Source of the DNA: Melieria omissa
Lineage: Eukaryota > Arthropoda > Insecta > Diptera > Ulidiidae
Reading direction: 5' to 3'
Assembly: GCA_963971225.1 (NCBI GenBank)
Contig: OZ020267.1
Coordinates: 115,950,936 to 116,014,935 of the forward strand
DNA length: 64,000 nucleotides
The position numbers and the translations under genes were made by a program. Each line of letters starts with the position of its first letter. Position 1 is the stretch's first letter. Positions 1 through 64,000 of the stretch are shown here, piece by piece. Under the pieces are notes generated by a model. The model did not search any database. It saw only the letters and a list, made by a program, of their open reading frames with translations, and was not told where the DNA came from.

Positions 1-1500
1 GATTACGAGACTAACGCCTAGCTACCTGCAACCAACCGTGTTGTGCATGCGAATGTTGTGTTTGGTAACTCTAAATATTCTCTAAATTTACTGTCATTTA
101 ATTAGTAAATTTTCGGTTCAGGTAGTTGGTCTTCGATTGGTTTTTTACATACCCTGTGGGAAATCGGACTGGTCCAAATGTAGTTCAACTGGTTACTTGA
201 CATTCATAGCTGACCTCAGAACCGACTCGTTTCCTTGGAGCAAGCTCACCCTTTTAACGTGGCGGTGTTCTAGGCGACAGTCAACTGTCCCCGTCTGCAT
301 CCATTTGCAACTAGTCAAAGGTTAGTCCTAAGTAAAACAGTTTTCAAACCAGTTGCAAAGCGAGTAGTTTGCGAACTAGTTTATTCTGGATTAGTTTTCT
401 AGCCAGTTGAATTTTATAAAGGAAAATAAAACAATGAAATTTTAAATAATAATTTTATTTTACAAAATTTTATTAAAACAACAAAAATTCATCGCGAATA
501 AAAAAATATTGGTGCACGTAAAGATGAACTTCAACTTGTTGACACACTTCTGTCAAAACTGTTTGGGGCCTGACGCAATACAACATCCTGACTTCGCCTG
601 CAGTTAATAAATAAATAAATTAATTAATAAATAATTCGTATACATAATTACATAAATTTATTAATACATACCACTCGACTGCCGCTTCAACTTGTTGCTT
701 CACGCTACCACGCAAAATTCGAACTGATATCATTCAAGGCAAAACGTGCAAGTCGAACGAACTTCGAGTCATCGAAACAGACATGTTCGAAAAATGCAGA
801 AATTTCTATGTTGTTGTTGTTGTAACAAAAGTATCGTAAAATCAGCCTTGACAGTATTTTGTTGATTATTTCACCTCTGTTTCGTCTTTCGTATTTTCAT
901 GTCTCTTCTCGCCTATGAACGCGCACGCAGAACGTGAACGATTAGACGCGAACTGACTGACTTCTGCATCCGCTGACAGCTACTTTGACAACTAGTTGTC
1001 CAATTGACTTAAAAAAAACCAATTGAAAAACCAATGAATTTTGGGAACCAGTTGTCTCAGGTCCAACAGGGCATAAACACAAACAAGGAGATGTAGGTGG
1101 CATATGTATATGTACATATGAACATTTACACTAAAACAATTAAATTGTTGGTTATATGTACTTACCTAACTTTAAGAACTTTATCCATCAACGGTGTCAT
1201 GAGCCTATAGGACCTAATTTAGCTATTGACTAAGCTATCTTATCAACGAACCATAAATAAATAACATCAAGTTAATTCGTAATAAAATATTTTATATTTC
1301 GTTTTTCACCCCTTAATTGTATTGGAATGTATACTGCTTCAAATATAGAGTTTTTTCTTTAAATTTTCTACACTTGTATAGTTTTAATTTCTTATGATTA
1401 AAACAAATTAGAAAATTTCTAAATAAAGCGTCATAAAAATATTAGTTTGCAAATGCATTTGCCGGTGCATAAACATTCATAAATACCTACAGCAGATATG
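1..1500. other. Intergenic DNA with a possible degenerate inverted-repeat element
   Basis: No gene is supported. The short motif AACTAGTT / AACCAGTTG and its complement recurs near 189, 308, 348, 374, 401, 991 and 1049, clustered at two ends of a segment of about 0.9 kb whose extremities read CCCTGTGGGA (about 160) and, inverted, CCCTGTTGGA (about 1070). This is the look of a DNA transposon with subterminal repeats. No reading frame for a transposase survives. The remaining DNA, including 1080-1500, is AT-rich with nothing recognisable. Confidence 0.35.
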
Positions 1501-2456
1501 TCAGAGCTTCCTCGCTTCTTGGCTCAATTTTGTATACTCGGCTTGCATTACACTTCTCGACTCCTCCATTAACTTGTCCAGATCGTTTTTGGCGTTGCCG
1601 TTCGTTTGAATTTCAGGCAGGATATGAATGATAGCATGTCCCGGACGGAAAGTTTTCCTCTCACTGTTGAGGAACCAATACTTCGAAATTACCACCGGTT
1701 GTATAGGACATTGACTTTGCACAGCAATGTGGAAGGATCCTTTTTTGAACGGCAGTAACGCCTCCTTCGAATTGCGGGTGCCCTCAGGAAAGAGAAGTAA
1801 CTTGCAGTTGCGCTCCTTGATTGCCTTTGACTCCTTCTGCAATGTGTTAATGGAGTCACTTTTCCGCGCGCGGTTTATGAAAAGAGTGCCCCACAGCCAA
1901 GCGCCAATACCAAAAAACGGCAAATACAGAATTTCCTTTTTAGACACAACAGTCGCTCGTCCAATTACTGGCCACAAATATGCCAAAACTGCAATTCATA
2001 CAAATCGGAGACAGTTAACTTTTGTTGGCCCAGTTGGCGAATGCTACGCCATCGTACCGCAAAGGTCGAGAGCACTCTGATGGTTCATCAGAACGACGCC
2101 ACCTCGCTCAGTGTGCACATTCTCTAGGCCACGAATTTCCATTGTCACGCCTAGCGCTCGGCACAGCTGTCGACATCCCCACGCCGGCACACTGAAAATA
2201 TAGGCGTTAACTAGGCCAGTTGACTTTGAGTGGTTCATACTAACAGTGCATTTCTGTAGTCGCGAGGCCTTAAGAACATGAAGGGCAGCCACATAAGTAC
2301 AATTACACCAGAGCCGATCAGGAAAGCGGCAAACTTCAGCTGGTACGGCGCTTTTGAGGAGAAGCTCAACATAAACGCCACGATGCAGGCAAGACCGATC
2401 ATTTCGCAGACACACCCCATCTCGCTACTGGAAAGGAGAGAGAAAAGCTTGAGCAT
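1501..2456 (-). CDS. 1-acyl-sn-glycerol-3-phosphate acyltransferase (AGPAT)
   Basis: This enzyme transfers an acyl group from acyl-CoA to lysophosphatidic acid to make phosphatidic acid, in the ER membrane, on the route to glycerolipids. Three exons are read on the minus strand: 2456-2245, 2191-2058 and 1988-1501. Both introns (2244-2192, 53 bp; 2057-1989, 69 bp) have GT..AG ends, and the phase closes to a 277-residue protein, usual for the family. Visible motifs are the catalytic NHQSALD (H108, D113), FPEGTR (182-187) and a conserved tail. Residues about 15-65 are strongly hydrophobic and should form the N-terminal membrane segments. The start is uncertain: the frame is open upstream to 2600 (another ATG), while ATGs at 2420 and 2402 would give 265 or 259 residues. 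It resembles vertebrate AGPAT1/2; which fly paralogue it is cannot be decided here. Confidence 0.9.
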
Positions 2457-5400
2457 TTCTTGATTAACGTTTTCGTCAGCACCGATTGTGGGCAAGTAGC
2501 CATTGCGTATACTTTGGACGATGAACAATTTCAGGCTAAAAAAAGTAGTTGCTTGCATTGTAGGAAATGTATCAATCCTATTTACACTAAATAGTAACAT
2601 GAAAATCAGTTTACTGAGAGCAGACGAAACTCCATTATTTAAATTTTCAAGGTGATAATGCAAGTGCCAATGTCAACATCGACTACAATAACTTTACCAC
2701 AAAACGATATCAAGTATGTACATATGTATGTAAAATTATCAATAAGTGTGAATGTTGGTAAATTTTTTGGTATCGGAACATTAAAGTCGATACTGCCAAA
2801 TAAAAATACTCAAAAGAACTTAGCTCATCCCTAAATGTAGGTCAAATAAATTCTGCCTCCCACGAAAACCGACAATGAAGAAACGTGATATTTATTAAGG
2901 TTTTACGTCGATTTCGTTAAGTTGAAAACTTTTATGGTTAATAACACAATTAACTAGTTTACCACCGCATACATATTAAAAAATACAATGTATGATTCAA
3001 CGGCAGCAACTTATTGGTTAATTGAAATAATGCTTTCAGCGCTAATCCAGCGATAAAGTCCAATAAATGGTACGACACGAAGCTTTGTTCAAAATCCAAA
3101 GGCAATCACTACCGGAATATGGCAAACAAAACACTTTAAAGTGTACATACATGTAGATAAGCTGCTTTGAAGACCAAACTTACAGACTCGGTCACAAAAA
3201 TGTTGCGTTACACTGGAATCAATAATAATAATTACTACGGTTTGGCAATTGAACAAGACTTTCTAATTAAAGAAAAAAATGCATAAAATACGCTAAACTG
3301 CTGAACTGAAACTATGCTTACAGAAGAATACTTATGCATACATATGTAGTTCCATGAATGCGGCGTTTTGTACTGACACTGAATATATCAAATGTTATTC
3401 GAGATGGAGCATGCGAAGCAAGAGTTTGTGGACAATTATCTTCTGCTAACGGTTTTTTAAACGCAGACGTGCTGAGACGCAGGCCGACATACAACAAGTG
3501 GCATTCAATTTTGCTCAAGTCAGGGTAGTTGTCCAAAGGCAAAGGTAAATTCAACAAATTCAAATTTTATACTACGCCGATATAAACTGAACGTAATTAA
3601 GTTTCGTAAAATGTTCGTAGAACAAACTAAAGTGCTTACCTCTTGTTGATTTGAAGGCAACATAGTAATTTAGTGCTTAGTGCTTTACTTACTCAGTATT
3701 GACACTTCACAGAATCGAGTATTTACTACTTCGCTAATGTGAAATGTTCCCCACACTCAAGTGAATCTTTACACATGTGAGCAATGCAATGCATGCAGTA
3801 ATTTGTGAACTTAAACTATGGTGCCGATGTTTATTTTCCTTAATAAGTGTGCATATAAACAAGGCTGTTGCAGACCTGTACAGCGCACTGCTCGTTGAAG
3901 TTTTTCCTCCTCACTTGCGATATTATTATGCAGTTTGTCGTTCGTCGGTTGTAATTTTACACGAATTCACTCCCACCTACAGCTCGACATTTATTTGGAA
4001 GCATCGAATGTGAATATTCGAAACTGGAATTTGTTGATAAGATACCGCACGCTTTGATGTATGTGGTGCTAGGTAAGTGCTTAGAATATTGAAGTTTATT
4101 ACTTGAGCGAACACGGCAAGTACTCGTAGCTGTATCGCCGGCTCAGGCGGTTTTAGTGCACATTTTCAACCACAACCACTGAATGTTCACTCCATACTGA
4201 GAACACCGTCTTGCTGTCATTTGGATTGGGGTCCTCTATGCGCTTATCGTGCTCTATTTTCGGTTATTACTAATTCAACGAAGACGTGCAAGTTTCTGGT
4301 ATTTCTTTTCATTGATACAACTTCTACACTTGGTTGTACGTATAAACAGGGAAAACCTGCAAAGGTGAAAATAATTTATATTCAAACGTAAATTCGAATA
4401 CAAATACTGCGAGACTTGGGCGTGAAAGGCTGTGGTAGCTATTTAAAGGGTGCACGCATTCACGTATAATAAATTAGCCTGAAGGCGACGGCCAAATACT
4501 AAATGCAAATGTCATTCTTTGACTTTAAGCGATGGAATGATAACCTGCCTGGATAATGTAAAGCAAATGTAAGATGTAATGTACAAGCTGAGGGAAAGCA
4601 AAACATAACAGATTGCACTACGAGCTAGTTCTCTACGTACATACATGCACGCCATCCCAGGATCCCGGACATTTCCCGAAAATCCCTGGATTCAAACCCT
4701 CTAATCCCGGGATTTTGGGGATTGCATTTAAATGAAACTGCTAACTTGTAATACTGTATTACAAAATTTTGGGAAGTTCAGACGAAATAAATGTAACGCA
4801 AAAAAAACATTTCTTATCTAAGACTTTGATAAACGAAATTGACCTTTTTTGCAATAGAGGGGATTTGCTTTTGCAAAAGACGCCCTCAGTCTTTTAATGA
4901 GCATTAAATCAACAAGTTTTGAATCTGAAAGATGTTTCAGCAGGGTTTATTTGCAATAAATTTCGTTCTAGATTAGAGGACAAAACATTAAACGCCTTGG
5001 TATTTTTTAGATCTCAGTTTTCATTTAATCAAAACGCTTAACTTTTTATCGAAATCGAAGTAAAACTAAAAGTACAAACAAACCAACTATTTTAATTAAA
5101 TATGCATATACTATATGCACTTTAGGATATATACATGTTACAAATCAGTAAGTATGTTTAAGTGTTATTTTGGATAGAACGAAATGTTATCAAACTGAAG
5201 TTAAATGATTAAAGTTAAACAAAATGCGATTAAACTCAAGATACAAAATCTTTAAATTAACCCATTGGGATTAAACTGTGTCCATTTTTGGAAAAAAGGT
5301 TTTGTTTTAAAAATTTGTTAAAATTTGTTGTCCCAGGATTCGAATTTCCAATCCCGAAAATCCCGGGTTCGCAAAATGGCCAAAAATTGCGATCCCTAAT

Positions 5401-6410
5401 GCATACATACATGTATTCAATGTATGTACATACATATATATGTACGTATTTATGGAAATGTGTGGAATAATAGACAAATCGAATTAATAGAATGACAGTG
5501 TGTATCAGCCGCAGTGGAAGCGCAACGATTGCGGGTATCCGTGTCGGAGCTATTGTGCGTGTCCTATTCACTAAGCATCACGTGTCTGTTAAGTCGTTGT
5601 GAGTTGTGCATCAATATGAGTGCCTCAGATGCTGCAGCACTGTCGAACAGCGTTGGCAATCACCAGTGTGCCAGTCGAACAGCTCATCTACTATCATATG
5701 ATAAGACTGCCATAAATGGCAGCTAGTGTGATCTCTGTCCCTTAAAAAATTTCTTGATCACGCTTATCTCACGAAATAAATCAAATATTTTCCGCTTGTG
5801 AACGCACTTGGGACGCTCAATTGCAACTTAAGCTAAGCACGACAATAGAAATCAAATCAAATGCGAGGCATTACTTAAATTGGCATAACGATGTCGATGA
5901 TATTCCGAATAGTTTCATTGAGCTCAGAGAAATGTACAATAAGTCATTCATACATACAAAGAATGTATTTACGTACATCAGCGCATGTACGCAAGTAATC
6001 TAATATAACGGGCACGGCTGACACGTGAGGACATTAACTTCACATTTAAGGCTGATTTCATGGTCTCGGAGGTTCGAGCCTAACTAAGTGAAGTAATTTG
6101 TGGCTAAAACGAGCTTAATATTATGCTGCACTATTATACCAACTAATATGTTAAGTTTCATTAATAGGCTTCAAAAAGTCCGAGAATAGAAGAAGAATCT
6201 GTATAAAATTAATACAAATAAAAATTAATCTCACTACACTCATCACCTAATAAATATTTAAAACCTTTTCAACAATTTCTAAATAAATTAATTTCTTTTA
6301 CATTATAATTTTAAAATATTATAGTTTTATATTAAATGTAGGTATGTGTGAAAGTTTAAATAAAAACATCAGGTTTTATGTTGAAACACAAACAAGTATT
6401 TGAACAAGGT

Positions 6411-6565
6411 CAGGGGCGGATTCAGAAAAATATTCCGGGGGGGGTTTCAAAAAGTAATTCTTTGATATTCATAAATTGTCTTTTGATTTGTATGTAGTTT
6501 TAATGTCGATCCTAATATTTCGGGGGGGTTTCAACCCCCAAAACACCCCCCTGAATCCGCCACTG
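6411..6565. mobile_element. Short hAT-type non-autonomous element (MITE)
   Basis: A 155 bp element with inverted ends: CAGGGGCGGATTCAG at the left and CTGAATCCGCCACTG at the right. It is flanked by a perfect 8 bp direct repeat AACAAGGT (6403-6410 and 6566-6573). An 8 bp target duplication with CAG-starting ends is diagnostic of the hAT superfamily. Inside are two G/C homopolymer stretches (a run of eight G near 6440 and CGGGGGGGTTTC near 6522) that continue the palindrome. There is no coding capacity, so it was mobilised in trans. Confidence 0.9.
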
Positions 6566-7983
6566 AACAAGGTTGTTGGTTGTTTTTATTTAATTTAATT
6601 TCAGCCGACGTAACGGAGTTACAAACATTCACACAAATGTGTGTACATACGAAGAAATGGTCAAAAGTGCTGTGCCCGATTTCACCCTATGAAATTTCTT
6701 TCATGGAACTATCAAAAGTTGACCTTGTTTGAGAATTGAATACTTGATTCAACTGCTGCAAGAAATTATTCAGTTTTCTATCGCTACATGGTGATGTATT
6801 TATAATTAATGGAGCGATGCGGCTACAATTAGTCCCCCCCTCGATTACAGTAAAGCAAATGAGAGGCGGGGCCTTAAAACTTTTCATTATGGCAATCGAA
6901 CCAATTTCTTAGTGGAAATTTGTTTCCATGCAACATTTTGGTGTAATGTTTGTCGATGAGCTCACCTCCAGGCTGTGTCTTATCCTGCAGCGACAAATCA
7001 ATTTCCTATTTAAGACGTTCCAGCTGACTTTGTCGCAAGGGTATGGTCACCGACCGGCTGTACCGTTTCACGGTCAGTCGCGTTGCGAACACTTCAAACA
7101 CGTTTAACACCACCACCTGAAGAGTGAGAAATGCTCGACTTGCCGAAATCACTGTCAGTCGTGGCTGCGGCTATACTGTACAGTGCAAATTCGAATTCGA
7201 TCAGCTTCAAGGGCTTTGTTGACTTTTTAATTGAGTGCGTTGTGTTCAGCGGCGCATTTAAGCAGTTCAACGGATTTGCGCGACTTCACTTTACAGAACG
7301 CACATCGACTGAGAGGCCCGACGCACCGGCCCGCAGGCAACCACGATGACAACATCTGACGAGGCGGGTGTGCAGCGAAGATAGCAAAGCATGCGTCTCG
7401 CGGCAACCGAAGTAGCCACTGATGCCACCACAAACATTTGAATCGGATGTCAGTAATCGACTGGAAGCAACCACACAAACGACCACAACCTCACTTTAAT
7501 TGGACTCGCATTAGGGATGCCAACCGGTCAGTTCGTCCGTAAGCCGCCTGTACCAATTTTATTAGCGCCGAAAATGTCCGATACACGGGGTATTTACTAA
7601 AGTAATATTCGCCTTTTCACTCTCCAATCCCAGCTTTGGAAACGATCCACTGCACTCAAAAAGCACAAATCGTACTATACTAATATTTCTTGGCGCCCTC
7701 TCGGCTATCGCAGTCCAAAAATGTTGGGAAAGCCTGGCCTGTGAAGTTTTTTTTTGCAACTGAGCCGTTAGGGGAATCTTGAAAAAGGTCAGACCCATCT
7801 GCTCAACGCAAAATAGACAGACAGGCAATATACATACATATGTATATAAATCCGTAAAGTGATTATGGAGTTGTTTTTTGTATTGTTTTTTGTTGCATGG
7901 GTGGGGTTGTTTCAGGCTACTTGGAATAAAAGCTTTGCAAGCTCTTACATACTTCCGCCGCAAGCACAGGGTGAACACGAATT

Positions 7984-8262
7984 CTGTGGTCAAAAACAAT
8001 AACCGCTTAAGTCGACTTAAGACAGAATTTAGTTATGGATCCCACCATGTTTCCTTGACTGTGCCGTATATTGTGGCTAATCGGAGAGTTTGTAACTTCA
8101 AAGCGAAAGAGTTATCCATCAAACCTATTCCCTTATGTTATAATGAACACATTTTGTATTTGCAATAATTGCATAACTTTGATTAAGAGTTAGACTTCTT
8201 ATTTTTTGATTTTTTCAGAACGTACCACATTTCGAATAGCTTAAGTCGCAATATTCACCATT
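7984..8262. repeat. Inverted-repeat element, family A, copy 1
   Basis: Starts with CTGTGGTCAAAAACAATAAC followed by CGCTTAAGTCGACTTAAG. The interior, reverse complemented, aligns with the interior of copy 2 at 41931-42421: shared blocks include GTTACAAACTC, the phrase around GGCACAGTCAAGG, and TCCATAACT. The far end near 8240-8262 keeps CTTAAGTCG but is otherwise decayed, so that boundary is approximate. It is non-coding. A third, collapsed copy lies at 58124-58207. Confidence 0.7.
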
Positions 8263-8451
8263 ATCCGGCTTTTTTTAATAAAATGTTCTCTAAACGAAAA
8301 GTATTTCCATAGACACATATGTACTTAGCAAATTGTAATAACTCCTATAAAAACCTATTATTATTGACAAATTTGATTTCAGAATGCGCTAAAAACTTTA
8401 ATACGAGATTATTCGAAACAGTAATTTTTTTCGAATCAATATAAATACGTT

Positions 8452-8457
8452 TTTATT
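8452..8457 (-). terminator. Polyadenylation signal of the zinc-finger gene
   Basis: The minus strand carries AATAAA here, about 107 nt downstream of the stop codon of the ZAD zinc-finger gene. This is a plausible poly(A) hexamer by position; cleavage is not shown by sequence alone. Confidence 0.45.
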
Positions 8458-8563
8458 ATTCAATGTGCATGGTAAATTTGCGGAAATGTTTGACATTATA
8501 AAAATTATTTGTTGTTTAAATAAATCATGAAGGTGACTCGGTAGCACCCGTACCCTTTCTCCA

Positions 8564-10661
8564 CTATATACCGTTACGGTCTTCGGGACGTGTTTCACTG
8601 TAGAATCCGAGATTCATGGTCGGTACCAGCTGGCTGTAAAACGACATGTCTGAGGCAGACGGTCGATGTGGTGTCGACACATCCTTTGACAGTGGCGGCT
8701 GCGGAACAAGAGGCACCGCTCCCCCAATCGTATTCGCAGAGAAGGTGCCGCCACCTGAACCGCTCGTTCCGGATGCGGCATTTATAGCGGCTTGTGTTGC
8801 AATGGCCACATTCTGCTGCAGCTCGTGCATTTTTAAGTGTATCTGCAGAGCGTCGCGTTTTGGGAACGTAATGCGGCAGATCTCGCACGGATATTGGGGA
8901 CCGTGATACTCCTGCTCGTGACGTGCAAGTTTCTCGCGCCGATTGAAGCCAGTACCGCATTGCTTGCACATAAACAGAGAGTCGAGGTGAAGTGCTTGGT
9001 GGCGCTGCAGGTCGCGTTCGCGCGTGAACGTTTTGCCGCAGATATTACAAGTGAAGAGGCGGGTGTGTGGCTGTTTCGATACTGAAGACTTCGGGCCGGG
9101 CGCGCGCTGCTGAAGCTGCGCAGCGAGAATACTCTGGCGGCGGAGCATAGACTCCGACGACAACGATGCGGTAGGCCCTCCAGGGACGAAATGCTGTGTG
9201 GCCGGGTCGTGGTCGCCGTATGGATTCAATGCCACCACAATGTTTTCCATTTGAGTGGTACCACTTGCAACAGTCGTGGGTGTTTGAAGCTGGTCAAGGC
9301 TACTGCCAACTGTGGATCCGGTACCGGCAGCGCTAACTGACGCGATTTTTGTCTGGTTAAGTAGAAACTCTGCGTCGCGACGGTAGTGAGCCTGCTCGTG
9401 CAGTTGCAGTTTGTCCTTGCGAGTGAAAGAGGCCGAGCAACGACCGCATTGGAACGGCTTTGTTTCGGTATGAGAGCGGGCATGACGAATTAGCTCGGCC
9501 GCCGACGAGAAGGAGCGCGGGCAACGCTGGCAAACGTGCGGCTTCACACTGTTGTGAATGCGCATATGCTTAGTCAAGTTCGTATTGCGCGAGAAGCTTT
9601 TTGAACACACTGGGCATGTGAACGGCCGCACGCCGGTGTGCACGATTGTGTGTTTCTTCAGGTCTGAACGACGGCAGAAGCCCTTGTTGCACAGTGCGCA
9701 GATGTAGGGGCGCTCAGGATCGTGCAGTTCCTTTATATGGTAAATGAGGTTTGGGCGGCTTGAGGTGCGCTGTGAGCAGAAGCTACACACATAAGGTGCG
9801 GCGCTGTCGTGACGAGACTCATGCTCGGCGCAGTCCATCTGTGTGGTAAAAGCCATATCACAGTATTGACACAGAAATGTATTCTTTGCCACTAGGTCCA
9901 CTGAATCCGAAAGGCTAGTAGATGGGGCGAAAACACTCAGTTCACTGGCTGGAATTGAAACATCCGCGGAACACTCCTCTGCGCTAGGCGGTGCAATATT
10001 TTCCAATGGTTTATTTTGGGTTGTCGGCACTTCAGTGGGCTGCTGTGTTAAAGAGGCCGCACTCAACATTGCAGACGTAAAGGGCGGTGGTGGTGACGTC
10101 GACATATCTTCAATTTCCGAATCGGACTCCATGGAAAAATCATCCTCCGAACTTTCGTAATCCTGCTCAGGGTCCACTTCCGTTATTAAAGAATCCTCTT
10201 CCGGCTCAAACACACCCGGGTTCCCGTTCAAACCAGGGCGTTGATCTTCGCCTTGACACGAAGTACTCTTATGATTGTTTAACAGCCAGCGCTGCAGTTC
10301 TGACTCGCACTTCTGAACATTTTCACGGAAGTTTTTGAATGCCTTCATCATACCGAAACACCGCTGACATATACTGCTTGGTAATCCCGCAGACTTCTCG
10401 TACTGCAAAGAAACAAACACGTCTAAATCATATATACACAGAGTAACCACCAAATGCCACCTTTATTTGAAGCAAATCGAACAAATATTCCACCAACGGT
10501 TTATTTTCGGCCACTGGCTGCGTTTCGTTCAACTGGGATTGTGGCGGCTGCTCGAAAATGTCCGCGACGCTCCGGTCGTGCTGCAGACACAGCCGACACA
10601 ATGCGGAACCAGCAACCGATTTTGACGGATCCGCTGCTGTCAACACTTCCAGCTCCACCAT
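8564..10661 (-). CDS. ZAD-domain C2H2 zinc-finger protein
   Basis: A probable nuclear DNA-binding transcription factor. Two exons, 10661-10461 and 10402-8564, are joined across a 58 bp GT..AG intron that falls inside the N-terminal ZAD domain; the join gives 679 residues. The ZAD zinc-binding pairs are CRLC (C22, C25) and CQRC (C79, C82). An acidic, serine-rich linker follows (about 125-170), then six C2H2 fingers in a row (about 245-406), a Gly/Ser/Gln linker, and three more fingers (about 517-593). Fingers 3-6 have near-canonical linkers, so they are the likely sequence-specific readers. The start ATG at 10661 is the first in-frame ATG; codons just upstream lack one. ZAD dimerises such proteins in insects. 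The target genes and the exact orthologue are not recognisable from the sequence. Several long plus-strand frames over this gene are antisense shadows. Confidence 0.93.
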
Positions 10662-12164
10662 AGCTCTGCACTTCAGCAAACGGACCTTGTATATTGGTTT
10701 CTATACTAAGTTAAATCCAAGCACTGCACCAGCAACAGATCCAACAATTAGTAAAAATTCTTTTTCTCCAGAATTCCCAGTGTGACGCTTCAATGAAGTG
10801 TTGCCACGCTTGTAAAAATTGTTATGCTCATAACAAATAAATTATGAACTTATGTGCGAAAAAGATTCTGGAAAAGGGTTTATTATAATCCTGACATATA
10901 GATTTTTTTTAACTAATGCATTTCAGGTCAAACACGAAAATGAAGTTTTTATGCAAGAACTGTTTTGGTCCTTGTTTTTTGCACTTCAGAGGAAAAGCAC
11001 TAAATTGGATCAGTCTTCAACGCTGGCAGTGATGTTTTTGGGATATTTCATTTTTCGCGATTGACAGGGACAGTACTGCCAATTCAGACTTTTTGAGTCA
11101 GGAAAATGTTGGATCAAAGCAATATGTCATCAGTCAATTGGCCGTTAGAATTGTTTACAATCAATATGAGTCACTTTCCGACAAGACTTTTTCATGTATT
11201 TTATTCCTGTACCTTTTTTATAAATTTACTTCCATCGTGAACGGAATAGCTAAACTTGCTGCATACAGATATGATGGTACAAATGTATAGGGACAAAAAC
11301 AATTATCGCTGAACTCCACTGCTTATGAGCAGTACGCTTTAAAGGAATAGGCCAGCACCCATAACTTCATGATGTCTTAAGCGTTTATCACGTTTGTCCA
11401 TCGAATTGTGGATGACAATAATCCCCACTCTCAGACTCCGACCAAAATAAATAAAATGATTATTGTTTTAGACATGAATTTCCTTTATTTCATATTTAAT
11501 TTTGAAAATAGATCTCTTGTTTACATATGCCCCTATAAGGCCCTTTAATGTTGTCCAATGGAAACGTCTTACTTGGGGCGTTTAAACGAAGTGCTCTAAA
11601 GACTGCTTTATGCGCAAATTTAAAGCATTATATATGGGCAAATGTTTTTAACATTTTACACTATGAATTTAATGGTTTGATAAATAGTCGGACTATTATT
11701 TGTGTTAAATTTATCTCAATACATTGTTTCTTTGTTGTGTTTGTATGCCGCTTACGGCCCTCTTTCACTTCAGTTACCACTACAAGGTGCTGACTAAAAG
11801 CAAAACTAAATCTAAGGCCAAATTCTAAAATATACGGTTAGTATATGTTGAATATGATAGACTAAATACGAATTTAATTGTTGTAGTCACTAATGCAATG
11901 GGCAGAATTGGGCTGCTGAAATCCCGTGTGAAACGCGCCGGAATTTATCGTCGTCATAATGAATTTTACAGATTTCGCCTTCCGAAGCCTGTGCTTAATT
12001 AATTTTGCTCTCCAAATAAGCGACGTCTAAATTTAGTAGAGATTAACATGACAGGAAAATAATTCAAATGGTTGTCGCTCCTACAGCTTGCAGCATAAGA
12101 TCACGGACGACCTTTGTGTCCACAGCTAAACAAACTGAATACAAACAAGCCGTTGCTGTAAAGC
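10662..12164. other. Intergenic region, 1.5 kb
   Basis: Holds the promoter side of the zinc-finger gene and the 3' side of the large minus-strand gene. No coding, RNA or repeat signal is convincing. The plus-strand frames at 10.85-11.8 kb are short, AT-rich and unlike any family I know. Confidence 0.6.
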
Positions 12165-15100
12165 TTACACTTTTGCCTTGTTGGCGGCTAATTTCAGCAC
12201 ATGGTTAGCAAAAGAGTCCACCGATAAGGTCTTGTCTGTAAGTTCGATTAGTTGTGTGCGGCCACGCGAATAAAACCGCCGAGTGCCTTGCGCCGGCACG
12301 CGGGTGATTGTGTCTGGATCTGCACAGCTGACCCAGATCTCCTCATCGTCCTCTGCCGTAATAATCAAGTGCTCACCCGTGCTGATTGCATTGCGAATAG
12401 CGCCGAAAGATTCATTAGGCAGCTCATGGCGCTTAAGCAGACGATACGAAGGCATTGCATGCGACACACAGCAGACAACAATGTGCAGTTCGGGCCGCAT
12501 TGCACCGTCGTCGGCCAGTTGCTCAACATACTGAAACAGCAAGAGCATATTATTCTGCCCAATATCCAAACTGGGGTAGTAGACAGAGCCCAGGTTGCGT
12601 CCCAACGGGACATCGAGATCATAGTTCATGAGTACGTCGCCACTGCGGTGATCCCAGATCGTTAACTGTGTGTCGCCGAAGCCCAGCAGCTTGTCGTCTA
12701 AAATGAACATTATCGCTTATTAAGAAGCTGTGCTGTGAACGCCATTACATCCACGTACCGTCAGTGCATTCCAGATAGCGCAGTTCATGACGCATGTGTT
12801 TGAACTCCCGTATGCTGGCCAGCGTGTCAAGTTGGGGTGTCAAGGAATATTTGCAAAGACCACTGCGCGTTTTGCCCACCAAATTCTCTTGCGGCCAGGC
12901 CATAACAAAGTAGCGTGACTCAGTGATGGTCGTATAGACGACATTGCCCGGTTCACTGTGTGAGATAGAATAGAAATCAAATTTGGTGTGTGAACATTCT
13001 ACGTCCCAATGGTCGAACTTTAAAAGGAATGTCTATGCATCTTCATAATAGCCATTAAGGCATCGTTAAAAAAAGATCCACTCAAATTCACCGTGTAAAG
13101 TAATGCTATGCTCTTTTAGACGTTCACATAGTCACAGCAACATTGAAAGAAAAATTTTGTTTTCTAATCGCTTTCAAAAAATTAGTTTTTGGAATCAACG
13201 CGTCTAGTTACAACACATCAAGTGGAGTTTAAATTAAGATTAAAATCGATTCAGGAATTGCCAAAAACATGAAATTATTAATTGAGGAAAAGCTTCGGGT
13301 TATGGTTTAATAGTCTAAACAGAAGTCAAAGTGATCCCAATGACACAACCTTCTGTTCAATAAATTTGTTCGGAAATGCAGTGCGAGGCATTTCGTGTAA
13401 GCATTGCTCTCCTTTTGCGAGTATGATGCAAAACACTTAACTTGCCTACATATCAAGAGAAGCTGTAGAATTTTCAAATTTAAATATTTACAGGCAGGTC
13501 TGTATCATGGGTCTGGCAACGAAAGAGACAGGACTCAACAGGTAGCCGAAAAGGGTGAACGTATTGTTCACGGACGATGTGTTATGCATCAGCAAACAAT
13601 ATACCTTTGTACAGCGTCCAGCTGGATGGAGTGCGCTTTGGCCAGCATATCGTCCTCGTTGTAAAAGTACACGTTGATGTACATGGAAAGCAAATTACAG
13701 TCCCTGCGTTCGCGCGGAATCTGACGACAGCGCATTTCTACATAAATCGGTATCGAGTTATGAACACAAATCCGGTTGGCGTACGTGGTGGGGATTTCGA
13801 CATCTGCAACATTCAACAGCAACAGGTGAATTCGACAATTCTTGTATCGCATACTAGTCACTATCAACTAGTTGTAGCCAACTCACCGCAGGTTATGCGC
13901 CGACATTGACCCAAGTGTGTCCAGCCTGGGCTAGTTGTCGCTGCGTCGTGTGGCACCACACCAGCCGTGGAAGTCGGCGAGTCTGTGGCGACTAAAGGCT
14001 TGTGGCAGGGCAGCGGAAGGGGCTGCGGCGGATGTGACGTGGTCAACACCCGGATTAGCTTGGAGTACTTCCAGAAACTTACAAAACTCGTCTGCACCAC
14101 AATAAGCACGTCCATTTCGTAGTAAATGTAGTCGACGCTTCCTTGATCCCTCTTTAAAGGATTGGGCAAAGCTCTGCTAGGTCTGCTCAAGTAGTGGATG
14201 CCATCGCCGCTAATAGTGCTCTGTGTGCTGTTCTCTTTGGTCATGATCACGAACGAGACATTGTTCGATATTTCTTTGGTTGTTTGTACGGGCACTGGGG
14301 CGGTGTCTGCAGCAGGGGCCTGCAACAGTGGCTCCTCGTAGTTGTTCGTCGTGGACGAGACCACAACCACATCGTTGTCGTTGCCAAGAATTTCCAAGTT
14401 CTTGCCGGCGTCCAATCTGACACCCGCGTCGATGGTGATGCTGCCTGTGGTCGTAGCCAGCACTTCCGTTTGGGTTGTCTTCAGTTCGCTGGCCACACCG
14501 GCATTGCAGGAAATACTGTTCATACGTGTATTACGTTTAATTTTGTGCTTTTGTTTGGTGCTACTCTGGCTGCGTCGCGGCAGAGATGACTTTTTGTGCG
14601 ATATGGATTGTTTCCTGCTTCCAGCATCCGAGACCTCAGAAGAGTAATTTTTGGTATCGCTAAGCGACCTATGCTTCTTGGATATGAGGCTCGAGGTCGA
14701 GTGCTCGCTAGTCACTGTAGGCGTGTCGCTTTTCTGCGTTGATTTATTTGCTTTAGATCTGCGTGGTCGTTTTATGGTCTTCACCAGAACAATCTTCCGG
14801 TTGCGTAGTTGTCGTTGATGGCCCATGTTCCAGCTCGAGCGCGTCAATAACTTATGCAGACGATCCTTGGTTTTGCGGCCCCGCAAAAACAGCCGTTTAT
14901 GCAATTTGCCCTGCAGGGACCGAAACATATTCCTTTCCTGCTTCTTCTCCCGCTGTCTTTTCGTCAGCTTCGTCAAATGCGTCGTCGTCTTATCAGATGC
15001 GGCCACCGCCTCGATCACTGGTTTATTTCTATTCGCTTCGGTGGTTGACGGCTCCTTGCTCCCGCTTTGTAGGGACTGCACAATGAAAATACTGGGCTTC

Positions 15101-18059
15101 GTCTTGCGCGAAGCTTCTAAGTATCGCTGAAACTTTGTGTGCAGTATTTGTACGAGTTCGGTACTGTCTGTCTTCTTTGGTGAAGTTGCAGCATTGTGTT
15201 GCCCCGGTTTAGTGCGTGATGGTATGCTTATTTCTTTGTAGACTTTTGCCGGCTTTGGCGTTGGGTTGCTACTTGTCTCGTCACCGTCGCCAACTTCGCT
15301 GAGCGACGAACGTGGACAGGTGGAAGTGCCGTACGAGGAGTCAACCCCATGCTTCAGTTGGCGCATCAGCGTCTCCCGAATCGGAGCAGTTATCTCTTTA
15401 ACACAGTTTTTGGACACTTTCTCCGCCTCGTCTCGGTCGGCGACAGCGGAAATGTGGCAAAGTATTTTTATTTCCGGCTCCTTCTTTGGCAGTGCCAACT
15501 TTCTAATTAGCGTGTTGGCGTCATTGTGATTACTCTGTCTACTGATGGATACGGGCGAGTTGCTGAAACTGCAATTTGAGAAGTGACTTCAGTTGAGCAG
15601 GTCAATTTGTCTACCGCCCGCAACTTATACTCACCTGGAGCATGTGGACGCCGCAATACGGTGCGATGAGGTATCTTTGCCACCCTTCTCGCGCCGATTT
15701 ACTTCGCGCAACTGCTTCAGCTTCAACTCTTCCAGCTGTTTTTCGTCTTTTAATTCCTGACCCTGTTCCGTCTTGCTTTTGTTTCCCTGTTGCTGCAGAT
15801 GTCGTACACGCAACGATCGTCTAGCCAGCTTGCACTTAGCCAACTCGGCGACAGCGTTGGCCACGGCGTTGGCAGTGGACATTCCGGTTAGACCCAGGTA
15901 GTTGCAGAACTCGTGCTGCTGATGAAAGGCGGTAGTGGTATTGCTGGGCGCAACTCCTACCTCATGGTGAGAAATCGTCTTACAGTGCCCCGCTTCGCTT
16001 TTCATATTTAAACTCAGCTGGTCTTTACGCATGCCCTCACCGCTGTCATCGATGCCGTTTAGGATGTTGTTATTGTTATTGTTATTGTTGGCGAGGGCCG
16101 CAAATGGCGTTGTCAGATACTTTTGCGGCACTGTGGGTGTTTTGAAGAGCTCATTTTTCTTCTCCCTCAAGTGCAGATCTTTCTTTTCATTGCCAAAGTC
16201 CAGCCGCATTTGGATAAGACCCGGCGCTTCGGTGCGCCCCTTGTCGATTTCGCGATGACGACGGTGTAGCCTAAAAACCGAATCGTTGTCGCTTGATGTC
16301 CATTTCGGGTGTAGCGGTGGCGAACGCGTCAATAAATTCTTTGAATGTGCATGTGACACGGCAGCCGCACCCGACGAGCGTAAATTGTGCGCAGCCACTG
16401 CGTCCTGGCTGGCCTCTTCCGAGCTGCTCCGGCAGAGCACTTTATCGTATACAAGAATTTTCTGCTGCTGTGGCTTTTGTACGGAACTGTGCTTTGCATG
16501 TTTTTGCTTAGCTGCGCCTTTATGGCAAGCGCCCTCATTTTCGGACGATGATGTTGCCGGCAAAAGTCCAGAGTTTTTCCCCTTAAGTCGTTCTTTCGAC
16601 AAGCGCTTCTTGTTCTCATTCTCGATGGCTACCTTGAGCCGCCTTTGAGCAACCAAGTATGCCGCCTCAGCCGATGTTGTGGGCTTATCGGCTTTCGGAT
16701 GGTTTTTCATGCCGTTGCTATCTCTTGACATATGTTTTGCGGTGGCAAATTCGCGCATCATGTTGGAAAATTCTGTAAAATCATAATTGCTAGATTTTTG
16801 CTCTATGCGAGCACTGGATCTATCTCGTTTAATGGCACTTAACGCTGAGCGCTTGAGCTCCTCGTGTCGCTTGAACAGCTCATCAAAATTGTAAACGTCC
16901 TCGACGTCGCTGGGCTCGTCATCACAACGCCATGACCTTATCTTCTCTTCCAGCGTCATTTGCGGTCGCTGCGCAGTGATAAGTGCCAAATTGCGTTCAA
17001 GCGCATCCGCCGGCAATGTGTTCTTCAACAGGGCTGGGCGCTGCGGAAATTTTCTCCCACCCGCTTGCGGATTGGAGGGTGAACTCACCGGAAACTCGCT
17101 GGTGGACTCTGTCGAACATTTGTTAAGCACGGTAGTCGTAGGCTGGTTTCGATGTAGTTTCAACTGTAGTTTCGTGTTGCGTTTCAAGCGCCTGCGTTTT
17201 TGTGATTTTGTCGTGGAGACTGAATTGATTTCTACAATCTGGTCTGGTGGTGTCTGCAAGTTTGGCGCGTTGGTGAGTTCGGGTGATGTCGTGACTGTAA
17301 GTTTATATTTTGTAGTCGGATTAGCTATGGCTGACTCTGTCGGCAGCAAAACTTTGACTTACCGGTAATATAATTTTCACGTAGCCGTTGCCTACGTCTC
17401 TTCATTGGCGTCATCTGTTGTACTTCTAAATCGGCGTCGTTCACTGCGCTACCACGCACTGAATTCACCGACGAACGCTGTTGCACTCTTTGTTGCTCAA
17501 CGTCGTCAACGTCAACTTCCACATCCATTTCAGTTATAGCAGTCGGAGTGACCTCAGCTATGAGACAATTATTGCCCTCATTGATAACTTCATCGACACT
17601 TAGTTCCTTCTTGCGTAGCAAAGGCGGGCACGGCTTTTGTTTGAAGTTGCCCGAAGCGTCCAACACAACGACACAGCCTCCGCCAGCCCTGTCTACCCCT
17701 GTACTAGCAACTGGCGTGTGGCTGCCCGACGAAAAACCAGCAAAACCACTGCTGCTGCCGCTAGCCGACGACACACTCTGAACTTCGCTTCCGGCAGCTA
17801 GTTGCTTTAAAACTTCTTCCGGAATTTCCGACTCTACAGGAGCAGACGACCCGCTCAGTAGCTGGGCTTTGTATTGGGACGTGCCTGCTGTAGGCATCTC
17901 TGTTGCTGCACATGCTCCTGTAGCCCCCACGCAGAGCCCATGACGAACCTACGGACAGCCGGATATTCTAGAGCGTTGTATATTCTTAAAAATGATACAG
18001 CCTACCTTTGCATTTGCTGCGCTAATTCTACTTCCATCAGTAGCGCCCCTTTCCTTCAT
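12165..18059 (-). CDS. Large low-complexity protein with C-terminal beta-propeller-like region, unrecognised
   Basis: A gene of at least seven exons on the minus strand: 18059-18006, 17948-17363, 17294-15635, 15568-13887, 13803 to about 13613, 13032-12759 and 12697-12165. The introns are 57, 68, 66, 83, about 580 and 61 bp with GT..AG ends; all phases agree except at the fifth intron. There the strong donor at 13605/13604 is out of phase with the next exon, so either a weaker donor (13613/13612) or a small unseen exon is used. The product is about 1,650 residues. The first ATG (18059) follows an in-frame stop. Residues to about 1,250 are disordered: Ser/Thr-, Lys/Arg- and Gln-rich, with basic stretches that could be nuclear signals. 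The last 400 residues look folded, with beta-strand-like repeats such as VLIVVQTSFVSFWKYS, FLLKFDHWDVE and DTQLTIWDHRSGDVL, as in WD40-type propellers. I do not recognise the orthologue and propose no function; a scaffold is possible. Confidence 0.75.
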
Positions 18060-18557
18060 TTCCAATGTTTGTAGAGGCGTCTCAATCTAAACTTCTTTTT
18101 GCAAATTTTCCAATGAATTTTCGCGATTTTTTTTTATTGTTTTTGCTGCAAAAGTTAATACTATGCTGAAATTTTCATAATTTACTTCCACACTAATGTC
18201 AATTTTATATATTTAATTTCCCTTATCTCACACATAGAAACTTTAGCAGCAGCTAAAAGAATTTGATGAAATGAAAGAATATTTTTATGTACGGATTTTG
18301 ACAGAGTTGCGTTTTTGTGAAATCATCACAGGGCGATCAAAATATTAATTAAAAAATATATTTTAGTCGAACCCGTTTATTAAAACAAATTGTACAAATT
18401 TGAATAAAATTTGCAATGCCAACAATTTGAAGATGTTTCAATATTTACTGAAAGTGAAACCCTGCAGCATACTTTTTCGAATAACAATCTTTGCTTGATG
18501 CTTGTTGTTTGTTTAAGTGGATTGACGATTGACCCTTGACTCAATTATACCCTATTC

Positions 18558-19624
18558 CATGATACAATAATAATCAGGTAATTTCATTAGATCAAATTTT
18601 AAAGTCAGTTGCTTTTTTGACAAATAAGAAGAAAATTTTAATGATGCAGAAAAAAGTATGAATGGTAGGAAATTTATTCAGAAATATTAGTTGGTAGTAG
18701 TTGTAGTTAATTTTAACAATTCATGCGATCAAATAATGGATAACTGCTGTAATTTTGTTCTGCAAATTGAACATTACAACCGATGCGGCAAATTTCATGA
18801 ATTTCGGTATTAAGTTATTAAAAGGTTGTGATTTTTTAAAGACTAAACTACAAAATTACATTGTTGTTTGTCATGCAAACTATGGAAATTACAGACGTAC
18901 ATTATATGGACACTGAAAGTATGGTCAAACTGGTGGTGTACAATGAGTTCATTTGTGAAGTGCTTCCTCAAAGCTCTAGGCCAACTGAATGAGCCGAGCA
19001 GCAAGAGCACCACCACGACTCGCACATTTAGTCTATAAGAACCACGCAAATCGTGCACACGAAAGATAAGTTAATTGAAGGTTAAAGATCTCAATTACTT
19101 TATTTAAGGACGGACTCGTGAATCGACTGCCGCCCGAGACTGGTGGATCCAGAATGCCAGTTTTATGCATCAAAACTGCACTCTACAACTTCGACTACCT
19201 GCTATTTCTTACTTGTTATCAGTGCAGCGCAGACACTGTTTTGTCTCTTACGACTAATGCTAAAGACATAATTACTTATCATTAGTTTGGTTAGTGCACA
19301 GACTGTGTTTATTTAGTGCACTAAAGATTAGCAATAACACATTTTGGGTTATATCTGAGGTGGCGGACATGTTCAAAACTCGCACTTTTAATAAAACACA
19401 CACCACGCTTCAACCCAAAAACCTTCTTTTTTCTGTCGGTCACCGCGCAAACATTTAGAAAAAAATGTGTTCTACACATTAATTCTTATAGTATTTTTAT
19501 ACGTTACTACATAAACTGATAGCCGCAAATTTACAGCCCTATGGCGAAAATGAAAAGAGTAGTAGATTTGTCAATTTTCTTCTTATCTTTCTTTATGAAA
19601 CTACCTGTATCTTATTGTATCATG
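18558..19624. mobile_element. Non-autonomous DNA transposon with 8 bp target duplication
   Basis: Inverted ends of about 32 bp: CATGATACAATAATAATCAG then GTAATTTCATTA at the left, and the complement of CATGATACAATAAGATACAG then GTAGTTTCATAA at the right. The element is flanked by a perfect 8 bp direct repeat CCCTATTC (18550-18557 and 19625-19632), which suggests a hAT-type insertion, although CATG ends are not typical of hAT. The 1,067 bp interior has no transposase frame. It fills most of the gap between RtcB and the large minus-strand gene upstream of 18059, so that gene's promoter must work around or inside it. Confidence 0.75.
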
Positions 19625-19919
19625 CCCTATTCTGTATATTTTATTATAACCTTAAGCATGGTGAAATGTAAATGTAAACAATTTCGAAATTTGACTTGAG
19701 CAATGTCTTTCTAAAAACGAATGTTATACGGACTCATAGTGATATGATACGGACTAAATGGAACACATGACACGAACTGTCATATAGTATGTGGATGAAC
19801 CTAGTTCTTGGGATAAGTTTACGAAAACTGGGAACTCCAACGGTTTTCTGCGGACTTGCAACTTTTTTGAACTCGATTGTTGACAATTTGCGTACACACA
19901 TTTTTCAAAATGTGTTTTT

Positions 19920-19925
19920 TTTATT
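19920..19925 (-). terminator. Polyadenylation signal of RtcB
   Basis: The minus strand carries AATAAA here, 44 nt past the RtcB stop codon, a normal position for a short 3' UTR. Confidence 0.55.
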
Positions 19926-19968
19926 TACAAAATAAGCAAGTATTTGTCAGAGGTGGAGATTTCACAGG

Positions 19969-21749
<1,781 letters not shown>

Positions 21750-24700
21750 TTTGATTGCTCTGAACTAGGCTTGTAATTGATTATGAGCCAATTTATAGTC
21801 CTATATCGTCTTCAAGTATGGTAGTTCGAGAAATTCTGTAAATATTTGCAAGCCGGCAGCAATGTTGCTTCTTTTTCCCTTCGGGTTGTGGACTTATTAA
21901 TTATATTTTCCGTAGGAAAACCACACTGGCAGCGGCAGCCCACATAATCGATAAAAATTGTGCTGCCAGAGCTGTTTGTTAGAAGATACGTACAGCAGTT
22001 TGTAAACATTATTAACTTACTTTCGGCCATAGTGAAATCACTATGCTTGTGGCTAGGCTCGGTGATTCCATAAACTTTGTTCCTATTCATGATTGCTAAT
22101 GACTGATAAAAAGTTGTTGATAAAAAGTTGCACGGTTGGTCGGTTTTTTTGATGAAAATTATTACCTTATTGTTTTACGAATTACTTATTAACTACTTAT
22201 TTACGTGAATCACCGGCTAGTAGATAATCTAGACTTAAGAAGAATTAAGATTTGATTGATTGGTTGCAGATATCTGTTCCAAAAATTATTAAATGGTGAA
22301 TCTAAAAACTGGAAAGCTCAATTAATCGTCAAGCAATTATATTTCCTCAATGTATAAAGTACGTGAGTCTACTGTAAATACTTTACTCATACTCATTTAA
22401 GGTCAGGTCCCACGATTGCCGCACTGCGTAGAAATGTTACGCATTAAAAACAAAATCAAATGTCAATCGTGCGAACTCAAGGCGAATTCATACAGGTGAT
22501 AGCGTAAGGGCAGCAACAAAATTTAAATTTATTTTGTTTTCTAGGTTTAGATTGTCAAAATCAGCCAATCAGAACAAAGCTTGCTTTTTTTCATTTTCAA
22601 ACTGTCACAGTTTTCAATGGCTCAATAAAAAGGTTATAGCATCCCCGCAATACCAAAAACCACATGTACTTTGTTGGTAGGATTGTTTATCGCTACTATC
22701 AAAATCAGTTGATATTTTCCGACGAAAGAGGGAGAAACTGAAAACAAACAAAAGTGATTGGTGCCGGACGGTGCTGTATTTGAGTGAAAAAACGGGAAAA
22801 GTGCTCAGGTCAGTTGTTTTCATTTCAATTGATGCGGCAACACAGCACAATGACGATTTTGACAAAAGCGATAAACAATCAGCCGGTGGCTTGCTACAAT
22901 CTTATGAGCCATGGTTTTACACAGGCATTTTGACAATATAGACCTTTTCCACCACAAAAAATCAAATCAGCTGATTCAACGAGGTCATCTAAAAGGTGTA
23001 TTAATAAGATGATGGCACTACTGCAACAACAAAATCTCCATGTATTTTGTTGGGCATGCTCATTGTCAAAATCAAATCAAACCCCACAGCGGTGGCGGCC
23101 ATCTTTTCCATTTTGACAATTAGCATACCCATTCGCGAAAAATCAAAAGAAAATCAGAACAAAGTTCAATCAGCTGTTGCCACCACTACCTTATTAATGT
23201 GCCTTGGTCACCTGTATTAATTCGACTTGTGTGAACTCGAATCGATTTCTGCGCGAATGTCAAAAACATTCGATCTGCCTCCTTTTTCGCCGAACGAAAT
23301 CGGTACTGTAGCGTGTGAACAGCTGAAGCCAGACAAAAAATTAAAAATTGAGCCGAATTTCGTCGGCAACTCGAACGGCCGACAGATTTTGTCGGTGCGT
23401 TGAAATTTTTTGAGAATTTATTTGAATTTTTTCGATTCGGGCAATCGTGTGACCTACTTATGAAATCTTTCGGTACAATATTTCTGTTCTCTAGTTTGAG
23501 CCAACAAAGTTTGTCGAAATTGGGGCAATCGTGTGATCCAAATAAAAATGTTTTGCTCAATTGACAATTTCTGCGTAGTCAATGAACGACCAGATCGGGC
23601 TATGATCGGTGTATTTGCGTTGTATAAGTAAAAACTCCAATCCAACTGGATAAATGAAATAGAAATTGAGATTTTCTCACGATGAAATCGAAATATAATT
23701 TCGCTCTGGTGTAGAGTAGCGACAATTGTACAACTAATTGTATTTTTAGTATTTTGAACAAGGTGGTAGCGTTTACAGGCGAAGTAATTTCTAGGTTGTC
23801 GGCACTGCACAACGTCAGAGAAAACCGGCAACATGTGCAAGTGCGAGCGGCATCGCCTAGATATTAACGAAGAGGATGGCAATATGCATAACAAATTAGG
23901 TGTTAAAGGGAATTTGTAAGAAAAGTGTGACCGAAGTGCGACCAGAAAGAGGTTTATTAATTATTGGAGTCTCGTGTTAATTTTTTTAAACTCCAGTTCA
24001 AAGGATAATTACAAGGCATTTCTGTTAAAAATTTATTCAACTAGAGATGTGAGTATGGGGTAATGTGTGGAACTGAGGAGTGAAGAAATTGCGGGAGCCG
24101 ATTAGAGCTGTTTGAAAAAGTGAAAGTGGCAATTAGCACAGTTGTTCCAACTGTGACCGATAGATGTTTCGCTGGCGCTCAGGCAACTACTATTTTTAAT
24201 TCTTCTAAAAAAGTGAAACTTGCTGAGTCTTTCACCCTTATTTAGCTGCTATTGGACTTGGAAAACTCTATTAATAGGGAATATCTCTACTTCCAAAAGT
24301 GACCTGTTGAAGTTATGGTTAGCTAGACGTCAATGATTTCAGTTGGTTTAGTCGTCATTTTGCAGGGAATTTTGGTGCGACTTTAACGTTCCAAGAGCTA
24401 GCTGTCAACTTGCTTCCTGGTGGGCAACGCGTCGTCTTGGTTGAATAAGGCGGTAACGAACGGAGGAAATCGTTCTAAAAACCATATACACTGACCCAGT
24501 TTGAATATCCAACGCGAGGCGGATGGCTCTTTGATACTCAAAACTTGCGTCGGAGTGTGGTAACGTGCAACCATAAAACAAGTACTACCGTTCCGAATAA
24601 TCGATATTTTTACCCACACATAAATCAAGATGTTACTTTGAACTTTGTAGTAAACGTATAAATATTTAATGCGGCAACAAGAAATCGCTTAAAAAGCATA

Positions 24701-26614
24701 AAAAGTCCCCACAGCGACTAGTTTTAACGGTGTTAATTCGATACACTCAGTTTGTCAATGTCAGTCTCTTTGCCTAAAGAAAATACAATCACGATGGCGA
24801 AAACTATTTCAAATTAAATTCTTGGGACACTTGCTCGAAACCAGTCTTATATTTCCACTGTAACCTCGGCACACTTAGATGTACCATGTTTTTTAATTTT
24901 GCTTTAAATAGCTCTACTTTAATGCTGATAAAAGCATTAATAATTATCTTTATAATCACCATGTAGCAACCATAAGCTGGGGAGCTCTGATAGGTGTATT
25001 TTTATTATTTTTAATATTTATAACGAGCAGTTCAATGTATGGTTTGTATTATCATTGTACAATTTCTGCAAGTCATTACAGGTTAGGGAAATAAGTTTTG
25101 AAGAACAAATTTATGGGTAACAAAGTTTTCAACATTATCACTAGCATTTCTGATGAACTCATACACATCCGGTTGATGATAAAAATATTCCCCACAAGTT
25201 GCAGTACGCATTGCAATTTTAGTCTCTCAGGCTACAGAACCAGTAGTAGCCATGCTGCGCTGTCGTGCCGCTTAACCGTAGTAGCTGTTCCCCGAACAGA
25301 CACTTTAAACGGACGTGAACATTGTAAAACAAGAGTTTACATTATTCGAACAAAGTAGGAAAGAATGGACGCCATATTTGTGCGATAATTTCGAGGTTAT
25401 GGTCATTCATTCATGTCATTCGTTGTCGGCGTTTTTGATTGTCTCATTGAGCACATACTCGCTTTCATGCGCTGTCGCTAGTTCCGAATGTCCAAGTCAA
25501 CGTGTACACTTGTATAAGCACGTATGTGTCAGTTGCGGCGGGCTATTGTCGTGCCGTTGAATTGATAACAGGTTATAGACTCCGCTGTGTGCAGTTCGTT
25601 CGGTACACGATACACGTTGCTGCCGTCTACTAAAACGACGTGTTACTTGCGTTAGTTACATTAATTTCACAATTGCTGCAGTTGCAATAGTTGTAATACC
25701 CATCATTCAATTGCCTGGGGTAAACGCCCAGTTAGGAAATTACAGCTCTTCATTTGCATGCTTTAATGAAACGCTCCGCGTCCGCCATGTTTGATACCTG
25801 TACAGAGGTTGCTATTTCAGTGGCTTTACTTTAGGTTTATATTATTTATGCCTGAATAATTTACCGCTGCTTTATTGGCATTTTTGTCTCGACCGGTTTA
25901 AATTTAGGTAGTGTTGTTGGTTTTTGCTTTTTGCAAAACTCGATTTCTCTGTTTGTTTCTCTGACTTTTACCACCGACATTGTGATAATTTCAAGATAAG
26001 AGACATTATACTCTATATATTATATTAGCAACGATTTAATGTTTTGAGGTTAAGTCATATCTTAGAAACAATAAAAGAATATAATATTATAAATACGTTG
26101 AAAGTTTCATATATATATTCATATATAGGTTTTACCAATTCTACATGGAGATCAGTAACGAATAAAATGTCGGCTTCTTTGTACGATTATTATTGCCGGG
26201 GAATGTGCAACCTAAAAGATCTATTGTGCCCCCTTCTTGGACTTCACAGTTCGTCCGTGAGTCCAGTATCCAAGAGGAATTTTATTATATTTCCTAAGCC
26301 TTTGGAAACTCAGTCCGATCCTGGCATAATAAAGTCACCCAGATGCTTCTTCCGTTTGTGCATTAGTGCAGGGTATATGCCTAGTATGTGTATTGCAGTT
26401 TAATTGTCCTCCTTGCACAATACCTGGGATTTCCTTTTAGATGCGCCGTATTGAAGACTTCTGGATGTATTAGTTTAGAAGTAGAGGCGGTTTTTATCAG
26501 ATATATAGTTTTTATTTCAAGCAGTTAATGCAATACTAAAGATTACACAACATTTGATGAAAAACATATATTTATAAACATACGGACCATTGGTTAAAAG
26601 AGCTTTTCCATTTC
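21750..26614. other. Divergent intergenic region between RtcB and Kr-h2
   Basis: About 4.9 kb between two divergently transcribed genes, so it should carry both promoters. The stretch 22405-23454 is a nest of inverted-repeat elements (listed separately). From 23.5 to 26.6 kb nothing is recognised; a 5'-untranslated exon of Kr-h2 probably lies somewhere here, because a clean splice acceptor precedes its start codon. Confidence 0.55.
22405..23454. repeat. Nested inverted-repeat elements
   Basis: The outer pair is GGTCCCACGATTGCC (22406-22420), answered by GGCAATCGTGTGACC (23439-23453); a further related GGGCAATCGTGTGATCC lies at 23523-23539. The inner pair is CGAATTCATACAGGTGA (22483-22500), answered in inverse by TCACCTGTATTAATTCG (23208-23224), 16 of 17 identical. 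Phrases such as AATCAGAACAAAG and CAGCTGTTGCC also recur inside. I read this as one non-autonomous DNA transposon inserted in another. No transposase frame was found. Confidence 0.55.
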
Positions 26615-26626
26615 AGATCAAGTACA
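26615..26626 (+). other. Kr-h2: Splice acceptor and 5' leader of Kr-h2
   Basis: The run CTTTTCCATTTCAG ends at about 26616 and is followed by a 10 nt leader and the Kr-h2 start ATG. This indicates that the first coding exon is joined to an upstream untranslated exon, whose position I could not fix. Confidence 0.5.
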
Positions 26627-28402
26627 ATGAGTGACGACACTGGCGATCACCAAGACAATGGCACCTCAACGTCGTCTAGGCCACCACCGCCGAGAGATCA
26701 AAGCGCTCAGAATCTTCCCGCGAAAATGCTTGAGCACATCAAGGAGAATAAGGTGGACTTAGCTATGTGGGCCACTCGTGTGCTGACCATCTTGTTCACT
26801 ATCGGTTATGTGCTGCCAATCTTTGGGTTCGTTAGTATGGAGTTTTGGCCCCAAGTTCACCTATGAAATTTTAATTGTGGTTCTGCTTTCTCCCTAACAG
26901 CAACCAACAAAGTGCATTCAACAAAGTATTGCTGTCAAATGCCGCCACATCAGCGTTGCGTTTGCATCAGCGTCTACCCTCCTTCACATTTTCGCGGGAC
27001 TTTTTGGCGCGTCTCTTCGTTGAGGACTCATGTCATTATTTAATGTTCTCGCTGATATTCTTCAATGTGCAACCGACATTGTTGATTCTTATTCCCATTG
27101 TGCTTTTTGCTGTTTTGCATTCATCGAGTTATTCGCTGAAGCTGCTTGACGTGAGTCTACTGCCAAATATATACTGTTCAAGGCATATGCCTAAATCAAG
27201 TTGTAAATTTTGTCGTTGTAGATAATTGGCCAAAATTCATGGTGGGGAGCACGTTTCCTTATTTCGCTAGTTGAGTTTCAGGCCGGCAATATTTTGAAGG
27301 CGGCCGCATATTCCGAAATATTCATTATGCCGCTGGCGGTGATTTTAACATTCATGTAAATATTTATTAAAAACTTATTATAACTTATTATTAGAATAGC
27401 TGTTAAATTATATAAGAAACTTGGAAACTTGGTTACAACACCGCAACAAAACCTCGAATGCTCAACTTTCGTGTAAAACTATTCGAATTCCGGATAATGT
27501 ATACCACGCACCATGGGTGGAAAATTAAATGTGTTATACATATCGCTCCTTCGCTGCATGAACGTCACAACTCAAATCTACATCATTCCGAGAAAATTCA
27601 ATTTTAAAATTTACCATTACAGGCAGTTCAAGGTATCAAACAATTTTTCATGTCGTCTTGTGAGCAAAGTATTGAATATTTTACAAAGAGGTTTTGACAG
27701 ATAAAAGATCATATGCAGATACAGACAGGGCTGCCATAAACTGAAAAAATTTTTTTTTTAGTTATGACGTTCTTGCAGCGAAAGAGCGATATATTAAATG
27801 GCCGTAAGCACGAGGGTTTCTTCCTCCGCCTGTTGGCTGGTGCGAACGATAATAGTTGAGACCCGTGTCATATATACAGAGACTAAAAGAATGAGATTAG
27901 ATGATGCAAAATTAGTACAAGCCATGCATATGTTTGTCGTACAATTGCCAGTAGACATCCGATTCCAAGTTTTTCAAGTGCGGGTCGCTAGGTTTAAGAA
28001 AAATTACAAGATTTATTTCATTTATATGTAAACTCAGAATATTTATTCCACGTAATAGATTCGTTTGTAAGTATAATTTAGGGGGGCGGAGATTCAGATG
28101 AATGGATGCCGCCTAATTTTTAAAGACGATATATTTAGAGCATTTGTATAACATTGAATTTTTCTTTTTGTAGGGGAAAAGCTGGTCTTATGACACCAAT
28201 TGTATACTATCATTTCCTGGCTATGCGTTATAGCTCGCGTCGTAATCCTTACACACGAAATGCGTTCACCGAGCTACGTATGGCGAGTGAAGCCCTTGCC
28301 AGGCGCTCACCACCCATTGTCGGAAAGATAATGTTCGGCGCCATTGCATTCGTGGGCCGCTTGGCACCACAAGCCCAACCGTCGCCAACACCAACGCAAT
28401 AA
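26627..28402 (+). CDS. Kr-h2: Kr-h2, TMEM33-family ER membrane protein
   Basis: Fly member of the TMEM33/Pom33/Tts1 family, multi-pass proteins of the ER and nuclear envelope that shape ER tubules and tune reticulons and stress signalling. Four exons are read: 26627-26826, 26901-27150, 27222-27355 and 28174-28402. Introns of 74, 71 and 818 bp with GT..AG ends are in phase and give 270 residues. The N terminus is hydrophilic and Pro/Ser-rich. Hydrophobic segments follow: TRVLTILFTIGYVLPIFG, a long stretch FSLIFFNVQPTLLILIPIVL, and FIMPLAVILTFM near the end of exon 3. The conserved tail contains TPIVYYHFLAMRYSSRRNPYTR. Despite the name Krueppel-homolog 2 there is no zinc finger. The first and third exons end inside codons, so single open frames under-call the gene. 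In Drosophila it lies next to Kr-h1, as I recall. Confidence 0.93.
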
Positions 28403-28809
28403 ATTCGGTATTTTAATCGTTTTTTTGCCTTTTTTTTCTATCTATTATGACTTAACTCATTCGCCTCCCTTTTTGCTACTTTGTAAGTGCTGGATATAAT
28501 TTCGCGACTAAATGCAGTTAACTATTGATTTTGAGTTGTCATTATTTAATTATATTTTCAGCTTTATTGGAGAGAGCATTTGCAAACGTATTTTTGTTTT
28601 AAATGTAATAATGAAAAGGCAGAAAAAGACACTGGAGAAAGCTCTAGCGCCCAGTTAGCGGTTTTGTCATGATTTTTACGTATTATATATCTGGTATTGT
28701 CGCTATAGTTTCTTCTTGAAGGTATATTAACATTTACCATAGCTAATTGTTACTGGATTAAGTGTGCAATTGTGTTGCAGTTTTTTTTAACAAATTAAAA
28801 TTCAATAAA
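28403..28809 (+). terminator. Kr-h2: Kr-h2 3' UTR with poly(A) signal
   Basis: Non-coding AT-rich sequence after the stop codon ends with AATAAA at 28804-28809, about 400 nt downstream and followed by a T/G-rich stretch. This is the likely cleavage region. Confidence 0.5.
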
Positions 28810-31800
28810 GTATTGACTTTATTATGTCGTGGGAACAGAGAATTTTGCAGTGTTTCTTTTCTGGTAGTTGCAACTCAACTATACATTTAGTATGAGATTC
28901 TTACAAAAATCAATTGATTCTTCATGTATATATACTAATTTTGTTTGCAATTATACTAAAAAATTTGCATCGCTTTGTTGTAGGAAGCTGAGGTTTAAGC
29001 GTACCTACCCGCTCTAATTTCTCTCTAAAAAAAATTGATAACACCTATAAATTTCTCGTTTGCGCGAGTGCGAACGAAAGTTTTGCTAAATGAATATCAG
29101 TTTTACGTGTGCCTTTATTTCCCGCATTTATGATAAATATAACACGTGAGCCTGCCGAGTGCCGCTCAAAACTTCAGAAATTGGGGTGCGGCTGAGCAGC
29201 AAAGGCATCATTTATTATTGTGCATGAGCAGATCTAAATCCACCCCATCAAGAAGGTTGTGCAAGAGCATTGCTTTTGAAGAAATTTGATTTTGGCGAGG
29301 AGAATCCATTGAATACCGACACGCACAATTTCAAAAATGTAAAAAATATAGTTGTCTCGTGAAATGGGCGCATTTGAGTGAAAACCACCCCCAACCGTTG
29401 CTTCGCACTGTCAACATGAAAATGGGCAGGGAAAAGCGTTGCGCTGAGAGGGATGGAGTCACAGTGGAGCTGGGAGCGCGAGTCAATAGTGGGGTGTAAA
29501 TAAAAACGGCAACTTAACCAATGAACTCCACCGCGCGCACAACCATGGCCACCTCACATCGAGTAAAACTGCAGAACTGTGTCAGTGTCAATGCCCTCGG
29601 TGCGCCAGAACTTGCGGGGAAATCGACGTCGTGTGCAGCACACGGTGGGAATGTGGCAAAATGTACATATAGCACGCCAAATACTGTGCACATACATAGA
29701 TACATGTACATAAAACAATGGCGTATGTAAAGAGGGTTTCGGTGGTTCAAACCCTCCAAAAATTTTAGTTATCATATATGATTTCCACTGGTATTGGGAT
29801 CGAAAGTTGTGGGCTGAACCCGTCAAAATGATGCATGTGTGCGTCACAGCATAAATACGTATGTATACATACTATATGTGCAGGCTTCTGTGTAAAGGTA
29901 GCTGCTGTCGATTTTCCTTCAGAAAAGCTTCCAGCTCTGTCGTTGGAATAAGCTTTTCTGTGAACATATACTCGCGTCAGAAAAGCGTCGAGAAAGTGAA
30001 AGTCGAAAGAAAGCTTTTGACTTTGGGAAAACTCGACAGGAAATGGAAAGTGGTCACAACTGCACTATCCGAAGATTGCGTACTGGCATTGTTAATGGCC
30101 CGATATGTATTTCGGAAAGAAACGGATACATTTGTATAGAGGTCAATAACCTTTTAGTGCGCTTGTTAACGTAAAGCTGATGAAGACCTTCGGGTAACAT
30201 CTCTAAAAGTTCTTCAAGCAAACGTTAATTATTTTTAAGTTGTTGAATGAAGACGCTTGAAAGACACAAATAATAACGAATGTGCAAAGGGCAAATATGA
30301 TAGGGAGAATAAAGAACCTTTTGTAAGACATTGCATTTTTAAAGCGTAGGCCACTGGAATCTACAAACAACTTTTTTTAAACATAACTACCAGCCTACCA
30401 TATAGGAGGGCTCTGACGAATCGATATCGGTTGTCTTGAAATAAAAAAAATAACATGTGAACTGTGTTCAAGTATGATTCCATACCACATAGGCTTGTGC
30501 TGACGATCGATGGAAAATAAATTGGGTAGTGATAAAAATGTGTTTTGAGTATGAGAGGGTGGTGTCTGCGTGACACCCGTGGACACACGGGTTGGCACGA
30601 TTTGGCATTAATAATGCTCGAAACAAAGACCATACAACTATAGTTATATAGTCTTTGCTCGAAAATAAGTGGAAAGGATTTAAGAAACACTTCATGCTTA
30701 CAAGTTTAAATATTATCACTCCTATGGTGACAACAATTGTGTGAAAATGTATTGCGAAGCAAAGTAGTGGTTAAAGAGAAAGAGTGGCATCATACATGAC
30801 GCGATATAATGGTGTCGTTTGTCCATTTTACAGTATACAATGCACAACTAATTTTGTTAGTGGTCTCTAATATTTGTAAATATTAATTCATTAGCGCTCG
30901 TTGGTGGAAACAAAGAGCTTTTGCCTATCGCTGAGCTCTCCACTCCACATCACCACAGCTACTCTGGGCGTTGTTGGGCACCCATACGGTGGGTGGTTAT
31001 GTTGCTTGAGTGTCTGTTTTCGGGCGTGTGTTGGCTGCTGCGCAATGCGATGTTGTCGGAACTGTCTTTATGCCGTTGCGATTGCAGCAGATAGTCCGGA
31101 ATCAAGAAGTTGAGTTCAATGAACTCTGTCGCCCGCGTGGAGGAAAATGTTCACTTTCGATTTTGTTGGTTACAAGCGTAGCTGGTGTTTCGTAGGAAGT
31201 TGCAATGAAACACGAAATATGCGAAAAAGCAAATTAAGTGGGGAGACAACAACAAACAACATGGCTTTAGAACTGAAAGTAGAGAAAGCCAGTGTGGGAG
31301 AAGGACGAAAAAATAATGTTGGTGGGTAAGCAGAATTTTCCTCGAAATGTGCTTAATTGAAAAAGCACGTAATTTGGATTTGAACTTAATTAAAATATGG
31401 ACACATATCTTTCAGTGCAAGAATGTCATAACGCTTAGCGATTAGTTCGAAAAAAATTGACCAGATACGTTATGGGTGAGCACTCCAATTTGCACTCTTT
31501 GCTATTATTTTAAAAATACCCTTTAGATGTGAATACATTGGGACAATATATGTATATAAAAAGGAGTGGAAGATGTTTAAGGAAAAAATGTTGTACGTAT
31601 GTGCATAATTTTACACCGTTGACCTCGTCAATTACGAGAAAACAGAAGCACCTGAACCGCTAGAGACAGTAGTGCGGAACACTGCAGCCGAAAGGTTTGT
31701 ATACTTTTTGGTCATTCATATATCACTTAAATCTTAAGCGCTCTGGCCAATTGAATTTCAAACATCTGGCTTTTTAATTTCTGCATACAGAACAAAGATT

Positions 31801-33480
31801 ATGAACATTTTAGTTTTAAATGAGTCGAAAGTTATTAAAACAAATATCTTTGTGCGTGAAAGAAATGAAAATAAAACTTCGAAGCAGCACCAATTTCATT
31901 GTTGGACGTATTTTTTCTGTCACGACGGTCAATACGGAGAGGTGCTGAGAAAGGCGCATGTAAAGTGCGAAAGTAAGCCCAGAGCCAGAACAGATGTTGA
32001 AAATTAAATAATCACCGGAAAGTGCTCGTTTCTACAACGAAATGGGAGTAGAAGTCCCATTAGTCATTATTATGACATCGAACGGAGTACAAAGCTTGTG
32101 CGTGGTATATAAATATTTTAAGTACGTATGTAGACGCATACATACATATGTATACATATTTATATACATGCATACGTATGTTTGTGGATATAGAATGTCT
32201 ACGTAGAAACTTTAGCCGAACAAGCTTTAAATTCTCTTTAGGAACTTTCAAAGTCTCGTGCTTGCATGCCGGCCACACAAGGGGAGCGATCAATCCGCTA
32301 CATTGCCGTCCAAAAGCAACAAAACCCTATTCGTATTCACATCCAATCACTGGCAAGCATAACAACAGCAGCAGCAACAACAAAGCCTGCGGTAACAACA
32401 AGTCGGGTTGATGAAGTAGTCGGACGACGCGGCAGTGAGGTCTTTGAACTCTAGGGTAAATAACGGTAGTGAAAATAGGTCACGAAACTCGCACACCAAC
32501 CAGTAAACTTACACGCCAACCGGCCGACGAGCCAGCCAGCCAATCAGCCAGCGACGGGCATCGGATAGCGCACACACGCACTCACAGAATTTCCCCAACC
32601 TGAAGACATGAGGACGGAAATTGTGCGCAGACTCTGGCCCAACACGAACTTCCAAAGCGGAGACGCATACGCAGCGCTGTCACTTGCGCAGCGAAACCAG
32701 CTGATGGGGAAATTATCCAAATGTAGCATCGGCGCAGCTAGAGAGCACCCAAATGAGTGCTTTTTCGCTTTTCTCGCTGAGCTGAGCCAACCGAAGACCA
32801 AGTCCAAGTTGGAACGCTGATGGTTTTCAAAATAGTTCAGCGGTTTAACGTGCATAAAACTGTCTTCTTTTCGCAATGTCTTAGCGGAAACAGACTCATT
32901 GGTGACGTCGCGCCCCCTTCGTCGCTGCGATTTACTCATTTTCACTTTGGTCTTTGCGCCCTTTGCGTTTTCTACACGTTCTTATGCGCCAATAATACAA
33001 CAGAGAGTGATGCACACAAAATTTCATTTGGGGGTTTCTGCACACAACTTTTGAGCTCAATACCATTTGAAACCATATTTGTCACCCACACTTTTTGTAA
33101 CGCAAAAATTGTAGGGCTTTGAATCCCCGAAATCTCCCTTGCACCATGCACCACTGACAACGTGCGTGTGTAATAAAATTATTTACAAGTGCGTGGGCAA
33201 GTATGTCGTAAATAAAGAATTTCATTCGGGCGCTGCGGAGGCAGTGGCTTTTGGGCCAGTGACCTCGTCTCTTCTCACGGTATTCGTAGTATTATATAAA
33301 CATATTTTCCGCTCATTCCTCCTTGTGCGAGCGTTTGTTCGACTTAAAAATGCTTAAAGCTTTGCGTTTGAGTTTTGTAATGTCTGCGCAATGACGGGTT
33401 ACACATACTTAAAAAAGTACATACCAATATATATACATTGCACACTTAAAACTATTTTAAGTTGTTTAAATTTAAATTAG
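28810..33480. other. Intergenic DNA without recognised features
   Basis: About 4.7 kb. Open frames are short, many begin at non-ATG codons, and none resembles a known family. CATACATATGTAT-type simple repeats occur near 29.7, 29.87 and 32.15 kb. The 70-codon frame at 32608-32820 is rejected as chance. Confidence 0.5.
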
Positions 33481-33485
33481 TTATT

Positions 33486-33573
33486 ATTTAGATTAGCATT
33501 ACCAATGAAAGGAAGTCAATTACAATTCAATTAGTAAATATTTAGATTAGCATTACTAATGAAAGGAAGTCAA
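33486..33573. repeat. Direct repeat pair, 54 bp period
   Basis: The 34 bp phrase beginning ATTTAGATTAGCATTACCAA occurs at 33486-33519 and again at 33540-33573 with one difference (CCAATG versus CTAATG). This is a simple local duplication in AT-rich DNA. Confidence 0.75.
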
Positions 33574-33686
33574 TAAGTTTAAATATTTGAGAGTGCAGCA
33601 AGTCAGAAGCAATTTAAAAAATACAGTTTGGAAGATTATTTCAAGAATTATCAACCTTTCAATTAAACCCTGTAGTTAAACTACAG

Positions 33687-33960
33687 CAGCCGTTGTAGCT
33701 CAGCTGACTAGTGCGTTGGGTCGCGATTCAAATGCGATGCTCGAACCCAGGTTTAAGACTCCGTTGCTGCTAATACTGACAAATTTTCTTTCGGTGGATG
33801 TCCTCTCAGCAGGAAAAGGAAAACCTCTGAGAGTAAAATTGCCTATGAAAAAGCTCTCAACTCGCCTTTCGGAATCGACATAAAACTGTAGGTCCCTTCC
33901 AACCCTGTACAAATTCGCATGGTAGGCATTAGTCTCGTAATCGGGCTACCGCGCCAGTCA
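33687..33960 (+). mobile_element. tRNA-derived SINE
   Basis: The head resembles a tRNA gene: an A-box-like TAGCTCAGCTGACTAGTGCG (about 33696-33715) and a B-box-like GCTCGAACCC (about 33739-33748) at the right spacing for RNA polymerase III. No proper tRNA acceptor stem or clover leaf can be drawn after the B box. The body that follows (AAAAGCTCTC, GGAATCGACATAAAACTGTAGGTCC split over 33848-33896) resembles SINE bodies common in tephritid genomes as I remember them. The end is set approximately. It is not a functional tRNA gene. Confidence 0.65.
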
Positions 33961-35324
33961 AATATTATTTTTTAATATTATTATTTGCTAAATATGTTTA
34001 TTTCAAGACCTGCATTCTTTTTCGCTACAGTTTATATATGTCTTTATAGTTTAATGGACTGACATGTGTGTAAATTTAAAAAAATTATAGATGATTTAGT
34101 TATTGTACAACTGGGAAGTAAATTCTTTTTTCACGTCGACCACGACCACGATGTTGTACCAAAACTTCAAAGCAATCAAAACTGTAAATTTGTACCAAAA
34201 AAACTGCGGCAGATTTTTTGAGACTTTACAATTAATATTATTAAACAAAGGGAATAAACATTAAAATTCTAAATTATGTACCTAACTCTAAAAATATTTA
34301 AGTAAACTTTTACAATGATTGCAAAGTGAATTTGCACTGTCCTCACATCCCCACTGCCACTAAAAGGTGGCGCCAATGCGCATGTCTACCTATTCCCACC
34401 CTTCAGGATTCCAATGAAAATGAAAATTTCACTTTTAAGAAAATTCCAGGGTCAATGACCGCTCAGCACGACAAAAAATGGAAAAGTGAAAGCAAAACTG
34501 CCACTGAAACACACTGCGACACTCAAGCAAGTTGAAACCCCCAAAAGCGGCACTTGTACGTTTGGAGTCCCAGTGCACACATTCACACACATGCATGCAA
34601 TACATCCATACATACAAATAAGTAGTATGTTTGAACATGCTGCCTAGTAAGGGGTATTTGTGTACACTTGGAAATTTCATCAAGCAAAAAGAAGTTGTCA
34701 TTTGGCCAACGGCGACGTCAAACTACCCTTATGGCTGGGCTATTGTGAAGAAGACCCCAGCAAAGGAACAAAGGCTGCCGATAAGGAGGTTGCTTCAGCT
34801 GGAAGCAGGTAAAGCTGGCCGACTTTATGTGGATACTATTTAGGTACATACATATTATATTTGCTTCAAGTAGAGGCCTTTGTGATAAGAAACATTAAAG
34901 TGTGCTCCAATAGTATTAAACTTGATGTAGACGATTGACAAATTTTAATTGATACATTTTGAAAAGAACTTTTTTTAATGAATGACAAAATCTTAATGTT
35001 TTAATAGTCAGCAGAAATACATTAGAGCGGACGACGACGCACACTCAGGGAAAAATCGCGTTCTGAAATCAAGTCCGATTGGACTTAAATCAAGATTATT
35101 TTATTCTTCTGAGTGCATTCTTAATATAACACTTAATATAACACGTTCTTAATTGAACACGTCGTAAAACAAGATCAAAGTTTGTGCTGCATGCTGTGGA
35201 ATTAATGAATACTAGCTACCACCATTTCCACCCACCAAATCTGGATTCAGATGACGAAAAGCTGAAGACTCTATTGCATGATTTCAATTTTGAATGTATT
35301 TTGCAGTATTTGAAAGGTGAGTAC

Positions 35325-35763
35325 AAATGGAACATGCCACGCAACAAGAGTCAGGTCAATATAATAATTAGTGTCCGACCGAAACCACTTTTTTGGGCCG
35401 AAACCGAGTTTCGGTTTTTTTTAATAATATTCGGACGAAACCAAAACTTTCTAGTTGAAATAAAAATCACCGCATCAGGCATCAAAATCACCATCTTACA
35501 ACAAACGAAATTTACTTTAAGTAAATAAAGAACAAACAAACATAACATAACATAACATAAATAAATAGTTATTAATAAAAACAATTAATTCATTTTTTAA
35601 AAACATAAACTTAAAAAAATCAAATCAAAATATTCCAAAAAGTTTCGGTTTCGGTCAATTTTGGGCCGAAACCGAAACCGAATATTCGGTCGGACACTAA
35701 TAAACCTAAAACTTGAGACTTCATATTTTTAATCTGACTCTTGTTGCGTGGCTTGTTCCATTT
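35325..35763. mobile_element. Nested palindromic elements
   Basis: The outer inverted repeat runs over 35325-35354 and 35734-35763: 30 bp with one mismatch, core CCACGCAACAAGAGTCAG. Inside it lies an element at about 35369-35699 with ends TAGTGTCCGACCGAA and the complement TTCGGTCGGACACTA. Next to both ends it carries repeated CCGAAACCGAAACC / GGTTTCGGTTT motifs in opposite orientation. It is non-coding. The pattern fits a terminal-inverted-repeat MITE with subterminal repeats, possibly hAT-type, inside an older palindromic element. Confidence 0.7.
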
Positions 35764-36275
35764 TCGAGCAAGCACTTTGGTTGTAAGTCCTTTAACAACC
35801 AAAATACTGCGTTGGCTTAATGGGTCCAACGTTTCAACTTTTGTAATTTTAACTGCACAAGTAACATACAGAAGCTTGCAGTATGTATATGCGAATAGAG
35901 GATATAAAGGAAGCTGTTCCATCTCTCGGTATTCGCATGGAGTTCAGCCAAAAACTGTTTGCGTTGAAGAAAATCGAGGTATAATTGCTGTGCAATTTAC
36001 TTTAAACTTTTAAGAACTAAAATATAATTGTATTATATAATTCGTTTCTTAGTTTGGATGCCGTCGAAGGTTCAGGACTGGCTGAAAAATGTTGAAGCTT
36101 CAGGTAGTTCAGGTTTTATCTCACCCTCATCGAGTTTAATTGATTTTAAAACTATTGAAATATTTACTTCAGTTACCATTAAAGGCAGACTTTATAAAAG
36201 TAACTATTACTTAGCTACTGATAAAATACTTTTGAATTCTACAAAATGCTTTTCATATCAAAATGAACAGAACTA

Positions 36276-37019
36276 TCAGGTGTACAACTTTGCTTCCGCC
36301 GTTTTCCGATAGGTGGCTGTACCGGCTGAGGCTGGTTGAAATACATAGATGGTAATGCCTTTAAAGTGAGTGTGGACAGTGCCTAACGAATTGTCATCGC
36401 CGTTTCAGTGACAGTTGTTCTTGTTTTCGTATTATTCATGCTCGAAAATGTCCGTTTATGTGCCCAATTCTCGCCATTTGCGGGAAGTTTTACTTTTCTG
36501 TTACAATTCGAAAAAAAATGCAGCTGAAGCGCATCGAATGCTCTCAGAAACTTACGGTGATGCTGCTCTGAGTGAAAGAACGTGTCGGGAGTGGTTTCAA
36601 CGTTTTAAAAATGGTGATTTCGATGTCGAAGACAAACATGGTGGTGACCACTTTTGCGGCCTCACGTCGCAAAAGTGGTCAAAAAGTACCTGGAATGACG
36701 CTGAAATGGGAAGTCTTGCCCCACCCGCCGTATTCCCCAGATGTCGCCCCTTCTGACTTCCACCTATTCCGTTCGATGGCACACGGCCTGGCAGATCAAC
36801 ATTTTCAATCCTTCGAAGAATTGGAAAAATGGATTGCTTCATGGATAGCGTCAAAAGAGGACTCCTTTTTTCGAGCCGGGATCCGAAAATTGCCGGAAAG
36901 ATGGGAGAAAGTTGTCGCTAGCGACGGACAATACTTTGAATAATACATCTGTAAGCACTTTTTCGCAATAAAGCTTTTAATTTTGGAAAAAAACGGCGGA
37001 AGCAAAGTTGTACACCTGA
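36276..37019 (+). mobile_element. Internally deleted mariner (mauritiana/rosa-type)
   Basis: The terminal repeats are near-perfect: the left end begins TCAGGTGTACAACTTTGC followed by TTCCGCCGTTTT, and the right end is its complement. Both are bordered by TA, the mariner target duplication. The element is 744 bp, against about 1.3 kb for full mariners. It keeps the start and the end of the transposase and has lost the middle, so it can move only if another copy supplies transposase. The first bases are close to those of Mos1-like elements. Confidence 0.92.
36448..36943 (+). pseudogene. mariner transposase remnant, middle deleted
   Basis: Begins at the ATG at 36448 with the N-terminal helix-turn-helix part (conserved ERTCREWFQRFKNGDFDVEDK about 42-62 codons in). 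After about 36640 it jumps to the region just before the last catalytic block. A small frame shift near 36690 then separates the frames. The C-terminal part reads YSPDVAPSDFHLF, which keeps the third catalytic aspartate, and ends KLPERWEKVVASDGQYFE. The first two catalytic aspartates are in the deleted part, so no active enzyme can be made. A 12 bp hairpin ACCACTTTTGCG/CGCAAAAGTGGT sits at the deletion joint. Confidence 0.9.
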
Positions 37020-37186
37020 TATATAATATGTTACCCAATTTTTGTAAACAAATTTGACTGCCATTTTCAAATCTTTGAAATCGGATCTAAAATTGACAAT
37101 ATCATTATTAAAAATATCACTGAGTTTCTCAGTGCGCCTTTACATCTGTACTTCATAAATAATGGTAAAACTTACGTAAAGCTTAA

Positions 37187-38192
37187 CCCTCTAGTGCCCA
37201 GTTTTTAATCTTGTTAAAAAAATTACCAGTGATAGTTTTGTGGTGGAGAAGTAATGTTTGTTCGGGGAAAAAAATTGCATGTCAATAGTAGGCGTGATAG
37301 AGGGTATAGAAAGTAGAAGGCCTACAGGTCTGCTTGGGAAACAAAGCCAAAAAAAGTCCCATATGAAAATTTGTTTTTGTAATTAATTTAAATTTGTAAT
37401 TTTTTTTAATATACATATGTAAACATAAATAAGGGGTAACAGTTTCAGTTCATACGCCTAATAGACAATAAATAAAAAGGGGTGGGGTATGGCGAGGGGT
37501 AATGTGTCGTGGGGTAGTTTATACACTGCTTTTGGGGGTGTATACACTAGGAAAACTAAAAAAATCGGTATAGGTAAATATGGCGGTTCTTATTTTTTAA
37601 TGCCTTGTTATCTTGTGACACAAATGCCAACAAATCTACTCCATGAAATAAAGGACTAGGGGAGACTAGTTCTCTCATCTACCCCCAAGGACTGCACCTT
37701 AGTATAAATTTTTGCAGTGACATGATCATTTTTACATTGCGGTGTATCAAAATGTCGGTTCAAATAGAAAAATAATGCTTAAATAGCGAAAAGATATCAT
37801 CAAAGACCGTTAATTATTTACGCTGTTCATCCCAAGCAGGCCTACAGACACTCTAGGGTTCGGGTTAGGTAGGAGAGTGTTTTTCTTAAAGAACACATTA
37901 ACAGCTACTCACCAGGAATTTTTTAGTTTTATTGAGGCTCACAATTTTTTTATAAAAAATTGTTGTTTCTCACACAATTTCAAAAATAATTATTTGCTTA
38001 CTTTCTCACGAAACTTCAACTTTGTCTTACAATTACTGCCGTTGTGCATGTGACAGCGTTAACTGACTACATTTATTTTATAAAATTGAGATTCCCCTTT
38101 CCATACGTGTAAAATCAGCTAAAATAGTAAGTTGTAATTTACAGATTTTTTTAAGCTTAGGATGTCTACAGGCCTTCTTGGGAACTAGAGGG
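37187..38192. mobile_element. piggyBac-type non-autonomous element (TTAA-flanked)
   Basis: A 1,006 bp element starting CCCTCTAGTGCCCAG and ending, in inverse, CCCTCTAGTTCCCAA. TTAA flanks both sides (37183-37186 and 38193-38196), which is the piggyBac target duplication. A subterminal motif CCTACAGGTCTGCTTGGGAA recurs at 37321-37340, inverted at 37830-37850 and again at the right end (38164-38185). There is no transposase frame. Confidence 0.8.
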
Positions 38193-38290
38193 TTAAGTAT
38201 ATTTAAAATATTATCATAAATTACATATATATAATTGTTTTTGATGAAATTAATATCCAATGATTATTGTGTATAATATATTTTATATAA

Positions 38291-39253
38291 GGGAGAGGGC
38301 TGGGTTGTGAACCAGGCTGGGTTGTGAACCATTACTGTTTTTCTTTCCTTAATTGACATATCGCCAATCTTTCAACTGTCAAGTTTGTCTTTTGATATGA
38401 TTCTGCTTTTGTGGTTACACCGAAGTGTAAACACGCATTGCTTGTGGCAGATACAGACATCGTGTTTGAAAGTCGACTGCGAAAACTTTTTTGCTTTTTG
38501 TAAAGTGCTATCCAAGTGACTCAATTTATTCCAAAAACGTAAGTGTAACACATATTTATTTAGGGTATTGATTCTATTTTATGATCCAATATTTGTTTAT
38601 GTTGAAATATGATAGGAAGTGTCGTTATTTTAAAAGTTTCCAAAATGGCATCGTGGTTGGGCTGTGAACCACTGAGGTGGCTGGGTTATGAACCACCTGG
38701 TTTTCGTATTACATTTGCACTAGGACGGTCAAATTTCGCCGGATTTATTAAAATAAAGTAATTTTATGTAATGTCACTTGATTTCGGTGAGTTCACTTGA
38801 AGTGGACCAATGCGAGAACGCGTTCGTATTTCAGCAAACATTGCGACACCGATTAGGATGAAAAAAAAAACAAATATTGAGCACTTGCATTCATTGCGAT
38901 TTTTTGGCCTAAGTGGCGTCATTATAATCTTTTTTCACCTCTTGAGCCATCCTGATTAAATAGATTTTCAACTTATATCAAAATTATGGGTGTTTTCTTC
39001 GTATTTTCTGACTTTAATTGCGATTTGCCAGATGGTTCACAACCCAGCCACTTTTTTGGAAAAGCGAAAAATCACGTCCTTAGAAAATTGGACGTAGAGA
39101 GTTAAATGTTAATCAAAACGGTAATCTGTCTTCATAACAAATTTGCGCTTTATATTTACCTTTCCAACGGTATCTTCGTTTTTTCGATATCTTTATTCTG
39201 TGAAAAGTTAGAGCCAAAAAACAAAACCCGGTTCAAACCCCAGCCCTCTCCCT
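38291..39253. mobile_element. TIR element with repeated GGGTTGTGAACC motifs
   Basis: The ends read TATATAAGGGAGAGGGCTGGG and its complement (right end at 39240-39260). The motif GGCTGGGTTGTGAACCA occurs at 38299, 38315, 38655 (variant) and 38676 (variant), inverted at 39033-39051, and degenerate in the right end. Direct repeats of the phrase ATTGTGTATAATATAT flank the element at 38265-38281 and 39261-39276. No coding capacity is evident. Repeated subterminal motifs usually serve as transposase binding sites; the superfamily is not identified. Confidence 0.65.
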
Positions 39254-39669
39254 TATATATATTGTGTATAATATATATCATTTATAATAAACCCAAAGTA
39301 CATACGACATTATAACTAACTGCTTTTTATTTTGTTTGGGAGTAATGAAATTTCGGATTTTGGATTCCGAAAGAGAAAATTTAAGTACGAAACAATCTTG
39401 AATTTACAAAGTTAGCTTCTTTTGATCTTAAACTTATTTTATATCTTAAAATCTGAAAACAAGATCTTTTGATCTTAAGCTTAATTATTCTTAAAATTAT
39501 CACAAAAAAATCTTAAAATAAAAATTTCTTAAAAATTAGCACGAAAATAAGATTTCGTTCTTGGTTTAAGATTTTTCAAGCTTAACAGACTTTCGTCAAC
39601 GGATCGGCTTGATTTTGAACGTAAAATCTTGATTTTATCTCGTTTTTTCTCTTAGTGCACTTAAGGCAG

Positions 39670-40384
39670 GTTCTCACCTTGTGGATCCGAAAAAGTGCAT
39701 TTTTTTTAGGAATTTTTTTTGAGAAAACGGTTAAAGATACAACGCTGAAAATTGTTTCTGGATATGAACACACATTTATTTAGAGAATACAATTTTTAAA
39801 ATTGAATGAATCAAAAAAAGGGGGGGGGCGTCCATCAGTGGCGGCATGTCGGCGAGGAGGTGTCCCGCTACCGGAAGTGATTCCGTCAAAACCCGTGATC
39901 GGAAACACAAAAATCGAACACATTCTTAATGTGTACCGTATTATCTATTGAATGAACTACGATCATGAAAGAAAAAACCAAATTAAAAAAGTTATGAGGT
40001 TTTGAAAAAAAAATTACGATTTTCGCATTTTTTTGTTCACTAATTATTTTTTTAAATAAACAATTTTCAATATTTTTGGCTGATCGTAGTTCGTTTATTA
40101 GAAAAAACCCTAAGGAACATTTGGAAAAAATTTGGTGACGATTGGTTCATTCCAGCGCCTTCAATCACTTCCGTAAGGTCCGAAAATGTGGTTCTGAGAA
40201 AAACGCGTTTAAAGTTTAAAGCGCGCTTGGCCGGTGCTCTACACTGCTCTTTGTAACGGCCTGTAACTTTTGTAATTTTTAAGATTTTGATCTGAAATTT
40301 CTGGAGCACATTTTTGAAACATATATCTACACGATAAGGCAACAAAAAAAAATTGGTATTTTTTTTTCCACAAGGTGAGAAACA
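39670..40384. mobile_element. Possible MITE with short inverted ends
   Basis: TTCTCACCTTGTGGA (39671-39685) is answered in inverse by TCCACAAGGTGAGAA (40368-40382). Between them is AT-rich, homopolymer-laden sequence without a gene. A clear target duplication is not visible, so this is a candidate only. Confidence 0.45.
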
Positions 40385-41930
40385 TGCAGTATTCGATTTC
40401 TTATAAATTTTAAGTAAATAAATTGGCTACATAAAGTTTTGTATGTGTGTAGTTATTGTGTTGTGATAATTTCGTATTGTATTAACTTGTTAAACAATAT
40501 TCATAGCGTATTTTATCATTTTATAAATATCTGCTTTGTATTCCGTTTTTAGTATAAGAAACTTAAAATTGTTAATGTACTCGAAAAGACTGTCTTATTG
40601 TACAAACGAAGCAAATAGATCAATGAAATGAAAATTAAATATTATTACTTTTGGCGAAAAAAAGTAATGTAGCTATTACTTTCCCTGCAAGTACTAACCA
40701 TGAGTACCCAAGTTACTTATTATTACATATATTACCTTTTCTATTTTTTAGTCAGCATATTCATACTTTACAACACAAGTGAAGCCTTTTCGGGAATCAA
40801 ACGCTAATAGGAGTGATAAAATCGTTTTGGGAATAATCTTTTTTGTTAAATATTAAAAAATAAATAAATATCACAAGAGCTTTAAAGTACTAAATAAGTG
40901 TGCAAGGAACTTAAAAATTAAGTAAGCAAGAATTATTTATAGAAGAATTATTTATACAAGAATTAGAAGAAGGGTTTACACTTTCGAAAAATCGAATATT
41001 TTTTTTTTGGTTTACCTTATTGTTAAACATTTCATAAATATATTCTCAAAATTTTAAGTCGATCGGAGCAAAACTCTTGAAGTTATGGTCTATAGTTAGT
41101 CCCCTGTCCTTTAGTGCAGGTATACAGCTTATGCTCTTCTATTGTTCTGGTCTCAAAACTACTTTTTCAAAGACCGGGATCACTGTCATTTAAAAACTAC
41201 TAAACCGATTCATTTGAAACTTGGTACACATTTTCTACATATAAAATACCTCCCCCCAACGTTTAGTAAACAATTTGGTTTTTACATTAAGGGGGTTTCC
41301 CACCCACAAAATGGCGGAATATTTCGTGCAAAATAGCAGTTTACACTTTAGATGGCCACCAAAAATTTTTAAATGAAAAAAAAAAAAATCGGAGAACGTT
41401 GGGGGAAGCATTTGATAATACTTTGACTAAATTTTAAAGGTTTTTGATTTCGGATAATTTCCGACCGAGATACAGTGATCATCGCAAATTGTATTTTTTC
41501 AAAGACGTTCTGGGGCAAACTCTGTCACCGGCGTGTTCTGTAATATTTCTGCATTAAAAAATTACAGAATATTGTTAAAAGTATGCTTAATAATTTACAA
41601 AAGGTTTAAATAAATTTGATCAATCCATACTTTCAAAAAAATCATAAAAAAGTGCTTTTGTTTACGCTGAAACCCTTACCCCCCTTAACCAACCAACCAA
41701 CAATGTCGTTTCTAAATTTTACCTTGGTTTTCAAGTATTTAATATGTAATGATATTACTTTTAGAAGCCAGTTATATGTAAATCAACTAAGTTGCATTCT
41801 AAAGTAATAAAGTAATATTTCCCAACACTACTCATCACCGCTTTAAACTCGTGAAATCGCTTCTATAACAACGATTTTTATTCAGTTTTAATTTCTTGAA
41901 ATTGAAGAAAATGAGAAACATCAAAATATC
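40385..41930. other. AT-rich repeat-like DNA
   Basis: No gene. A short inverted pair GGATCACTGTCAT (about 41177) and ATACAGTGATC (about 41470) with generic transposon-like flanks hints at another decayed inverted-repeat element, but I cannot set its ends. Confidence 0.35.
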
Positions 41931-42421
41931 CGTGGTCACAAGCAATAACCGCCTAAGTCGAAAATTGCTATTTCGAGCAATCTCGTTTTAAAGTTTTAGC
42001 GCGTAGTGTGTTCGTTATGGGAATGCAAATAGGTTTTTATTAATAACTTTTTTAATTCTAAAGTTACAAACTCCCCGATTTTACACAAACGTAGAGCACA
42101 GTCAAGGGAACGTGGTGGCATCCATAACTCAATTTCTTCATAAGTCGACTTAACACTTTCGCGTCCGCTCTCTGTGCAGTTAAACTAAAACCTATTGCCG
42201 CTTTGTTTACGTATGCCGTTGCGTTGGCGCCGCTATTTTTAATTTATATTTTAATTACTTAATTAATATATTAATTAATTAATTAATCAATTAATTTTTT
42301 ATTCAAACAATAGGCAAAAAATGTAAAAATACGTGAACGGCTCCTAGGATTGTTTGGCAAAAAACGTAAAAATACGTGATCGGACGCGAAAGTGTTAAGC
42401 GGTTATTGCTTTTGACCACAG
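41931..42421. repeat. Inverted-repeat element, family A, copy 2, with an insertion
   Basis: The left end is CGTGGTCACAAGCAATAACC then GCCTAAGTCG; the right end, inverted, is CTGTGGTCAAAAGCAATAAC then CGCTTAA. Removing the piggyBac-type insertion at 42154-42394 and one TTAA leaves an element of about 246 bp whose interior matches copy 1 at 7984-8262. The insertion split the palindromic GTCGACTTAAGCGG at its TTAA. Confidence 0.8.
42154..42394. mobile_element. piggyBac-type MITE nested in family A copy 2
   Basis: A 241 bp element with ends CACTTTCGCGTCCG and CGGACGCGAAAGTG (14 bp perfect), flanked on both sides by TTAA (42150-42153 and 42395-42398). A repeated phrase CGTAAAAATACGTGA occurs twice near the right end (about 42318-42335 and 42363-42380). 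It is non-coding. Confidence 0.88.
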
Positions 42422-42424
42422 TCA

Positions 42425-45400
42425 TATGAGTATTTCAACAGTTCCTCTATTTGAATTTTTATTTCATTTCACCCAATTTCACGCAATTCACCGCGAAACT
42501 TCGATATGTTACAGTGCACTGTGCATGTGCAATTTGCCCAACGCTTCGCTTTGGTGCCTGTGGTCTTGGTCTTTAGTCTTTGCATGATTTCAGGCACGTC
42601 CGCTGAAACGCTAAAATGAAATAAGATTTTTGTTTTTTGCACGCACTTTTCGCGTTTTCGCAAAAAGATAATTCATGATCTGGAACGCTTCGATGCTTTG
42701 ATAAAAATATATATAATATATATATGATTTCAATTAATAAACTATTGAGGTTTTGAAGTTGTCTTAAGCAATGGGGGAAGAAGTCAAACCACGCACAACA
42801 ATTTTTTGTAGTTGTTTGTTTTTATTTTAGTTACTCGTATTCGTACTTTTTTGTCGAACAAATAATTTCACTAGGTTTAGGCCGTTTTACAACAACGAAG
42901 CAGACTGCGTTGTGTTATGCTGTTACTGACAACAACATTTAAAAAACAACCACAACAGTACCAACTTACTGTTAAAACATTTTGTAGGACATTGAAAAGA
43001 AATGTGGAAAAAATGTCGTCCCAATTTAATTTTTTAAGTGCGAGTTCATACAGAATGATTTCTCTAAGTTATTGGTTGAAATTGTTATTGCATAAATGGT
43101 CTTTGGACTCAGTGGATTTTAAATTGAAACTAAAAATAAAGGATCTTCGGTTTGATTTATTGCCCGAATTCGAGAAGAAAATTTTGTTAATGTGCAGTTT
43201 AAAAAAACGTACGAGATTTTTTAAACATTGCAGCAAACTGAAGAGAGGAATTGTGGCTAATCTGCCTGATTCTTTTGAGCTATCAGATTTTGTACATTAA
43301 GAAGTCCGCATAATTATCTGAGTTAGATATCCTCAATTCATCAGCTAAAACCATGCCCTGGTACCTTCTACATGTGCACAGGCAATGCAACAAAGTAAAA
43401 GAACTTGCAAAAAATTCAAGTGTGCAAAACTTGATTTAGAGAAAACCAATTTAAAAAGCAATATTCTCAGCAGCAGCAGCAACTACAGTCGTTGTACAAT
43501 TATTTATTGCTGTATATGCCAGCGGTTTCCGCAACGTGCGATCACGTAACGGGTGCAACGAACCTAATGTAGTCGCGTTCGACGACTTAAGGCCAAGGAC
43601 GCGCATGCCGGCCGCGCCCACACCACCCCGCGGCTGGCGTCAGCGCCACCATTCCCAGCAAGTGCGGCGAGTTCGAGCTTGTGCAATCAGAACGCTAGAT
43701 TATATGTTTCTGGTGCTGTTGTTGTGTTTTGTTGTACTGTATAAAATTTGCTACATTGTTGCATTCGTGACATTTACTGGCGGATGGGGCCTATGCCGCT
43801 GGTGTTTGCAAATTTGATTTTTGCATTTTATTTAATAACAACACGAACTTACTGTTCTCGGCACACGGCTGAAAGTTGAGTAATTGTAATAGCTGCTAGT
43901 GTTGCACTCGTGTTTGCGATATTTTTTTCGCATTGTTGCTATTTGCGCATAGTTTCAAATGCAGTAAGCTGTGATCGGCAAACAACTTCGACAACAAAAC
44001 ATCAAAAGCACTAAATTGCTATAAATTATCGTCAGCGTTTGAAATTAGCTTTTTGCAGCCGATCACAAGAGAGAAAAGAATTATCGTATTGTCGAGGGGA
44101 GGTTAGTAAAAAATCGATACAAAATCGAATATAAATTCAAATGAAGGGTGAATAATCCTGCCATACGAGTGGGAATTTGAGAAATAGTGCGAATTCGTCC
44201 AAATTGAGCAATTTCAATTTAGCAAATTTAATTAAATATTTATAAGAGCGTCAGTTGAAGTCACTTTCCTCTAAGAATAATAATAATAGTAATAGAGATA
44301 ATTGTATAAAAATTATTTTAATTCTGTACTTGCGATAAACATTTCAGTTATTCTCATACCTCATATTATTAAAATGTATGCAATCCGTGACACTTGCGCT
44401 TCATTTAATAAGAAACTAATGTTTCAAGCCTTTTCCAATGGTTTGAATATTTTTTCCACGCTGATGTACGTAGTGCAATTTGCCCACTTTAAATATTATG
44501 GAATAATTTGTTCACTAAGGATTTATGGTAACACGAATGACCATATACTTATTTGAAGGATATTTATCAGAATTGACAATAAAACTGGTATTGAAAAAAA
44601 TTTTAGCTCAGAGCAGGGTACAGAAATGTCTAATCAGAAAGGATAATGTTCCCGGTCGCTGGAGATTTTTTGGAATTCTCATTTACTCTCATAGATTACC
44701 AGGGAACTCTAAAAAGTAATTGTCATTGTGAGATGATCGATCAATTGGCTTGTGAATACACAAACACTGGCCGGTTTGGTTGCTTTAGAACAAAATTCAC
44801 GTAGGACTTGAATTTAGTACGTTCGTACTATGTACAAGGGGGCTCGAACACGTATAGTTATTAAGGAGTCGACAACACTGTAAGTATGTGACTGAGATTT
44901 TTGAGTCACTGTGCGTCATGAAAGTTAAAGTGCTCAACACGTCATTTGGTTTGCAGGAACAGGTGTGAATGAAAAAAAATCAGTTTATTTTGGCTTCCTC
45001 ATTTGGTGACATAAGCGATATTGGGTTGTAAAAGTGTGCAAAAATATTGAAGTGAATATTTACTAAAATAAATTAAATGCACCAGGAAGAACGCGATGAG
45101 AGTGGGCGTACGTGTTTTTAATGTCTGGTGTCGCATAAAGGAAGTTGTAGTAACCGGTTATGTGACATTGGAAAGAGGAGTACGACGTAATTTATTAGTG
45201 AATCATGAAAATGCCAAAATAAGTCTTTGCGACGAAGAGAAAAGGCGGAAAATTAAGGTGATAAAAGAAAATCTGCAGAACCAGAACATATTTAACCTTA
45301 TCTATTTGTATAGACACGCGATTACAGGGTTAATATTACGATTTTTATCCCAGGATGCCCAAGTTGGACCGGAACTCCCGAAACTGCAATACCCAAACAG

Positions 45401-45695
45401 GAGTGCATTAGCTTCTCGTTAAATCGGCGTAAGTATAATAATATCACCGAAAATAAAAGTAAAGAAAAAAAGTTTGAAAAGTAAGGTAAATTCCAGAATG
45501 TTAAGTAGAAAGTATTAACCCTGCATAGCCAACTTTGATGGACTTTAAAGCAAATGTTCGTCAATTAGTAGCCTAACATAGTCTTAAGATCTATTTTAAG
45601 AAGCCGATAGTGCTTTAAATACGTTCTAAGTGAATAAAAATGAAACGACTATCATATTTTTAATTAAAATTCAGTAAACCAAAATTTGGGTGTGT
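42425..45695. other. Intergenic DNA without recognised genes
   Basis: About 3.3 kb. The 127-codon frame at 42917-43300 and the 108-codon frame at 45096-45422 begin with ATG but resemble nothing known and lie in AT-rich DNA, so I do not call them genes. No RNA gene or repeat is evident. Confidence 0.45.
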
Positions 45696-46969
45696 GTGTT
45701 TTTATTATACTTACTTACTTAACTGGCCATAACAACCCGTTATCGGGTTACGGCCTGCCGCAAAACTTCTCTCCAGGCGCCTCTGCTTCGCGCGCGCCTT
45801 CTCCAGTTGGTCACACCAAGAGATACCAGGGCCTCTTCCACTTGGTCCTTCCACCGGAGACACGGCCTCCCTCTTCGCCATCGACCTCCAACCATCGCAT
45901 CGAATACCTTTTTCGCCGGAGCTTCGTCGTCCATGCGGCAGACATGACCGAACCAGCGTAGCCGCTGGATGTTAATTCGCTGCGCTACGTCCATGTCCTT
46001 ATACAGCTCATACAGCTCGTTATTGGTTCGTATGCGATAGTCGTCACCAACCCGAACAGGGCCGAAGATTTTGCGAAGCACCTTCCTCTCGAACACTCCA
46101 AGGGCCGCTATGTCGTTTCGTGTCATTGTCCATGCTTCAGCGCCATAGAGGAGCACGGGCAAGATAAGCGTCCTATAGAGTGAAAGTTTTGTCGGTCGAG
46201 AGAGGTCTCTACTTCTCAATTGCATACCGAGACCGTAGTAGCACCTGTTGGCAAGAGTTATCCTTCGCTTTATCTCCAGACTGACATCATTGCTGCTGTT
46301 GATGGCGGTGCCAAGGTAGACGAATTCCTTGATAACTTCAAAAGCATACCTGTCGGCCTCGAAGTGAGACCCTAGCCGCTGCGAGTCCCTGCGTGTAGAC
46401 AGCATATACTTCGTCTTGCCCTCATTTACCACCAGACCCATTTTGGCAGATTCTCTTTCGATAACCGCAAAGGCAGCGGTGACATCTCGCTTGTTACGTC
46501 CGATGACATCAATATCATCAGCGTAAGCAAGGAGCTGGACACTTTTGTTGAAAATTGTGCCATTACGATGTACACCGGCCTTGCGCAGAACACTCTCCAT
46601 GGTGAAGTTGAAGAGGTCGCAGGACAAAGGATCGCCCTGTCTGAAACCTCGAACGGTATCAAAGGGGTCGGAGAGGTCACTTCCAACCTTGACCTTGACG
46701 GAGCTGCGCGTATTGCTCAACGTCGCTCTGCAAAGTCTAACGAGCTCTGCAGGGATACCAAGTTCAGACAATGCGGCATATAGGCGATCCCTTATCGGGC
46801 TATCGAATGCTGCCTTGTATTCGATGAAGAGATGGTGTGTATCGATTTGGTTCTCATGGGTCTTCTCCAGGATTTGGCGTAGAGTGAATATCTGGTCGAT
46901 GGTGGACTTACCAGGTCTAAAGCCGCACTGATAAGTCCAATCAGCGCCTTGGCGAGTGTTTTTATTATA
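45696..46969 (-). mobile_element. 5'-truncated non-LTR retrotransposon with target duplication
   Basis: The direct repeat GTGTTTTTATTATA (14 bp, perfect) stands at 45696-45709 and 46956-46969 and brackets an element body of 1.25 kb. On the minus strand the body starts inside the reverse-transcriptase domain and ends, just past the stop codon, in a short AAGTAAGTAAG tail. Truncation at the 5' side, a variable target duplication and a short tandem-repeat tail are hallmarks of target-primed reverse transcription. The perfect duplication and open frame suggest a recent insertion. Confidence 0.92.
45740..46955 (-). CDS. Reverse transcriptase, C-terminal part (partial, 5' truncated)
   Basis: An open frame with no stop from the 5' truncation point at 46955 to TAA at 45742, about 404 codons. 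It enters at the palm domain (FRPGKSTIDQIF), passes the conserved RGFRQGDPLS and the catalytic box AYADDIDVIG with the YADD metal-binding pair, then thumb-like sequence and a basic tail (RRGRPCLRWKDQVEEAL) typical of insect LINE elements. The first catalytic aspartate block is altered, reading YKAAFDSP. The endonuclease and any first ORF are missing. The clade is not assigned with confidence; the tandem-repeat tail would suit an RTE-like or CR1-like element. Confidence 0.88.
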
Positions 46970-47314
46970 TTTTGCTAAATAATGGCTAGCTCCTTATTTC
47001 ATGAGATGAGATGAGAAGGGAACAATGGTAGTCGAAACGACGAACGTTGGCTAAGCAGTGTTAAAGATGTAACACCAACAGAATGTCAGGGCGAATGGTA
47101 AAAAATGAGCATGAAGAAAACATTTGCCAATAAAATTCAGTTGCTTCACTCACCCGCTCACTCATCACTTAGTCAGTACAAGTACAAAAACAACAAGAAA
47201 CCACTTTTTACACAAAAAAATCCAGCGAAAACGGCAGACTACCAACACAACACAAAGTGCTGAGATGCAGATTTTATTGTTGCATGTGTAGGCAATAAGA
47301 CAACAATGTAACAA

Positions 47315-47466
47315 GGAGGCAATGCATCGGTTTTCGACAACCGCTCGACTTAACGCTACACCACACTGTTGTGTGTTCGCTCTCTCTCTCTCTGTCTCTC
47401 GCTCCCGCTTGCTACAAGTCGATTTTTCAAAGTCATGTGCAGGAGGCAGTGTGACGGTTTTCGACA
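47315..47466 (+). promoter_or_regulatory. Repeated GGAGGCAGTG..CGGTTTTC motif, pair 1
   Basis: Copy A (47315-47340) reads GGAGGCAATG CATCGGTTTTCGACAA and copy B (47442-47466) reads GGAGGCAGTG TGACGGTTTTCGACA. They are about 127 bp apart in the same orientation and flank a (CT)n-rich stretch. The CACGTG part seen in copies D and E is absent here; copy B has CATGTG just upstream. They belong to the six-copy family described under findings. Confidence 0.6.
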
Positions 47467-49782
47467 CAGCCACTGCGGCACGTGTAGCACGCTAGCAGCA
47501 GGCGACGGTCAACGAACTCTTCCGATGCACTCGTAAAGTGACGAGACGCGCACTTGAAAAGCGGCGCGGAGTATGGTGCGGGTGGGGTAGTGATGGTGGG
47601 AGTGTAGGCGTTTTGGGCGTTGGAGGGGAAGGGGAGGAAAGTGTAAGCAGTGTGTAAGTGCAACTATAACATATATGTATGTATTCACATGCATTCAATG
47701 TACAGAGAATACTCTGGTGAGTTCCAAAATGTGCGCCGTCTGACAGCAGTGAGTGCAGCACAGACAACGCATTTATCAAAACGAATCCAGCGCATAAATG
47801 AACCCTACATATATGTGCATAAGGTTGCGTACGTATGTACATGTGTGTGTGCATAAAGTATGGAAGAAGTTTAAAATCATTTCTGGGTGCATTGTAGTTG
47901 AAATCGTCTGCACCGAGGCTGTTTTTGCTGGTGCAATTGTTAACGCGTTCTGGTCACAAGGCAAATGCGGATCGCATTGCTGCAGGCATTCATTGTCGCC
48001 ATTTCGCTGCTTAGTCACTGAAATTCTTTATACACTTCGCACCCAGAACTACTAGCACGGTTGCCACAACAACAAATATGTGGCGTCATAGTGCCTGGGC
48101 GGTGAGATTGGCGATCCTCTCGTCCGTAAAAGGGGTGTGAAGGGGTATGTATCTTGGCTGCTGGAAATCTGCAAAGATTTCTATTATAAAACAGATTAAT
48201 AATAAAACATTACAATAATAAGCAGATATGCCACAAACAAGTCTCTAGGAAATGTAAAATTTCATTTCTACAAGAAGCATAGAATTGAACTTTTCGAAGC
48301 GTCATAAGAACCTAAAACTGTGTGGCGTTCAAGTATGTTAATCTTAAAGGAATTGAAAAAATTAATCGGGTTGGTACTGGAAGGTCCATATCACCCGCTT
48401 TTTAAGTGGGCGATAGTTAGTGAAGCGTCGTTCGGAAAAATGAAGTAATAAATGTTGAAAAGCTTGTATTTTACAACTAAATTCAATAACTCACACGTGC
48501 CCCGATGACACTTGACTGGCGGTCATTTTTTAACTCGCATTACAACACGACGTTTGTCGTTGACGTTTTGCAACGCAATTCCCCAATCAAAGGCGGAGGC
48601 TAGTGTGGAAACTTTAACACATTTACGTAGAATGGGCAAACGTAATTGCACACGCGAATTTATTACCTAATATTTACGGCGGGTGCACAAGTCCAAATAT
48701 TGACAATTGCTGCGACCGGTGTGCGATAAACGAGTGGTACGCGGTGCAAGAGCTTCAAATGCTAACCGGTGGTACGGCCGAAACTCTAATGAAAGTGCTG
48801 GCACGTGGGCTTGGAACGCGCTCGGGTACTATGGAATATTGCAACTTACTGCTTGTCTAACTACACAGCTAACAACAACAAACAAATGCTAAATGTACAT
48901 GTCTAACGTTGCGTGTTGCGTTTGCGGTACGAATAGGTATGTTACTTAGGTAATTTTTGGCGCATATTTGGTGAAGTCAAACATCCAGCCTCACGACACT
49001 TGATTTGTATGTCTATAGATTGGAGTTGTATGGTTGGTGCCAATGCCAATGTCCAATGCCCAGCCTATTCTTCCAGTCGAATTGTGCGACTAAAAGGCAA
49101 GTTCGGACCTAGATTCATTGATGTGTGTTTTTCAAATCGAAAGTTATGCGGAAAATTTGGGTCGCGAAAAATGACCCACGCCCCTTGACCACATTTTTTT
49201 AAGTTTTTACCCCACCCCTGATTTAAGACGAACAAAACAAAAACACAGTTTTTCAAATCGGTCGAGCTTCAGCGAAAGCAATTCGAGGTTTAGCGAAATT
49301 ATATTTGAAAATTTACTTAATCTGTACTCGTGTTAATTTTTTGCAAAAACTTCAAGCGTTCGTAACTGCTTAAGGTGTAGATTGCATGATTCTAAAAACT
49401 ATGACTTATTAAACCTTAGCAATTCTTCTCAATTGGAGGTTTAAAGATGTTTCCTAATTATAATTTTTTAAGACTTTGTTGCTAAATGGCAATTTAAAGT
49501 ATTATCAGTGAAAATTGTTGAATAGAACCAAAGATGGGAAATACATGTGAAAAAATGCATTTTTCTATTGCTGTCTTACGTTCTGCGACACCCAACGCCT
49601 CGCGCTGCACCAGGCGCTGCAACGTTGGGGTGCGCGCACAAGTGCGGCGCGCTGTATATCACAAAGTATGTAGATACCTCGGGCCTGAGTGTGCGCCGAC
49701 GAGCGACCACTCGTATCTGTGTGTTCGTGTGTGCTGTTCGGCGCGGCGCAGGCACAACATTTTTAGAATGCGATATGCGTAC

Positions 49783-49848
49783 TGTTGAAAACCGTCACAC
49801 TGCCTCCCTGAGGCTACTGTTGAAAACCGTTGCACTGCCTCCACGTGG
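49783..49848 (-). promoter_or_regulatory. Juvenile-hormone response element-like motif, pair 2
   Basis: On the minus strand copy C (49783-49807) reads GGAGGCAGTG TGACGGTTTTCAACA, and copy D (49818-49848) reads CCACGTGGAGGCAGTG CAACGGTTTTCAACA. Start points are 35 bp apart. Read on the plus strand copy D contains TGCCTCCACGTG, which differs only in its first base from the core GGCCTCCACGTG reported for Kr-h1 promoters, where the JH receptor pair Met (or Gce) and Taiman binds the CACGTG box. Binding here is inferred from that match only. Confidence 0.65.
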
Positions 49849-51799
49849 CCGAGTTTTGCTGCGGTGTACTGAGTGCGCTCTGTGCGGCATGTCACTGTTT
49901 TTTTTGCGCTGCCGCTGCGACTGTTTGTGTTTGGCATTGCTGTTGGTGTGGTGCTTGCAGTGGTCGATGGTGTGTGTGGCACGGCGAATGCAAGTTCTAA
50001 AGCAGTTTTAAAGGGCAGGAGTACTGCGTTGCGATTTTTGCGGCAAGCGCTGCAGCCGCCGTGACGCGAGCAGATGTTGTGCTGGTGGTAGTGTAGCGGC
50101 CATTGCAAAATTTCACCTTGGCTGCAGCAAAGCGAGGGTTGGCGTGAAGTTATCAGCGCCGGTAAACACACTACGTCTCGGTGGGCTGCAGCACCAGCAA
50201 CAGGAACAACGCCGTCGACGGCAGCTGTGGCTTCAGCACTGGTATAATGTAATGTGCTTACTGCAGTGACGATGGTGTCCGCGTGCACACGACCAGATGG
50301 TTGCGAAGCAGACGGCGCAGAAGATCGCGAACATATTGTCACAGCGCCGGCGGGAGCGGAAATGGGTCGTGGCAGTGTTTGGTGTTTCATTAAAGGACTA
50401 AAACACAACGACTTGACTGAAACACTTTTATATTTGCTGTTAAACTAAATATTTATAATAGCTTTTAGTTTATTAACAAATTTTTTAGGTAAATGAACAT
50501 TTTATGTTTTTCCCACTTGCCTGTCGTGTTTCGCACTTGGAATTCTATTAGAAAAGTGCGTTGAACTTTCAATTCACTTATAGACGACCCTCGGTGCCGT
50601 CCGGCAAAACTAACATTAGAAATAAATATTCCCCAAGTTACAAATTCAATTCAAAATACGTTTGTATGTACTCTGCAAAATGCATCAAGCAGAATCAGCG
50701 TTTGACACTTGGTTACTGGACAATGTTGGGTTAGTGCCGTCTATCAGAATCAGCGGCCTCGTCGGCATATACTCTTCACATACCCCTACCCATAGGTCCT
50801 AAGGCACAGCAAGAGGGGCGGCAAAATTTGAACGCAAAGAAAACAATGACAGAGCAGCAGCGAGTGACTAACGAAATTATTTGAAATATCATAATAAAAA
50901 TGTTATTGAGTAAGTAAAAGAAGAAACAACGACCACGACCACGCTGCGGCGATGACAGCGTCATGCCCGACACACCGGCAACGACAGCAGCTTCGGCTAC
51001 TGCGGCGGCGTCCAAATCGCCAAGAATCACTAAATTTGCTGTTATTTTTGGGCAGAATGTACAGCGGCCATCGCCGCTGCACGCACACAGGCGCGTGCAG
51101 TGCGAACCAGTGCAGTTGTGGTAGTGGGGGAAAAAGCAAAGCCAACAACAATTAGGCAGGGAAATAAAGCGAAAAGGTGTATTGAAAAGGGAAAAATGGT
51201 TTTTGCAAATTCGAACTTGGACGAACGGCTGCCGGTTGCAGTGGTGTGCGTGTGCGCACACACTCGCAGAGTGCCATGTGCATGCGTGTGTATCTGCGAG
51301 TGAGCTTTTGCTTTTATTTAGTGCGGCAGTCACTGCTCTTGAAAGCGAAACAGTTGCGGAAGCAGACGGTGGCGCACCGAGGAGAAGGTGTACGGAATCA
51401 TTTCATTCTTTGCTTGTGTGCGACAAAAACTTGACAACGTTACTACCAACAACAACAAAGCAGCGCCAACGCCAACGTCAACGCAGCCGTCAACGAACTT
51501 TGGAGCTTGGCCAAGACCGAGACAGAGACCGATTCCGATGCCGACCAGACTAAAGACGAGGCTGAGGTTGAGGCCATGGCTGACGCGGGGCGCTGAAAAT
51601 CGCAAACACCGACAAGCGTTCGCAGCAACGCTGCTGATAGCCACTGTAGCAGCGGTAGCAGCAGCAGACAGAGTCGCCGAGAGTTAGCACAACACAGAAC
51701 AGAGACCACACCACAGCGCTACAGCCGTGTGCCGCTTCGTATTTCTGAATCAGCTCGCAAGCGGTCACAACGTATTTGGCGCGTATCCGTACTTCAGCT

Positions 51800-53699
51800 C
51801 GAACAAACACAAGAACAAACGCAAAGCAGCAGCGGCAGCTTAGCAATTGTCAACCCATTAACAAGAGTTTTCTTAACAAAAGTGAATAAAATTAAATTAA
51901 ATTAAGTTGAGACAAAAGAATATGAGCGAATTTCTAGATCGGTCGAAGTGAATCAAATCTAACTGAGCACACATTATACACTACATTGACTTCGATCTCG
52001 GCCGGTATATGACGCTGCAAAAGACCCGTAGGGCATCCGCCAGCTCGAATGGAAGAAAAGTGCAATTTTGTAAATACTTACTGCAACTATAAAAACACTA
52101 AAGAAAATTATATACTTTGTAACTGCGAAACAAGTGTGCTCGTGTGCTCTTCACGTACACCACAGAGGGCACTGAAAGGAGCAGGATCCCCCAAACTAAT
52201 CGAAAAAGTGTTGTTGTTAATTGAGCAGGACGCATATGTTTGGCTCACTTTTTTCGCCAAATCTTGAAATTGCAACAAAACTATGCAAAATAAACGAATA
52301 GCATTAAAAATATTAATTATCTAACAGATACTGCGGCCACAATTTCTATTAGCAAGAAGACGTTGCAAAAAAGAACGCGAGAAAAATGCGAAAATAGCCT
52401 AAATATGCGATTAGTGGCGCATTACTAAGAATTTACTGCAAAATGTTGGCAATTTTACTCGTATCTTCTCGCTGCAACTGCTGGAGTGTGCGTGAATATT
52501 GAAAAAAACCTAGGTCAATATTGTTTATAGTGACATGTGAGCTAGAGAGCAAAACGGTTGCAAAAACAACGCAGGCGAAGCAACAACTACATTCATAAAA
52601 ACAACACTAAGAAAGCTTAACCAGCGCAAAAAAGCTAAATCGCCAGAAAAAAGTGTCTAAGCAGCAACCAACACTAGCGCAGCCGCCTAACACCCGCACA
52701 CATACACACTCGTGGCAGCGGGCGCACCAAGTTCAACAACGACCACAACTCATGTATATTTTCGAATATTTGAAACTTTTTGCAAAAGTAAACACATACA
52801 CACAAGAGCAAAATTCAAGTCACAAAAGCTTTCCCACAGCAACAGCACTTTGTGCGCCTACGAACCGTCCCTATTACACCCAACCCGCTTCTCCGCCGCC
52901 CTTAGGATTGGTCGCAAGCGAGGGAGCTCAGTGCGCGTGTGCCTAACAACCCAATAATAATAATAATACGTCATAAGCACCGACAAGGCATAAGCACACA
53001 TACGCCGGCTTCGAACTAATACTCACGCGCTCGCGTCGGCTCGTGTGCTGTGTTCACGCCCTGCGTGCTTCTGCCCCTAAGCTTAGGTTCTAAGACGTCA
53101 ACGCTTCCACTGCCGCCACCACCTCCACGAGCAGCGTTCCTCCGCGCAGCATCGTCGCCAACTCTCTCGGAACGCATAATGCGTGTTCGCCTGCGCTCTC
53201 GCTCTCTACTGTACAACACTACAAATATGATTAACAATTCTGTTGTGTTCGCAAATTGTTGCCTTGAACAGCCGGCGCTGGCTCCGCATTGACTTAATAT
53301 AAGTTGAAATACCGATCGTTCTATGCTCACACATCGGTTGCGCTCTGCAATTCATCAACAACACCTCAACAATTATTCGCACGCACCACTGCTCGCTGTG
53401 GCAGCGACAACCACAACCCGCCGTTGTTTTTGCCGGATCGGATCCAACGGTGTCCGCGTTCGCGTTCGTGTCCCTCTACGCGTTCGTGTTCGTGCCTCCT
53501 AACAACTAGTTTATCCGCATCCAGGACAACTCCCGTGGAGCCTAGCAAGAAACAATCACCACCTTCATACAGCCAACAACAAAATTTTGCTTCCCTTTCG
53601 GTCCGAACAGCCACCAGAGCAAAATTTCAATTCGACTACTTTGGATTTAATGCGCCGCTAAATACAGCTGCTTCTCACTTTCACATCTCGCTTTTATGG
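51800..53699 (+). other. Candidate 5'-untranslated exon ending at a splice donor
   Basis: A CAA/ACAC-rich, relatively GC-rich stretch with no long frame, of the kind seen in long 5' leaders of fly regulatory genes. It ends with a strong donor, TTTTATG followed by GTAAGTTGG at about 53699. The upstream limit is arbitrary. If the Kr-h1 assignment is right this would be an untranslated first exon about 2 kb downstream of motif pair 2. Confidence 0.25.
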
Positions 53700-55943
53700 T
53701 AAGTTGGTCACCAGATTTTTTTGTGGCACCGCGTACATGACAAGAGAGCTTCGATAAGGAGTGACAAAGTGCGGAAAGTCCACGATCTGACCGCTGAGCT
53801 GGGTACAGACACAATGTATTTCGTATCAGCGAGTCTGGGTGGGTGGTTAGCGATAGCTAATGTTTCGAATCTTTGTATGTATGTGCAAGTTGCACGGAGC
53901 TTTCAAACGAACCACTGAAAAATGCAGCTGAGTGCGTCCATAATCCAACCACTGCGCGTTGATTATTGAATGTGTATCAGTGACTTTGGGAACGTGGTAT
54001 CCACCGTAAATGAATCATTTGTACGTTAGTAAAGAACCGCAAGAATGTATGCGACAGTCCAAAGAACAGGTGTGCACTCTGGATTTACGCTTTGTGCTGA
54101 ACACAATAAATATTTACTCTAGTCTACTGCAGCGCTTTCTTAAGTACATACTAGCTATATGTGTGTTGTTGGTATGGGTTTGACAAAGTGAAATAGGAGA
54201 TACGGCAATCATCTCCCGATTCGATTACGACATTAGTCGGGCGGTTAAAATTTTGTGCGAATCGAAAGGAACTAAACCTGATTTCACACCAGGCATTACT
54301 CAGTATAAGGTTTTGACTTTCTCGATTCTCGTGGATATACTTTCGCACTTAGAAACCCTGTAGAGATACAATTTCACAATTGCTTACGCAACACGGCCCA
54401 TATGGAAATTAACCCATATGTGCGTGTACATGAAAAATGATATCTCTCAAAAGTGTTTTTATTTTTTCCAAATTGAAAGTGGCTTTTGCATTACAACATT
54501 AAGCATCGCACGGCACTGAGTTACAGCTGGTTTTAATGATATTGAGGATCGTTTTATCGCCACAATATTTGTTCTTTGTCAAAGAAATTTCGAGAATTTT
54601 GGCCATTCCGACACAAAATTCGCCCACGTGCTGACCTAGGCGTCGGCAATGCGCGAATGACGCGTTTTTGTTGAGGTAGCTCGTATTGCGTAGATGGTAA
54701 TATCCAACTCTACAAAGATAAAGACGAAATTGGGAACGGTGAGAAGCTTATTGGTTCTGACCGGTTTAGCTAAAGAACGAATTGTCATTTGGCCCGATAA
54801 GGGAGCCAGAGGCCAGACGCTTCTCACGGCAAATTCTGTAGCGTGTGTTTCGCCATAGTTATTTCTTGTCAGCCGATGCGCGCGTATCCACTGTACCCAC
54901 AGCAGTGGATAATAGCATAGAAATGATAGAAAGAACACAATACGAAAATAGAAGAGGAACATATATTTTGCAAGGTAATGTTTATTTGTTTTTAGCGAAA
55001 ATATTTCGACGATAATACTGACCTTCAAATTGTGTGGCTGGTGTGATTCCCGCTCTGCCGCACTCCGTATGCGTTGGTCTTAGTGCTTTATCGTCGAGAG
55101 AGTTGCGTGCGGCCGCATGGCACATGATTCGAGTCGGGTGCAGAAAGCCCAATGCCGGGCAAGGGGCAAGGAAGCGGGGCCAAGCCCTGAATACCCATGA
55201 CAATACAGTGGGTGTGATAGTTAGTGGGAACGCAAGTGTGTGAATACGATGCTGGGGTTATTAGTTGCGCCTACCAGTTCATGTGTGCTTTTGATACTAT
55301 TTGCGACTGAAGTACGGGAAAGCCGCCAAATGTGGTAAACACTGTGCCGAAGATTGCACTAGTGTCAGTTTAGCTTTCGGCTCTCGGGAATCAATCGTGT
55401 ACTGAGACAGTGCTATTTACGTTTTCGCTGCCCAGGCCCGGTTTATAAGGCGTGTTGCTTATGATAAACGGCGAAATATTTCTGCGAAACTATTCTGCTT
55501 AATTGATGTATCGTTTGTTATTCCGAGTGGAATTTCATGAATGGAGGTAATGTAGATTTTATTGGTTGGTGGTTGGTTTGCTTACCTGAGAGTGTTGGAG
55601 GATAAGACTATGACACTGCCCCAACAGGTTTCTCTGAAGTTTCATTTTTGTAAAACCGAAAGTGCTCGTTTCGTTTTATGCTCCTGTGTCCGCTACCCAC
55701 AGTGGAATCGTTCTTTTTGCCGCTTTAATGGATAAGCCTACATTTTCATTTTCATTTTTTAGCAACTGGCGAACGCTGTGGAGAGCCGTCGTAGCCGTTT
55801 TGTAGGTGGAATACCTGGAGGCAGCGATCGACCGACACGGCTACACCAGCATCTCTTCGCCGGCATTATCATCTAGATTAAGAAACGCGCGGCAAGACGA
55901 TAATTTAACTTATTAGCAATTTTCTATTGTAAAATATACAAGC

Positions 55944-55985
55944 ATATATCATACATATATTGTATATATCATACATATATTGTAT
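55944..55985. repeat. Tandem AT-rich duplication
   Basis: TATATCATACATATATTGTA occurs twice in direct succession (start near 55944 and 55966), a 22 bp period simple duplication. Confidence 0.7.
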
Positions 55986-58123
55986 ACTAAATGCGCATAA
56001 ATAAGCAACAACCATATCGCAAACCAACGCCGTCAGCGCGAAAATGACAGTCAACATAAAAACATCGTGTTATGCACATCGACGAGGCCCCCTTTGCCTA
56101 CCCCCAGAAATGTATCTGCAAGATACTCACAGCTACAGCTGCCGTAATGAGAACGGCGGTGGCCGTCGCTACGAAGCGGCTGTGACCAGCAGCACTGGTT
56201 ACTGCTGCTGACCACCACCACGTTACGCACGCTGACCTGCGTAGAAACAAATGGCACATGCCGGCGTGTTGTTGGCTGGTGTTGTTGCTATTTGTATGTA
56301 CGTGCGCGTCAGAATATGAGTTGCCAAAATCCAATCACTCTGCCCCTACTGCCCGTCTCGTTTGTCACACACTTGACTACCGCGTGTGCTGTATATGAAT
56401 TCACATTTAAAGCGCAATGAAATTCTATTGTACTTTCAATAGTTTCAGACAATAAACAAATGTATGTATGTTTGCTTCTTTGGCAAATACACTGGGTGAA
56501 TTTGCCAGAATCCGGTTCCTTGGAGACATTCGTTTTTAATACTATTCCAAAATTGATGCGCAGGCTCCTCTGAAAGTAGACATCCATACGCGGGATGTAG
56601 GGCACCTGACGAATTGAATTGCACATTGAGCTGAAAAGCAAGCGCGTCATCGCCACCATTTCATGCACACATTCGCACATAAACACACTTTTTAATAAGC
56701 CTGTTCTAGCTACTCACGGTCGTTGCATGTTGCCACTTGGGGTAGGTTTACGACTTGATTCTGCGATTCGGCACCCCGCGACAAAGACTTTTCAAACGAG
56801 CTACAGAGAATGAAATTTCCGTATCCCTATTTTCAATCCAAAAGAATACTCGACAGACTCTCGTTTTACTGATCTCGATTGGGAGTTAAGTTTCGTTTGC
56901 GATTTAGTTAGGCGATGTGAGTGCTTGACATATTAAACGATTTTGTCAAGTTTCGTCAACAGTTAACATATGTATTTATGTAATTATGCACAATTTCAAA
57001 ACAAGCCGAACTGAATGACGTGTTTATTGGCGTATTGCTCTGTTGTCTTGCTGCTCAGTGTTGGTTATTTCATCTAATACATTTTTTCATTGTTTGTGTA
57101 GTGTGAGTATTTCGAGCTGCTGCGACGCAGTTTTTATTCTCTGCGCTTTTTTAACGTACACCAATTTGATTCTGTTTTGGTTGGGGTTTCATTCGTATCT
57201 TCTCTTCCATCGTTCGCATTTCGTGTTTGAGACACTCGCCACCATGTTCTCGCTATGCATTTCGATACTTTGGCAAGTTCAAGGATAAACCCTCTACCCG
57301 CGACGCTTGTAAGCAGCTTTTGCGCCTTTCTCAAATTAATTTTGTGTCGTTTTTTTCATCAGAACTTCATTGGGTTTGCACCAATTTGAGTGTATGTATG
57401 CATCTGATCTTATTTGTGTGTAAGCACATATTGTTTGTGTGCCTATGTACATACATGTGTATTGTATGTACATAAGAATTTGTACATATATTATGTATAG
57501 CATATAGACATGCCGGCATGGCTGCAATGAAACTTGTGGACCCTTCATCATCATTTCCGGGCTTCCTATCAGTGTTTTTCATACTATACAAACGGTTAAA
57601 ATTGAATCCATTCCTATTGTAAGCCATATATAAGGCGATTGACTTCCTTAAAACTATTGCATTGGCTTCAAAAAAATGCTGTAGATTCAATGAACAAAAC
57701 CCACATAAAATCATACACTCCCACTTGCAGTGTGAGTTAAATAGGCGCGAAAAGCATATACTTGAAGATTTGTTTACTCAATATTACAATTTAAATATGT
57801 TTGCACATTTGAATGTATGTTCCTATGAATATGCGACATACAGATATGGCAAAAAATGTTGGTATCTGTATCTAGTTTTCTTAGCCTCACTTCACTTTCT
57901 ACAACCTGCTCAACTTGAATAACAATCGTTGTTTTGGCTTTCAAGAGAATTGTACGGTACACGTTGGCACTTGACGTTCAAACGTTTTTAGCAACTTCCA
58001 ATTTCTTTCTTAGAATATCTGCTGATGTATGAAAGTACACACATTCGCACGCACGCTACAGTTTTAATGTAAATTACGATTTGACGAAATTAATAAAATA
58101 TGAGCTATCGTTGGTAAGTAATT

Positions 58124-58207
58124 CTGGGCTCAAAAATAATAATTGCTTAGGTCACTCTTAACTCAGGGACATCCTAAGTCGACTCAAGCGATTATTGTTG
58201 TTGACCA
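58124..58207. repeat. Inverted-repeat element, family A, copy 3 (collapsed)
   Basis: Left CTGGGCTCAAAAATAATAAT then TGCTTAGG; right, inverted, TGGTCAACAACAATAATCGC then TTGAGTCGACTTAGG. The two ends are those of copies 1 and 2, but almost nothing remains between them, so this is a foldback remnant of about 84 bp. Confidence 0.7.
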
Positions 58208-58913
58208 AATATATAATTTTGAGACACACAGGTGCTCATATTCTGTCAAGGCTCGTATTTTAAACTGCAATAATTAAAAACGCGAGTTCTATATTAACGA
58301 TTTGACGAGAATCAAAATATTCAGTGATGTGTATGGCAGGATGTGGCGCGATAAGGCTTCGCGATAAGGATTCTTCCAGCGTATCTTCGTGCTTTGCTGC
58401 ATACGAGCTATGAAATTTTTGTTCAAACCATTCTAAGGACCCAAAAAGTATGCTTTTCCAGGAGCTACTCTAAAATTAAAATATTTTACACCTGCCGACA
58501 CGGTTCTTGGCGCTGTTGGGATTTTTTAAGTATGCACGACATAATTTAAGCTTTTCGAAATCTCCATTGCTTTATCTCCCTTTGCTAGCTGGCTGTTTTC
58601 GGAAAGTGTTACCGTTGTTGATTTGGCACTTGGTGCGTCTCTTTTGCTTATCGGTTTTTTTTTTCGTTTTTCCATTCTTTGTTTGCCAAAATTGCTGCCG
58701 CTGTTCATTGACCTTTGCCGACAGTTGGTCGGCCGGTTGGTTGCTGAGACATGCGTCTTTTTGTGTTAATAAACGTCCACGCCTGACATTTTGTTTAACC
58801 GAAATTCTGTTGCTTCAGCTCATTCCGTGTTTGTCCCTCTGCTGGCTTTTTATAATTTATTTGTGTACAAATGTACAAGTCTCAACTATAAGTATTGAAC
58901 GCTTTCGTGTATA

Positions 58914-59478
58914 CAGTTTGTCAAGTAAATGTTTGCAAACTTAAAAAAGGTAGAACAATTATTTTGAAAAGCTTATAAATATAACAGAAATTGCAATATT
59001 TTGAAATTTTTAAAAAATATAGATTATTAGTAATGTCAATTTGATACGCAAAAACAGTGTAAAAAATCAAAAAAGGAATGATGCTATATTTCAAACTGTC
59101 AAATTCGTCTTCTTTCAAAACCAAGATTGTATTGAAAATTTGGCGCCGTACAGTTCCGAACCGTTTCATGAGATACATCAGTTCCGCATTATATTTTTGT
59201 ATATCCAAAGCCATTTCCCTTATTGAGATACGGGGGTTTTCACGAACTTTTCGGATGATTTTTCTTTCTTCTCTGTCAGACAGTTTTCTGGGTCGTCCAG
59301 GAGATACTTTCAAATCAATTCGCCCTTCAATACGCGAATCAAATAGACATTACTTTGATATTATATGAATCTATATTTTTCAAATAATTTCAAAATATTG
59401 CAATTTCTGTTATATTATAAGCTTTTCAAAATAATTTTCTACCTTCTTTAAATTTGCAAACATTTACTTGACAAACTG
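58914..59478 (-). mobile_element. Tc1-like element with long inverted repeats, internally deleted
   Basis: A 565 bp element beginning CAGTTTGTCAAGTAAATG, with inverted repeats of about 115 bp at each end (58914 to about 59030 and about 59362 to 59478) that match almost throughout. TA flanks both sides. Long terminal repeats and CAGT ends fit the Tc1 group. Only the N-terminal part of the transposase remains. Confidence 0.88.
58921..59313 (-). pseudogene. Tc1-like transposase N-terminal remnant
   Basis: About 40 residues of the DNA-binding part can be read: GRPRKLSDREERKIIRKVRE (the GRPR AT-hook-like motif and a helix-turn-helix) then PRISIREMALDIQ. After that the frame runs through a deletion joint into the inverted repeat. 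No catalytic DDE residues remain. It begins inside the element without a clear ATG context. Confidence 0.8.
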
Positions 59479-59485
59479 TATATAT

Positions 59486-60091
59486 AGGGTGTTTTTTTTA
59501 GAGGTATAGAACTTCGAATTGAAATAAAAAACAAGAAAATGTCCATCAATTTGGCTTTATTGGAAGGATAATTTTATGCCATTAATGTTTAAATATGATT
59601 TCGGGCATGTGGCCGCGGCGGCTGGCTCGAATAAAGCCAATTCTACAGGTCCAATTTTTAGTTGATGGACAAAGCTCCAATTGCTGTGCACGGTGGCGAA
59701 TCGATTCATTCGGGTCCTCTTCAACATTTTGCTCTACAGCGGCAATTGTTTCTTCGGTGCGCACTGTTCGACGTCTCTGCGGATGCGTATTATAACATAG
59801 AGTAAACGTAGTGCGAAAACGACCCATGGTTAACCGATGGATGGACCGATTTTGCTCTGATGGACGATTATGTCGACCATAAAATGGACGGAGCTTGCGG
59901 TAAACTTCGCGAACTGAACCATTATTTTCGAAATAAATTTGCACGATTTGCAAGCGTTGTTCTTTTGTCAACCTGTTCATGATGAAATGGCAAACCAAAC
60001 TGAACATAAATGACATTAGAGTTGCCAGATTTGACCACAAAATGCCAGTTTTATCTCTATTCGAAAAACAAACATCTAAAAAAAACACCCT
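59486..60091 (-). mobile_element. Second Tc1/mariner-superfamily element, internally deleted
   Basis: Ends TATATAGGGTGTTTTTTTTA on the left and the same phrase inverted on the right, in a TATATA context. It is about 606 bp, with a shortened transposase on the minus strand, and lies only 7 bp from the right end of the Tc1-like element at 58914-59478. Confidence 0.88.
59582..59980 (-). pseudogene. Transposase remnant joining N-terminus to C-terminus
   Basis: Starts at ATG 59980 with MNRLTKEQRLQIVQIYFENN, a helix-turn-helix DNA-binding domain common in abundant insect Tc1/mariner-like transposases. It proceeds through a second domain (RTEETIAAVEQNVEEDPNESI) and then passes directly into the last residues, ending RRGHMPEIIFKH. 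The catalytic core between is lost by deletion, although the reading frame stays open. Confidence 0.85.
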
Positions 60092-60655
60092 ATATATGCG
60101 GATGTGTATTTTATTTAAACTGTAAGTTTGGAGGAGGATGAGTTTTTAAACTTATAATTATTGTAATATTGTAATAGGGGGTAGTGGGTAGGTTTGAGCA
60201 TAGATTCGGTCGAGCATAATTAAGGCAAATGGAGGGATAAAAAAATCAAGAGCGTGCCGTATTTGTACGTAGAATCGAAGGATCCTAGGATCCTTTAGTT
60301 TAGTTAAAGCTCCGAAATCAGTAATACACAAGCAGCGTAGAGTTGGTGCCGCAACCAACTGACGGCGACGTCGCGACAGCCAATGGCAGCGGTTGCGCAG
60401 CCAGCGCACACCGCCAAAACGACGAGTCAGGCTGCAGGGAGACAAAATGCAAAGAAAAAAAACAACTGCAAAAAAGGAAAAGCAGAAGTCGCAGCAGACG
60501 CAGTCGTCGTCACAGCAGTCAACAACACATGCACAAGTACGAACAAAGCAGCAACCGCAGCCAACCAAACGGTCGAATAGTCAAGCATTGGATGGCGGAT
60601 GATGGGGCCGAGTGCTGTGCACGAGAGGCACGTAAACAGCTTTGAACTTGAACTA
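60092..60655. other. Non-coding, (CAG/CAA)-rich sequence
   Basis: No gene is supported. From 60.42 to 60.58 kb it is rich in CAG, CAA and AAG triplets in all frames, giving overlapping low-complexity frames on both strands that are not credible proteins. Confidence 0.4.
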
Positions 60656-60773
60656 CACGTGGAGGCAGTGCAACGGTTTTCAACAGCAAAATGCATTCGG
60701 CTCGGCCGAAGCAAGCTGCAGCCGAGCTGTATGCGTTCGCCGCTTCGGAGGCGATGCAACAGTTTTCAACACA
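60656..60773 (+). promoter_or_regulatory. Juvenile-hormone response element-like motif, pair 3
   Basis: Copy E (60656-60685) reads CACGTGGAGGCAGTG CAACGGTTTTCAACAG, the same extended form as copy D but on the opposite strand. Copy F (60747-60773) reads GGAGGCGATG CAACAGTTTTCAACACA and lacks the CACGTG. The pair lies about 3 kb upstream of a possible splice donor at 63728. Confidence 0.65.
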
Positions 60774-63603
60774 GAACGCGACACAAAACGCATTCGCACG
60801 AATCGAAGTGAAAAAGTAAAACTGCAATAACGGCAACAAGGCTTGCTATCGATGTACAACGTGTAATTGCAGACATTGTAGTTGCGAAGCATTACGACGG
60901 GCGGGACGGTGTGGTGAGATGGGATGGATGGGACGTTGTAGGAATCAGATTGGCAACAGTGCGAACGATAATGAGATGTGCACTGCGGGTTCGACTGGTG
61001 GATGTAGTCGCTGTGAATGGCGGGGAAAAAGGAAGTACAAGTGGAGCTGAGGAGCTAAAGTTGGTGTGCGTATTAGCAGGATGTACCGATTGACTTCCTT
61101 GCCCGCAGAATGTGGGCATTGCTGGTGTGGTTGGTGCGAGGGTATCTTCTAAACGAAAGCGAAGTTTGTTTTTGTGTAAGGAATTGCAAAATTTACGAGG
61201 CGTTGGTATACAGAAAAGTTAAACAGGGAATAGTTATGTTTCTTTTTCATGATCTTCATTTTGAGTTAAATAATTACGGGGCGGATTTCCATGCAAATGC
61301 ATGTTTTATTCTGGAATGGAATGTTCTCAACAGAATTGACGTAATATCTTTCCGAATTAGAAAATTTCCTTTAAAATGGCATCACATTTTTAGTGCACAT
61401 TTTTGCAAGTTTATTCATTGTAGATTTTTTCGTATATTTTCCTAATTTAACTGCATAAAAACTAAATCATTTTTTTTAATGTTATTTCTAAAATATCTTT
61501 GGTTTTGTTGTTTTTACTTCATACACGCAGTAATTCGAATGTGTTCAATGTGAATTTCAATTTTAAATATTTCTTCAATTGTAATGTTTTGCTAGTATTG
61601 TATTCCTTGTGTTCAAATTAAATTTATAAAATATTTTTTTTGCTTATTTTTCCAATTTTAGATGCATATTTTCAAATTTTGGAAGCAAATTGTAAGAGCA
61701 TAAAAATCTGCTCCCTATAAATAACTAATTCAAAAATTAACAAATAAATGCACAAAAAACACACAAACAATACATAAATAAAATTAGTAATAAGTAAAAT
61801 AAATAAACGACACATCAAATCGGCAAACAAAGAGTTCTGCAGTTTGTGACCTACGCCAATGAAGAAATTTTATTATCCGCACTCAAGCCACACACATTAG
61901 CACACACACGCGTGCGCTCCAATAGATACACAGATACGCAGCAACACCAACTCACCCTCAAAACAACGAAGCGACGCAAGTGCAAGGCATGTCAGAATGA
62001 AAATCCTCAAATCCTCATACTTTATTGAAAAATGCATCTCAGTATTCTGTATAATACAAAAATGAAAGTAAGGGCCATTACTTTTATCGTTGTAACTTTA
62101 ACGTTTACTGAAATCTGAAAATTTGTTTTAATTGCCCTGAACCTCGTCCTTTAAAAACCATACGCAAAAATTTTGATCATGTGCAATATATCATCATAAC
62201 TGTTGTTCTTATAATTGATATTTGCGGGGGTAATTTTGAATATTGTATATTTGAATATTGTACCTTATTTTTGTCGTCTGCTGCTAAATTTAATCGTTAG
62301 GTTAGTATATGATCGATCTAACTTATGACTCTTCTAAAATCTTGAGTAGCGTTGATGATTTGTGTCCGGCAGGAGCTCAGCACGTGTTTTGCGGCGCCTT
62401 TTGCGGCAATAACAAATTTGCGATATTAAGACCCAGATGCGGGCACAATTAGCTCTTATCTCGCGGCCTTTCAACTTGGCGTCAAATTTCGTTAACTTTT
62501 TGTTAAGTCCACGCAGAAGGTTTCTTTAACTTCCGAGCGTGTGACGCAAAATGGCAATGTAAGCGTACCCGCCCATCCATAAATACACACACATGCATAC
62601 ATATGTATGTATGCACAGGCAATGCAAGCATATACGCATAAACGTACTTACGATACATTCTATTCTGACGCGTTTGCTAGTCGACAAGTACTATATAGGA
62701 TTTTCTGTGTTTGGTGAATTGAGGAGATATTTTTTGTTTCGTATCGTGTTGGTATAAAAATAATTAAGTACTCACAGTTTGTTTTTATTTATTTTTATGT
62801 AAATATTTCGACTTGGTAGAAACCATGAAAGTAAGAAAGCCCAGGAGCGGGGGAGCAGGCAAAAGCTCGTCGAGTGCGTGTGCGTCGCTCGCTTGCCACA
62901 GTTTACCATTGGTAAACTTTAATTCGTTTCCTTTTGTGCACGTAATTTAATAAATTGTAATGGAAACGCATACATAAACTCAGCAATAACCTCACCAGCG
63001 ACAGCAACAACAACAACGACAACACAAAACAAACTATTTAAATGTTCATTGACCTCATAGTGCTGGCTTGGCTCGTTAGCGATGACGGTGCGTCGTCAAA
63101 CGCAACATACGACGGCCATCGCACCACAAATCCCTGCTGCTACTGCTGCCACTGTGTCATCGCTAGCCCCAGCCGACATTTTTTTTTAATGATTTAAGTA
63201 CAACAAAAAATTAAATTAAATTTTGGTCTTCCATACATATTTGTTATTTAAAAAAATATATTTCTTTTCTCAGCAAGCTTTTCTTTTAATTGTCATTGGT
63301 AATTCGTTTGAGATAGTTTTATCAGCACTACAGAGACGATTTCTTTTCCCCTATTACATGCGTGTATGTAAGAAAACTTTGAAATATTTCCAAGAACAAT
63401 GCCTTTAATAAAACTTGTTTATCTCAAATATTACAGGTTTTATTTTGTATACATATATTCTGGATTCGCTCTGTTTATGCTTTTTCGTCATCCATAGGCC
63501 ATTTTAGCGGATGATTACTCTTCAAAAAATTTACCATTACAGTCAAGTTTCAATATTTTAGCAGCTGACGTGTGTCGTCAATTGTTTTTTTTCTGCTTTA
63601 TTC
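60774..63603. other. Non-coding DNA near the window end
   Basis: About 2.8 kb of mostly AT-rich DNA with a CATACATATGTATGTATG simple repeat near 62600. No frame resembles a protein family; nothing else is recognised. Confidence 0.4.
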
Positions 63604-63728
63604 GGCGAGGCCATCAAACAATTTTCACTACCCACTATTAAAATGTGGTCAAGAATCGGAAAACCAGTTTACTTCGTCGGTCATGAGTGTGTGCGAGAGT
63701 ATTTCTGAGCTATCCCAACAAACTAACG
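63604..63728 (+). other. Candidate exon with a strong splice donor
   Basis: The T-rich tract TTTTTTTTCTGCTTTATTCG before 63608 could serve as an acceptor tract. At the other end AACAAACTAACG is followed by GTAAGTTAACGG, a strong donor. An ATG at about 63685 opens a short frame (MSVCESISELSQQTN) into the donor. It could be an alternative first or second exon of the gene beyond the window. Coding status is unknown. Confidence 0.2.
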
Positions 63729-64000
63729 GTAAGTTAACGGTTGTGCTCGCAGGTAATGCTAGCGGGTAGCTGCTGCACACTGCGCTTGATCGCCGCGCAG
63801 CTTTGAATGAGTCTTTCGCCTCGTCTTGCCGCACCGTCAGATGTTGCGGCGCAGCGCGACGTGTTGCGTTGCTTTTTGGGGGCCACAACTTACCTATACG
63901 CATTTGCTGCCTTTTGTCTGGTTGTGGCTGTGTTGCTTTTAATTATTTTATGCCGGAATGTTGATGAACTTTTGTGCTAGTTTATGAAGTACAACAACTT

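What the first reader, a model, noticed from the sequence alone, without database searches (positions are those of the whole stretch)
47315..60773. Six copies of an extended juvenile-hormone response element-like motif in three pairs
Seen: a 25 bp motif (GGAGGCAGTG followed by CAACGGTTTTCAACA, with a few substitutions) occurs at 47315, 47442, 49783(-), 49818(-), 60656 and 60747. The copies stand in three close pairs (spacings about 127, 35 and 91 bp) spread over 13 kb, and I found no copy in the other 47 kb. Copies D and E extend into CACGTG, giving TGCCTCCACGTG on one strand. Known: the core of the JH response element of insect Kr-h1 promoters is GGCCTCCACGTG, bound by Met/Gce with Taiman. 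What seems new is the conserved block to the 3' side (CAACGGTTTTCAACA), which is kept even in copies that lost the E-box. That suggests a second factor (Myb-like CAACGG or Grainyhead-like sites are possible) or a duplicated composite hormone element. Conservation of non-coding 25-mers in both orientations argues against a transposon relic, as no longer flanking identity is shared.
Basis: partly seen in the sequence, partly recalled or inferred. Interest (0 to 1): 0.88.

Follow-up and report, generated by a model that had tools for sequence, protein, structure and literature searches.

The report
Six-copy DNA element private to Kr-h1
A 25-letter DNA sequence occurs six times upstream of the fly gene Kr-h1 and, allowing three mismatches, was found nowhere else in that fly's 490-million-letter genome; it is likely a docking site for regulatory proteins, and two copies adjoin a sequence through which juvenile hormone would act on this gene, a known brake on metamorphosis.

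Summary
Six 25-bp copies stand in three pairs (47.3, 49.8, 60.7 kb). A search of the fly's own 490-Mb assembly at up to 3 mismatches returns these six and no others. Eighteen of 25 columns are invariant (GGAGGCnnTGnnnCnGTTTTCnACA); identity drops from 87% to chance at the motif's borders. The gene downstream, just outside the window, is Kr-h1; its first alternative coding exon starts at 66.46 kb on the window scale.

The juvenile-hormone reading is partly supported. CACGTG sits in register in two copies (D, E), giving 11/12 of the silkworm kJHRE core; the other four lack it there, though each pair has a CACGTG within 18 bp. What is conserved is the 25-mer, not the hormone box. Kr-h1's own binding consensus and the silkworm 20E, Ouija board and Séance elements do not fit. 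Motif 1 (M1BP) fits B and C, and a recalled vertebrate CTCF core fits C, D and E.

Best reading: a long-footprint factor site largely private to Kr-h1, fused to a JH E-box in two copies. Binder, activity and conservation in other flies are untested.

The parts
47315..47339 (+). copy A of the 25-bp element (no E-box in register)
47442..47466 (+). copy B (no E-box in register; Motif-1-like, 12/15, on the - strand)
47479..47484 (.). CACGTG, 12 bp after copy B
49783..49807 (-). copy C (no E-box in register; Motif-1-like, 12/15, on the + strand)
49818..49842 (-). copy D (consensus, E-box in register)
49842..49847 (.). CACGTG fused to copy D (TGCCTCCACGTG on the + strand, 11/12 of the kJHRE core)
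60656..60661 (.). CACGTG fused to copy E (CACGTGGAGGCA on the + strand, 11/12 of the kJHRE core)
60661..60685 (+). copy E (consensus, E-box in register)
60747..60771 (+). copy F (no E-box in register)

Best explanation
The six 25-bp copies upstream of Kr-h1 are likely paired binding sites for one long-footprint (probably multi-zinc-finger) protein that would regulate Kr-h1 and few other genes, and in copies D and E the site is fused to a CACGTG E-box through which the juvenile-hormone receptor Met/Gce with Taiman would likely act. Shown: six copies, all at this locus at up to 3 mismatches; sharp 25-bp borders; both orientations; Kr-h1 as the downstream gene; E-box in register in D and E and within 18 bp of every pair. 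Inferred: that selection keeps the copies, that a protein binds the whole 25 bp, that it acts on Kr-h1 transcription, and that Met/Tai binds D and E. In this model the factor reads GGAGGC..TG...C.GTTTTC.ACA and cooperates with hormone-bound Met/Tai at D and E. GCCTCC is shared by the kJHRE core and by all six copies, E-box or not, so that flank of the kJHRE may itself belong to a partner's site. Copies A, B, C and F would bring the partner alone, or help Met/Tai at a nearby E-box. Pairs about 19, 16.6 and 5.7 kb before the first coding exon suggest several enhancers or promoters with one shared input.
For: Only 6 matches in 490 Mb, all here, reversed control 0. The 1-kb C/D stretch is single copy, its one other match being the 31 bp at E. 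Identity 0.87 inside against 0.22-0.25 outside: flanks have decayed to chance while 18 of 25 columns stay fixed. The islands share no more 7-9-mers outside the motif than random triplets do. Eight open frames across the copies match no Pfam family. Kr-h1 identified. D and E: 11/12 to the kJHRE core, 0 of 4,000 random stretches as good; all three pairs have a CACGTG within 18 bp, reached by 24 of 64,000 rotations of the window's 13 E-boxes. Precedents: BmKRP, a C2H2 protein acting on a non-E-box element of silkworm Kr-h1 (PMC7905918, passages); Ouija board, a ZAD-C2H2 factor whose essential target is one gene (PMC4684333, passages).
Against: No protein is known to bind the element and no JH response was measured. 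Conservation in other flies could not be tested. No signal other than the repeats themselves shows regulation: no Inr with DPE or TATA was found in 44.0-69.3 kb. D and E are nearly identical, so their E-boxes are not independent. Parts of the motif resemble other factors' sites: Motif 1 in B and C, a recalled CTCF core in C, D and E. The relaxed genome search (18 columns, 2 mismatches) did not complete, so weaker copies elsewhere are not excluded.
Confidence: 0.48

Rival explanations
1. All six copies are JH response elements bound by Met/Gce-Taiman, with degenerate E-boxes in A, B, C and F.
For: D and E at 11/12 of the kJHRE core; CACGTG within 18 bp of each pair; Kr-h1 is the textbook JHRE-bearing gene (PMC9092015, passages).
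Against: In register A, B, C and F read AACAAG, GTGCAG, CTCAGG and GCTTCG; their best match to the kJHRE core is 6-8 of 12; the strongest constraint lies in GGAGGC and GTTTTC, not in the E-box. CACGTG is also Hairy's site in Aedes (PMC6818763, passages).
Confidence: 0.1
2. The copies are sites of a common promoter or architectural zinc-finger protein (M1BP at Motif 1, or CTCF), marking Kr-h1 promoters or loop anchors.
For: B and C match Motif 1 at 12/15 (4 of 8,000 random 35-mers do as well); all four such sites in 164 kb include B and C. D matches a recalled vertebrate CTCF core at 11/12 (0 of 4,000 random) and C and E at 10/12 (7 of 4,000).
Against: Each fits a different subset: Motif 1 is at chance in A and F and modest in D and E (10/15, 243 of 4,000), CTCF at chance in A, B and F (7/12). 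The recalled fly CTCF form fits none (6/9). 19 patterns were tried. Such proteins have many sites, yet the full 25-mer has none elsewhere. Motif 1 orientation differs between pairs.
Confidence: 0.12
3. The copies are Kr-h1's own binding sites, giving autoregulation by its eight zinc fingers (8 x 3 bp would span about 24 bp).
For: Length fits (inference); copy C matches the KBS TGACCTNNNNYAAC at 8 of 10.
Against: KBS matches are 6, 7, 8, 7, 7, 6 of 10 for A-F; 8 is reached by 98 and 7 by 752 of 4,000 random 33-mers, and D/E match in another register. No exact KBS in 164 kb. The 30-bp silkworm core and the mosquito core do not fit.
Confidence: 0.05
4. The copies are leftovers of short local duplications or gene conversion without function.
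For: C/D look like a 35-bp tandem duplication; D and E share 31 identical bp; both orientations are possible for short insertions.
Against: Six copies keep 18 of 25 columns while every flank compared has decayed to chance; borders coincide in all six; known repeats of that size would not be confined to one gene's upstream region (inference).
Confidence: 0.1
5. The element acts in RNA (leader exon or intron of Kr-h1 transcripts).
For: Transcript starts are unknown, so some copies may be transcribed.
Against: C and D lie on the strand opposite to A, B, E and F; no Rfam family matches 46500-62000.
Confidence: 0.03

Closest known systems
kJHRE, the JH response element of Kr-h1 (Bombyx, Tribolium); core GGCCTCCACGTG as quoted in the finding and recalled
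   Same: Same gene; D and E carry TGCCTCCACGTG, 11/12.
   Different: Four of six copies lack the E-box; 15 further bp on the other side are conserved; six copies in three pairs over 13 kb.
20E cis-element of silkworm Kr-h1 bound by BmKRP (PMC7905918, passages seen)
   Same: Non-E-box element of Kr-h1 read by a C2H2 protein.
   Different: Sequences unrelated: TTATTAA and AATAATCATT match at best 5/7 and 6/10, as in most random stretches.
Ouija board and Seance-Mld response elements (PMC4684333, PMC5788525, passages seen)
   Same: Works like: a gene-private element, no exact copy elsewhere in its genome, hormone-pathway target, ZAD-C2H2 binder.
   Different: Sequence unrelated (at best 8/15); single sites of 15 bp near the gene rather than six of 25 bp at 6-19 kb; binder here unknown.
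Motif 1 / M1BP (PMC8263732, passage seen)
   Same: B and C match 12/15.
   Different: At chance in A and F; genome-wide promoter motif rather than a private site.
Kr-h1 binding site KBS (PMC9092015, passages seen)
   Same: Copy C matches 8 of 10.
   Different: Six copies together at chance level.

Membership tests
JH response element (JHRE) | E-box CACGTG or CACGCG within the element | tested here: not met
   in register in 2 of 6 copies (D, E), absent in 4; D and E taken alone meet it
JH response element (JHRE) | match to the kJHRE core | tested here: inconclusive
   11/12 in D and E, 6-8/12 in A, B, C, F; core recalled, not found in the library
JH response element (JHRE) | located upstream of Kr-h1 | tested here: met
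   Kr-h1 coding exons from 66464 on the window scale, + strand
JH response element (JHRE) | hormone-dependent activation by Met-Tai | not testable with these tools
   no expression or binding data held
Kr-h1 binding site (KBS) | TGACCTNNNNYAAC | tested here: not met
   6-8 of 10 in the copies, like random sequence; no exact site in 164 kb
BmKRP 20E element | TTATTAA and AATAATCATT | tested here: not met
   at best 5/7 and 6/10
Ouija board / Seance-Mld element | AGCTTTATTATTTAG or AGCTTTATTGCTCAG | tested here: not met
   7-8 of 15
Ouija-board-like system (works like) | element private to one gene | tested here: met
   6 of 6 genome matches at this locus at up to 3 mismatches; weaker copies not excluded
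Ouija-board-like system (works like) | dedicated ZAD-C2H2 binder | not tested
   binder unknown
Motif 1 (M1BP) | G[AC]TACGGTCACACTG | tested here: inconclusive
   12/15 in B and C, 10/15 in D and E, 8-9/15 in A and F
CTCF site | CCGCGNGGNGGCAG (recalled, vertebrate) | tested here: inconclusive
   11/12 in D, 10/12 in C and E, 7/12 in A, B, F; recalled fly form 6/9 in all six
Dispersed repeat or transposon | many copies elsewhere and shared flanks | tested here: not met
   none elsewhere at up to 3 mismatches; C/D island single copy; flanks at chance identity

The most novel reading that the evidence does not exclude
Kr-h1 carries a private 25-bp address, six copies and no others in 490 Mb, read by a dedicated multi-zinc-finger factor: a one-factor-one-gene switch for the anti-metamorphic master gene, like Ouija board for spookier, with the juvenile-hormone E-box grafted onto two of the sites. 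The GCCTCC flank of the kJHRE would then be the hormone element's share of this partner's site.
Probability: 0.32. Interest if true: 0.82.

Novelty: new variant of a known kind. Interest (0 to 1): 0.66.

Why it matters
Kr-h1 transduces juvenile hormone and holds back metamorphosis across insects. Its control through an E-box is known, and in the silkworm a 20E element with a zinc-finger regulator is known. What gives a short, shared E-box its gene specificity is less clear. An information-rich partner site found only at this gene, and fused to the E-box in two copies, makes that question directly testable: the 25-mer can serve as bait for the partner.

Tried and rejected
Rejected: dispersed repeat; KBS; silkworm 20E, Ouib and Seance elements; known RNA family; coding sequence with a known domain across the copies (8 of the 10 frames scanned, 0 families). 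Recalled Su(Hw), Grainyhead and EcR consensuses are matched at their best copy as well by 422, 527 and 2,139 of 4,000 random stretches; a recalled Myb core is intact in D and E only. Finger-code guesses for Kr-h1 and for the piragua-like protein, made by hand from a recalled table, are matched as well by 1,040 and 1,206 of 4,000 random stretches and are not used.

Corrected on review: one search gave CTCF too little 5' flank and scored it at chance, with 10 bp on either side, finds 11/12 in D and 10/12 in C and E for the recalled vertebrate core, so it is kept as a rival, not rejected. My confidence in the best explanation was lowered from 0.5 to 0.48 and the novel case from 0.33 to 0.32 for this.

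Led nowhere: shared 7-9-mers of the three islands outside the motif, no excess over random triplets. Inr with DPE or TATA in 44.0-69.3 kb, none on either strand. The motif in viral contigs: 0 matches. Its 18 invariant columns in bacterial/archaeal genomes: 4 matches in 257 billion bases, where uniform bases would give about 7 (own arithmetic). A paper search for six motif strings: 89 papers hold at least one, 40 listed; neither 14-mer occurs in the listed rows; 49 were not seen and none was opened. First flank test: scores within pairs and those of about 50-62 are artefacts of overlapping windows and of masked Ns matching each other; one search replaced it. A half-site GGAGGCAGTG at 66261 (window scale), near Kr-h1's first coding exon, and one at 33237 lack the 3' block.

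Recalled, from no call: the kJHRE core (also in the finding); CTCF, Su(Hw), Grainyhead, Myb and EcRE consensuses; the finger code; the short Motif 1 form. The 15-base Motif 1 is from PMC8263732 (passage). Papers: only passages were seen of PMC9092015, PMC8487040, PMC4214675, PMC11651902, PMC4684333, PMC5788525, PMC7905918, PMC6818763 and PMC8263732; the others only as listings.
Full report
WHAT IS THERE. The six copies reported are in the sequence: A 47315+, B 47442+, C 49783-, D 49818-, E 60661+, F 60747+. With up to 3 mismatches the 25-mer is found six times in the window and in none of 100 shuffles. Eighteen columns never vary: GGAGGC..TG...C.GTTTTC.ACA. Of the seven variable columns six hold transitions only; the seventh has one A/T change. 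Borders are sharp: mean pairwise identity is 0.87 over the 25 bp and 0.25 and 0.22 over the 30 bp before and after (15 pairs for the motif, 14 for each flank, C/D left out because they overlap). D and E share 31 bp, CACGT before and G after.

HOW UNUSUAL. The window lies at C1:115950936-116014935 of a 490,334,835-base assembly. Searching it at up to 3 mismatches returns 6 places, all in this window, and none for the reversed control; about 0.06 would be expected by chance. CACGTGGAGGCAGTG occurs exactly only at D and E; with one mismatch there are 18 more, against 14 for the reversed control, so background. The 3' block CAACGGTTTTCAACA occurs exactly three times, as D, as E and once elsewhere, against 4 for the control. 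The 1,001 bp around C/D are single copy, and the only other match is the 31 bp at E. So the element is not a dispersed repeat, and its 3' block is not a common word. A looser search (18 columns, 2 mismatches) was asked 22 times and never answered, so weakly similar sites elsewhere are not excluded. The tool also warns that it skips very common words.

WHICH GENE. A hundred kilobases to the right were fetched. L007 carries a C2H2 gene on the + strand, eight fingers by eye. Its 532-residue frame is 64% identical over 98% to proteins named Krueppel homolog 1 of Rhagoletis zephyria, Teleopsis dalmanni and Anastrepha ludens, the first three of 120 rows listed. On the window scale: two alternative first coding exons at 66464 (MNDVLESFRKMRMNR, 3 query hits) and 67323 (MTESEDASHSW, 21 query hits), the common start MVYY at 69215, a zinc-finger exon at 70818-72389 and the last at 72580-72966. 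The nearest host gene to the left among the 20 frames scanned with Pfam (10 each) begins near 26.6 kb (TMEM33 domain). The copies thus lie about 19, 16.6 and 5.7 kb before the first Kr-h1 coding exon. Eight open frames that span or adjoin the copies match no Pfam family. Transcript starts are unknown, so promoter, leader intron and distal enhancer cannot be told apart.

THE JUVENILE-HORMONE QUESTION. JHREs in Kr-h1 contain CACGTG or CACGCG (PMC9092015, passages). A 13-nt motif with the E-box is described as essential for Met-Tai (PMC8487040, passages). D and E carry CACGTG in register, giving TGCCTCCACGTG, 11/12 of the kJHRE core; 0 of 4,000 random stretches score as high. The other four read AACAAG, GTGCAG, CTCAGG and GCTTCG in that place. 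Yet each pair has a CACGTG within 18 bp; 24 of 64,000 rotations of the window's 13 E-boxes achieve that. D and E are not independent, so this is suggestive, not strong. Hairy's site in Aedes is also CACGTG (PMC6818763, passages). The fair statement is: a conserved 25-mer, with the hormone box attached to two copies and close to all three pairs.

WHO MIGHT BIND IT. A 25-bp site with 18 invariant columns in two blocks around a looser middle suggests a multi-finger protein or a fixed-spacing complex (inference). Kr-h1 itself is not supported: the KBS TGACCTNNNNYAAC fits the copies at 6-8 of 10. The best, copy C, is equalled by 98 of 4,000 random 33-mers. Ouib, Seance-Mld and BmKRP elements do not fit. 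Two leads remain, each for a part of the copies. Motif 1 of M1BP fits B and C at 12 of 15, as 4 of 8,000 random 35-mers do, and only four such sites exist in 164 kb; D and E reach 10, A and F are at chance. A recalled vertebrate CTCF core fits D at 11/12 (0 of 4,000 random) and C and E at 10/12 (7 of 4,000), but A, B and F only at 7/12, and a recalled fly form fits none. One search tried 19 patterns, so one or two such fits are not decisive. M1BP is a paralogue of Ouija board, a ZAD-C2H2 factor whose essential target is spookier (PMC4684333, passages). That pair is the best works-like model, not a claim of membership. BmKRP shows that Kr-h1 can have a zinc-finger regulator acting on a non-E-box element (PMC7905918, passages).

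JUDGEMENT. Shown: copies, uniqueness at up to 3 mismatches, borders, gene, E-box positions. I saw no report of this element in the listings of the library searches made, but only 40 of 89 papers were listed and most subscription papers on JHREs are not held.

Noticed in passing
8564-10700 (-): ZAD-C2H2 zinc-finger gene, orthologue of a protein named piragua in Bactrocera oleae (60% identity); the named hits among the eight best rows are tephritid flies at 57-60%, so the source is a higher fly near Tephritidae.
   Followed up: partly
20461-21764 (-); 1501-2672 (-); 26561-26866 (+): RtcB RNA-ligase, acyltransferase and TMEM33-like genes: neighbours useful for synteny with other Kr-h1 loci.
   Followed up: no
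36412-36943 (+); 45740-46993 (-); 58921-60145 (-): Mobile-element relics: Mos1-type transposase HTH, reverse transcriptase, and two HTH transposase-like frames flanked by 60- and 40-bp inverted repeats at 58910-59482. The last lies between motif pairs two and three.
   Followed up: no
33237 and, outside the window, 66261 on its scale: GGAGGCAGTG half-sites without the 3' block; the second lies about 200 bp before Kr-h1's first alternative coding exon.
   Followed up: partly
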